A DNA stretch of 64,000 nt from assembly GCA_030141605.1 (NCBI GenBank), contig JAQGDQ010000339.1, forward strand, positions 124,001 through 188,000, in the 5' to 3' direction. A program made the translations under genes and the position numbers. This stretch comes from Tubiluchus corallicola (Eukaryota; Priapulida; Priapulimorpha; Priapulimorphida; Tubiluchidae). Shown here piece by piece: positions 1 through 64,000 of this stretch. Position 1 is the stretch's first letter, and every line of letters begins with the position of its first letter. The notes beneath the pieces were generated by a model. That model was not told the DNA's origin. It was given only the letters and a program-made list of their open reading frames with translations, and did not search any database.

Positions 1-420
1 TCAGTAACAACTAAAACATACTTATAGCCACTACTACTTAAAGGCAAAGTCAAGATATCAGCAGATATCTGTCCAAACTGATCACCTAGTACTTTAATAG
101 TTCCACGAGCTTCACGTTGTGGTCTGGCTTCACGCTTCACTAAAGCACATCCATGACAATTTCTGATAAACGTACGAACACTATTGGTTAAACCATACCA
201 ATAATACAATGGTGAAATTCGTCCTATCGTTTTTCTTACACCAAAGTGAGCAGATAATACATGATCATGAGCAAGAGAAGTAACACGATCTCTAAGCACT
301 GGTGACACAAGTTTCTGTGGTGAAACATACCCACTTGATTGTCTTATAATTTCACCATTCACTACAGACAATTTATCTTTTTCACGAAGATAACTCAGTT
401 CATCTGAGTCAGGCTGGTCA
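1..420 (-). pseudogene. gypsy integrase N-terminal part (H2C2 zinc finger), partial
   Basis: Translation of the minus strand gives an H-x3-H then C-x2-C zinc-binding arrangement (AHDH..AHFGVRKT..NCHGC), typical of the HHCC domain before the retroviral-type integrase core. It is followed by the start of the core (QISADIL..YKYVLVVT), where the first catalytic aspartate is expected. The window ends inside the core, so the rest of the DDE triad is not visible. Confidence 0.85.
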
Positions 421-960
421 GACAACTGCTTCCGCAATTGACTGGCACTCAGTCACATCTTTAGTTGTACGTACGCGACTCAATGCGTCTGCATAAGCAA
501 TCATTTTTCCAGGTTTATGGCATACCTCAAAGTCATATTGATTCAGCCATAGCAACCATCTAGCAAGTCGGTCAGGAGGGTCTTTCTGGCGCTTCAACCA
601 CGAAAGAGCCTGATGATCTGTCACAGCAACGAAAGGTTTTCCAAGCAAAAAATGAGGAAATATATTTTCCAGAAGCATAAGAGATAACGTACTCTTCTTT
701 ACCAGATCCTTGGGACAAAACAGCTCCCCATCCCGTTTTGCAGGCATCAGTTGTCAAGATGAACATTCTATCAGGATTAGGATGTCTAAGAATAGGCCCA
801 CTCATCAATCTTCTCTTTAATTCATCGAAGGCATGTTGGCACTCAAGACTCCACAAGAATGGCACATCTTTGCGGGCCAGATCAGCAAGCGGCTTTGCAA
901 TCACAGCAAAGTCCTTCACAAAATGACAAAAATAGGAGCAAAATCCATAAAATTGACGTA
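418..960 (-). pseudogene. gypsy RNase H domain, frame-shifted
   Basis: Two minus-strand frames together cover a gypsy RNase H: the first (to about 750) holds the thumb and RNase H start (HAFDELKRRLMSGPIL, then LTTDACKTGWGAVLSQ) and the second holds the end (VTDHQALSWLKRQKDPPDRLARW, then HKPGKMIAYADALSR). The break near 750 is a frameshift within the domain, so this copy cannot make the enzyme as it stands. Confidence 0.85.
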
Positions 961-962
961 CT

Positions 963-1640
963 TCATGAACATTTACAGGGACCGCAGGTTTTAATAGCAA
1001 GCACTTTGTCTTCGGTAGGTTGGATACCCTTTCTACTAACACGATGACCAAGGAAATCCACTCCTTCACATGCAAATTTATACTTGTCCATACCAAGTTT
1101 TAAATTGTACTGTTGAAATCTCTGCAATACAGCACGTAAATCATCAACATGTTGGTCAAAAGTTGGGCTTACAATTAAGCAATCATCAATATAGATCAAA
1201 GCAGTTGTACCTAGCCCTTGCAACATACGGTACATCATACGTTGAAAGCTTCCAGGCATATTAGATAGACCAAACGGACAGACATTAAATTCATAAAGCC
1301 CATCTTCAACTACAAATGCAGATTTTTCTCTTGAAGATTTTTCCAAGGGCAACTGGAAATATCCAGACTTTTGGTCAATTAATTTAAACCAGCCAGCATT
1401 GCCAGCACTACACTTTGCAAGCAATTCACCCATCCGGGGCAAAGGATGACTGTCCTTCTTCGTTACACTATTCAACTTAATGTAATTCACGCAAAATCTA
1501 TATTCATTATTCTTTTTATGAACAAGAATAATTGGACTTGCCCACGGTGACTGATTCAGAAATTATGCCTCTTTCAAGCATGGTGCCAATCTGATTTTGC
1601 ACTTCAGCACGAAGGTGCACAGGACATCTGTAAGGCTTCT
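963..1640 (-). pseudogene. gypsy reverse transcriptase, frame-shifted
   Basis: The minus strand encodes the RT palm and fingers: LDQ-like IDQKSGYFQLPL, FVVEDGLYEFNVCPFGLSNMPGSFQRMM and the catalytic YIDD box (ALIYIDDCLIVS), then KYKFACEGVDFLGHRVS at the thumb boundary. The N-terminal RT segment (PPIKQKPYRCP) sits in another frame upstream, so a frameshift near 1500 separates the two. Confidence 0.9.
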
Positions 1641-2560
1641 GTTTTATAGGCGGTCCAGCCGTTTCTATTACATGTTCACACTGAGACACATGTCCCAATT
1701 CACCATCGACAAAAAACACATCAGAAAATTCATTGAACAACAACTTTTCCATTACGGCACGTTTGGAATCATCAAGGTGATCAAGATTGATACCAGATTT
1801 CAATTTCTGGTGACGCTTCGAGTCATTCATACTTGCAGGCTTTCCACATGGTGCATCTAGCACATCAACAATTTCTACGGTTTCCAATGATCCTAAACAA
1901 GCTCCATCTTTTACTTTGACAGGATCATCTGTCACGTTGCACATTCGAACAGGCATAACATCTGAGCTTGCCATACATCCTCGAGCAATGAAAAGACCAC
2001 TGTCCCTCTATGAATTTTCAGGGTTCAACATATATGCTTCATTAGTAGACATAGTATGCCTTGTCGCAAATGGCTGAGTCACACAAGCCAGAATCACAAC
2101 TTCACTATGAGGTTCAACAAAAACTGTTTCTCTGCAAACAACTGTTGGCGAGTCAATGGCAACCACTTTTGAAAACATTTTCACTAAACCAGTAGCATGG
2201 TTTACCTCACATTTAGATTTTTGTAGAAAATCTCTACCCAAAATTACAGAGTCAGTGATATTGCCTATCACGCAGTTCAAGGTCAAAGATCGATCAATAC
2301 TTGGCAAATGAAAATCAATTACAACATCACCATAGTCATGTAATTTCAAACTTCTATGTGCAGTAGCTTAAATGTGAGTCACTCACCGTAGCTTTGACAT
2401 TATCACATATGAGATCAGCTTTCTTCGCCATGTCAACGCTAATTATGGTACGTTCACTACCGGAATCAATAATTGCTGGACATTTAACACCATTGACCAA
2501 CAACTCAACAACCAAACAATCCACACCAAGACGTCGATTTGCAGTACCGGATGTTTTCAC
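1516..2560 (-). pseudogene. gypsy aspartic protease and protease-RT linker, broken
   Basis: At about 2460-2560 the minus strand reads a retroviral-type protease: CPAIIDSGSERTIIS with the catalytic D-S-G triad. The flap and C-terminal ILG region (VILGRDFL) is in a second frame (2008-2349). A third frame (1516-1974) holds the linker and the start of RT. Stops or frameshifts near 2350 and 1975 break the coding line. Confidence 0.82.
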
Positions 2561-2599
2561 ACCTGAGTGCGTTGATTGATTGTCACGACTCTTATTGCA

Positions 2600-3166
2600 G
2601 TTTTCAGCAATATGGCCAAGTTAATGACACTTGTGGCACTGTATCTTACAGTTCTCGGCAGTGTGCCCGACAAGGGTACATGAAGAACATCGCTTTGCAA
2701 ACTTGGATCGAGCACCATGAGCATTAGGCTTGTCACGAGCACTAATCCCATCTTTCACTGTGGCACAGTCTCTTGCCAAGTGTCCTTTGCCATTACACGT
2801 GAAACATCTCAAGTCACTTTTTGTGCGTCGAACACCCGTCACAGTGGAACAACGTACACCATTTCGCTGCTGCTGCACTACTGTGTGAGACATACGCAGG
2901 GTATTGAGCTTACCAACCATTCCAGAAATTGTGTCAATGTCAGAGTCATAAAATGTTGGGTGCCAGTCACTAGGCAATCCCTTGACAAACTGTTCACAAA
3001 CAAATCTTTCAATAATAGCTTCATCGCGAATCTCAGGGTTGGCTGAATTAAATAACCTTTTCAAGTCACTTGCATACTTGTGTGCACTTTCAGATTTAGC
3101 CAAAGTTCTCAGACAAAATTCTGTCAAGTAAAGACGACGACTTTCATGAGGACGAAATACGCCCAA
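2600..3166 (-). pseudogene. gypsy gag C-terminal half with zinc knuckles
   Basis: A 181-codon frame on the minus strand carries a retrotransposon gag motif (RRLYLTEFCLRTLAKSES, then VCEQFVKGLPSDW) followed by CCHC knuckles: CFTCNGKGHLARDC and a second CSSCTLVGHTAENC, with a third incomplete CHKCH at the stop. These knuckles normally bind the element RNA during particle assembly. The frame ends just before the protease. Confidence 0.85.
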
Positions 3167-3184
3167 ATACGCCCTTCCTAAAGC

Positions 3185-4200
3185 ACGTGTTAAGGGTTCT
3201 GTGTTATTTCCCTAACGTGTAACGTCGTCACTGTTGTGCTGTAATATTTAGAAGAAATTGACAATCTCTATTAGTCTAAATAAACTGGGCATTAAATTCA
3301 ATTGCTTTATTTAATTACAAATATAATATGCATGAAAAAACTGTGCACAGATCATTTAAGCAAAACTGTACAAATGGATACGCGGCTACAAGCATACCGG
3401 TAACGGGTTTACCAAGTCGGAGTTCCAGTCCTGGCATTAACTGAGTCGCCATTCCCTTTCCATTCCATGACAATGGTTTCATCACTAGACTTTGTAAACG
3501 TATCTGCAACATTCCATTCCATTCCATGCGTTATCGATTCATACCTTACCATCCGTCATTCGATTCCACCAAGTTCCGACAGCCGCTGGCAGCTCACCTC
3601 AAGGACCACCACCCCTTCGCCTCACCACTAACACAACTCATCACAACTTCCTCGTGAGTCTAGTTTGCTCGACTCCGTCTGCCAACTTGCTGGGAGTCTC
3701 ACCAATACAAGTCTAGATTAAGTTCCGTATTCCATTGACCATATTAACATGCCGTTTCTATTTCGTTTATGTCATTTGAGGAAGTTCCACAATAGTATAA
3801 ATCAAAACATCTCAATCAATCTCGTTAGAGATGTTCGAACTGAGCAGTGTGGGCAGACTTTAGACGTGCCTGCCACATGCAGCAATACGCTCAAAAACCA
3901 AGTATCATCTGTATAGCTAGATCGAGAAATTCACTTCTCCACACGACCTGTATCACCTGTGTTTATGCATTTTTAAAATAACCAATGAAAGGCAAGTATG
4001 CGTTAAACATAACTAGGTTACCTGTGCAGATTTCACAGCTGTACATAAGCAAAACTAATCTGCTTCATCTCTTCACCTCGTAAAGAAGTATTTTAAGTTC
4101 AAATAACCTCAGTGCTATAATATTGCAACATATCAATCTTAATCTAATTGTTAAGAATAAAAATAAAACAGTGTTTATTTGGGTTGCGCAGGCATTCAAA
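3185..4200 (+). other. about 1 kb of unassigned sequence splitting gypsy gag
   Basis: This stretch separates the two halves of the gag reading frame. The N-terminal half loses similarity after ALLGV and the C-terminal half resumes at YLGVFRPHES. It has no convincing ORF and contains AATAAA-like motifs and a patch of short CATTC/CCATT repeats (3460-3530). It may be a solo LTR or another insertion, but I could not find clear terminal repeats or a target-site duplication. Confidence 0.45.
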
Positions 4201-4204
4201 ATAA

Positions 4205-4555
4205 AGGATCAAGCTTGGACAGTAATACGTCCGATAGTGCACAAAGATAGGGCGCTATCACACCCAACAAAGCTGTTTTCAAAGCCTCACAATTTGCTGC
4301 ATTTTGCACAGAGTCCAAAGCCATCTCTGCTTGCCCAACTAACAAAGCTGGCAAAATATATAATTTTCTCTCATCTGGCCAAGCATTAGCCAATGCTACG
4401 TGTTCAAAACGCTTCAAAAAGGCATCAAAGTCATTTTTGCCATCATAGGTAGGTGGAGCAATGCAAAAACCAGGCTGAGCCGCTGCAGTTGGGACATTCT
4501 CACCATTAGGAACAACTCCCAGTAAATTCATATTACCTTCATCTGGTTCCGCCAT
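4205..4555 (-). pseudogene. gypsy gag N-terminal half
   Basis: From the ATG at 4555 the minus strand reads MAEPDEGNMN, then a gag-type motif APPTYDGKNDFDAFLKRFE followed by WPDERKLYILPALLVGQAEMAL. This is the usual N-terminal part of gypsy/BEL-style gag before the capsid region. The ATG lies about 80 bp inside the element from the primer-binding site, so it is the likely gag start. Confidence 0.75.
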
Positions 4556-4632
4556 GTTAGTCACTACATGGATTATCAAGTTCAAACAAGTCACTTCAGT
4601 AAAATCAGTTCACAGCACAACTTATTTTACAC

Positions 4633-4645
4633 AATCCCACCGCTG
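4633..4645 (-). promoter_or_regulatory. primer-binding site complementary to tRNA-Leu 3' end
   Basis: The plus strand reads AATCCCACCGCTG, which equals the 3' acceptor-proximal end of a eukaryotic tRNA-Leu (before CCA). On the element's coding (minus) strand this is the primer-binding site, in the expected place between the LTR and gag. The last bases next to the LTR differ from a perfect CCA complement (AC instead of CCA). Confidence 0.65.
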
Positions 4646-4647
4646 AC

Positions 4648-5000
4648 TGTCAGGGTCACGGGTCACAGAAACATCAAACAAACGTTTAACGGCAAAATTA
4701 AACGTGTTTATTAACCCTAACATTAAAATTGGAATCAAAGAGCTCAAACTACTATCCTAAAACGTGGTCCCTACATTAGACAAAGACATTTCTAATTAGT
4801 GGCGCACCAAGCTTTCAATGCGCAATGACAAGCACACGTTTGTTTAATAACAGGGCCGGCCCTGACATTTGTATGGACGAGTCCATCACAATGTAGAGCA
4901 TTTCGCACCTGTAACACTATAATTATTTAGTTTCGTCCCCTTATTGTGAAAAGGTGTCTATCCATTATCACAAGGCAAAACACAATAGGAATCACACCGC
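4648..5000 (-). repeat. probable gypsy 5' LTR (outer end not defined)
   Basis: The sequence to the right of the primer-binding site begins TGTCAGGG on the plus strand, which fits an LTR inner edge. A TTTATT at about 4706 is a polyadenylation signal on the element strand. The partner LTR is outside the window, so the outer boundary is a guess. Confidence 0.4.
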
Positions 5001-5567
5001 CTCGAGTTTTTTTTTTATCATGCACATAGGTCATTGATTACTGTAATTCTGTACTTATAGTGAAACAGGCGTAGGCAATTTGTGGAATTGCTGGCATAGG
5101 TATGTGTGGAAATAAACTCACATGCATAGAACGTGCAAATTGAATTTCGAGTAAGCGCGCCTGGTGAGTGTTGTATCCTCGTAATTTTGGTTACACCGTA
5201 ATAAGCGAAGTTGGGCAACGAGCATGCTAAATTAATGTGAGTTGTGATGTAACTTAAGTTCGTTTGGTTATATTAGCAGTAATTATTACGTAGGCGGTTA
5301 CCATGTGGACAAAACAAAATTCAATCTTTACATTTGATGCTTGTCAGTAATTACGTACCCAGACGCTTTCCGTGTAATCTGCATGTTTTATTAAAAGTGG
5401 CCAATTTAGTTCATTTATGATGTGATTGCCTGTGGTCGTTTTATGATAAACAGACATTTGTCTACTGTGTAATACTATGGCATCAGGTACTATGTCTTGA
5501 ATGTTGCTGTGGTATACAACGTTGCGCCATATTGTGGACATTCTAATAATTTTTATACTGTGTCATA
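5001..5567 (+). other. intergenic, nothing recognised
   Basis: Only short ORFs (65-66 codons) without recognisable motifs. No RNA gene or clear repeat boundary was seen. Confidence 0.5.
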
Positions 5568-6230
5568 TGTGAGCTTGCAAACCAAAACCGTTCATAAGTC
5601 GGCATAGTTAAAATACGTTATGATGTTTCATAGTAGAATGCACCAAAAAATTTGATCAAATTCAATTTTTCGTTTTTTATAAAAACAAACACTAAAGGTA
5701 CTGTACTTTTATATTCTAGCATCAGTTATCAAGAAAATGTTAAAAAATACTAAAACTGTAATTTTATTACTCATTATTCACCTTTCTGTCTAGAAACTAG
5801 TACTGCAAGTGTAAAAAAACTCATATTTTCAAACTCCGTTAGTAGCTACAACTGTTAGCAGTCATTTTGCTTCAGGTTTTTTATACTGCTAAGCCCAGAT
5901 TTTCGTCAAGAAGAGCCATCTACTGGATTAAAACGTAACTTCAATGTGTTCTTGCAATATCCATAGCAACCGACATTTTCTGCGGTTGCTAAGTGTTTTG
6001 TTGAAACGTGACAAAAACAACTGCTAACTTTCCTACTGATTTTCTCAATGTTTTGTATTTCAGTGCGTAGCATGCACCTCAACTTCAACATGGCTTATCT
6101 CAGCTTAGAAATAACATAGAGCATTGAGTCTGGTAACAAAATGATCCCTATGAAATACAGAGTCAGGATATGTGAATAACTGGAAAACTTAATTGCCCAC
6201 TCATGGACGATTTTGCTGTGCAAGCACACA
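5568..6230 (+). mobile_element. MITE of family R2 with about 37 bp imperfect terminal inverted repeats
   Basis: The left end TGTGAGCTTGCAAACCAAAA and the right end (reverse complement TGTGTGCTTGCACAGCAAAA) form inverted repeats that continue through a TCATAAGTCGGCA-like motif. TA flanks both sides (5566-5567 and 6231-6232), as for Tc1/mariner-type insertion. A second copy lies in the opposite sense at 18649-19278. No transposase is encoded. Confidence 0.8.
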
Positions 6231-6232
6231 TA

Positions 6233-7970
6233 TAAATTTTGATAATATAAACAAAGGTGGTGCGTGGAGTGCAAATCTATGATCACAGCTGTAACAAATA
6301 TGGATCATTACTTTGGTTGACTGGTAATCCAAATTTTGCTACTTAACGACGTGACTAAGCAGAAGCTGATTTTCACTTTGTATATTATTAGCCCATACAA
6401 AATTTAATGACACTTGAAAACAATTTTACAGAGAAAGTGAAAATATAAATGCAAGAGGGAAAACGATTCAAAGGTGGTCCGAATTATTATTGTAAAATCA
6501 CTAACAGGAAATGTTAGGTGGTAACGTTACAGCTGACTCCAACAGGAAAGCCCAGAGTGGGCAGAGGTTAGGAGTAAATAGTAATGCCTACGTCAAAAGT
6601 AGGGTGTAACCAATGTGACAGAGGGGAGTGTTAGCTCAATTGAAGCCATAGTGCCCTCATATTAATACCTGCATGTTGCTTCATATAACTTGCGTGGCTG
6701 GACAACCACGAGTATCATTTTTTAAGTCTTTAGTATGACTCGGTCGGGATTTTGTTATATTTTTACTCCAATAATTTTTAATTCACGCTTGTGTAAATGA
6801 CGATAGCCGTAAGAAAATTTGAAGTAAAACATTTCCAAGGTCAATGTCCCGTACACAAAATTTACTTGAAAAAATGTAATCAATCCTAGCAGACTTTTTC
6901 ATTGCTGTTCTTTGAACAACTAGAGTCGCACGTGTGTCAGTGGAAGTTTCACAACAGAAGGGCAACCAAAGGCAAACGCTGCACTGGTAACGGTCACCGT
7001 GATGCAAAATTTTCAACCAATAAATGTTCCCACACCCAAAATAGCTTTGCTGAATACACACATGTCCCACACTTAATATTGATTTTTGTCTTAGCAACAA
7101 TCCTTTCGCTGTATCAGTGACACGCCTTATGACCGCATTTGTAGGCAACAGAGTTTACAAAAACATCGCCTGTTTAAAGGAAAACCATACTATAGATAAG
7201 ACTCTTATCTCATTTTAATTTTCTGTGCAAAATATACATTTATATTTACATAATTTGCTTGGAAAGTTAGCGGCAACCGAACACATCTATCGGATATGTC
7301 ACAAACTAACCACAGTTTGGGCAATGGTAGGCATCCCCCTGTGTGTCAAGCACATTTGCGTAAGCGAACATTGGTATAGGCTCTATATCACACTGACGTC
7401 ACAGACAAACACTGCAGCTCATGATCCTGCTTATCACTGTTCTTCGCCTATTTGTTAGCCACGCGCTGTGGTATCACCTTGACTTGGCCAGATAGCTGTG
7501 CCTTGAAATTCGCCGTTCGCTTTTTCGCTTGAGGTGTTTAATTGTTCAATAGCACACGGCATAATTCTTCATATCCAAACGGTGTGCCTTCGTAATAAAA
7601 TACTGTGTTACAATTACTAGCCTTCTGATGTATTATGTGTACTATGCTAAACAGTTATTGCAACTGCAACATCTTTCTGGGTTAGTAGCATCAAATCAAC
7701 ATGTATTTTTTTATATAATTTGTGAAGAAAACTGAAAACTAACACCGTTTTTGCTTTTTACTGCTTTGATTTCCATAAATAGTAACTAAAGTTCTTTAAA
7801 TAGCTTTTCTGAATAATTTCAGAAACCTACAAATAAATTTTCTAGTTTACAAACGGTTACATTCTGCATTTTTTAGGGGAAACGTTTAACCCTCAAAGCC
7901 CAACCCTGGGTTTTCGGAGCACTGGGAGAGGAAAACGATTAGTTTCACGTTGTCAAAAAGAAAATCTTCC
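6233..7970 (+). other. intergenic upstream of EXD3
   Basis: No supported gene. A 121-codon minus-strand ORF (6783-7148) has no recognisable motif and looks accidental. The stretch just before EXD3 ends in a pyrimidine-rich acceptor-like TCTTCCTCAG at 7965-7974. Confidence 0.5.
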
Positions 7971-7986
7971 TCAGTTGTCCAGTCCC

Positions 7987-10704
7987 ATGTCCTTCAACAG
8001 CAGGCAGCGTGAAGTTGTGCAGGAAAAACCAAAAGTAGATGGACTTCCACCTGAGAGTTCACAAGGCAAGATAAAAGAGAAGAGCCTTAATGTTGAAGAG
8101 GAACAGTCGTGTGACTGGCTGTCCAAATTGGAAGATATTTGGAACAATGCAAAAATCAAGTCAGGAAACACCATCGCTGATTCTCTCACTGACTGTTTTC
8201 GAAAGTCTGATAATCCATACAATGTAGCCCTCTTCTTGACAGAGAAAGCTTCGGGATTTTATAAAGGGAAACCGAATTCTCTCTCCTTTCACATTATGAG
8301 ATTATTTGAACAGTGGATCTCACTGCATAGAAGAAATTATCAGCATTTGCTAACTGATCCCGTAAAGCGTAATGCATTTCAGGTGGCCACAAAGAAACAC
8401 TTGTTTGTTTTAAAGCCGGTTGCTGCAGCTTATGAACTGAGCGGTTGCCAATTTCTCATTGATGATGTTAAAAAGATGATCCAAGATAAAAACTACTTTG
8501 CGGCATCTCAGGCTATAGCAGCCATTGGTCTTCAACATCACTTCAGTTTGTACGAACTCGCTGTACCGCTCATTTGTCAGAACAGAATTAATGTCATAGA
8601 ACAGTATGTGCAGAAGCATAGCAGTCTACAAAGAGAATTAGTAGAAATACTGGACCAACTTTGCCATCCGAACGAGAATATAGCAAATGTGGTACAAAAC
8701 TTTGACATTGAGCATGTCAGGTGGAATATGATAACTAAAAAACAACTAGGAAAATTGACAATACGTTTGGCAAAAACATATCAAATTCCACAAGAAAGCT
8801 ACCCGAACATGATCAGACACAGGCGCCTTGGCTCTATAAGGTATAATCTCCATCAGTACTATAACGAAAATTCCATAACAAAAGAAATATTGTTTGACAC
8901 GATTGACGATGTTGCCGCTGACGATCCCGTCATTCAGAAGGAGGTAGTTGTCATGTTGCATTGCCATGGCGATACAATCAGTGCTGCAAAGTACGCCTTG
9001 AAATTCAATGTTCCTGTTGATGATATATCTTCTGATTTGGCAACAGCTGTCCAAGAATTAGTACTTGACGATGACGTAGAGAATGCAACCTGCAGTAATA
9101 ACGAAAACGAATCTTCAAGTGTGCAGGGCTCAAAGTTCTTACAACTGAAACTCTCCATGGAATCAATTTATTATGTAGATACTGTGGAGAGCCTAAACCA
9201 AACAGTTGAATTCGTATCCGAAAATTTTGATATCGTTGGAATTGATGCGGAGTGGAAACCAGCCGCTACTGGTTTGGAAAGTCAGCGAATTGCTCTGATG
9301 CAAGTAGCAACTTGTGAACAATGCTTTCTTTTGGATATGATAGCCCTAAGCATTTGCGCTACAGACGATGACTGGAAAAAGCTCACAGAAAAACTGTTTT
9401 GTAATAAAGATATTTTAAAGCTGGGTTACGGCATAGAAGGAGACATGCGGATTTTTGCAAATACGTTTCCAGTCATAAAGCAGTCACTCGCGGGACTCAA
9501 GCGTGTTGTTGATCTTTGTGTGTTGACAAAACATTTATTTAGTGCATGTCAAGACTTATTGCCACCAGTCCCTGATTCAACTGATGATTCTGTGGCTGCT
9601 AAAGGTAAGGGAATTAGTGCCTTGGTGTATCAATGTTTCGGGCTGTGGCTAGACAAAACTGAGCAAAACTCGAATTGGGAACGAAGGCCACTGAGAAAAT
9701 CGCAGCTGATTTACGCGACACTCGATGCGCATTGCTTACTGGATGTTTACGAGAAACTGGTTACCCTAGCAAGTGAAAGAAAGCTTGACGTTAATCTAGA
9801 GCCTTGCATTTCTCCTTACAGAGCCACAAAGAAGACGCGGATGGAAAAGGTTCAAACAAGGATGCAAAGGCAGACCCTCGATTTTCCCGATGTCGGCACA
9901 ATTAGTTTGGACCCGAACAAGGAAATGATTAAAGCCCAAGATTTTAGAGTGATTGTAGATACTATGTTGCAAGGTGTGGGACGGCAACTACGCTGTTGCG
10001 GAATCGATGTTGCAATACTAACAAACGACGAAGATCATGAAAAAGCGGGATTTGTAGCACAAAAAGAGGGCCGCGTAATTTTAACCTGTGGCGATCCTTT
10101 CCATTCTTTGAAACGCTTTGTTCCTTTAGGCATGTGTTATAATGTTGCGCCTGGCACGGCTCGAGAACAGGCAGCACAAGTACTCAGGCACTTTAACATC
10201 AAAGTGACACAAGAGGACATATTTAGTCGTTGCCACGTTTGCAACGGCAACAAGTATGTTCACATTTCTCCTCCTATGATGAACTATCTGTGGCAGAAAA
10301 AGCAGGAACTCTTAGCTGCTGGAGAACCCCAAGAAGAATTCGACGTACCTGAAATGACGGGTAAATTTAACAAAAAGCTTCGTAAAATGACAAAAATAAA
10401 CAAAGGAGTTTTAGACTCACAAAGTGCCGGTGATCATCAGGCAGTAGGTCTTGACTTGGCAAGCACTTCCTGTGCTGCTGAAGGCAGTAAAGACAAAGAG
10501 GTTTTAATCATAGATAATTTTAAAATCCATGCAGACACTGTCAGGTTAGCCAGTGGTATCGCGCTGAAAGTAGAGGCAGTTCCGAAATCGATGCTCGGAC
10601 AAGTTGAACTTTTCTTCTGTTGCGCGACATGTGGAAAAGTGTTCTGGGAAGGTTCCCATTTTCACAGAATTTGTAGCAAGTTTTCTGATGTGTTGTCTAA
10701 CTGA
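7987..10704 (+). CDS. EXD3: EXD3 / exonuclease mut-7 homolog, single coding exon
   Basis: A 905-aa protein with the EXD3/mut-7 architecture. Residues 1-400 form an alpha-helical N-terminal region. A DEDDy 3'-5' exonuclease domain follows: motif I GIDAEW (D420, E422), motif II LGYGIEGDM (D486) and motif III Y576-x3-D580. After about residue 650 comes a Mut7-C domain (FRVIVDTMLQGVGRQLR, later ILTCGDPFHSLKR) with a zinc ribbon, C749-x2-C752 and C879-x2-C882. Family members trim 3' ends of RNA; C. elegans MUT-7 acts in transposon silencing and RNAi. The length is close to human EXD3 (about 870 aa). ATG 7987 is the first methionine in the open frame. An acceptor-like CTTCCTCAG at 7974 suggests a spliced 5'UTR. 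An unbroken 2.7 kb coding exon is unusual beside the intron-rich tetraspanin. Confidence 0.93.
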   Translation: MSFNSRQREVVQEKPKVDGLPPESSQGKIKEKSLNVEEEQSCDWLSKLEDIWNNAKIKSGNTIADSLTDCFRKSDNPYNVALFLTEKASGFYKGKPNSLSFHIMRLFEQWISLHRRNYQHLLTDPVKRNAFQVATKKHLFVLKPVAAAYELSGCQFLIDDVKKMIQDKNYFAASQAIAAIGLQHHFSLYELAVPLICQNRINVIEQYVQKHSSLQRELVEILDQLCHPNENIANVVQNFDIEHVRWNMITKKQLGKLTIRLAKTYQIPQESYPNMIRHRRLGSIRYNLHQYYNENSITKEILFDTIDDVAADDPVIQKEVVVMLHCHGDTISAAKYALKFNVPVDDISSDLATAVQELVLDDDVENATCSNNENESSSVQGSKFLQLKLSMESIYYVDTVESLNQTVEFVSENFDIVGIDAEWKPAATGLESQRIALMQVATCEQCFLLDMIALSICATDDDWKKLTEKLFCNKDILKLGYGIEGDMRIFANTFPVIKQSLAGLKRVVDLCVLTKHLFSACQDLLPPVPDSTDDSVAAKGKGISALVYQCFGLWLDKTEQNSNWERRPLRKSQLIYATLDAHCLLDVYEKLVTLASERKLDVNLEPCISPYRATKKTRMEKVQTRMQRQTLDFPDVGTISLDPNKEMIKAQDFRVIVDTMLQGVGRQLRCCGIDVAILTNDEDHEKAGFVAQKEGRVILTCGDPFHSLKRFVPLGMCYNVAPGTAREQAAQVLRHFNIKVTQEDIFSRCHVCNGNKYVHISPPMMNYLWQKKQELLAAGEPQEEFDVPEMTGKFNKKLRKMTKINKGVLDSQSAGDHQAVGLDLASTSCAAEGSKDKEVLIIDNFKIHADTVRLASGIALKVEAVPKSMLGQVELFFCCATCGKVFWEGSHFHRICSKFSDVLSN

Positions 10705-10947
10705 TCATGTACTTTTGTTGGATGGAATCTTACGACATTATGATTTGCTCAAACGTTTGTAGTAAGTTTCTATTGTATATTGCCTAAGTGATCACGTAGC
10801 CTACTTTAGTTGGATGAAGTCTGCTTCAGCTGGATGGACAGTTTGCTTTTTACACTAAATATTGTTATGTAATATTATATGTGTTATATTATCACATTCT
10901 GACCTTGATTCTTTCCTCTTATAAGCTGTAACTTATGAAAATTTAAT

Positions 10948-10953
10948 AATAAA
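10948..10953 (+). terminator. candidate polyadenylation signal of EXD3
   Basis: AATAAA lies 244 bp after the EXD3 stop codon, in AT-rich sequence. Only position and motif support it. Confidence 0.5.
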
Positions 10954-11223
10954 ATCGTCATTATTGTGATGCTGTAGCATGAAATTTGTTATAAAATAAT
11001 TATGGTAATGCTGATAGTGAATTGAGTGGCTAACAATGCAAAGACAACATTTTTGTTATCAAATTATGCATGTTTGGTAACGCAACGAAACCCAATTTGT
11101 ATTTTTTCATTTTATAGATAAAAGTGAAATGTTACATGAAAAATGTCACGGAGTTTCTTTTTATTTCATTAAACTGTCAAAATTACGGGTTTTTTTGCAA
11201 AAGTATATAACAAACATAATTAA

Positions 11224-11420
11224 TAGGGGTGAGCATCGAACATTTGAATTGAACTCTTATAGATCAGTGCGATTTAACGCCCAATCATGAGCACAATTTT
11301 TTAACAAGTTATTAGTGTTCTTACTGTTGCACTCTTCATTATTTTTGAGTTGTTTTTACAATTGATTTGACAATCTAAAACTGTATTCGAAAGTTTGGTT
11401 TGATTCAAGTTCCAAAGTCA
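11224..11420 (+). repeat. degenerate left end of the fold-back MITE
   Basis: TAGGGGTGAGCATCGAAC at 11224 matches the terminus of the two full fold-back MITEs at 48966 and 55824. The sequence then diverges and no right end is visible, so this is a truncated or decayed copy. Confidence 0.45.
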
Positions 11421-11643
11421 GATGGTAGAGAGATTCTCACTCCTAATGATTAAACATTCTTTGCTTGCATACAATTAAGACAACGCAATAAAAAAAGCAC
11501 GTGAATGTTCTAGACCTGGTAAGCTTATTGCATCTTGTGATCCAGGAAACTACAAGCCTTTTAGTCTCACATGCATATGTTGCAAGGTCATGGAATCAAT
11601 TGTGAGAGATGTACTGCTGCGCCATATGATGACAAATGATCTA

Positions 11644-12272
11644 CAGTCTTGCCTCGTTATCTCGCCCCTCCTTATGCTGCCAAACTCATCTCTCGCCATA
11701 GAAAGTACCAGGACAGATTTCCTGCTTTGATATTTACCTCGTTAAGTCGCCACCCTCGCTTCTCGCCCTCACCAAGACATGCTAGGATGAGTGCTTATGT
11801 AAACTATATTCGTTATGTCGCCAAACAGACAAACTCAGAGGTGAATCGATCAATACATATACCGCGTGTCGATCAATATAACCGTGGTATGTAGACAATG
11901 CTGCTGTACTTACATAATAGACAGACATAATTAATCAAGTGTGTGTCTCACCAGGATTAGATTAGGAGTGCTGTGGTTGGTTAATGCGCACAGAAACTAA
12001 AGCGTCACCGATATCCTTACTCTATAACACCTAAAGGTTTTTTAAATAAAAAAGTACCACTCTAAGATTAGTTTTATGACATTTTTTCATTTCTGATTTA
12101 ATGTTGATTGGTATCATAATGCGAAATATATTTTATATGTACATAGAGGAACACTATGTTAATCAACTATTATGTATATACATATAGACTAACTTCGTTA
12201 TATTCCCGTTATCTCGCCTTTTGCCAAAAATTTGCCCTAGATGGACTGTGGCGAGATAACGAGGCTAGACTG
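11644..12272 (+). mobile_element. pogo/Tigger-like MITE inserted in LINE A
   Basis: The left end CAGTCTTGCCTCGTTATCTC and the right end (reverse complement CAGTCTAGCCTCGTTATCTC) are near-perfect inverted repeats, followed on both sides by GCC. TA duplications flank it (11642-11643 and 12273-12274). CAGT termini with TA targets are typical of pogo/Tigger-class elements. It splits the LINE A reverse transcriptase between its DLQS and QHGF coding segments, so it is younger than LINE A. Confidence 0.88.
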
Positions 12273-12801
12273 TACTATCGGACTGCCAACACGGTTTTTG
12301 AGCAAACGACCATACATATCTAACCTTTACTGCATTAGATGCTTGGACTATGGCTGTAGATGAAGGTAAACCCCTAGCTATACTTCAACTTTGCAAAAGC
12401 ATTTGACTCCATCCCATATGAATGCTTGCTTACTAAGCTGCGGAGTTACAGAATTGAAGGTAAGCTTTTAACTTAGATTCGCCAATTCTTAATGGGACAT
12501 TGCCAGTCTACAGTAGTCAATGGTCGCAAATCTAATTGGTCGCTAGGAACATTGGGGTTTCCTCAAGGGAGTGTACTTGGTCTGGTATTGTTCATAATTT
12601 ACGTGTACGATAAGCCAGAGGTTGTAATGTCTGACCTGCTCATATTTCCAGATGACACCAAGATCCATTTTACAATCGAACAACTCGATAAAGAGATAAG
12701 TCTACAGCAGGATTTGGACGGACTAACAAATTGAGCAAAAACATGGCAGCTTGATTTTAATGCAGGGCAATCCATATTAGCTATAAAAACACATCCATTG
12801 A

Positions 12802-14626
12802 TTACAGTATAAAGCATGGTCAATTTATAAGGGAAAAGGTGACAAGAAAGAGATGAAAAATAGACGAGGGCTGTTCATAACAAATATTTTCAGTAAACTA
12901 ATGGAAAAGGTGATCAAAAATAGAATAATAGTTAAATTTGAAGAAAACATAGGCGTTCATCAATGTGGCGGAAGAAAAAACAGAGGGGTCTATGACCATT
13001 TGTACACCTTGAGGGCAATGTTAGAGTATAACAAGTTTTATAAGAATGAAGTATACATAATTTTTTGTGACATAGAAAAGTGTTTTGATAAGTTGTGGTT
13101 GAAAGATGCACTGACAGAATTATGGAGGATGGGCATATCACCAGGAGAAATTTTTATGATATATAAACTGAATGAAATTGCAGAAATAGTTATAGAAACA
13201 CCATTGGGAAAAACAGACCAGATAGAAATAAATGAAATAGTCCGACAGGGAACAGTGCTGGGACCATTATTACTATGTTGTGCTGCAATAAACTGGATTA
13301 ATGAGATGGTGACAACAGGGACTGTAATGGGCAGGAATATACATGTGGGTATGTTATTATTCATTGACGATATTGTCGGAATAGGACAAGAAACTATAAT
13401 CAAGCAGATGATTATAAACTGTCAAGAAGTTGAAAGAACCAAAAGATTATCATTCAATATACAGAAAACACAAAATATGAGAACTAACATGACACGAAAG
13501 AAAAGGATTCCAGAATTAAGTGAGTCACTAAGGAACGGAGAGGTTAAGGAAGTAGAGGAATACCAATATTTGGGAGATTGGATTAATACAAAATGTAGTT
13601 ATGAAACAATGTTGGGAAAACGAACCGGGAAAAACAAAATGATAATTAGTTACATCAATACAATAGGAGGTGAGCTGAAAGTGGGAGATTGCTCAGTAGG
13701 GGTACAACTAATGCTGTACGAGCTTCTGTCAGTGAGTGCAGTGCTAAATAGTTCTGAGACATGGTCAAATTTGACAGCAACTCATTGGGAGAAATTAGAA
13801 ATGATTCAAGCAAATGCTTTAAAAACATTATTTAATCTTAGTGAATCAACGCCATACTGGGGATTAGTAACTGAAATAGGCATATGGCCTCTAAAACATA
13901 AAGTAAATTATAGGAGATTGATGTTCTATCAGAATTTACTGATTAGTAAACCAAAGAGATTAGCATCAGAGGTACTCGAAATGCAAATAAACAGTGTACA
14001 TAAAAGGTCATGGTATAATGAAGTAGTTGAGACTGCAAAAAAATATACCATAGATGCTAATAAAGAAAGGGTGAAGGTCGTGAAAAAGTCTGAATGGAAG
14101 AAAGAAATAAAGAATAAGATTGAATGTTGTATAAAGAGTGAATGTGCAGAAAAATGCAGGAGCAGCACTAAATTAAGATTTTTAAGGCATACCGAGTGGA
14201 AATGACAAAATTACATAGACACATGCAAGCCAGAAGAAGTTAAAGATATATTGAAAATAAGACTGAATATGATTAAAGTTAAAGGGAACTACAAGAATGA
14301 GTTTAAGGATCAGTTATTATGCCCAGTGTGTGACGAAAATGATGACACTACTGAACATATGCTTAGATGTTATAGATATGGAGAATGGAAAAAAATTGAA
14401 CTCAGATGTATTAATGAACAGTGAAAAGGAAGGATTGCTAGAAAATAGAAATCTAGTGAACGAATGTGTGGAATACAGGATAAAGAAAAATAAAGACATT
14501 AAACTTGGAAAAGACAAATAAAAGATCAGCGTTAAAGAAGAATAGACTTTGCACCCTATAAAGGTGCCCGCCTCTGATAGGTGGAGAGAGTCGAGTATCG
14601 CAATCGCAATCGCAAAAACCTAAGAA
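12802..14626 (+). mobile_element. non-LTR retrotransposon (LINE B), 5'-truncated, inserted in LINE A
   Basis: The open frame starts at 12802 (YKGKGDKKEMKNRRG) and encodes a reverse transcriptase: FCDIEKCFDKLWL for the first catalytic block, RQGTVLGPLLL, and LLFIDDIVGIG, where FIDD replaces the usual F/YADD. The frame runs to a TGA at 14203, then continues in the same frame to 14424 with a zinc-knuckle-like CPVCDENDDTTEHMLRC. So there is one premature stop in an otherwise long ORF. The 3' end has three copies of ATCGCA (14597-14614), a microsatellite-type tail. It interrupts LINE A between SIKHG and IALETT. The clade was not determined. Confidence 0.85.
12853..14424 (+). pseudogene. LINE B reverse transcriptase ORF with one internal stop
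   Basis: From ATG 12853, 450 codons are open to the TGA at 14203-14205. The same frame then reads QNYIDTCKPEEVKDIL and on to the CPVC..H..C knuckle before stopping at 14424. The ATG is internal to the RT domain, so it is not the original start; the real N-terminus is lost by 5' truncation. Confidence 0.8.
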
Positions 14627-15126
14627 TAGCATTGGAAACAACAGATCTATAGAAGGACCTGGGTGTGAATGGGGATTATGGTCTGAAGTGTTCCAAATGT
14701 AGAAATTCGAGTGAGCAAGGCAACAAGATACTTGGGTTAATCAGAAGATCATGTAAATTTTTAGATAGAATGATATTAAAACTGTTATTTGTAGCATTAG
14801 TTAGGCAACACCTTGAGTATGGTGTAACAGCATGGATGTCCAGATTTGTTAAAAACCATAAGCTGATCAAAGGAGTTCTGAAAGCAATTGGGATGGTCCC
14901 ACAAATCAAGGAACTACCTTATGACAAGCGCTTAAAGGCTTTAGAGTTGTTTAGTATGCGGTACAGACAGGTCTGTGGTGATATGACAGAAGTATACAAC
15001 TTTACACATGGAATGTACAGCATGCATGCTGAGATCCTTCAAAGAGATTATCAGATAAGAACTAGGGGACATTCATACAACTTAAAGAAAAGATATAGCC
15101 GTACTGCTACACACGTGAGAATGTAG

Positions 15127-16731
15127 TCTCTACGAACTCCAAATCCTCTTTTAAAAGCAAATTAGACAATGTTTGACTGAAGTACCGATACAGCTCCTAA
15201 TCTGTGCCACGTAGAAATTTTTAAAAGTGCCGACAGTCATGAACGGTCAACACACAGAGATGCCTAACAACTAGGACTGAATTGATATGAAGTCCGCCTG
15301 TCGAATGTCTACAATATATTTAATGGGCATTATGATTTTGTATGTTTATAAGTTTTAATAAGAGCGTTTTGATTGAGTATTCAGTGTGTGAGAATCATTG
15401 TTTTGCCTGCCTGCATTTATTATTTACAGGTCATCTTATCTGAAGCAAGCTCTTACTCAGATATTAGAGGGGAACACCCATTTCCCCCTTGCAGGGGTAA
15501 AGTTTTTGTTAAATTAATTATCAAGGACAAAATTGATAGAGGTGCTACTCGTAAAAGAAAAAGGCCGTTTTTTATAACCAAAATAAAATTATCATAAAAC
15601 TGCGACATTTATTGTTCAAAATAATTCAGAAAGTTTGGATCATTTGTTTGTTTACTGTTTTCCCTTGTTGAGCAAAGATGTTTTGACTTTTGAATACAGA
15701 CGGTAACCAATAATAATTGAGAGGGAAGGAGTACGCAAAATAAAACTGACCTAACAAGAGATGACAGGTATCAAACGTATTCAAGATTACCTATTTTGCT
15801 TCTTACCTTTTGTTTACGGTTTTGAGTTAATAAGTTAAACTGTTGGTTTGTTAATACGGTTTTGATAAAACTAACCGCATTTCAAGAAATTACCGTTGTA
15901 AGGTAAAAAAATCCTTGTGTTACGCATTAGAATTAGATTTCGTTTATTTTTCACCTGTTAATAAAGATATTACCACAATAAATATTGTATTTTTAGAGGT
16001 AAGACATTTATTTTCTCCAAATGTGTCTCAAATTTCCATTTTACGAAAAAATGACTTTATTCGTGGAGATTGGGCGAGGAAAGACAGTAAGTCATCTAGT
16101 CACCCCTTATAACTTAACATTGTAATAGCAGAAAAAAGAGTTGATGACACCGGATGCAATTATTGTTAATTGAAGACATCCGAATTTACCGGAAAGACAA
16201 TACTGTTTTTGAGTTGCACGAAACTTTATTTTTCTAGAGTATAAATGAATTTTTTAGTTTGGCACCGGAATTACATGTATTTTGATTAAATGAACCATAA
16301 TTTTTTATTCGAGTTAAGCGATGTTGGAAATGTGGATAAAACGAAGGATTTCACCAATTCTGCTGAAATTCTTTTGAGTTAGGTGAAAATTTTAGTTACG
16401 CGGAGTTTGTAGTACTATATTTTTAGCATCGCACGCATACACGCCATTTCAGTCACTCTAGTGTATCACCCGGAGCAGCGCATAATACCCGAGATGCTAA
16501 TTGAGTCACTCATGTAGATGTATCATTAACTTTAAGAGTATATGACCACAAAATAACATGTTGTCTTACTAGCATTCTTCTCACCAACTTCCACTTTACC
16601 GTTTTGTTTTCCATTTTCAGCTGCACTTTCCGGAGAGCATGAAATAGAAATTTCGTGATTTTGCCGTTGAGCTGCACTTCAGACACTTAATAAATTAACA
16701 TACTTGGAGTTCCAGCTACGAACGCTTCAGA
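15127..16731 (+). other. intergenic upstream of the tetraspanin gene
   Basis: No gene or RNA recognised. It should contain the tetraspanin promoter and 5'UTR, but no TATA or initiator can be assigned with confidence. An acceptor-like CGCTTCAG ends at 16730, two bases before the ATG. Confidence 0.45.
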
Positions 16732-19700
16732 ATGGGTGGCGGTGCAAAATTAAACTCTTACGGTGAATGTATGAAATACACAATGTTCGTATTCAACGTT
16801 GTTAGTCTGGTAGGTTGTCATGTTTTTTTTTAAATCAAATTAATGTTTGCTGTGTTTAGGCATTGTTCACTTTCAAATGCACAATAGACTGTTACGACAA
16901 TAGTACGAAAGAGTACAGCAGATTGCTAATAGAATATGAGATGCCTTGACAGTCTATACAAGTTGCCAGTTTCGTACTCGATCGAGATTCATTTCATTTG
17001 GAACTTAGGCTTAAAGCACAAGAAAATCCTCCACTTGCATAATGCCCAAAAAATTGTCTGGAAATTTTATACCATTTGCTTACTGCCTTTTTGCATACAG
17101 GCCTTGCGTTGGCAGTAACACTGTATAAAACATGTATATTTGAACTCCCGCAATGACGTAGCGCGTGCACACGTCACTAACTAAATAAAATTTAAAATTT
17201 CTGTATCTTGTCAGTAAAATTAAATATACGTTTTTTGGTTAGTGAGTGGTGCACCTTGGAGGCGAGTCAATAAAGTATGAATAAGAGAGCTTTGCTAATA
17301 ACTCGATACATGACCTTTTAATACAGTTAAATTTCTTTCAGAAAGTGTTAAAAGTAAAACTTCAGCAAACTGCCCCCGCCTTCATTTCCATTTTCAGCCA
17401 ATAATTTCTTGGTCTCATCTTCATCTCACTCATGAATTGACGAAAAAAAAGCCGAGAACTCGTCAGATATCATCCTAGGCCAGTACTATGACCTAGCTTA
17501 GCAAGCTGTTCCTTGGGCCAAAATTACACATACATGGCACAGCTTATGCCAAAAAAGATTCACATTAAGATTTAAAAAAGAAATTAAAGTTGCTGCTTAG
17601 CAGTTTCTTGTGAGGCATTTAGTTACTTATTATAACAAGTAAGCCTTTTTACAGTTTTGTTGTGTGCAGTTGCTGTTGTTCAGAGATTAAGTGTACCACA
17701 GCAACGTGTCTTAATTATAACCGTCACGTGACGCGTGGGTAAAGCAAAGATGTGTGATGCATTAGTTCAGTAACTTCAGTTGTTTTACGTGGACTTTACT
17801 TAATTATGCATTAGTCTGGGCGTAGAGTGATTTACTAGCAGGATCTTGCTTCGGAACAAGAAAAAATAAACTAGGTAAGGTTCTAGCTAGCTGTTAAAAC
17901 AATAGCATGGACTGCAAGGCGTTGTCAAGTGTACACAAATGCCTTGTCTACTACACTTAAATTTTGGCCTTTTCACGATTGTCATCAATCGTTGGAACTG
18001 TGAAAAAGCTTATTACCTGCAATGGCATATGCAATTGAGAATGGTGCTCAGCAAATTCTGCGATTTTCCACTTAGGTGACTTCATTTGCCATGCCGCTTC
18101 TGACTGTTCACCTCGTAGAGGCTAAGACACCTCTGCCAGTTCAGTGGCTCATGTCAGAGGCATTACCTGGATACAAGTCCGGTTCTGGTAACGCCACGAC
18201 CGTCCAGTCTGAGTAGGACTGTCACAGATTGCTAAATATCAAGTTGTATGAAAAAGCTGACAAAGTAATTTTCTTAAAAGAGAAACTTCTTTCTCTTTTA
18301 GTAAATGGGGACCACATTGACTAGACACAGACATGGTTTCTCATTGATTGTATAGCTCATTTTTTAAATGTTTGTAAAAAATTGTTTGTTAATGCTTATT
18401 TTACATGTGTATCTATATATTGTTATTCGCGATTCTTGCAGTTGGTTGGCATTGGTTTAGTTGCTGTTGGTGTCTGGACGGTCGTCGACAAGTATTATGT
18501 GGAACGTGAGTATCGTTTGAATGTGGCTCTTTGTTCAGCAGTGCAAATGTCGTTATCATGTACACATGTCTGGAGATCGATAAGTAGAATGCCTCCTGTT
18601 GTCATAGCGTCCAAAGCCAAGAAAATGATGCTGCCTGCATTAATTATTTGTGTGCTTGCACAGCAAAATCGTCCATAAGTCGGCAATTAATTTTTCTAGT
18701 TATTCACATATCTTGAATCTCCGTTTCATAAGGATCATTTTGATACCAAGTTCATCGCTCTATGTAATTTCTGACCTGAGTTAATCCACGTTGAAGTTGA
18801 GGTGCAGGCTGCGCACTGAACGCTGTTAAAATCAGCCATTGTTTTTTGTCGCGCCTCTACAAAATACGCAAACGTTGCTTGCTACGGACTTCGCAAAAGC
18901 ACATTGAAGTTATGTTTAAATCCAGTAGATGGTGTTACTGACGAAGATCTGGGCTTAGCAGTAGAAAAAAGTCCGAAACAAAATGACTGCTTCCACGAGC
19001 TACCATCTGAGTTTGAAAATAAGAGTTTTTTACAATTGCATTACTAGTTTCTAGACAGAACACTGTGTATTGGGTTATACAATTAATCTTTTAGTGTTTT
19101 TCGAACGCTTTTTTGATAATTTGATGCTAGAATATAAAAAGTCTAATATACTTAGCATTTTTTTTACAAAATATGAAAAATTGACACGTGACCAAATTTT
19201 TGGGTCATTCTGCTTTGAAGTATCATAACGTGGTTTTAACTATGCCGATGGGGAACGATTTTGGTATGCAAGCTCACATTTTTTTATTATTTTCTCAATG
19301 AGAGTTTAACACATAAAAACAATTGCTGCCTCTTCTTAAAAAAGTAGGTTAGCTTGATTCGTATCCAAAGTTGGGTTAATCAACTTCACATTTTATTAGA
19401 GGACAGGACACGATTCTTAGCATGATGGGCTTAATTAAAATTTTGATTTAGACATAGTTTATTGTTTAAAGACATGGTCCACCAAAGACGCAACAATATA
19501 AAATTTTTAGATACTATTGTAACATAAAAATTATGATAAAACTTACAGCATTTTATGACATTTTTTCAATCCCTGCTGCCATGCAAGACATGAGAAACCA
19601 CACAAAAGTATCACAAAATGACAAAATTCTAAAAATGGTTTCGTTTCTGTCATTTCTGTTATCATTTAAACTTATAAATATGTAATTTGTAATCTACCCA

Positions 19701-22700
19701 AGCGTAGAATGATCCCGACTTTAAATTGATTTTCCGTAATTACATGCGGCACTATTCACGCTTTTATTACTAAATCTTTCTGACTTTTTTGCAAACATCG
19801 GAATAACTCTAACTTTCTAGAAGGCTTTGCCTTTTCTTTAGAACCGTTCTTCTGTGTCATTGTTATTAGTCCGATCACCACCACCACCATTATCAGTCGG
19901 TTTTGACTCAGAAAGATCAGTGTAATGATGAAAAAGTGCCGTTTCCGTGTCTACACTACTTGTTGCTAACTCTGCAAAATTCAATTTGTTAATTACATCT
20001 CCGTTGTCGAGCAACCGTTGCCGATGCTGCCTGGCTTGATATGCAGAATATGGAACTAGTGCTGCAATTAGAATGCTTGCCAGTATCATTGAACCAGCCA
20101 TTGACATAAATGCAGCATTGACAGATCCTGTGGCATCCGTGAGACTGCCTGAAATAAACGAATCACAAAACTTGTGTATCTTCCACTCAAACTGACAGGT
20201 TATGCACATGTTTTAATAAATTAATATAGAGATAAATGCCATTTTTTAGATATTAGATTTTAGATATTTTAAGACTGAAAACATAAATGTTTTTGTTTTA
20301 TGTCACTCACAAGTTTTTAATACTATGAAATAGTATGCTTAGACTTTGCAACCACGTATGGCTCTACACCAGTGGTTCTTAACCTGGGGTCCTGGTACCT
20401 GCTGGGGGTACCAATTGCTGTCCCAGGTGGCACCAAATGCAAATCTGGTTTATCAAAAATTTTGCCCTGAGAGCGACTCAAAATAAGATATGTCTCAAAG
20501 CTAAGCAAAGAGGATATAGTAGTTGAATCCTGACCCCAATCGTTAAAAGACTCGTTGTTTTTATATAGTAATAGACAAGATGACCCTTTGACACGATATA
20601 TTAATAACTCTGCATGCTGTGTAGGTAGGTAAAACAGCTGAATGTCAAGCGACTGAGTGACTCGTTGTTTTTATATAGTAATAGACAAGATGACCCTTTG
20701 ACATGATATATTAATAACTCTGCGTGCTGTGTAGGTAGGTAAAACAGCTGGATGTCAAGCAACTGAGTGACTCGTTGTTTTTATATAGTAGTAGACAAGA
20801 TGACCCTTTGACACGATATATTAACAACTCTGCATGCTGTGTAGGTAGGTAAAACAGCTGGATGTCAAGCAACTGAGTGACTCGTTGTTTTTTATAGTAG
20901 TAGACAAGATGACCATTTGACACAATACACTAACAACTCTGCATGCTGCTTGCCCGGCAACTTTGTCGCTGTACCAGGAATGTTTAACGGTTAAGTTTAA
21001 CAGTAAATTAATTTGTCAACAATTGGCAAAGGTAAAGTACGCAATAAAAACTAAGAAATACATAGTAATGTCGACAATGGGGCCCGAAAAAAGTGTGCAA
21101 TAACCAAGCACGCTGTATTCAAAGCTATTTTACTAGTTAAATGATGAATGAAAGTTTGTTCTTTTTGAGCGTTCGCATTAGCCATGTGTACGTAGTAAAT
21201 CATGTTCGCTATAGTGGTGTTATACTGTAGTTAAATCTGCAGTAACTGTTTGAAATGATTTTATTCTGTCTTATTTGTAATAATCGCTTTCTTGCATCTT
21301 AAATCAACTCTTCGCTCTATGCTGCAAAGAACTGTTGTGTACTAATTTATGCTATCTGACCTGTTAGTAGCGGTCCAAGGAACAGGGCGCTAGACTGCAG
21401 CAGCTGAACCAGTCCAATCGACGAAGCCATTTTTTCTGGTCCATTTAAGCAGAGCATTAAAACAAATGGAGGTGCATGGCATCCACCAAACAATACACCT
21501 TGTATGATTGTCCACCCCATTAACTGACTGCTCGTCCTAATGTACCATATAAAAACTGTCATAATAGCTGTGAGACATAATAAGGCAGCAAAACTGCCCG
21601 TTTTCATTGTCTGTTGACGCATGATTTTATGAGCATAGATGAAACCCCATATAATTCTAAACACCATTTCAATGAGGCTTAGCATTGAAATGAGCCCAGC
21701 ATCTTCTATTGCACTTGACGGGTTTTCTTCAGCTTCGCGTGTTTCTTTTGATTTGGTAGGCAAGAGAATGTATGTTGTTGAATAAGTGAAATAAAAGAGA
21801 ATCATTGCAATGGCTAATGTCATGTACTGCACGTCTTTTAACAAATCCCAATGAAATAGCTCCTTTCTAGCATTGTTGATGTTGTCATCTGTAGAATGTG
21901 GTGTCCTAGTTTCTTTTTCTTTGTCTTCTTCTACTGTAATTTCTAGTCGACTATAATTATTCTGCTGATGTGTAGTGGTCAAACCGTCTGCTGTTTGTCT
22001 GTCTCCATCTGTTGTACCACAACCATTTTGGACATGGTGTCTGCGTCTCTGCGTTGCGTCAACTACAGCAGTAGGTTGATTTTCACCAAGATTGTCTTGA
22101 ATTCTGCCATTGATAGAAGCAGCACCATTCTGTTCGTTACACTTTAAAGATGGTTTAAGTTTAGGCGATGTTAAGGGTCTATATAAACTGGCACAGACAA
22201 TCAGATTCATTGTGATTCCTCCACATATTAACAGTGCACCCTGATAGTTATAAGCTTCAAGTAGCAGCTCGGTAATAAGAGGAATAATTAACGATCCAAG
22301 TGCTGCTCCTGCTTGTGTGATTCCCAGGGCTATTGATACACGTTTGTCAAACCACTGTGTAACAATTGTCATTGAGGTCACTACGATCATTGAACACCCA
22401 ACTCCTAAAATTACATAATAACATGTTTTGCATTCAGGTGTCCTACAAGGCACAGTGCCTGTACCATTTTTCTTTTTTTAATATATAATTATATTAAAAA
22501 TATGCTGCATTTTTTGCCTTGTCAGATGCAATGACACAAAATTTCAGAAGGCAACAGTTCACGTCTCGTATCTTAGTGCATCTTAGAGTAACAGTTATGT
22601 GAAAGCAAATGTAATAGTAATGCTGAAATATTTGTATCCTGATGTAAAAGTACTTTAATGTTGATGTAATAGTTACATATTTAAGCTTTAAATATTTAAT

Positions 22701-25700
22701 TTGATTTGAGTTCTCCTTTATTCCAAACTTATTGTTCGTAATCAAAATACAGTTACACAGCAATAAATTACAATAACACATGCATAAACTTACAAAGTTA
22801 AACTGTTAAACAATATTTACAATTATGACCAAAAGTGTGGCCTCAGAAAGAGTATTACCATACAAAAGAGAATACGTCACAAACAGAACTCCGATATGAT
22901 TTCCAAAATAACTGAGCGAGATTCCTAATCCTGCACAGACACTGCCTACCATACAGACACGACGAAATCCATACTTATTGCACGCGGCACTAGCCAAAGG
23001 TGCTGAAAATCAATAGAAATTAATTATGTGTAATTTCGTTAACATGTATGACATTGGAAGACTGCAGAATTGAGAAAGAGAAAGCAATACTGATGAAGGC
23101 TAACCTTTCTCAAATCATTTTTAGCTCGAGCGTTTCCACTTTTTGAAAAATGCAATACGGGTTGTTTCAAAAAAAGTGTTTGTCTAAAATAGCAGTATTA
23201 TTAATTTTAATGGAAAATTTTTAGTAAAAAAATTCTTGGATGAGTTCAGCATAAAATGTTATTTTTATGCATGCTACATAGAAGAAGAAAAAAATTTGTA
23301 CTATTTATGTGTACAGTAAATACCTAAAGCAAATGATAGTCCAAAGGCTAGTCCATTTACCCATTGCGTTATAGTTGTACTCGTCCCAAGTGTTTCCTGT
23401 ATGGCTATCATCAAGATTCCGTACGATTTCAATTGACCGATGGTCAGTGCCAGTGCACACATTGCCGCAAACACAATTACCCATCCCCACCCGCCTTCGG
23501 GTGGACTGTGTTTGAGCTTCTCGGGTGCCATTCCTATTTCTTGACTTTAGTCGTAGTTTGGCACTGTATATCACATTTTCTTTGAGTCGTTTAGTTTCCA
23601 AAGCTTGTACAGAATAATTATAGAAAGTGTACTAGTAGCCTAGTAGTCTCATACATAGATTTCTCTGTGCTCACCTTCACATTGAGTATATACACTGAAG
23701 TAAGTATTTTGCGTTTATGATATTTGTACATAGAAACGCCTCGTGTATGATATGTGGGTTAAAGTACAAAGTCTTAATTGCCCGTATTTTGCGACTGACT
23801 TTTGTGTCTAGACCTATTTGATTTTACTTTTTAACTGTCTCACCTGAACAAGAGGCGTGCTTCCTTTTTTGGTAATATAGTTTAGATAGCTATTAAGAAT
23901 ATAGTTGATATAATTACAGAACACATGCCAGTATATCGACAAGATATCTGGGTTAAATACATGTTATTGCAACTTTGACTTGTTTAACTGATCTAATAAG
24001 AGGACTAACTAAATTGTTTAACTACCTATACAAATTTCTTTTCTTCTATTTTAGTGCTCCAATGCAACCAAATGCGATGCATTAGCTGAGCTTGTGTGTC
24101 AATAATTTAAATGTTAAATACGTTAAATGGCTTACTTCCTTAGTTAGTTTGTTTTAAGTATATACATTGTACATTGTATATACAAGTATATCTATTGTTG
24201 ACAGTAGAAGGAGCTGATCTGTGTGCTACTACCGTATATACTTATGTACAAGTCGAATTTTTGGGAGGCAATTTTAAGGTGAAATTTTTGGGGTCGACTT
24301 ATACTTACGATATGTTTTTGGGAGATGTCGCTAAAGAGTCGTCTGCGAATACGAATATGTAAAGAAATAATCCTTCATTATATGCTGGACTGAATGAACA
24401 CTCATACTGTGATACTTCATATCAGAAAATGTTCGCATCTTGACATTACTTCACAAAATTGGCAAATATTACTGTAAGTTATTTTAATGCATGAGAAATT
24501 AAGTTAAAATTTATTTATTACCGTTAAATAAACTAGCGACGGAGCCCTCAATCAGAATATGGAAATAGCCAGGCTGCATTATCATAGATTGCGTTGAGGT
24601 CCCTCAACATGAATATATATACATATATATAATATACATCGGGTAAGTATAATATACTCGGCCCAGGCACTTGCACATATCTTACACACTAACACAGTAG
24701 GCTATTGATTTTACTCGGCCATTGTTGACATCATTTACTGTGGAAGATCCTAATATTTCATGGTCAACTTGTACACAGGTAACATATAAAATGATGCAAT
24801 TTTTGGTCTTAAAATGCACATTGACTTATACATAATGTCAACTTGTACACACGTATCTATGATAATTAACAAATGATTTAGATTGACTAGGACGTGACTG
24901 GACTGTTTAGCTGATTTAATTACACATAGAAAATTTATATTCTTTGCTCATTCTTTGCTCATTGCACCGGAGCTACCTTGAAATCGATCCCGATTCAATT
25001 TTTTTTACGAAAAATGTACCTTATGACAATTACTCACTTCAAAGTAGTGAATAGTTTAATCAATTACGCATCAATAATATCAGTGGTACAGATAATGATT
25101 CTAATTTAGAACAATTTTCTCTGTTCCGCCATAACTGCAGAAGTCTTCAAAGAAACTATGATGATATTATTGATTTTCTCCAATTGGAAAATAGAAACTT
25201 CTCAGTTTTAGCATTTACTGAAACCTGGCTAAAACCGTACAATATAGACCTGTTTAATATACAAAATTATACATGTGTAACAAAATTAGAGAATCAAACT
25301 CGTTACTTTTCTTACAGATCAAAGGGGTTTACACTTTATAAGCAAAAGATCCTTGTTCAAATTCAGGCTGTATCCTAATTTTTTCACATTTTCTGTCCTT
25401 CAACTTTGATATCAAAATTTAATTAATTGTGGGTTTGCTGTACCATGTGTAGAGATAGATTTGTTAAAGAATTGCCATTTGTCACAGCAGCCATGTCGAT
25501 TACTACCCATGTCCAATGAAAGCTGTTCTGCCTGAAATGTAGCGATCCTTTGATATTCAACGTCCTGAGGAACACTGCCACTTCTTGAAAAGTATTTTTG
25601 GAATGCAGGTGAGGTCAATTCACACCTAAAACCGTGTTATTAACTTTCTGAAATTTTGTCATGTTATTAAACTTGGGTCACTGGCAACCTGCTAAACAAA

Positions 25701-28700
25701 ATGATGAAAATTGCTTTTTTGTGATTTACGTCTGCTTTCATTTGTTAGTAAATTAGGAAAACGACCCAAAAATCATAACTACCAATTTACTGACAATGAT
25801 TAGTTTTACTGGGCGGAAAGGCGCAGGTTATTGTACCTCTTGGTCTGTGAGTATGTCAGAATTTTTTTATATTTTTCTAAAACCGTTCTTCTGTGCTGTT
25901 GTGATTAGTCCGATCACTGCCGCCATCATCGGCATGTTTTGAGACAGAAAGATCGGAGTATTGGTGAAAAAATGCCGTTTCCGTGTCTATGCTGCTTGTC
26001 ACTAATTCCACAGCCTTCAGCTGGCTAATTACATCTCCATTGTCGAGTAACCGTTGCCGTTGCTGCCTGGCTTGATATGCAGAATATGGAACTAGTGCTG
26101 CAATTAGAATGCTTGCCAGTAGCATTGAACCAGCCATCAACATAAATGCAGCATTGACAGATCCTGTGGCATCTGTGAGACTGCCTGAAATAAACGAATC
26201 ACAAAATTTATGCAGCTTTTGTTCAAACTGATTAGCTGTATGGTAGTGAATGTTTTTGTGTTCTAATAAGAAACATAGTAATTACTGCTTCTTTATTTTC
26301 GTTTTGCTGAAAATATAGTGAAAATGTTGATTAAATTTTGCTTTTAAATTTAAAATTTAATTTGTTTGTATCAATAAATTTGGTTGGTTCTGGTAGAGGT
26401 CAGTGTCCCTGAATGGTGCTTCCGTAGAAATAATATTTTACTCACTAAAAACAGAGATAAAAGGCAAAATTATTGTGTATCGATCATCTCTAATGCCTCG
26501 ACCATAGATGTTCCTAAAAATGCTTTCTTTTAATGATTTTATTTTGCAAAGACAATGGTTTAAAAATTTAACAACATCAGTAGTCAATTTACATCAAGCA
26601 TTCACGTAACTCAAAATGCAACTGCTTAAATGTTTCTATAGGTTTGAAGTGGTGTTGCTTCGTACTACTTTTCATTTTCGTTTTCTTATGCCCTTCGCAG
26701 ACATGCAATTTTAAATTGCGCACCTTCTAGTTGAAACACAATCGTTAAGCGTTAGGAGAAGACAGTGTCCCATGAAAAGACACTGGAATTGGGGAAGATA
26801 AATTTTTCCTAGTGTCTTTGCTGCCATTTTTCAACAAATTCAGTAACAGTCAGAATTTGGAAACCAAAATATGACGTTCTGCAAGTGAACAGGAGATTGC
26901 GAACAAGTCTTATCCCTCACTGTTGATATTTCCCTACTACTGTGGACTCTTGCACTCAAAGAGTAAAACGAATGAAAGCAATTATACTGAACCATTTCAT
27001 CTTACTCGAATCAATCTTCCCATACTCCACTGCCCATATTGTGTATGAGTAGTTCTTGCCTCAGAAAGATCCCAGTAATCACTGTTGTCCCAGTGATTAT
27101 ACGAACTTTAACTCTCAGTAAAATTTGCTCGACATTATTTAACGTTTCATATGAAATGGCATCGCTAAACCGTGTCTGTATTTGGATGTCATGTCTTTTA
27201 AGCACTTCCTTTCCTTCACTTTTTATGCAGTTTTTATTCTTTTGTAATGTATTTTACAGCTGCTATATGAGTGAGTAAAGTTGTGCATTAATGGATCTGT
27301 GCAGTGATATTGTATTAGCAAATTCTTACAGTGTTTCATACATTTTCTTTCTCTTTTTCGGAATGCAAACAACTTATTCGATTTCATACTCTGTAGTGCC
27401 GGTTGTGCAACTAAAAATCGCATGTCTGCTTGCAGGGTTCTGATGCGCAAAGAAATTACAGTCAATGGTCACTTGCGCAGCTAAATGCGACTAAAATTTG
27501 CATGTCCGCACGGTGCCTGATGTCTGGAATCAGTGCTTCGGTTTCTGTTTTATTACAAAAAAATATGCAGCCGATCATAATCAGTAACTCACCTGTTAGT
27601 AGCGGTCCAAGGAACAGAGCGCTAGACTGCAGCAGCTGAAGCAACCCAATTGACGAAGACATTTTTTCTGGTCCGTTCATGCAGAGCAATAAAACAAATT
27701 GAGGTGCATGGCACCCACCAAACAATGCAGCTTGTATGATTGTCCACCCCATTAACTGACTGCTCGTCTTAATGAACCATATGAAAACTGTCATGATAGC
27801 TGCAAGAAGTAATATGGTAGCAAAACTACCCGTTTTCATTGCCTGACGGCGCATGATTTTATGAGCATATATGAAACCCCATATAATTCTAAACACCATT
27901 TCAATGAGGCTTAGCATTGACACAAGCCCAGCATCTTCTATTGCACTTGACGGGTTTTCTTCAGCTTCACGTGTTTCTTTTGATTTGGTAGGCAAGAGAA
28001 TGTATGTTGTTGAATAAGAAAAATAAAAGAAAATCATTGCAATGGCTAATGTCATGTACTGCACGTCTTTTAACAAATCCCAGTGAATTAGCCCCTTTCT
28101 AGCATTGTTGATGTTGTCATCTGTAGAATGTGGTGTCCTAGTTTCTTTTTCGTCGTCTACTTCTACTGTAATTTCTAGTCGACTATAATTATTCTGCTGA
28201 TGTGTAGCGGTCGAACCATCTGCTGTTCGTCTGTCTCCATCTGTTGCAGCACAACCATTTTGGACATGGTGTCTGCGTCTCTGCATTGTGTCAACTACAA
28301 CAGTAGGTTGATTTCCAACATGATTGTCTTGAATTCTGCCATTGACAGAACCAGCACCATTCTGTTTGTTACACTTTAAAGATGGTTTAAGTTTAGGCGA
28401 TGTTAAGGGCCTATATAAACTGGCACAGACAATCAGATTCATTGTGATTCCTCCACATATTAACAGTGCACCCTGATAGTTATAAGCTTCAAGTAACAGC
28501 TCGGTAATAAGAGGAATAGTTAGCGATCCAAGTGGAACTCCAGCTTGGATGATTCCTACAGCTATTGATACACGTTTGTCAAACCACTGGCTAGCAATTG
28601 TTAACGATGTCACTACAACCATTGAACACCCAACTCCTAAAAATAAGTAATAATGTGTTATTGCATTCAGGCATGCTGCAATGCACAGTACTTGTACCAT

Positions 28701-31700
28701 TTTTTCTTTGTCAATATGTTATTACATTAATAATATAGTGTGTTTGCCGCATCAGATGCAGTGACACAGAACTTTCAGAACACAGCATTTCTTTTCATAA
28801 TGTATCACTGTTTTTAATCACAGGATTGTATCATCAAGTGCTGTAGTCATAGTGGTAGTTGTAGTCAGACTAACATCTCCAGCTGCAGCAGCTACAGACA
28901 CAAAGATTGCAGAATGCGTAAATCTCTTCTGCTAGTACATAACCTAGTACAAAAATGACTTAATGTTTCTTTTCTCAAAAATTTTGCTGCATCATGGAAA
29001 GTCGCATTGATGCTCATTATATACTTACCATACAAAAGAGAATATGTCACAAACAGAACTCCGATGTGATCTCCAAAATAACTGAGCGAGATTCCTAATC
29101 CTGCACAGACACTCCCTACCATACAGACAGGACGAAATCCATATTTATTGCTCGCAACACCTGCCAAAGGTGCTGAAAATCAATAGAAATTAATTATGTG
29201 TAATTTCGTTAACATGTATGACATTGGAAGACTGCAGAATTGAGAAAGAGAAAACAATACTGATGGAGGCTACCCTCTCTCAAATCATTTTTAGCTCGGC
29301 ATTTCCACTTTTTGAAAAATGCGATACGGGTTGTTTCAAAAAAGTGTTTGTCTAAAACAGTAGTATTATTATTTTCAATGGAAAGCTTTCAGTAAAAAAA
29401 TCCTGGCTGAGTCTAGTACAAAACACTATTTTTTATGCATGCTGCATAGAAGAAGAAAAAAATTTGCACTAATTATGTGTACAGTACTTACCTAAAGCAA
29501 ATGATAGTCCACTTGCTAATCCATTTACCCATTGTGTTATAGTTGTACTCGTGCCTAGCGTTTCCTGTATGGCTATCATCAAGATTCCGTACGATTTCAA
29601 TTGACCGATGGTCAGTGCCAGTGCACACATTGCCGCAAACACAATTACCCATCCCCACCCGCCTTCGGGTGGACTGTGTTTGAGCTTCTCTGGTGCCATT
29701 CCTGTTTCTAGACTTTAGTCGTAGCTAAAGCACTTTATATCACATTTTCTTTGAGTCTGTTTAGTTTCCAAAGCTTGTACAGTATAATTACAGAAAGTGT
29801 ACTAGTAGCCTAGTAGTCTCAGGCATAGATTTCTGTGTTCGCCATGATATTGAGTGTCTGCACTGAAGTAAGTATTTCATATCTATATTTATGCATTTAA
29901 ACACCTGGTGTTGTTTGCAATGTGGCTTAAAGTACAAGGTCTTAATTGTTCATATTTTATGACTGACCTTTACATCTAGACTAGAATCTTAGTGAACAAA
30001 ATTGTTGTCTTGCATGGGTATTAGTTTAAATCAACAATAACAAATCGATATATTTTACTATTTACTATTATTACTATTTACTAAATGATTGTGACCCATG
30101 ATAGATTACTTTAATTCAGTTCAAGCTCAGTGCATTAATTACAGGCCTAAAAGCATCTGTCTTGCGAGCAGAAGGCCCCCAGTTCAAATCCAAGCTGTGT
30201 CCCAACTTTTTCATATTTTTGTCTTTCAAGTTTGACATCGAACTTTAATTAATTCTGGGTTTGTTCATCGTAGAGATACTACTGAACCTTGTTATAGCGC
30301 CCCTGTTATAATGCCAGCCTCGCCATAATGCTAACTTTTGCCCTGTCCCGATTTTCTTAATGTATTAAATATAGGGAATATCGCCAACCACGCCTACCGC
30401 CCTCCGCCAACGTATCTGCTGTGCCAAATGTTCATTTTACGTGATAAATCAACCCCGTTATAACGCCAGTCAAAATAAAGCTGCTGAATTACTGCTGAAA
30501 AACAACCATAACCGACATTGAAAAACAATTATCTCTGATAAGAAAACAGTTATGGTGTTTAAATTAAGATTTAGGTTTCGTAGCAAGTGACTGTATGAAA
30601 GTGAATGTTGAGGTTTTGAGCAAGGCGTATGCATTTTAAGACTACAAGAGTTGCATAACTATGGTTCAGTACTGAACTGATGTGAATTTAATGGCTGTAA
30701 AGCTGTTTGATCAATTTATAAACGGCAGCTAATTATAGTCTAACTGTCCAGTAATATTACGTTGGGAGTGTGGGTGGGCCGCATTTGTGTCACTCAATTC
30801 AGTGTAATTGTGGCCGTGTTACTTGTGCACTCTGTGTAGTCTAAATCAATGCTGGCCAGTTGAAGGTAATGTCGGCCACCAGATAGGGTCATGTCGGCCA
30901 GGCTGACAGCAGTGCGTTTTGATACATTCTAAGTCTTATTATTGGTAGAATCTCATCATTACAGAAAGGTCGTTCATACTGTGACACTATCAGATTAAAT
31001 ACTATTCATTAGCTTATTGCATAATTGCTTAAGTCAAAATATTGTTGCTTCTCGTATGCCGACATACTCTACTTTCATCAAATCATGACAAACTTCAAAC
31101 ATGAAAACAAAATTTTGGCATGAAAACAATGTAGTTATCTGTAAAAAGTTTCTGACAAAATTTATTCATCATAACAATATACGCCTTGTTCATCTTTAGT
31201 TTTTTTTTATTTAAAGCCGATGGTGCTGTTGTAAGTTTTTCTTAGACTTAGATGAGATGAACTTCATTTGGGGCGAGCTTGTCAGATTTTATGATGGACT
31301 TCTTCTTGCACATTTCTTGTTTTGATTTTCCACCTTTTTGGTGAAGTCTGTGAAACTTACTTCTCAAGGACCTGCTGGATGTGAATAGCCAGGCACAGCA
31401 GCAGATTTTGATTACTCCTGGTGGTTATTGGCAGGAACGTAATGAACAGAAGTGCTTGGTTGTGGATTATCATGTTTCATATCAACAGCCGCATTATCTT
31501 CAACATGTACAAGGCTGATATCTTGGACTCCTACAGCATAGTTGTCATCCATTGATTTCAGGCTCAAGTGCAACATTAGGCAATAGTCTATCGATTTTTT
31601 TACTTTGCAGAAATGCATCTCTGGAAATGCGAGTTGGATAAAAGGGATATATTCCCGCTCTTATGAATCCTTTTTTGATATACTCTTTGATTGATGGCCG

Positions 31701-34700
31701 ACATTACCCCAATATACCCTACTGTTTTAATGCATCAAATAAGCCTTTTCATAGTTTCGTTGTGTGCATGCGCAGTTGCTGTAGGTCAGCAGTTAAGTGA
31801 CATTTGTGTATAGCAAAGCGTCTGCTGCATCAGTTCAGTAACTTCAGTTGTTTTACACTTAATTATGTATTAGTCTGTGCATAGAATGATTTACCAGCAG
31901 AATCTTACTTGGGAACAAGAAAAAATGAACTAGGTAAGGTCTTAGCTAGCTGTAAGTATGTTAGTTAACTGTAAGTATGACAATAGCTTCGACTGCAAAG
32001 CATTGTCAAGTGTACACAAATGCGTTGTCTGGTACACTTAACCTTTAACCCTTTCACGATCATCATCAATCACTGGAACTGTGAAAACACTTATTAGAAC
32101 GAACATCAGGTATTTGGATTCGCAGCCTCTGTCTTCCTATTAACACAGTATTTATATTATTTGCAGGCTTGACAGGTCTAACATTATGGGTGACAGGAGC
32201 CTACATTCTGATTGCTGGAGGGTGCGTAGTTGTCATCCTTTCATTGTTTGCGTGTCTGGGAGCAATTAGAGAAATCAAAAGCCTTCTGGTGACTGTAAGT
32301 AAAAAGATACTTTAATTCCAGTCTTTTTACCTTGATTGCTGAAAATGAAAGATACCAATGCACTCATATTTCGGTTTCCTGGGCAAAAACGGGGAGACGT
32401 CTGTCCGAATTTGCCAGTTGTCCGCATTTCCTGTTGCTAAGCTAAGTCAGTAGGTGCTATGTATTAGACTCATGGTAATGTAGAATCAATCGCCTACCTG
32501 TCTCAAGAACATCTAGTACGGGCCGCTCCTGACATGGAAGTTACAGACATGTTGTTACACGCTGCTTGGTTGCACTGTAGTAATGATGTAACTGTGCCCG
32601 TAGTATGCAGGACTTTTGATGTCATAGATTTTGTCTGATTTTTCCGATATCTGTAAAAGTGATGTCCGGCAAACCGAGATATGAATGTAATGTTTACGTT
32701 CTTGTATTGTAAGCCATTTGTAATGTAGTGGACAAATATGTTAATAGCATCTTTTTTGTATAAACATATTTAGTTAAATACAGAATTGTCAATAAAGTAA
32801 CAAGCTGCTTAACACAAGATTTTTATGTATAAGTATTAAAAAATCAATACTCACTGGCACCCACTACAGATTGTTAAATGAAAACTGATAACACAACATA
32901 CAAGCAGTTAAAAATGGCAACCTAAAAAGACACTTTATTATGACTAAAATCATGGCAAACTACTCCGCTAGTGCTGACACCTATCGGCATCAAATACAGT
33001 TAACATGAACACGATACACTTATAATTATAAAAAGAATGTTGCCTACTTTTACAAATAAGCATTGCAGTGAATGAAATAACTGATGTCAATCGGATAGAT
33101 GCTATTAGAACAATAAGCAGCTTATAAATAAACTACAAAAAATGATACGACTAGCCAAGCATAACATGAACAAGATTGATAAAAATGGCATTGTTTAAGA
33201 GAAAGAAAAACAGTCCCATACAAACTGTTGTAGCTGAATTTGCGTTTTCGAAGATATAATATACATCTATATTTCAAACATGAGCATCTAATTAACAGAG
33301 TCAGAGAGATCATTAAATCCACAAAGCAGGGAGTTAACAGCAGTTTAAAAAGTGATCTTCTTAGTGTAAGCTTCGTGGCTGATACTGGCAAGTGACCATA
33401 TGATCACATGACTTATTCATGACTGTAGGTGACATTATAGACTTTGTATCTGCTTTAGAACAGTATCTTGTTTTTACAATAATACGGGGTGCCTCAAAAG
33501 ACACCTCAAATTTTCTTTTTTTTATTTTTCTCCAATGTCGGCAAGCTCTTACATGAAACAAAAGGTGTCTTTGTGAATTCTTTTTCTTGATTTCTTACTG
33601 AACCACGTTGCCATGGCAATGACACTAACGTTAGAAATTAGATGCCAAATCAGCATGGCGTGAGGTCCTTCAATCACCAACTGAAGTACAGCAGAAATTC
33701 AGTGTATTGTATAAACCACTCCATTCTCTCACTATTAACAATGTAATTTTTCAACAAAGTGCAGCCCTTTCGCACTACTCATGAACTGTGAGAGACTTTT
33801 TCAATGTAATATGCACGACTTGACATTGGATTGGTCACTGAAGCTCTTGAGATCGGCGAAGAATGGCATTGCAGCATCGAGTTGCTGTCTGCTGTAGGCA
33901 ATTTTACACTGCTTGTTGTTTAGTTGATATTGGAACAAAATTATTTGAGTGATGCTCAGATAAGCAATCGATCAAACAGTAGTCGTGTTGAAGATTATAA
34001 CAGTTACTAAAGCCAGGGTTTTCACGGGGTGACGACCAAAATTCACCTGACTGTGTTTTATCGCCCAAGTTGTAAATATCTCATGCAAACTTCTAAGTAA
34101 TTTCGTGCAGTTTTTGCTATTTATCCTGCACAATTTTTGAATTCTGAATTTTTGGATTTTGGCTCAGAGGCAATCGCAGGATATTCGCACGAGCATATTA
34201 CGACTTTTTCGCAGAATTTTCATGAAAAAAGTGCTAAATAACTGATGTTCTCCAAAATTTTGCCGAAAGGTTGCACGAAGTCCTCGCAGCATCCCGGGAG
34301 GCATTTTAAAATATTCTCCAAGCTTTTGCAAATTTTGAAATTGTTGGCGAATGTCACGAATAATTGGCGACTTATTTGCACAAGTTTGGTACATATTCAG
34401 AGAACTTCACAACAGTTTGGCGAGTTTTGCAACACCGACGGCAAATTTTAAACATTTTAAAGTTTTCTGCAGAAACCATTGTTTTGTGATTATTTGTGGG
34501 ACTTTTGGAGCATATTTAGCGACTGTCGGACTCTGGAAATTTACAGATAGTCGTCGAAGTCGCAGAGCCCGTCAAACTGTGGCTTTGACAAAATGGCTGC
34601 ATAAGTGATCCAAATGTCACATTAGTTGTTTTTGTACTTAAACTATTCCATCTAATAATTCTTATTTCTTGTTTGTTTCAGTACTTCGTATTACTACTTC

Positions 34701-37700
34701 TCATTTTCATGGCTATTCTGTGCGGTGGAGTCTTTGCCTGGATCTACCGTGGAACGGTAAATGCATCCATGAACATCATTCCGCAAACCTGCTAAGATTT
34801 CCTACCTGAAGGATTGGATTAGTTTTATGCATGTTTTGTGGTGTCTGGCTTTCCTAATTCCATTTGTGAACATTTTCCAGGGATGTTACCAAAAGTGAAA
34901 TTACAAACCGAATCCTAAATTTGCGAATCATAGGAATCCGAATCGAAAACAAAGCAAAACTGAAATTATTATTACAAAACCGACTACAGTTAAAACTGAA
35001 ACAAATTTGAAATAAATAAAACAGTTCACAAAATAAATTTTATTTTGTAAATATTCCGTTGGCTGCATTTCATAATTGTAAAATTAAAGTTTTTTTTTGT
35101 TCAAATTACACTTTATTTTGCCGTGATGCTAGTCGGGTATTTCTTATTTCTCATTTCTCGGGCATTAGCCTCTAGTAACTCGTCTCGCCTGAGGTGTCCT
35201 ATTGTCACCATCAAATAAGACTTGATTTGATATTGCTTCCTGATCGGTCTCCGATTTCCGATTGTGAGTTCGTCATTTAGTAGAGAATATTTTTACACTG
35301 CTATCCTCAGTATAGGAATGGTACATTTTCTGGGAGTGTTCGCTATTGATTAACTCACCTTCGTAATTTACCTTCATGGTGAGTAAACCCTGATTTCTGT
35401 CTCTTGCACCAATCTCTCATCCATTAGATAGCCAAAGCACACCCTTGTCCAGTTTTTCACTGTTGGTTTACTCTCCTCCTAATATACCAAACTGGTATTA
35501 AAATAGGAGGTTTCTCGCTTGGAGTTCTGCATCAAGTTTATGTTTAAAACTATTTACATCACAGTGTTCCCTCGCTACTTCGCGGTTCGTTTAGCGCGGA
35601 CTCGTTGTTTTGCGGGTTTTCAAAAATATCAATGTAAAATATTTATCGCGGTATTTTCGCTGTTCTGCGGGTTTTTGCGGTACTCCGTCTAAAGTATTTT
35701 TGCACATGCGTAGTACTTATTGTACAGTAATGTGTTGATTTGATGAATTTTGCAAAAATCACAAAATGTATAAAAATATATTAAAAATATTAATTCTAAC
35801 ATTAAAAAAATGTTATAAATCATAAAAAATTACCATTTACAGTAAATGGTGTATTTATTTGGCGGATGAATACACACCAAAAACGAAATGTAGTACTTGC
35901 GCCGGCTTGAGATGCTACTTGCCGACTTGAGATTGTATCTAGGTTTAAGAGTTTAAAACATTTTTATGAACATTTAGGTAAAGTTTTTTAGAAGGTACAT
36001 GTACAGTATGGGAAAAGTTATTAAAGGAATGGGAAAGGGTTATGTATAAGAGTGTGGGGAGGGCTTATAAAGACTTAAAATAATGTATAACTACAAAAAT
36101 AAGTATAGTGTCCCTACTTCGTGGAAATTCACTTATCGCGGGTGGGTCTGGAATGGAACACCCGCGATAAGTGGGGGAACACTGTATTTGCTCTCATTAA
36201 TGATTCCCATGACGAGTTCCACATTATCACTTCAGCTTGTGAAGAACTAATATACCGGTACCTTTCTGTATTGACCCTATGCTTGAACAATTTAACACTA
36301 CGCCTTCTTGCAGACAGCTGATCACTTTAGCCTGACTTTGCAGCAAGTGTTAGAGGAAAGCCAGACACAACCTTAAACCGTAATTCAAAACAATTTACCC
36401 TACAAAATATTGAAGGGAACATTATATTTTTAAAGAATGGTGTACGAGAAAGGTTTTCCGCCCCAGAAATGTAATTTTGTGTTCGTGCGGCTAATTCCTC
36501 GTTGTTACATGCATTGTGCCATTCTGCTAACTTGATGGGCACTAGTACCTGCATTTTAAAATGCATTGTGCAAAAAGAACAGGCGCTGCATCCCTCACTT
36601 CAGACGTGGTTCATTTATGATGTAGTGCACACATTTGATATCTCATGACTTGCCACAGTGGTAAACGTGAAATTTTAGCTTTGTAACTTAAAATTTGCTG
36701 AGTTTTGTGTGTCGTGCTGATTGTTGCGCAGTATCATACTGTACTTCGATTTTTGCTTTCCCAAACACGTGTAACATGCTCATGAAATGTTTGTGTTGTT
36801 GAAAATTATGCTCATTTGTGACGTTATCACTGTTTGCGCTCACCGGCTGTTAAAGTTTTTATCCATTACTTAATTATCAGAAACACTTTGGCATTATTAT
36901 AAGTGCTAAAATGTGTACTTTTTCCCGTACTTCAAAGTATGGTAGAATGTGAAAAATCATCCTGATTCCTTTAACGTATTGTTATTGTTTTTATAGCTTG
37001 ATTTAGAGCTGAGGTCTAAATTCCGACAAACAATGATGAACGACTACGGTCAGGAATACAAACAGAAGACGACAGATGCATGGGATTACATGCAGAGAAC
37101 TGTATGTATGGATTCCTCTCGTTGTGGGGGCTAGTAGAGTTTCCATAACCGGTGGAAAATATGTAAAAGGAAATCATAAAGTAGTGGTTAACATGGCTTG
37201 CGTTATTTTCATGCATTCGGCTGAAGATAATACATCTTACATGGTGTTTCAGAGTCATGCAACAGTTTGACCGCGCAACGCAAACTTCGCACGATGATAT
37301 TGTGTATTCGTTTTAAATAAAACTAAAAATTCACCGAAATATGTGATGCTAACCCGCAAAGCATTATGGGCTAGATCAAATGCATTGAAATTGATTTCAT
37401 AAATCACTGTTGATTAGTCAATAATTTTATACCAATTTTTTTTGATTGGGAATCGCCATTTAACAAAAGGCATGAAGTAAAACATGAAAATCTGTATCTT
37501 TATTTTGATACTTTTCAGGCTCATATCCAGCACTTACTGAGTTTATTTTAAAGTCGTCAACTTCTCCACTATTTCATCTATGCATTTTTTTGCACAATTT
37601 GAGGATGCTGTCAAGTGTGAAATATTCTTTATTTGCTATTTCTCTTCACAAGTTCATGTGTCAGTTTAAAGCACAAGCAAATCATTTGCTTACATAAAGT

Positions 37701-40233
37701 TGAAATAATTTGTCTTGAAATTTTATATTATCTACTTACTGCCTTACTGCACACCGGGCTTGTGTCAGCAGCAATGCTGTATAAAACTTGAAAATTTAAA
37801 CTACCGCGATGACCGATGGGCGCAGCCATTTTGACCGCAGTTCGTTTGAAACAAGTTTAGATAACGTTGCATAAAGTTTGAAAAAATAACCAAAGCATTC
37901 GCAGCACACGCTTCACTAACTAAGTAAAAGTATAAATTTCTGCACCTTATCATAAAATTGAAAATACGATTTTTGGTGAGCCACTGGTGCACACTGGGAA
38001 GGTGAGTCAGTAATGTTTTACCTGTTGGAGTGAACATTTAAAAGAATTTTCCTTTCTACATGTAGTTACTTAAGTCTTTCAAGGAGGTAAGCATAATGCA
38101 TAGTAATATAACTTTGTGTGAAGTTTTTTGGGGCATCTTTAAAATTGTCCGTTCTTCCCCTTTAACTATATTCGTTAAACTTTCAGTTGCACTGCTGTGC
38201 CGTTGACTCAGCCACAAACTACACTTGGTGGCGTAACAGTCTCTGGGGGCAGGAGTACCCGGGCAAACGTTCACCGGACAGTTGTTGTATTCGTGGGAGG
38301 GAGGCAGAGTGCAGAAACAACAACAAGCTACCAGCCAATAAATATCTCTTCACAAAGGTAAGAAATTTACACAGTTCTTAGAGTGAGGGAAATTAGAGGA
38401 GTGGTAACGGTGTATCCGTAGCAATTATTATCAAATGACGCCAAAACTGGTCGCTAAATGGTAACTGGATAGGTGACCGGCTGGAAAACTGCCTCTGGAC
38501 TGTTTCATTAGCCATGCTACAGCATCTGAACACAGCTGAAATAATTCTGCCGTTTCACTGTTTCGTTCTAGATTAATCCTTGATACTTGATTGGATAAGT
38601 AGGAATTCATTTACTGAATTGTATGCAAATTATGACTTGGTCATCACAATAGACTTGTTAACTGGTATCGCCATTACAAATGGTATTATTATTATTATTA
38701 ATATTATTATCATTGTTACTATTAATGTTGCTGTTGTTATTATTATTATTTCTATTATTATTGTTGTTGTTGTTGTTATTATCATTATTATTATTAAAAT
38801 ATAAAATTTAAAATGTTTTTATTTTTTAGGGGTGTTACGACCGAGCGTACGAAGTTATGCACGAACATCTTGCAATCATCGGCGGCGTCGGAGTCGCTGT
38901 AGCTGTGCTACTTGTAAGTTTAAAGTAAACTAGATTGGACTAATACAATTAATCAAGATTGTAGATGGCACCACTAGTTGTGTATGCTGAGTAATTAGAG
39001 AATGTAATAAATAATCAGTAGTGTTTTTCGGGAGATAACTCTACGTTGGCCAAAAAATATGTTTATGGTTTTTGCCACTGGAGGGCAACTGTAGGCGAAT
39101 CGGTAGGCATTGAAGCTTTGAAGGTAAGCTTTGAAGAAGTCCACCTTTGTGTTTTGTAAATGTATTTGAGTCCATGCAATTTTTTGGTTTTGATTTTCCA
39201 ATGTAGGAACTGAAAATGTAAATACACATGACAGTCATATATATATTATGATTACTTTATTTCCAATGGAATCAAGCATGGTGGGTACACATATATACCT
39301 GCCCTACTGGAAAAACTGCCCTACTATGATAGCATAGCCGTACACCATTTGTGACATAATTTAACAATGCGCTCATATGTTTATCACAAAGGGGATAAAA
39401 TGTATATTTATAGTGAGCATACTTGCTGTACAGAAGATTTAAAAGAAAGAGTTTGCAACGATGCCAGAATAATATTATGTTTAAACTGTTACTATTAGAG
39501 GCATTAATGATTTCCAAGACAGTGGAGAAAATTGAGTACGATGTGTGAACAGCTTGTTTTGATGAGTGGCTTCGTGTTTGATTTTGTTAAGTTTACAAGT
39601 TTCTTTAGCTATTCATTGTTTTCTGATGTCACACACCCACGACCGCTAAAAGATAGCGACAGAAAAGTGAGAAACTGCAGTTTTTCTTCATATAATTGAT
39701 ATGCATTGTTTACAGGTGACACCAAGTGATTTGTTTACAGGTGATACCAGGTGATTTGTTTACAGGTGTTATTTTGCTTACAGGTGATACCAGGTGATTT
39801 GTTGGCAGACCGATATTGTTTACATGTGACTGTAGGTGACTTGTTTACAGGTGTTATTTTCTTTACATGTGCTATCAGATGATTTGTTGACAGATCTGAA
39901 GTTGTTTACAGGTGTTATTTTGCTTACAGGTGATACCAGGTGATTTGTTGACAGATCTGATCTTGTTTACAGGTGATACCAGGTGATTTGTTTACAGGTG
40001 TTATTTTGCTTACACGTGATGCCAGATGATTTGTTGACAGATCTGGTGTTGATACAGGTGATACCAGGTGATTTGTTTACAGGTGTTATTTTGCTTACAG
40101 GTGATGCCAGGTGATTTGTTGACAGACCGATATTGTTTACATGTGATTGTAGGTGACTTGTTTACAGGTGTTATTTTGTTTACAGGTGATCGGAATGATA
40201 TTTGCCATCTGCTTAGTGAGACAGATCGACTAG
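16732..40233 (+). CDS. tetraspanin, eight exons, CD151/TSPAN11-like layout
   Basis: Exons: 16732-16809, 18442-18505, 32167-32294, 34682-34756, 36997-37101, 38187-38357, 38830-38913, 40186-40233 (753 nt, 250 aa plus stop). All junctions are GT..AG and the frame is kept throughout. Four transmembrane segments lie at about residues 16-38, 57-80, 90-113 and 222-245. The large extracellular loop has C153 C154, PDSCC (C183, C184), C192 and C209, with an N-glycosylation site at N161. The short first loop resembles that of CD151. Tetraspanins organise integrins and other partners into membrane microdomains. The hallmark CCG motif reads CCA here. Intron 2 is 13.7 kb and houses two SLC16 genes on the other strand. 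The first ATG follows an acceptor-like CTTCAG. Confidence 0.92.
16970..17350 (+). repeat. dispersed repeat family R1, copy 1
   Basis: Shares blocks with 37655-38186, 47315-47690 and (inverted) 46325-46890: TTAAAGCACAAGAAAA, GGCAGTAACACTGTATAAAAC, ACGTCACTAACTAA and GAGTGGTGCACCTTGGAGG. It lies in tetraspanin intron 1. No coding potential. Confidence 0.75.
17637..18014 (+). mobile_element. MITE family R4, copy 1 (tetraspanin intron 1)
   Basis: Matches 31738-32095 along its length (for example CTAGGTAAGGTTCTAGCTAG and GTCAAGTGTACACAAATGC). The ends are inverted: it starts with AAGTAAGCCTTTTT and ends TGAAAAAGCTTATT. About 380 bp, no ORF. Confidence 0.7.
18649..19278 (-). mobile_element. MITE family R2, copy 2 (tetraspanin intron 2)
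   Basis: Inverted copy of the element at 5568-6230, with the same terminal repeats (left end TGTGTGCTTGCACAGCAAAA; right end reads TGCAAGCTCACA). It begins about 140 bp after tetraspanin exon 2. Clear TA duplications are not visible at this copy. Confidence 0.78.
19838..23531 (-). CDS. SLC16 family monocarboxylate-type transporter, copy A
   Basis: Exons on the minus strand: 23531-23324, 23002-22859, 22404-21361, 20148-19838 (1707 nt, 568 aa). All introns are GT..AG in phase 1. The N-terminus carries the SLC16 signature PEGGWGWVIVFAAM at the start of TM1. The second signature QWFDKRVSIALGITQAG lies before TM5. A long, charged cytoplasmic loop of about 110 residues separates TM6 and TM7, and six further TM segments follow. 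The tail after TM12 is hydrophilic. SLC16 proteins move monocarboxylates, aromatic amino acids, thyroid hormone or other small molecules across the plasma membrane; the substrate cannot be read from sequence. The whole gene sits antisense in intron 2 of the tetraspanin gene, and a close paralogue lies about 2.3 kb to its right. Confidence 0.93.
20370..20548 (+). mobile_element. hAT-type terminal sequence, fragment
   Basis: CAGTGGTTCTTAACCTGGGG matches the typical terminal repeat of hAT (Charlie-like) elements. It lies in intron 3 of SLC16 copy A and runs into the 110 bp tandem repeats. No right end with a matching 8 bp duplication was found. Confidence 0.55.
20549..20945 (+). repeat. 110 bp tandem repeat, 3.6 copies
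   Basis: GACTCGTTGTTTTT begins at 20549, 20659, 20769 and 20879, an exact period of 110 bp, with each unit containing GACAAGATGACCC and GTAGGTAGGTAAAACAGCTG. Copies differ by a few substitutions. Located in intron 3 of SLC16 copy A and absent from copy B. Confidence 0.92.
23532..23790 (-). promoter_or_regulatory. duplicated 5' flank of SLC16 copy A
   Basis: This flank is closely similar to 29700-29960 upstream of copy B (for example CACATTTTCTTTGAGTC and GTACTAGTAGCCTAGTAGTC). The duplication therefore carried the proximal upstream region, and probably the promoter, of both genes. Confidence 0.6.
24231..24860 (+). mobile_element. possible MITE with ACCGTATATACTTATGTACA end
   Basis: ACCGTATATACTTATGTACA followed by AGTCGA resembles termini of widespread small DNA transposons. 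Related inverted motifs (TTGACTTATACATAA, CAACTTGTACAC) occur near 24820-24860. Boundaries are uncertain. Confidence 0.4.
25060..25375 (+). mobile_element. LINE endonuclease-domain fragment
   Basis: The plus strand reads FRHNCRSLQRNYDDIIDFL, then FSVLAFTETWLKPYNIDLFN, a characteristic CR1/jockey endonuclease segment (ALTETWL motif). It is a short remnant between the two SLC16 genes. Confidence 0.7.
25325..25445 (+). repeat. SINE-like fragment sharing flank with 30145
   Basis: Shares GTTCAAATTCAGGCTGTATC and the following TTTTTCACATTT..AATTAATTGTGGGTTTG with 30170-30265. Only the B-box side is present. Confidence 0.4.
25877..29699 (-). CDS. SLC16 family monocarboxylate-type transporter, copy B
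   Basis: Exons on the minus strand: 29699-29492, 29172-29029, 28636-27593, 26184-25877 (1704 nt, 567 aa). Exons 1-3 have exactly the same lengths as copy A; exon 4 is one codon shorter. It has the same SLC16 motifs (PEGGWGWVIVFAAM and QWFDKRVSIAVG) and the same long TM6-TM7 loop with scattered substitutions. Both frames are open with intact splice sites, so both copies look functional. Introns 1 keep long runs of identity, but introns 3 differ (copy A holds the 110 bp tandem repeat). It is a recent tandem duplicate, also nested antisense in tetraspanin intron 2. Confidence 0.93.
30120..30265 (+). repeat. tRNA-derived SINE-like sequence
   Basis: AGCTCAGTGCATTAATT resembles a Pol III A box and AGTTCAAATCC (30181-30191) a B box, with TCTTGCGAGCAGAAGGCCCC between them, as in SINE heads derived from tRNA. 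The A-B spacing is longer than in a true tRNA and no acceptor stem forms, so it is not called a tRNA gene. Confidence 0.4.
30285..30490 (+). repeat. possible decayed pogo-like MITE
   Basis: CTTGTTATAGCGCCCCTG at the left and CCCCGTTATAACGCC at the right recall pogo-type ends of the CTCGTTAT..GCC kind seen at 11644, but the terminal bases are not inverted cleanly. Confidence 0.35.
31738..32095 (+). mobile_element. MITE family R4, copy 2, 71 bp before tetraspanin exon 3
   Basis: Copy of 17637-18014 in the same orientation. Ends are inverted (AATAAGCCTTTTCATAG; GTGAAAACACTTATT). It lies at the 3' end of tetraspanin intron 2. Confidence 0.7.
32295..34681 (+). other. tetraspanin intron 3, no second gene seen
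   Basis: A 2.4 kb intron. ORFs inside (for example 34351-34608) lack recognised motifs. No MITE boundaries could be drawn. Confidence 0.6.
35562..36184 (+). mobile_element. pogo/Tigger-like MITE in tetraspanin intron 4
   Basis: The left end CAGTGTTCCCTCGCTACTTC and the right end (reverse complement CAGTGTTCCCCCACTTATCG) are inverted repeats. TA follows on the right (36185-36186); the left flank reads CA instead of TA. Internal repeats of GCGGG type. About 620 bp, no transposase. Confidence 0.8.
36350..36979 (+). mobile_element. MITE family R3, copy 1, 17 bp before tetraspanin exon 5
   Basis: Matches 60402-61022 and 61053-61641: each starts near AGGAAARCCRGAC..ACCTTAAAC and ends GAAAAATCATCCTGNTTCCTTTA, giving short inverted ends (TAAAGGAA). 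Its right end lies within the pyrimidine tract region of the exon 5 acceptor. Confidence 0.75.
37655..38186 (+). repeat. dispersed repeat R1, copy 2, ending at the tetraspanin exon 6 acceptor
   Basis: Shares the R1 blocks (TTTAAAGCACAAG, CAATGCTGTATAAAACTTG, GGTGCACACTGGGAAGGTGA, CAAGGAGGTAAGCATAATG). Its distal part, GTGTGAAGTTTTTTGGGGCA followed by a pyrimidine-rich run, corresponds to the inverted copy before MZT1 and leads straight into the TTTCAG acceptor at 38186. Confidence 0.7.
38681..38800 (+). repeat. (ATT/GTT)n microsatellite in tetraspanin intron 6
   Basis: About 120 bp of imperfect ATT and GTT trinucleotides ending 30 bp upstream of the exon 7 acceptor. The T-rich sense may add to the polypyrimidine context. 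Confidence 0.9.
39710..40190 (+). repeat. tandem array of acceptor-like TTTACAG/GTG units
   Basis: About fourteen ACAGGTG cores, mostly as TGTTTACAGGTG, alternate with GATACCAGGTGATTTGTTG and TTATTTTG spacers at about 20-65 bp. The array fills the 3' end of tetraspanin intron 7. The true acceptor (40184-40185, before GTGATCGGAATG) is its last unit. The preceding unit's acceptor (exon start 40168) is exactly 18 nt upstream and in frame, and another AG at 40152 is also in frame. Confidence 0.92.
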
Positions 40234-40632
40234 TTCCACATTTGAATGTCGACTTGTGGAAGCATTTTGAACTCAAACATTTACTAGTCATATTTCTGTA
40301 TACTCAGCAAAGAAGTGGATGCGTCGCCACCAAATTTGGGAAGTGGAATTTACGTGGTGGAAAACGTGGAACGTACCGGCTTGCCATTATACGTCGTCCA
40401 TATAGTCAGCATAATGGAAATTTTACATTTAAAACTTTTTTTAAAATCTGAACAGCATTATTTTTACTATAGCATATATTTCTTATCATGTATTTGAAGA
40501 TTTACCCAGCATATTTACAGTATTATATGATGGTTGTTAAATCATGGTTGTTGTAATTATGTCTATGAAAAATTGATTGAAATTTTGGGCATTTTTTAAA
40601 TTTAGTTACGCGTTGCTTAATTGCTCAAATTA

Positions 40633-41157
40633 CAGTAAGCTACGTATAACTCAAACACCTCGGCACTGGAAAATTTGTTCAAGTTATGCGGAAGTTCGAG
40701 TTAGTAAGAAAACAAGATTGATGTATTGTCATCAATGTCGGACAATACAGTAGTAACACCATAGCCTACGAAAATGACAAACTGAACCTTTAATTTAATA
40801 TCAAACAACAGTTTTTATGAATAATCAATTTAATAATCAAAAACAAAATGACTGCTCCACCTCTACTGTAGTCTGAATAGTATGGTAGTAGCATTCGGCA
40901 ATAATAATATTGTCTGCATTAAACCACGTTCGTTAAGCGATGTTGTATGCAATGTTTTGACTTCTCGCTTGGATGGCTGCTCAGGATAGGTGGGGTAATT
41001 TCATTCAGATTCTTAAGAATTGTACCGGGAATTTGGTTCGAGTTACGCAATAATTGGTGTTACAGATGTCGAGTTGCACAATGTTTGTTAAAGGAAAAAT
41101 CTGTTCCACGAGATCTATTCGAAATGCGCAAGAATTCGAGCTATACGTAGTTTACTG
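40633..41157 (+). mobile_element. TA-flanked MITE with CAGTAAGCTACGTATA ends
   Basis: Left end CAGTAAGCTACGTATAACTC and right end (reverse complement CAGTAAACTACGTATAGCTC) are inverted repeats continuing into GAA. TA lies on both sides (40631-40632 and 41158-41159). CAGT termini suggest the pogo/Tigger or a related Tc1/mariner class. 525 bp, non-coding. Confidence 0.87.
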
Positions 41158-41379
41158 TATTTGCTTTTTCAATATCTATACATCTGCAAGGCAGTGTTTG
41201 CAAATCTCATTTTAAGCATAATTATTATTCGGTTGTGACTTTCTTTAATTTTATTGGCTTGTGTATATGTGAATTATAATAGCAGGTAAAAGTTTAGTGT
41301 TGTGCACAATATACTCCAAATGTCTGACCATTTGGTTTGCAGTTGTATCCACTCATGCCATGTGGAGCGATTAGTTGTT

Positions 41380-42243
41380 AGTAGAATTCTATTGTCCATT
41401 GTTGTTCATACAATATCATATGATTGTCATAATTCTATTGTCCATTGTTGTACATACAATATCATACGATTGTCATAATTCCATTGTCCATTGTTGTACA
41501 AACAATATCATACGATTGTCAGAATTCCATTGTCCGTTGCTCTTCGTACGATATCGTACTATTGTCATAATTCCATTGTCCATTGCTTTTCTTACAATAT
41601 CATGCGATTGTCAGAATTCCATTGTCCATTGCTCTTCATATATTGTCATAATTCCATTGTCCATTGCTCTTCGTACAATATCGTACGATTGTCGTAATTT
41701 CATTGTCCATTGTTCTTTATACAATATCCCAGGATTGTCATAATTCCATTTTCCATTGCTGTTCATACAGTATTGTATGATTGTCATAATTCCATTGTCC
41801 ATCGCTGTTCTCACAATATCCTACGATTATCATAATTCCATTGTCCATCGCTCTTCTCACAATATCATGTGATTGTCATAATTCTGTTGTCCATTGTTGT
41901 TCATACAATATCATGCGACTGTCATAATTCCATTGTCCATTGCTGTTCGTACAGTATGATTGTCATAATTCCATTGTCCATTGCTCTTCATACAATATTG
42001 TACGACTGTCATAATTTCATTGTCCATTGCTCTTCGTACAATATTGTACGACTGTCAGAATTCCATTGTCTATTGCTCTTCGCACAATATCATACGACTG
42101 TCAGAATTCCATTGTCTATTGCTCTTCGTGCAATATCGTATGATTGTCATAAATTCATTGTCCATTGCTCTTCGTACAATTGTCATAATTCCATTGTCCA
42201 TTGCTCTTTGTACAATATCATACGATTGTCATAATTCCATTAG
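41380..42243 (+). repeat. about 46 bp minisatellite, roughly 18-19 copies
   Basis: The unit reads like ATTCCATTGTCCATTGCTCT followed by TCGTACAATATCATACGATTGTCATA. The TACAATATCATACGATTGT part is partly palindromic. Units vary by substitutions and short deletions. Long ORFs through it on both strands result from the repeat and are not genes. Confidence 0.93.
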
Positions 42244-42689
42244 TTCGTTCATGCTTGCTTACGGCATGGTATCAAGCAACTGTTATTAGTCACACTCAGT
42301 ATATTTTACTGAAAGAATTTTATAGCAATTTCAGAAATTGCAACCCACTTTAGACACCAAAAGTAAACTATCGTATATAATAAGCCATTTGTAGTACATG
42401 TATTTAAACTTTGGAACAATGCAAATAGAAATGCTACAGGGAATTATTTCTGTTCTTTGTCGCTGATGTGGTGTGGTGTCACTGAATGTGACTAATTTAC
42501 AGATGCTCGCAATAAAGTTTTGTTATATTTGTATATAGTGTGCCTATACTCATCGATTTTAGCTTGCTAAACTAGTACAGTTTTTATTAGCTGATGGTTA
42601 ATTTTCTTATCACAATTTACATCCGATAACGTTAATGTGATTTATTACGTATACGCGAAATGTGAAGTCTGTGTTGTAAGAAAACTGAT

Positions 42690-43025
42690 AGAAAACTCAT
42701 TTGCATTTTAAGTTGTACAGAGTTTTGGATATAAATCATCAATGTAACAATGTTATTTTGAAGCTATCTTGAATCTCATTTGCATACTAAATTGTGCAGA
42801 CTTTTAGACATAAATACGTGTAAATGTAACATCAACATATCGAAGGCATCTTGAATCTCATTTGCATACTAAATTGTGCATGCTTTTACATATAAATACG
42901 TGTAAATGTAACATTGACATGTCGAAGGTATCTTGAATCTCATTTGCATGCTAAACTGTGCAGATGTTTGGATGTAAGTATAAATGTATTGATGTAAACT
43001 TGATATTTCAAAGGCAGCTTGTCTC
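42690..43025 (+). repeat. 82 bp tandem repeat, about four copies
   Basis: AATCTCATTTGCAT recurs at 42772, 42854 and 42936 (period 82), with a diverged unit before. Each unit ends with a CGAAGG..ATCTTG segment. Confidence 0.88.
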
Positions 43026-43261
43026 AATTGCGGAATTTGTACCGCTGCTTCTAGGGACCAACGTTCAAGTTACTCGTAACTGGTCTGTTCCTCGCCGTCC
43101 TATTTCAATGTTAGGTGCATGTACATGTATTAACTATTCTATGTTTACATTCCATTATAGCAATTTAGTTTTGAATATTCGTGTAAGAAACTTATATTGT
43201 AAGTATTTCTGATCTAAAAATTATAGTTTATAAACACATAATGACATCCTTGTGCGTGTAA

Positions 43262-43475
43262 TTGCAATTTGTAATAAACATCTTGAATATTCAACAGTTT
43301 TGGTACATAATGAGTTTGCGTTGATAGTGAATTCCTTCAGATGGACATCTTGAATATTCAAGAGCCTTGCTACATAATGAGTTTCGTTCGGATGGACATC
43401 TTGAATGTTCAAGAGCTTTGGTACATAATGAGTTTGTCTTAAAAATTAATTCCTTTGGATGGACATGTTGTGAGC
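43262..43475 (+). repeat. short tandem repeat with CATCTTGAATATTCAA unit
   Basis: ACATCTTGAATATTCAAGAG..GGTACATAATGAGTTT occurs three times with spacers of differing length (units of about 50-75 bp), plus a partial fourth. The core contains the palindrome CTTGAATATTCAAG. Confidence 0.85.
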
Positions 43476-44690
43476 GAAAAATTTGATATTGATGAAAATA
43501 TGTAATATTAAAGTTGTGGTAATTTGGTAACAATGCAAAACAGATTGTGCAAACTAGATTGTTTTATAAATATCATCATTTATTTACAAGATAATCTGGT
43601 TTAAATAGTACAATTAACACAAAGCCTTTAAATACACTCCCCCTTAAATGAGTATCATAACTAGTTTGCACTTAAGGATGTTTTGATAACGAAGTAGAAC
43701 AATACTGATGCATCTTTTGCCAGCATTTGCTAATTCTGCTTTAGCAGTTTACAGTATTTACAAATCTTTTTCATTAAAACACATTTCTAAAACAGAAAAT
43801 GTGCAAAATATTCTTTCCGCATTTAATGTTTAACAATTTAAGTAGCAGAAAGTACATAATTTGATTTGTTGGTATGTTAAAAATATTGCTATTTTGTTAA
43901 AGTTTTAAATGCAGTGGTAGAGTAAAACTTCATCATAATGCCCCTTTACCAGCCTTGCTTAACCTCCAAATTTTCGGAGAGTGAAATATCTATATTTGCA
44001 TAGACTTGTATGTATTAATGCACCTCGTTACAATGCCAAACTCGATTAATATCAACTTTTTTTTCCAGTCCCAAAGTAGGCGCTATAAAGAGGTCTGACA
44101 GTGTTCGCATACATTATTCAACGGCTTCCGACTAGCAGTACTTCAAAAGTAAGGACAAAATTAGGAAAAAATGCTATAAAAATTGATAAAAATGTGGGAA
44201 AATGGCAGCTGTGTGGATTGTAACAATTCTCTATCTACATCAATCAAGCTTTTTTTACAAAATTTCCACAATTCAGGCACAAAAATTTCGTTGTCCATTG
44301 GATCTTTACCCATGCCAGAAACATCAACGAAATTTTATTGTCTCTGGATATTGTTCATAATCTAACATAACAATATTTACACCAAAAGGCTGAAAAATCA
44401 CTATTGTTGAGTTCATTAACCAAATCACTGCCACTATGGTCATCAAAATGCTATTCTGACAGGCCTGTATGACAAGACTGTACATATAATTTGTTTAATA
44501 TGCAAATTAACTGACAGGTACGCCAGTACTAGCAATGATACATGCATACAGGCGCACTTCGTGAACCAAACAACGGAAAATGAACAGTGGTGCTGTCCCC
44601 TGTTGGCCAAAAAGTTATTTTATTATTATGTAGGTTGCAAAATGCCTATAGCAAAAATGTGCAGAAAAGATTGCCGTTATTTTGAAATGA
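43476..44690 (+). other. intergenic, possible MITE at 43920-44100
   Basis: No gene recognised. At 43927-44100, CTTCATCATAATGCCCC on the left and GGCGCTATAAAGAGGTCTGA on the right look like decayed pogo-type ends, but they do not pair well. Confidence 0.35.
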
Positions 44691-44699
44691 CGTGAAAAA

Positions 44700-44805
44700 A
44701 TGGTTATGGTGGTGGCAGCGGTAGAAATTACGAGGGGTGTCAACAGCAATGGTGGTGGCAGCGGTGGAAATTACGAGGGGTGTCAACAGCTATGGTGGTG
44801 GCAAT
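44700..44805 (+). repeat. two-copy 55 bp direct repeat
   Basis: ATGGTGGTGGCAGCGGTRGAAATTACGAGGGGTGTCAACAGC occurs twice in tandem, followed by a third partial ATGGTGGTGGCAATG. Confidence 0.85.
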
Positions 44806-45018
44806 GAATTTGAATTTGGTACTTGTGATAGTAAAACTGATGATGATGTAACAAAAGTTGAAATAATCTGTAGTCGGCAGTAACTTATCCTTTTCAAAAA
44901 AATAATTTAGTATTTCCTATGCCCGCTATAATACAAATTGCAAGGGCCAGTGACGAGGTTAATCTACAATATTTCATAAATACACTAATATTTTTTGACT
45001 GTACATTATAAACAACTA

Positions 45019-45948
45019 TTACACATGTTCAGGTTCAGATGAACTCTCTTGACTTGTAGCATTCGGCGATGTCAAATCTCGTGTCTCATTCATGGATTGT
45101 AATTCCATGTCCTTTTCTTCGTTTCTTTTTCCAATAAACTTCCCACTGGTATATCCTGCAATCCCGCCTCCCACAGCTGCAGCTACCCCACCTAGCTTAA
45201 ATCCGGAAAGAAGTCCTATCGGTCCGGCTACGGCGCCCCCCACTAGGCAACAAGTGAACGGTAACATCACAGCCTTGAGCTTTGCGGCTTTGCTAAGATA
45301 CGCCCGACCTTCGGCCACGTTCTCCTGTGCCCTGCACACGTTTTCTTCAATGCTGTCCACAGCCTGCTGCTGAGCGTGAACCGTTGTCGCAAGATCGAGC
45401 ATTATCGTTCTAAGATCTTCCAGATCTCTAGCTAACGATTCCCATGACTTTAGCGCCTGTTTTGACTCTTCAAGCTCAATGCTGGCCAATTCCAGTCTCT
45501 GTATTTTCTCACTATTCACAGCTGAAATTGACGAATGAGAATTATTGTCTAGAAGCTGTAAGTCGCAGTCAGTTTCACGCGAATGACTACGAGCTCGTTT
45601 ACGTGTGCTGATAAATTCCCGAACTGCTGACATCACCTCTTGCTTAACCGGCGCCACACGGCTGTCGAACGCCTCCAGATCTGCCTCTCTCACTCGTTCT
45701 CTAAGCTCGTCCATGTCCATTAGATCGGACTTCAACTGCATCACGACCCTAGAGGCATTGAGTTGCTCGCGGTGGACCGCACCCATTTCTCCTCGCTCGG
45801 TGAACTCGGCTATATTCACCTTGTGTTTCTGCAATATCCGCAGATGAGTCGGAAACGACACTTCCGTGAAATTCCTTAGGCATATTTCTAGCCGTTTTAT
45901 CGGTTCCTTTCTGCAAATTATGGATGACTGTGCGCTGTTAGCCGACAT
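45019..45948 (-). CDS. STX17: syntaxin-17, single coding exon
   Basis: A 309-aa protein matching syntaxin-17 along its length (human form about 302 aa). The N-terminal helical part includes PTHLRILQKHKVNIAEF and VREADLEAF. The SNARE helix lies at about residues 165-235 (WESLARDLEDLRTIMLDLA, then AQQQAVDSIEENV with the central glutamine). A glycine-zipper membrane hairpin follows (LPFTCCLVGGAVAGPIGLL, then GGVAAAVGGGIAGYTSGKFI) and a basic-acidic tail. Family knowledge: the hairpin targets STX17 to completed autophagosomes, where it pairs with SNAP29 and VAMP8 for lysosome fusion; it also acts at ER-mitochondria contacts. The start is taken at MSANSAQ (45948); another in-frame ATG lies five codons upstream. 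An acceptor-like TATTTGTAG sits 22 nt before the ATG. No introns in the coding region. Confidence 0.93.
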   Translation of the reverse strand: MSANSAQSSIICRKEPIKRLEICLRNFTEVSFPTHLRILQKHKVNIAEFTERGEMGAVHREQLNASRVVMQLKSDLMDMDELRERVREADLEAFDSRVAPVKQEVMSAVREFISTRKRARSHSRETDCDLQLLDNNSHSSISAVNSEKIQRLELASIELEESKQALKSWESLARDLEDLRTIMLDLATTVHAQQQAVDSIEENVCRAQENVAEGRAYLSKAAKLKAVMLPFTCCLVGGAVAGPIGLLSGFKLGGVAAAVGGGIAGYTSGKFIGKRNEEKDMELQSMNETRDLTSPNATSQESSSEPEHV

Positions 45949-46064
45949 TGTTAGTACTAACATCAGTTAGCTACAAATACATCCAAAATAGTTTCGTAAA
46001 AGCAATTTAGGAACAATCATAGAAAATTATCAGTTAAAACAATCACACAGTGGCACAGCAAAAC

Positions 46065-46301
46065 TCATTTTTCAGCCGTGTCACTATCAGCCTGTTTTAG
46101 TGTGGCACTTTCTTTGCGAAGTTCCCGAATCACGACGGCCAACACCTCCGGGTTGATGCCTTCATTGCAAAGCTCAACACATACGACTAAACTTTCCTTA
46201 TCCAGTCCTGTATTCAGCAAATTCGATATTTCATATAAAATGTCCAGCGTATCTCTTGCGGAAGCCGTAAGACTGTCTGCACTGTCGCCTGCCATCTTCA
46301 T
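46065..46301 (-). CDS. MZT1: mitotic-spindle organizing protein 1 (MOZART1)
   Basis: A 78-aa protein, complete in one exon, close to the family's usual 70-85 aa. The conserved core reads TLDILYEISNLLNTGLDKES, then LCNEGINPEVLAVVIRELRKE, the diagnostic MZT1 helices. MZT1 binds N-terminal regions of gamma-tubulin complex proteins and recruits gamma-TuRC to centrosomes and spindle poles. ATG 46301 is used; an in-frame ATG two codons later could also serve. An acceptor-like TTTTTAATAG ends 13 nt upstream. STX17 follows on the same strand after only 116 bp with no AATAAA between, so the two may share a transcript. Confidence 0.93.
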   Translation of the reverse strand: MKMAGDSADSLTASARDTLDILYEISNLLNTGLDKESLVVCVELCNEGINPEVLAVVIRELRKESATLKQADSDTAEK

Positions 46302-46314
46302 TCTGATTGTCTAG

Positions 46315-46481
46315 CTATTAAAAAGATGAAAGTAGACATAAACGATTACAGTTGTTTAAAAGCAAAGAAAAGGCAATTTTAAAGTAGTACGGCCTAAAAA
46401 AATTTCCACACAATTATTATATACTATACTAATACTTATAGTATTACTCAAAATTATATACTTATTTAGCATTACGCTTAC
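46315..46481 (-). other. candidate 5'UTR intron of MZT1
   Basis: On the minus strand AAGCAG|GTAAGC (donor at 46481) and TTTTTAATAG|CTAGAC (acceptor at 46315) would remove 167 bp and leave a 13 nt leader to the MZT1 ATG. The donor and most of the intron lie in an R1 repeat copy. Confidence 0.45.
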
Positions 46482-46890
46482 CTGCTTGAAGGAGTTATGT
46501 AACTGCAAGAAAAAATTCTTAGCAATTTAAAGTATTCAAGTCAAATGGCCATAGTTTCACCTTCCCAGTGTGCACCACTGTCTCATCAAAAAACAGATTT
46601 TTAATCTTACTGACTATATAAAGCAATTTAGCCTTTTACTTAATTAGCAAAGAGTGTGTTACGAATGCTCTGATTATAATTTCAAACTTTACAAAATGTT
46701 ATTTAAACTTTTTTGAAACGACTTACTGTCAAAGTGGCTGCACCTAACGGTCATCATGGGAGTTTAAATCTACAAGTTTTATACAGCGTTACTGCTAATA
46801 GAAGCTCTATGCACAAATAGGCCCTAAGCGATAAATTTCAAAACAAATTTTTACAGTTTTATATAAATAAAAGGTTTTCTTGTGCTTTGT
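46325..46890 (-). repeat. dispersed repeat R1, copy 4, inverted, upstream of MZT1
   Basis: The reverse complement carries the R1 blocks: AAAGCACAAGAAAACC, GCAGTAACGCTGTATAAAAC, GGTGCACACTGGGAAGGTGA and AAGCAGGTAAGCGTAATG, then GTGTGGAAATTTTTTTAGGC, as in copy 2 in tetraspanin intron 5. Confidence 0.72.
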
Positions 46891-47314
46891 GCAAGAAATA
46901 AACTTGTGAGTTTAGTTTGAAAACTTTATAAATTATTTTTATTCCTCTGTATTTAGTTTATTTATTTGCAATTTGTGAAAACAAAATTTATGTACAGTAA
47001 AAGTGCTGAGACAACAAGTGTACAGAAGGCATAATAATAAGCATTTGAGAGATTTATACTGCTAAGTCAAATGGACACACAACAGAATATTGGGCTTGTC
47101 AGATCTTTATAAAATTAATAACACATTATTTCAGAACTCACTGTCGTACAGTTACAGCAAATACTCATTTACGGAAATCAACTTACAGAGTCCCTTGGTA
47201 CACACAATAAAAACAATGGTTATAGTAGAGTTAATATTAAAATGAAGTCGAGAATTTAAACATTTTGTTTTTTTATATATTATTTCTATTTAATAAGAAA
47301 CTTATTTAATGCAC

Positions 47315-47690
47315 AAGAAAACCCTCAACTTACATACTGCCTTTTTGCATGCACAGCAAGCATGGGCAGTAACGCTCTATAAAACTTGTAAATTTAAACT
47401 CTCGCGATGACCACAAAGCATTCGTAGCACACACGTTACTAACTAAGTAAAATTTTAAATTACTGTATCTTGTCAAAAAGACATTTTTGATTAGTGAGTG
47501 GCGCACCTTGGAGGTGAGTCAATGACATTTTACCAATTGGCATAAGCATTTTAAATTATTTATTTCTAGTTACATGTTTAAGTTTTTCCAGCAGGTAAGC
47601 AAAATGTTAATTAACATAGATTTGCATGGAGTTTTTTGAATTTAACATTGTCTCTTCTTCTCCTGATTTACATTTGCGTAGGTAGGTTAT
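47315..47690 (+). repeat. dispersed repeat R1, copy 3
   Basis: Contains AATGCACAAGAAAACCCTC, GGGCAGTAACGCTCTATAAAAC, GTGAGTGGCGCACCTTGGAG and CCAGCAGGTAAGCAAAATG, then GGAGTTTTTTGAATTT and a pyrimidine-rich end, in the same order as the other copies. Confidence 0.75.
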
Positions 47691-48963
47691 TACGTCATGT
47701 AATGGCGACTTTGCAACAGTATTGCGGCAGACTAAAATGAAAACAAACAAAAATTCCTTTCAACGCGAGTATGATATATGAATAAAAATGCTGTAAAGTA
47801 ATATAATTTTTAAGGCGATTTTTCTGAAACCTAGTTTAGGTACCTCTTTTCCAGTCCTTTACCACTAACACTTAACAGTTAGCTGTTCTGGTTGAAAAAT
47901 AAAATCCAGAACTGATATTCACGTAGTTACAGAGTGTAAGGTTGTTGTCATCTTTACAGTCTCCAGGACATTATCCCTCATTAAAATCATTTAGTATATA
48001 ATAGGGTACGATATTTAAGGCAAACAGAATAATTAATTTATTTAGTGCAATAACGCAACACAAATTCTTATGAATCTTATCAGAGTGTTAACTCCACGCC
48101 ACATTTTTCACAGCCAGTAGTACGTCCCGTAAAACTGTACAACAACCAACGCAAAGTCTTCCATTTTAAGAAATAAAAACTGTTTTCCGTGCGGAACTTA
48201 TTATGGGAAACACAAACTTAGTAGAAGTCTTAAACAATGTACTTCGTTTTGGCAAGTTTTCACGCATTCTCAACAATATACCTCTTACTGATTATATTAG
48301 TCTTTTTACTAACTCAGTTGGCCACAGCAGCCCGCAATGTTAATAATTATTACAACTTGGTGATTATTAATAATAATCTACAACTCTGCATACTGGTTAA
48401 GGTTAATCCATCCACAATAGAGCAGAAAATGATGAAACTGCCATAATATGATCACCAGGCCCGACAAACCAATCTAACTTGTTTAAAATTTCTGCCTACT
48501 TTTAGGACCGTGTCTTATAATCAATAAAAGGAGTACTTACTACTTAGCAGTCAGCAGTACTATTAAAGTACCGAATGCACAGTATTAATACTTTAGCAGT
48601 GAGTCAATTCATTGCTTATAATAATGGCAATAATCAAGGACCTGTAAAGCTTTTAATTTGGTACTAATTAATTGCAACTGTGGTAAAACACAATCATAAC
48701 CTTAAACTGAGCTAAGTGATTATACACTAAGCGGGCAACTAAGACACACAAGCACTACAATTCACCAACTGTTAGAATCATGAGCAGACTTCATGAGCAG
48801 AGTGACAGTGAAATAATACCTGAGAATTAAGTTGAACATCAGTCTGACATTTGTTTCTAGGAGAGATAAATTGTAAGACATCATGCTAATAAAAAATATA
48901 ATAATAGCGCACGTTTAAGGTTATGCAGCATATACATGAAGAGCGGATACACTATGTATGCGT
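47691..48963 (+). other. intergenic, nothing recognised
   Basis: No gene or repeat boundary seen. A 69-codon hydrophobic ORF at 48237 has no family features. Confidence 0.5.
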
Positions 48964-48965
48964 TA

Positions 48966-49383
48966 GGGGTGAGCATCGAACGTTCGAGTTCGAACGTTCG
49001 AATCGAATTCGAACGAGTTTTTTTAGTTCGAACTCGATTCGAATCCAAAACTTATAAATTCGAATAATTCAGCACTTCAATCACACATGTTCTTTATCAC
49101 TAAAACGATTGAAACATCATGCAATTAGCATAATTTTGCTGTGATTTCTGCACACAATTTTGAAGAAATTACTAGTCGTTTTATTGCAGAACAAAATCTA
49201 GTGATATGCATGATCTTTGTAAGACTAATTTTTGCTGGTGGTTCGAAAACTTCTTCGAAAATTTTTCGATCTCAATTCGAATTCGGTTCGAATTCGAAAC
49301 ACTGAAGTTCGATTCGATTCGAATTCGAAAGTCACAAATTCGGTTCGATTCGAACTCGCTTTTTGATAGAGAATGCTCACCCC
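48966..49383 (+). mobile_element. fold-back MITE with TTCGAA-rich arms, copy 1
   Basis: The termini GGGGTGAGCAT and (reverse complement) GGGGTGAGCAT are inverted, with TA on each side. The arms are built of repeated GAACGTTCGA and TCGAATTCGAAC blocks that can pair into a long stem. The middle (about 200 bp, with CATTTATCACT-like and TTTTTGCTGGTGGTTCGAA blocks) is shared with 55824-56220 in the opposite sense. Confidence 0.88.
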
Positions 49384-49709
49384 TAGTATACGTACATAGT
49401 TTACACATAATATTAATCTAATGAGGATGTTTTATTTTATTTATATATTGTTTTATTTCTTTTTTACTGTGCACAGCTTTTTTGATTTGTATTTTCGGAT
49501 TATGAACCACCATTTTGGTCTAATTTTGTTTGGAAGAAGAGTATTGAAAATGGAAACGACCAAGCATGAAGTGATCGCGATTTCAAAGTGATTTTACTTT
49601 ACAGAAGGCACTTATTACACTTTTATTACTAAATCCTAATATTTTCCACGAACATTAAAATTGGTTTAACCACCTGGAGGGCTTAGCCTTTCCTTTAATG
49701 GCATATTAT

Positions 49710-50270
49710 TTCAGGTTTTTATTTTTCTATTATAATTTCAACAAGTTTACATCAGTTAAACGTCTTTATTATATAAATAATGAATTTATGTAATAAATTT
49801 AAATAAGTTTACATAAAAAGCAGATTACACATTTTCACTCAGAAGATTAAACAATGGGCATTTTCCCCGAATGTTCAAGATTTCAAATGAATGATAAAAT
49901 ATTATGAAATCAATAATTGCATAATATTTCAAAGTTTAAAAGCCTCACCATCTATATAATAATTATTATTAAAATGGCTTTCGTTATTCTCAAATAACCA
50001 CCTTGTCACAGACAGGGGTTTGCAAAAAACGTAGATTGTTTTGACCTATTATTAACAAGTCCGATAAAAAGTATGCGTGTTCTTGGAACAACCGCTTTCT
50101 TATAGCAGCTGGATTAATAACTACATGTGGTGTACTAATATCCAATTCAGACCTGTACGGTAGCGACAGCATCCTTATCTTAAGTGCGGCTAAAGCGCGC
50201 GAAAATATTAAATTTTGTCTGTTAGTCACACCCTAGTCAGGACTAGCTTAGGCGCGACTACTCTAACGGA
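49710..50270 (+). repeat. dispersed repeat R10, copy a
   Basis: Shares TTTTTATTTTTCT, GCAGATTACACATTTT, CACCTTGTCACAGACA, TTTGCAAAAAA and CCTAGTCAGGACTAGCTTAG with copies b and c. It lacks the terminal AAT run. Confidence 0.8.
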
Positions 50271-50494
50271 ACAAGCGCCAGAGAATGTTGTGTATGCAAA
50301 ATATACTTTAACGTAATTGTAAATGACTATAAATTATTATAGATTGTGGGAGATTAGCACTCACTTTTTAACTGACAGCTGTCTGCTGTAGTTTTGCATA
50401 CTTTTAGCCTTGATAATGCACACCTTGCTTAATATACACCAGTTAATATTGAAGCTTCTCCGAATTATTAAGAATATAAATTTAAAATAAATAA

Positions 50495-51850
<1,356 letters not shown>

Positions 51851-53340
51851 AATAAGAGCAATAACAAAAACATCATCATCATCATCATCTGTCGGGAAAT
51901 CGCATATATATTTCCCGAAGATAAATTTAATTTTGTGCGTCCATAAAATCGCCCCTAAATTCTCTAGCATTTTTTTCTAATTAATGAACTTTCCTTTAAC
52001 ATAGCCTTGAATGTTAAACTTAGATTTGCCCTTAGAATAGCTCTGTATGTGGGTAGTTCCAGATCATACTAGTATGTTTTGCATGAAGCCCACTATTTAG
52101 CTTAATTTATGAAGGAATGTTTAAGGCCGCTCGACATGAGCAGCCAGAACGACTCTCTTAGCTTTCACTGGCTAATAGAGCAAGTTCCTCTATAGAGGCC
52201 TATAGTACTAAATTATAGTGCACCTAAATTGAATTTATGTTATGCCTTATAAGGTGATTATTGTGCTTTAGTGCATTGTGCTACTTGTGATAATATGCTA
52301 TTCATGTAATTGGTAATATGTAAGTAAACATTTATGATAGTTAACTAACACGATATATTTGTAATGTGAGGATCAAACTATAGCTTTTGAAGTCTGTATT
52401 ATCAATTAATTGAATGAAATAATTATTTGTTTTGTTTTGGCCACATTTTAATCAAATCTTGTGTGTTTTTTGTTGTAGGTTTGTGAACATTTGAAATAGG
52501 AAGTACGAATGACTAAATAAAATGATTAAACGTTCAAAGTAGTGAGACACAAGCAATTAAAGAAATAGATATCGAGGTTTACATTGAAAATGGATAATCG
52601 CATAACCTTATCTTAACGGCAATAATAAAAATATTTATGACAGTTTCAGTCCTGTACAGATAGATCACCAGGTTAGCGTACCATAGGTTTCTCCCCTGAG
52701 TTTTATTAACATAAAAATCATATACAATAAAACGAATTTTCGATATGATCTATGGTCCCTCATTCAATCCCGGGTTTCGGAAACATATCGAAAATTTTTA
52801 TTTATTTTTATTAATATAAAAATCGTATACAATAAAACAAATTTTCGATATCTTCATCATCTACTGTATCATCAGCACCACAACCACCAGCAGTAGTATA
52901 TAGTAGTAGCAGCAGGGAAACTAAAGCAGTAGCAGCAAAGCAGCAGCAGCAGGCAATGACGACGACAACAACAAAAACAACAACGACTTCTAGGTAAAGA
53001 AATTGGTTAAAAAACGAAACTTGAAAAGGTTATGATTCAGCCCAGATTCAAATTCGCTCAGCAACCATTTGTAACGCTGCGCCATTTCATTTTTGTTTTA
53101 TACAATTGGAATACAAATAACACAGTGCTATTTGTTTGTGGCCTGCTTACAGCCAAATTAAATCTAAACAGAATTAAGATAGCCTCTGTCTTAATCCCTT
53201 TCCTTTATCATTAATAATTATGAGAAGAAATGTTAACATCATTATTATTGTCAGCAGCAACATCACAATTTAGACTTGTTTCCATAATGTTACGGTTTCA
53301 TTATGTAACATAATTTTTCCACAATGTCTATACATGGCAT
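51851..53340 (+). other. intergenic, with a CAG/CAA-rich patch at 52860-52990
   Basis: No gene recognised. The patch CACCAGCAGTAGTATATAGT followed by AGCAGCAGGGAAACTAAAGC is duplicated at 54980-55040. AATTTTCGATAT recurs nearby as a short repeat. Confidence 0.5.
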
Positions 53341-53349
53341 AATGGGTGT

Positions 53350-54290
<941 letters not shown>

Positions 54291-54304
54291 CAATAACAAA
54301 ACCA

Positions 54305-54402
54305 TCCTCGGTATCATCATCACCACCATCATCATCATCATCATCATCATCATAACCACCATCACCATCATCGTCATCATTATCATCATCATCAGTAGCA
54401 GT
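54305..54402 (+). repeat. (ATC)n microsatellite
   Basis: About 100 bp of ATC and ACC trinucleotides following R10 copy c. A shorter ATC run follows copy b at 51872. Confidence 0.93.
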
Positions 54403-54964
54403 AGCACAACTGTAGGGGATAAATTTATACTGTCATGTGCTGCTACCTTTTAGGCCTTTATGCCTTGAATGAATTTTAGGCTTAAATTTCTTAGCCTGTA
54501 CTTATATACTCAGAAGATTCAATCTGGTTTTAGGCAGAAGTCAGTAGGACAGTAGACTGTTTCACTTGTTTAGATGTTTGCTATCAGTTTTATACATAAC
54601 TTAGCCAAATTCAATGATTTGATAAATGCTTGGGACCTGTTTCTGCAGTTTTCTGATGCCTTTAAGTTTAAATGCCAGGGCTGGCCAATATACGCAAGTT
54701 TAATATTAATATTATAATTTTTTTTTGATTACTTAAAAGAGAAATTTAATTTTTATTTCATACAGCATTTTTTGCTTTACAATTGTTGTAATTTGCAAAA
54801 ATTTTGTAATTCATACCTAAATGATTTAATATTTTGAGTTAGTTCCTATTTTATAATAATCTCGTATAATCACCTCAATTTGCAAAATGCTTTGTTTTAT
54901 TTTCTCAGAATGAATAACCGTTGTCAAGCCAAGGCGGAATTTGAAGTTTTGTTTGGGACATTCC

Positions 54965-55078
54965 GTCAGCTACAAACATCAACACCACCAGCAGTAGTAT
55001 GATAGTAGTGGCAGCAGGGAAACTAAAGCAATAGCAGCAGAACAGAAGCAGCAGCAGCAGTAGCAGTAGCAGTAGCAG

Positions 55079-55141
<63 letters not shown>

Positions 55142-55195
55142 TAGCAGTAGTAACAGCAGCAGCAGCAGTAGCAGTAGCAGCAGCAACAGCGTCCT
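54965..55195 (+). repeat. CAG-repeat block, partly duplicated from 52860
   Basis: Begins with CACCAGCAGTAGTATGATAG, as at 52880, and expands into an AGC/CAG run with a pure tract of about 60 bp at 55080-55140. Poly-Cys, poly-Leu and poly-Ala ORFs on the minus strand are artefacts. Confidence 0.93.
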
Positions 55196-55499
55196 AGGAA
55201 CTGATCGCGTTTCATAAAAACTAAAATGTAGCTTCTGCTCTCAAGCTTCAAACCAGGAAACAACTTTTACTTACAACAAAAAAGGGTTAGCGCACCACAG
55301 GCAGTTATTAGTTGGTCTTATTAATAAGAACTAAGTTTGTCTGTGCAATATATAGTAGAATTGATTCTAGCCTATTATTTTGTTTATGCTAGAATTTTTT
55401 CAACCACTTGTCTGTGACGTCGTGGTTGCTAGACAAATAAAAAACCAATGTTGCTGCTTATTTTTTATTAAGTTTAATTGATTAAGTAGGTACACTGTG

Positions 55500-55610
55500 A
55501 AAAATCATACATAAAATTAAACCATCGGCGCTTTGCCCGAATTGTTTACCATTTCTAATGAATGACGAAACCTGTCAAGCTTGTAATTACTACGGTATGA
55601 ACCCGAATAA
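55500..55610 (+). repeat. dispersed repeat R10, partial copy d
   Basis: AAATTAAACCATCGGCGCTTTG followed by TTCTAATGAATGACGAAACC lines up with the corresponding block of copies b and c. Confidence 0.5.
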
Positions 55611-55823
55611 GCAACAAAAATGGGTAACGAAAAATAATAAAAGTATAATGCGCAAGACGATAATAAATGTGTCTCTAAAATTAGACTGCACTAGTTGTCG
55701 CATAAGTTTCATTATCATCAGTATCAACTTGATATTTTGTGCTTGATTCTGAAATTTGCATAATTCCTGCATGTTATTTTTCCGGTAAGATAAGATAAAA
55801 AAAGATAAAATTTATTTAAAGTA

Positions 55824-56220
55824 GGGGTGAGAATTCTCTGCTAGGAATCGAATTCGAATCGAATTTGTGACTTGCGAACTCGAATCGAACCGAATTTCAG
55901 TATTTCGAATTCGAATCGAATTCGTATTGAGATCGAAAGATTTTCGAACCACCAGCAAAAATTAGTCTTACAAAGATTATGTATATCACTCGATTTTGTT
56001 CTGCAGTAAAACCACTAATAATTTGTTTTAAATTGTGAAAAGAAATCACAGCTAAATTTATGCTAATTGCAATTGTTTCGATCGTTTTAATGATAGAGAA
56101 CGTATGTGACTGAAGTGTTAATTATTCGATTCTATAGTTTTAGGTTCGAATCAAATTTGAACTAAAAATTCGTTCGAGTGGAATTCGAAAGTTTGAACTC
56201 GAACGTTCGATGCTCACCCC
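55824..56220 (-). mobile_element. fold-back MITE, copy 2, opposite orientation
   Basis: TA-flanked (55822-55823 and 56221-56222) with ends GGGGTGAG and (reverse complement) GGGGTGAGCATCGAACGTTC. Arms of GAATCGAATTCGAA and GAACTCGAACGTTCGA. The middle is the reverse complement of that in copy 1. Confidence 0.88.
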
Positions 56221-56222
56221 TA

Positions 56223-57005
56223 ATCCTTTACATCCATAACATGAGCTGTTAGCTCTTTATAGACAATATTATAATAATTTACTGCTCAATCTAAAACTCA
56301 TCCTGCCTAAAATATAAACTAGTCTAAAATTACTTGCAGACACTTTGAGACAGTAGAAACCACATTCTTCACAAGAGAAAAAATAAATACAAAATTAGTA
56401 AAATATTCAAATTACACAAATTCAGCATAAAACCTAAATTAATTAGTAATAATAACATGTGCATTAAAAGCTTTTAAAATTTTTGATTAAACTTCATAAA
56501 ATCAAAGTAATGTTGCGAGAGAATTGTATGAGAACTAGTGGGTGAGTAGGAAAATATTATTTTTGAGAATTAATTGTGACAAATGATTTTTGTTTTTTCT
56601 AAATCAGTATGTTACGTAGTATTCCAGAAAAATACCCCCATGAATTGCCCTAGGGGAAAATTTTTTAGGACCAACAGAAATTTAGACAGTTCTACACAGC
56701 ATTAGCGTTAGCAACCACATCTTTGCTGACCTTTTTATGAGCATTTAATGCAGTCTAAACTAGGTTACCATATGGCTAATAATATAAAATGTTATTTTCC
56801 TGATTTAGTTGCCATGGTTGCTATTTATCTTAGCAACAGCATTGATTACCAGGTTAGATTGAAAAAAAAAACGTTTGGAAAACAGCGATTTTCATTATTA
56901 CACGTACTGACATCAAATCTTAACACATAGAAAAGGTAGCAGTTGCCATAGTAACGATGCAAAAATTGTTTACCTTAGCAACTTAGTAGAAACAACTGTA
57001 ATAGG
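56223..57005 (+). other. intergenic, nothing recognised
   Basis: AT-rich, with no supported ORF or repeat boundary. Confidence 0.5.
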
Positions 57006-57009
57006 CGGC

Positions 57010-57520
57010 GTTAACTAGCAAGAAATTAAATCTTAACGTAAGACTTCGATTATTTAATGCTTACGTTACCAGCGTATTTATGTACAACAGTGAAACTTGG
57101 AGTTTAACGATTACTCAAGAAAAAGAGATAGACACATTTTATAGAAGTTTCCTTAGGAAAGTTTTACAGATAAGATGGCCATACATGAACAAAATTGAAG
57201 ATTTATAGACCAGAACAAAAGAAATTTATTGGAGTTCAAAAGTCAAGATCCGAAGATTAAGAGGCTAGGACATCTTTTAAGATTACCAAATGAAGAACCA
57301 GTAAGAATCGCCTTAAAAGAAGCCTTAAGAACTTGTAAAAAACCACCTGGTAAACCTAAAACAACTTGGATAGCTAACACAAATAAAGATGTTCAACAAC
57401 TTCAACCAAATCTATCTTCAAGAGAAGAATTTACGCTGTTAACTGCAGATAGAAGAGGGTGGAATACTCTAATCAATGTTGATACCTCGATGCCTACAAC
57501 ACGTGGAATGAGATTGTGAA
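57010..57520 (+). mobile_element. RTE-like LINE 3' remnant
   Basis: The plus strand reads LRLFNAYVTSVFMYNSETWS, a typical RT C-terminal sequence, then LRKVLQIRWPYMNKI. After a stop it continues with IKRLGHLLRLPNEEPVRIA and CKKPPGKPKTTWI, the usual RTE/craTC-type C-terminal region, ending at TGA 57519. The rest of the element is missing. Confidence 0.8.
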
Positions 57521-57798
57521 GAAAGAAATATTCCCAAACGTTGTTCTGCTACTATGTTAAGTGTTGCATGCGTTATGTAGAAAATCAAGTATTTGTGGTC
57601 GCTGCTGTTAGATGGCACCATAATAAAGGCAATGGCGACTTCCAGCAAACAAGTTATTTTGTAAATTCTGAAACTGATACTGTAGTTGGGTTTGGGATGA
57701 GAGTGAGATTGAGTTACTTATTGTTCATAGTTGTTGTTTTTTAATAATGTTTTTTAACCACACTAATAATAAATTCTGTGTAATATTCAGTGAGCATT

Positions 57799-60700
57799 AT
57801 GGCATCGTGCTCAAAAATCCTGCCAACTTTATTAAGGCAAAGCTTTTACTCTCTTTATGGTTATAGAAGTTGCAGAGATTTACGTAAGCTCGAGCTTACA
57901 GTTAATAGGTAAGTTTTTGGAAAAACTTTAGCAGAGCAGTCATGTTATTGTAAAATACTAACTATTAATATTATTGTTACCGTGGATACGCTCGATCCGC
58001 TGCACCACCAGTGGCGAGCCAACAGATATCAATAAAAAGTGTCTGTTTGCGAGATCAATGACACGATCAACTTGTTTTACAAATCACACCAAATATCTTT
58101 TACGTCAACTTGCCTTTACTGTTCATTCGTCTTTAATTATAATTTTAGTTTCAACAGCTCGTTAACATACATCCTAGTCAGCAGTAATTTATCTTTGTTC
58201 CATTCACTTATATCTTGGGCAGATAAGTCCAACTTGTTGATATACACAGCTTTACATTCAAAAAGATGTCCAGTAGTATCCTCTGCTACCTGGTGTAAAG
58301 AACATTTCAGAAATGTAATAACCCCTTTATAAACAGGTCTTAAATGAATTAGGCAGTACGTAGAGCCCATATGTTTTCCAAACACACATCTGGCCGCTCA
58401 TTTCTAGCAGTAAACTCGTTCGCAATTTCTTCAGGTCGAGAGCGTCTGTTCTATCCATATGTACATGCAAAGTCATGAGATTGTTCAGTCTAGTTTGAGT
58501 CATCGTACTCCGCAAATAAGTTTTTACTCTACGCAGGGCTGAGAATGTCTAGGCACGTATGGCAGAAAAAGTGGTCCGGCCATGGCCGGACCGCCGACTA
58601 CGGCCTTGACGTAGAGCTCATTTTCGTGACATCACGCGTTTAAGCAGTACTGTAACACTTACGCAAACATGCTTGACGCGCAATGGAAGATGCCTACCAT
58701 TGTGCAAACTGTGGTTAATTTTCTCATGTAATCAATAGCTGTGTTCAGTTGCCGTTAATTAACTTTCTAAGCTAATTATTCAAATATAAGAAACAATTGC
58801 TAACTTTTATTGGCAAGAAAGGTGTATTTTGGACAGTAAATGAAAAGGCGATTGAGTCTAAACAATCGTCCAATTTTCCTTTAATAAAATTATAACTTAA
58901 TGTTTCCAAATTGCTTTTTTATCTTTTTTCCTTCTATTGTTGCTCTTTTAATTATTATTTTAGATATTTTACAACCACAATGCCAGCTTGTGCGAACTCC
59001 TGGCCGGTCAAGTACGTTTACATTGAAACCTGTGCTGCCACCTACGCTGCTCACAATCAAGTCGTTCTTGAGAACTTGCGCCAAAATGAAGAAGCCTATG
59101 ATGATGATATCCCATATTGCCCTCTTAATGTGAGCTTTAACGTAGGTTATCTTGACACAGGTAAGTATAGTGAAATGTATGCTTTTAACAAGTTTGTAAT
59201 AAGATTTAAATTTGAGGGTGACTTCATACCTGTAGCCTTGGACATTTAACGAGTAATGAAACAATTAAAATTAAATGCCATGACCTCTGTAACAGTTTAT
59301 AACACTTGCCCGAATAAAACAATCCCATTCAGAAGTCACATTGCCAGGATCGTTGTTAACTCCTTCAGGACTGTAAGAGTTTGCTGCATTTTGCACATTT
59401 GGGTTCATGAAAAACTCTTCTCACTAAGCAGCGATTACGTTATATTTGATAATTTTTGTAGGTTTCTGTTCCTCACACAAGGGATTTTCATGCAGAATTA
59501 ATTATACACGAAATGCATTTGCTTACACTAGAAAAATTAAAAATCAATTTTTGACGAAAAATTGGAAAAAGCTTTCAGTAACTGTAGTGTTTGCACTGTA
59601 ACAATGTACAATATCACTTGTGTGAAATCAGTTAATGCAGAAAATTTCAACTATCCAGACACAACACTCTGTTACACTTTGGCCTCAAGTCTACTGTATT
59701 TTTAAAAATTCCTGGTGACACGACCTTAATTTCTTCTTGGCTGATCTGTTGGCTTTTCCTGGAACTCTGTACAACAGACGGTCCTCTTGCCCTGTAGCAA
59801 CCAGATGATCAATAAAATAGTGTGTACGATCACGCAAGTGTACACCGGACTAAGCTACTCAATAGGCTAAGCTTAGAGTGCCCGAAAAAGGCATGTTGTG
59901 ACACGTATCGTGACATGTATCGTATTGTGAGGATAGTATTGTGATATGTATCACATTGTGAGGATACTATCCTGATATGTATCATATTGTGAAGATAGTA
60001 TATCGTAATATGTATCGTATTGTGACCTAGGTGTATTGTTACGGCCCTAAGTCCTGTCAACTTTGCTTAGTTTCACGAATGTTACTCTTTCATTTGTAGA
60101 AGTGACGTTGCTTATAAAATTTTCAGGAGATGTCAGAAAAGGAAATGAGAAGCCAACAATTCTTATGTTACACGGACTGCCAGGATCTCACAAAATGTTT
60201 ATCCCGATAATAGAAAAACTGGCACCACACGCTCGTGTTATAATTCCAAACTTTCCAGGTAGGTTAGATGTCGTTTTTCCTTAGCTTAACTATTTTAAAC
60301 AAAATTGGTACTAGAAAATAAGTGAAAATGTCTGAATTTGTTTTTACAATAAGTTTTTTTGGTTAAGTAATTAAGAAAAACAAGAAAAATTGTAACAACC
60401 ATTAAAGGAAAACCGGACCCAATCTTAAACTGTAGGTCAAAGCAATCTGCTTCTTAAAATATTGAAAGGAAACATACTATTTTTTCAAAAATGACTTGCG
60501 TGAAAGAATTATTACCAAACAAATACAATTTCATGTTTGTGCCAGTAGGTCTTCGGTTTACATGTATGTATTTCGCCATTTGCTACCTAGACAGGCACTA
60601 GCACCTGCATTTCGGAAGCGTGTTGCACAAAAAACAAGTGCTGTACCTCTCAGTTCAGATGTGTTCGTTTGTGATGAACTACACATGTTCCACAGCTCAT

Positions 60701-63700
60701 GCATGAGCACAGTAGTAAATTTGAAATTTGAGTTTTTATTTTAAAACTTGATTAGTTTTAGTACAACACACTGAATATCTTACAGTAGAACTGTATTTCA
60801 ATTTTCGCTTTCACAAACACGTGCAACACGCTCATGGAGTATTTTTGCTGTTGGAAATTATTATTAGTTTGTGATGTCATCAGTAATAGCTAGCCCGCCA
60901 TTAATTAAGTTTTTAATCTATTATTTAATTCCGCTTTTACAGTATTAAGTGTGTTAAAATGTATACTTTTTATCGAACTTGAAAATGGGGTAGTATATGA
61001 AAAATCATCCTGTCTTCCTTTAAAATAAAATTGCTAAAAATCTTCAAACATTTAAAGCAAAACTGGACCTAATCTTAAACTATAGGTTTAAATAATCTAT
61101 TCTATAAAATATTGAAAGGAAACATACTATTTTTTAAAGAATGACTTACGTGAAAGAATTATCGCCACAACAATATAATTTCGCATGTTCTTCGTTGTTA
61201 CGTGAATTTCACCAATCATGAGATGGGTACTAGCATCTGCATCTCAGAGACTCTATGCATTGTACAAAAGACTGGTTACTCTCAGTTAAGATGTTGTTCA
61301 TTAGTACTACACTCACGCGGGGCACAGCGGTAAACTTGAAATTTCAATTTTAAATTTAAAATTTGTGGAGTTTTGTACCTCACGTTGAATGTTCTACAGT
61401 TGCACTGTACTTCAATTTTCACTTTTGCAAACACGTGCAACACACTCATGGAATATTTTTGCTGTTCAAAATTATGTTAGTTTGTGATGTCATCACTAGC
61501 TACCAGGGCTGTCTGGCATTAATTAACTACCCTGTTATTATCTTAAACACTTTGTCATTATTATAGGTGTTAAAATGTGTACTTTTTACTGCACTTCAAG
61601 GTGGGGTAAGATATAAAAAATCATGCTGTTTTCCTTTTACTTGCACTCTAAGTTTTTCAAAACAAACTGTTCTTTCAAGTTATAGTAGTATCAAAAGAAT
61701 CGCAAAGTCTTACCAACTCGAGAAACTTTGAAGTGCCCCGAAAAGAAGTCACTTTTATGCAAATTCATCAACTGCTGTGCTGAACTATGTCGTAGAAACA
61801 TTTGTGTTTTTTGTTCGTTTAGTTAGTTTTTTATGCACCAATCTGTTTTATTTTTTCTCTTCAGAAGAAATACAGTCAACCTCGGGTATAAGGTAGTTGC
61901 TTATAACGGACACTCGCTTATAATAGACCACCAACACCGGTCCCGATTTTTCGTAACGTTTTTCCTATTTTAAAGTCTTCGTATATAAGGTACTTTCGGT
62001 TATAAGGGACGATATCTTCAGGTCCCGCATAATAGAAACCCGGGTAAATTACCTCGCATATAATGGACCCTATGATCAAAGCGAAATTGATCGATTTTTA
62101 ACCTCAATTTTTCGCAAACTCCGCCTTCAAACAACTCGGTTTCCGCATTCACATACATCTCGCATCAAGGAGCTTCTAATATACCGTTTGCACTGAACGT
62201 GCAGCAATAATCCATAAAAATATGGGTAAACGTACAGAAAAGTAGAGGTCTAGATACACCCTCGGTCTGACTCAACTTCGGCTATAAGGGACATTGGATA
62301 TAATTTCCGGTCCGGAGGTGTCCCTAATATCCAAGGTTGACTATATTTAAAAAATTTAGTAGTAAGTACTTAGTAAATGCGCATTAATTTATGTAGATTA
62401 TCTTAAACTGTAATAGATTAGTTGCTGTGAACTTGTTAAATTCATTTCTACCAATTTATTTTTACAGGCTTTGGCGTGACTGATCTAGACGAGGGGAAAA
62501 AATTTCAGCACAGCTTAGCAGAGACAGCAGAATTCATTATTGATTTTTTGAATGCTCTACAAATTAAAAAGTACCAAGCACATTGGTTTGTTTTTGATTT
62601 TAACAACTGGAGTGGGGACACTCGATGGGGATGTCTTGACCTCTCTCTCTTGATCGATATCTTTACATGAAGTTACTATTGGGAACAATTTTTTGTGACT
62701 CTTGTTGTGATCTTGACCTTTGACCGTTTGAGCCAAAAAGCAATAGTTCTGCCCATCTGTGTTACAAATTCCGTAGTTATAGCCTACATGTACCCTACAA
62801 TTGTGGTCAAAGTACATCTTTTTTTTATTATATAGGTGTATTTTGACCTTGACTTTTGACCTTTCGAACCTAAGTTCTTTCTTTTGGATTTTATTGTACT
62901 GACAGACACATGCGCAAACTTGTACAATAATAAAGAGATCACGCTTACAATAATTAACAATCTTAGCTTCAACGGTTAATTAATTGAAGAAGGCTGTGCT
63001 GAAAAACTGTCCCACATACACGCAGGCTGGCATTTGGTCTCACCTATCTCTACTATGGATTTTTTATAGATATAGATATATAGATATGTATAGATACACA
63101 GCTATAGAAATAGGGCAACATGGGTATAGATATAGGGCAACATGGGTATAGATATAGGGCAACACGGGTATAGATATAGGGCAACACGGGTATAGATATA
63201 GGGCAACACGGGTATAGATATAGGGCAACACAGGTATAGATATAGGCAACACGGGTATAGATATAGGGCAACACGGGTATAGATATAGGGCAACACAGCT
63301 ATAGATATAGGGCAACACAGCTATAGATATAGGGCAACACAGGTATAGATATAGGGCAACACATGTATAGATATAGGGCAAAACAGGTGTAGATATAGGG
63401 CAAAGCAGCTATGGATATAAGGCAAAACAGGTATAGATATAGGGCAAAACAGGTATAGATATAGGGCAAAACAGGTGTAGATACAGGGCAAAACAGCTAT
63501 AGATATAGGGCAACACAAGTATAGATATAGGGCAACACAAGTATAGATATAGGGCAACACAGCTATAGATATAGGGCATTACCCAATTATTGTGGTTTAT
63601 TAGAGATATTAGCAGACTGCACAACTGCTTGTGGTGTAATAACTTTTGTGTAATAATTTCTGATTATTTAGTGCTTATATAAAAGCTGACTGAGTAACTG

Positions 63701-64000
63701 TTTGTAGCATGTTATAAAAGACATGCTTTATATGAATATTGAAAAAATATTTTCGGAGGAGAAAAATAATTTTTTTAGCACTAGGCCTCTAAAATTTGGT
63801 ACCTTCAAAATTTGGACCCTAGGCTGCAGCCTGGTTAACCTGTACATACCTGCACATACACAAACAGGTGTGACTGAACACCTATCCACCATCAGCACGA
63901 GTAAATGCATCTAAATTAAAATTTTAATTAATTATCCATGCGTTATTTTTCTACTGTAGAGTGAATTTGGTCGTGAGCCACAGTGCGGGTTGTTGGGCCG
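57799..64000 (+). CDS. alpha/beta hydrolase fold protein, five exons, 3' end outside window
   Basis: Exons: 57799-57908, 58964-59160, 60127-60258, 62468-62570, 63960-64000 and beyond. All junctions are GT..AG and the phases match (2, 1, 1, 2). The 194 visible residues contain VGYLDTG before the first core strand, the oxyanion-hole loop H118-G119-L120-P121-G122, PNFPGFGVTD, and the nucleophile elbow VVSHSAGCW with Ser189. The catalytic acid and histidine must lie beyond the window. Residues 1-41 are Arg- and Ser-rich without acidic residues until Asp28, which suggests a mitochondrial presequence. The elbow reads S-H-S-A-G where most relatives have G-H-S-x-G. It resembles uncharacterised metazoan hydrolases, and the substrate is unknown. 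Exon 1 is the least certain, supported by phase and a good donor. Confidence 0.85.
58330..58570 (-). pseudogene. hAT transposase C-terminal (dimerisation) remnant
   Basis: The minus strand reads TFSALRRVKTYLRSTMTQTR, then LNNLMTLHVHMDRTDALDL, a pattern of the hAT C-terminal dimerisation region in ZMYM/THAP-associated relatives. A frameshift follows (about 58420) and the rest is lost. It lies in intron 1 of the hydrolase gene. Confidence 0.65.
59890..60030 (+). repeat. about 32 bp tandem repeat, four copies
   Basis: GTGAYATGTATCRYATTGTGARGATAGTAT-type units occur four times in the 3' part of hydrolase intron 2, ending about 100 bp before exon 3. Confidence 0.85.
60402..61022 (+). mobile_element. 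MITE family R3, copy 2 (hydrolase intron 3)
   Basis: Starts TTAAAGGAAAACCGGACCCA and ends AAAATCATCCTGTCTTCCTTTA, giving short inverted ends. Internal blocks (ATTGAAAGGAAACATACTAT, CAAACACGTGCAAC) match the other two copies. Confidence 0.8.
61053..61641 (+). mobile_element. MITE family R3, copy 3, in tandem with copy 2
   Basis: Starts TTAAAGCAAAACTGGACCTA and ends AAAATCATGCTGTTTTCCTTTT, in the same orientation as copy 2 and separated from it by about 30 bp. It has the same internal blocks. Confidence 0.8.
61873..62343 (+). mobile_element. TA-flanked MITE with CAGTCAACCTCGG ends
   Basis: Left end CAGTCAACCTCGGGTATAAG; right end (reverse complement) TAGTCAACCTTGGATATTAG. TA on both sides (61871-61872 and 62344-62345). 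Internal inverted GGTATAAGG and CTTATAA motifs. It ends about 125 bp before hydrolase exon 4. Confidence 0.82.
63095..63580 (+). repeat. 23 bp minisatellite, about 20 copies
   Basis: The unit is GGTATAGATATAGGGCAACAC or close variants (AGCTATAGATATAGGGCAACAC, AGGTATAGATATAGGGCAAAAC), continuous for about 480 bp in intron 4 of the hydrolase gene. Open frames on the minus strand (Y-I-Y-T and L-Y-L-Y patterns) come from the repeat. Confidence 0.95.

Follow-up and report, generated by a model that had tools for sequence, protein, structure and literature searches.

The second intron of a CD63-like tetraspanin gene in Tubiluchus corallicola very probably houses two complete SLC16-type genes on the opposite strand, in a nest that would have arisen by intron gain, gene entry, duplication and gene conversion. 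The analysis covered a 64,000-nucleotide stretch of contig JAQGDQ010000339.1 (the window), which contains no N bases. The coding exons of all three genes and the host intron are listed in Table 1.

Table 1. Coding exons of the tetraspanin gene and of the two nested SLC16 genes, with the host intron; positions are those of the window.
Feature	Position	Strand	Remarks
Tetraspanin exon 1	16732..16809	+	start codon, first half of TM1
Tetraspanin exon 2	18442..18505	+	remainder of TM1, small extracellular loop begins; ends in phase 1
Host intron 2	18506..32166	+	13,661 bp, gtgagt...ttgcag, phase 1
Tetraspanin exon 3	32167..32294	+	small loop finishes, TM2
Tetraspanin exon 4	34682..34756	+	TM3
Tetraspanin exon 5	36997..37101	+	large loop
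Tetraspanin exon 6	38187..38357	+	cysteine-rich large loop; CC-CC-C-C completed in exon 7
Tetraspanin exon 7	38830..38913	+	last large-loop cysteine, TM4 begins
Tetraspanin exon 8	40186..40233	+	remainder of TM4, stop codon; acceptor = end of minisatellite
SLC16 copy A exon 1	23324..23531	-	start codon
SLC16 copy A exon 2	22859..23002	-	
SLC16 copy A exon 3	21361..22404	-	
SLC16 copy A exon 4	19838..20148	-	stop codon; no MFS match scanned by itself
SLC16 copy B exon 1	29492..29699	-	start codon
SLC16 copy B exon 2	29029..29172	-	
SLC16 copy B exon 3	27593..28636	-	
SLC16 copy B exon 4	25877..26184	-	stop codon; first part within MCT2 match, which extends to residue 500

The eight plus-strand exons of the host gene join into one open reading frame of 753 nt that encodes 250 amino acids. 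All seven introns have GT-AG borders, and upstream of the start codon in exon 1 an in-frame stop lies at a distance of 36 nt with no ATG between the two. The joined protein matched the Pfam tetraspanin profile PF00335 in a single stretch covering profile positions 2-225 of 225 (E = 1.3e-49), and in a phmmer search it matched eight PDB sequences, including TSPAN7, CD9, CD53 and CD81. Counted by eye from the translation, the large loop contains six cysteines in the pattern CC-CC-C-C. In the passages of Garcia-Espana et al. 2009 (PMC2650405) that deal with cysteine patterns, this arrangement marks the CD63-like group, and the predicted host is a CD63-like tetraspanin gene.

The earlier note had claimed that exons 2 and 3 join in frame and that the 13.7 kb between them is one intron. 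The reading frame, the splice sites and the profile coverage all bear this out, and the positions given there for the two exons and for the outer limits of the gene (16732 and 40233) proved exact. Scanned by themselves, exons 1-2 matched profile positions 2-26 (23.1 bits, 6.6e-5, not reaching the family cut-off of 32.1) and exons 3-8 matched positions 47-225 (1.3e-41); the two halves are therefore complementary. A tblastn search of the window with the tetraspanin protein returned nine rows, namely the eight exons and one opposite-strand row with E = 7.3 that is attributable to chance, and thus no further tetraspanin exon.

Two ways of dividing the exons between separate transcripts were considered and rejected. 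The first was a separate protein ending after exon 2, but exon 2 with its read-through matched no tetraspanin profile. The second was a start codon within the open frame at exon 3. This frame is open upstream as far as 32085 and contains no ATG, so the start codon for exons 3-8 has to come from elsewhere; exon 3 together with the open extension matched PF00335 weakly (14.8 bits, E = 0.023), and mostly through exon 3 itself. The simplest reading is one tetraspanin gene with a 13,661-bp intron 2. Its other six introns measure 472-2,387 bp.

Both SLC16 genes had been placed wholly inside this intron and on the opposite strand, and they are found there: the coding exons of copy A span 19838-23531 and those of copy B 25877-29699, both on the minus strand, and the distances from the intron borders to the nearest SLC16 coding exons are 1,332 bp and 2,467 bp. 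Copy A encodes 568 amino acids and copy B 567, each in four coding exons separated by three phase-1 GT-AG introns, and an in-frame stop lies 18 nt upstream of each ATG. The two proteins are identical at 496 of 567 aligned residues. The MFS profile PF07690 matched residues 25-459 of copy A (9.2e-43, 146.9 bits) and residues 25-431 of copy B (2.9e-42, 145.3 bits). When the exons of copy A were scanned singly, exon 1 had no match in Pfam and exon 4 none to an MFS family.

Copy B, the copy used for the PDB search, matched 14 sequences, including MCT2, MCT1, MCT10 and MCT8. The matches fell into two stretches for MCT2 (residues 7-207 and 321-500, 1e-34), for MCT1 and for one of two MCT10 rows, and into one stretch for MCT8. 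In this search the similarity to monocarboxylate transporters covers both six-helix halves; the tail past residue about 500 (the last 67 residues) is assigned solely by the likeness of the two copies to each other. Both copies contain the sequence PPEGGWGW, which we take to be the EGGWGW-type TM1 motif of monocarboxylate transporters. Both also have an arginine in TM8, which is aligned with an arginine of MCT2 in the copy B alignment, and a lysine in TM1 is aligned too; the acidic residue four positions before the arginine is Glu here and Asp in MCT2. Judging from this context, the TM8 arginine is probably equivalent to R278 of hMCT4, a residue that PMC3729688 reports as shown to matter. Family membership suggests that the products of both copies may carry monocarboxylates.

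The pair had been described as nested tandem duplicates. This stands in so far as they are two related antisense copies, but they are not simple recent copies. Their similarity is a mosaic: the exons and intron 1 are alike, and the outer flanks and the greater part of introns 2 and 3 show no such likeness. BLAST aligned three blocks, 85-91% alike: the first runs from about 280 bp above the ATG across intron 1 to the end of exon 2, the second comprises the last 145 bp of intron 2 plus exon 3, and the third takes in the last 47 bp of intron 3 together with exon 4 and ends 5-6 nt beyond the stop. Shuffle tests between the copies gave z scores of 89.6 for intron 1 and 22.8 for the 3' part of intron 2. 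The best shuffle was not exceeded by the 5' part of intron 2 (z -1.1), by most of intron 3 (z 0.7), by the 3' flank (z 2.5) or by the 5' flank (z -0.5). A recent simple tandem duplication, which the exons suggest, was rejected with these tested introns and flanks at shuffle level. A retrocopy origin is unlikely because each copy has three introns.

In the coding DNA the copies differ at 142 of 1,701 aligned positions, and 71 of 567 codons change the amino acid (dN 0.063, dS 0.178 by NG86; no stop and one indel of one codon). Divergence is uneven along the genes: substitutions number 27 in 318 positions of intron 1 against 29 in 142 positions of the last 145 bp of intron 2 (Fisher p = 0.0006), and silent changes affect 11 of 198 codons in the middle of exon 3 against 37 of 272 elsewhere (p = 0.005, with the segments picked after looking). 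Of two run tests on the silent sites, one gave p = 0.037 and the longest-run test p = 0.14. The mosaic would fit an old tandem duplication with gene conversion between the copies, a reading that is moderately supported; the alternative to gene conversion is that intron DNA was replaced through insertions and deletions. The mosaic is also a natural setting in which gene conversion between nested duplicates can be tested. Inside intron 3 of copy A there is also a 110-bp tandem repeat of 3.6 copies (20549-20948), which matches nothing else in the window, copy B included.

Neither SLC16 copy contains a frameshift or a stop, and the intact frames and the small number of indels suggest that both have probably been retained by selection, at least over most of their history. 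Nine indel events were counted in 582 aligned noncoding bases, and if one copy were drifting, the 1,704 coding bases should at this rate have collected about 13. The coding sequences have one, which is in frame (Poisson P(at most 1) = 2.7e-5). The rate was taken from two of the five noncoding stretches measured; one other lies inside a used stretch, and when the last two, with 3 events in 189 bases, are included the rate stays practically the same (9/582 versus 12/771). The dN/dS ratio between the copies is 0.36 by NG86, 0.38 by LWL85 and 0.43 by YN00, and these values by themselves may be compatible with relaxed selection on one copy.

One possibility is that copy B alone is expressed and that copy A is dying or already dead. 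All three of its splice donors (gtattt, gtaata and gtcaga) deviate from GTRAGT, which all three of copy B (gtaagt, gtaagt and gtgagt) fit, and predicted pairing with U1 is weaker in copy A (-5.6, -5.1 and -6.9 kcal/mol) than in copy B (-10.0, -8.6 and -11.7 kcal/mol). Given these donors, copy A may be poorly spliced or recently silenced. However, U1 duplex energies at the seven tetraspanin donors range from -1.1 to -9.5 kcal/mol with a median of -5.3, so by the standards of this window the copy A donors are not unusual. Copy A also scores as well as copy B against PF07690, and it has an AATAAA 70 nt beyond its stop, while the nearest ATTAAA to the stop of copy B is at 454 nt and the nearest AATAAA at about 1.36 kb. 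The lack of a stop or frameshift in copy A is a weak argument taken alone, as the simulated chance of finding no stop is 0.35, 0.17, 0.087 and 0.046 for 30, 50, 71 and 90 neutral changes, respectively; the indel deficit is the stronger argument against a dead copy. We regard the loss of copy A as unlikely. Recent silencing is possible, and for this reason the alternative and our main reading do not exclude each other.

The earlier note raised the question of transcriptional interference or coordinated expression, and it could be speculated that the nest is functional. Transcription of the tetraspanin gene would then repress or time the SLC16 genes, through polymerase collision or through antisense pairing with the intronic RNA, and the arrangement would have been kept for that. 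Such a role accords with the location of both copies entirely inside the host intron and on its opposite strand. On the other hand, the coding exons of the tetraspanin and SLC16 genes do not overlap and, at the distances between the nearest host and nested coding exons given above, there is no complementarity between the coding portions of the spliced RNAs. The relevant passages of PMC3192792 put the antisense share of nested human genes at about 63% and cite one survey without correlated expression of host and nested genes, as well as another with a negative correlation for some; the TipE cluster, as described in excerpts of PMC3240667, shows poor expression correlation with its host gene. 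A functional nest seems to us distinctly improbable, and the most likely explanation is that insertion and duplication took place in a long intron and that the resulting nest has simply been tolerated, the genes presumably being uncoupled in function. The tetraspanin transcript would run across both SLC16 genes and remove them with intron 2, and each SLC16 copy would be transcribed from a promoter of its own, with splicing of its three phase-1 introns.

The host intron itself looks newly gained. The sections of PMC2650405 on intron position give the ancestral animal tetraspanin introns as six, all in phase 0, and the phases here are, in order, 0,1,0,0,0,0,0. By number and phase, six of the seven introns thus fit the ancestral set, and the phase-1 intron in the small loop, which is the host intron, would be the extra one. 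The same source finds newly gained introns in excess in the small extracellular loop (46% in its abstract, 36.7% of 79 in its discussion), and it lists derived, frame-breaking introns between ancestral introns 1 and 2 in several groups. Compared with the CD63-like tetraspanins as portrayed there, our gene is alike in the number and phase of six of its introns (phase 0) and in its CC-CC-C-C large loop and unlike in the extra phase-1 small-loop intron that hosts the SLC16 genes.

We propose that the intron was gained in the coding stretch of the small extracellular loop, between ancestral introns 1 and 2, and that an SLC16 gene already bearing introns then entered it as DNA. The gene would next have duplicated in tandem together with its 5' flank. 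Gene conversion would have kept parts of the two copies alike, and over the same time the 3' flanks and the greater part of introns 2 and 3 would have diverged. A bolder version, which we consider very improbable, is that the intron is lineage-specific rather than old and invaded, and that the insertion of SLC16-bearing DNA into the codons of the small loop created or lengthened it, in which case nest and intron share one origin. A comparison of related genomes could order intron gain, gene insertion and duplication.

An assembly artefact, in which the SLC16 copies would be two alleles set in tandem or intron 2 a misjoin, is scarcely credible, as the flanks of the copies are unrepeated (the 5' homology ends about 280 bp above the ATG and the 3' homology 5-6 nt beyond the stop), most of introns 2 and 3 differ between them, dS is 0.18, and a misjoin would need to connect two complementary tetraspanin halves in frame.

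Several repeats lie in or near the tetraspanin gene. Direct repeats at 17736-18015 in intron 1 and 31805-32096 in intron 2 are 78% alike; each is upstream of the next tetraspanin exon, and exon 2 and the two SLC16 genes lie between them. It was considered whether the whole 18-32 kb segment had been inserted between these repeats; as exon 2 is within that interval and the window contains other dispersed repeats, we take the pair as probable copies of a mobile element. An inverted repeat pair (5567-6235 and 18644-19279, 78% alike over 677 aligned columns) has one arm in the host intron and is probably a mobile element as well. In the last tetraspanin intron, a minisatellite at 39706-40190 carries copies of the 3' splice site of exon 8. 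It holds 14 ACAG|G sites, the last of which is the acceptor used at 40186, and 16 donor-like AGGTGA sites; use of the ACAG|G copy at 40168, 18 nt farther upstream, would keep the frame open and lengthen TM4 by six residues.

Elsewhere in the window, a single open frame of 952 amino acids on the plus strand (7846-10704) has 3'-5' exonuclease and Mut7-C domains by Pfam and presumably resembles EXD3/mut-7. A 315-amino-acid single open frame on the minus strand (45019-45966) has no Pfam match at E 0.001, and we take its C-terminus to recall syntaxin 17. Retroelement-like frames occur at 12802-14205 (plus strand, with a reverse transcriptase domain by Pfam) and at 1-4609 (minus strand, Ty3-like by eye only). 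Searches of the window with Rfam at gathering thresholds and with ARAGORN found nothing.

Among the titles and abstract openings listed by literature searches that covered nested genes, tetraspanins and monocarboxylate transporters in combination, and nested genes with gene conversion, there was no report of this arrangement. Nested intronic genes, even tandem families, are already known in animals, and excerpts of the papers concerned allow some comparison; in PMC3786989, about 6% of D. melanogaster genes are given as intronic. The LRRTM genes in alpha-catenin introns (PMC3933685) resemble the present case in being antisense nested genes for membrane proteins within a large host intron. They differ in that each host has one such gene with one or two coding exons, presumed by the authors to have moved by retrotransposition, whereas the SLC16 genes have four coding exons and are duplicated inside the intron. 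The TipE cluster in the last intron of insect CG18675 (PMC3240667) is likewise a family cluster nested in a single host intron, with expression distinct from that of the host. Its genes use both strands and their terminal exons overlap the host, in contrast to the present nest, in which coding exons do not overlap.

The GMC oxidoreductase cluster in the second intron of insect Flo-2 (PMC1891103) is an arrangement of the same kind: a row of paralogues occupies one intron of an unrelated gene, which encodes flotillin-2, a lipid-raft protein, and almost all of the GMC genes are on the strand opposite to the host, as are both SLC16 copies. In the passages on this locus the authors speculate on shared regulation or coordination. 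The gene families are different and the Flo-2 locus is known from four insects, with an extent of 80.9 kb in D. melanogaster, as opposed to two copies in 13.7 kb in one genome here. As it stands, this is an ordinary nested-gene arrangement, and it provides a clean example of two tandem genes that are nested in antisense orientation within a single, seemingly newly gained intron.
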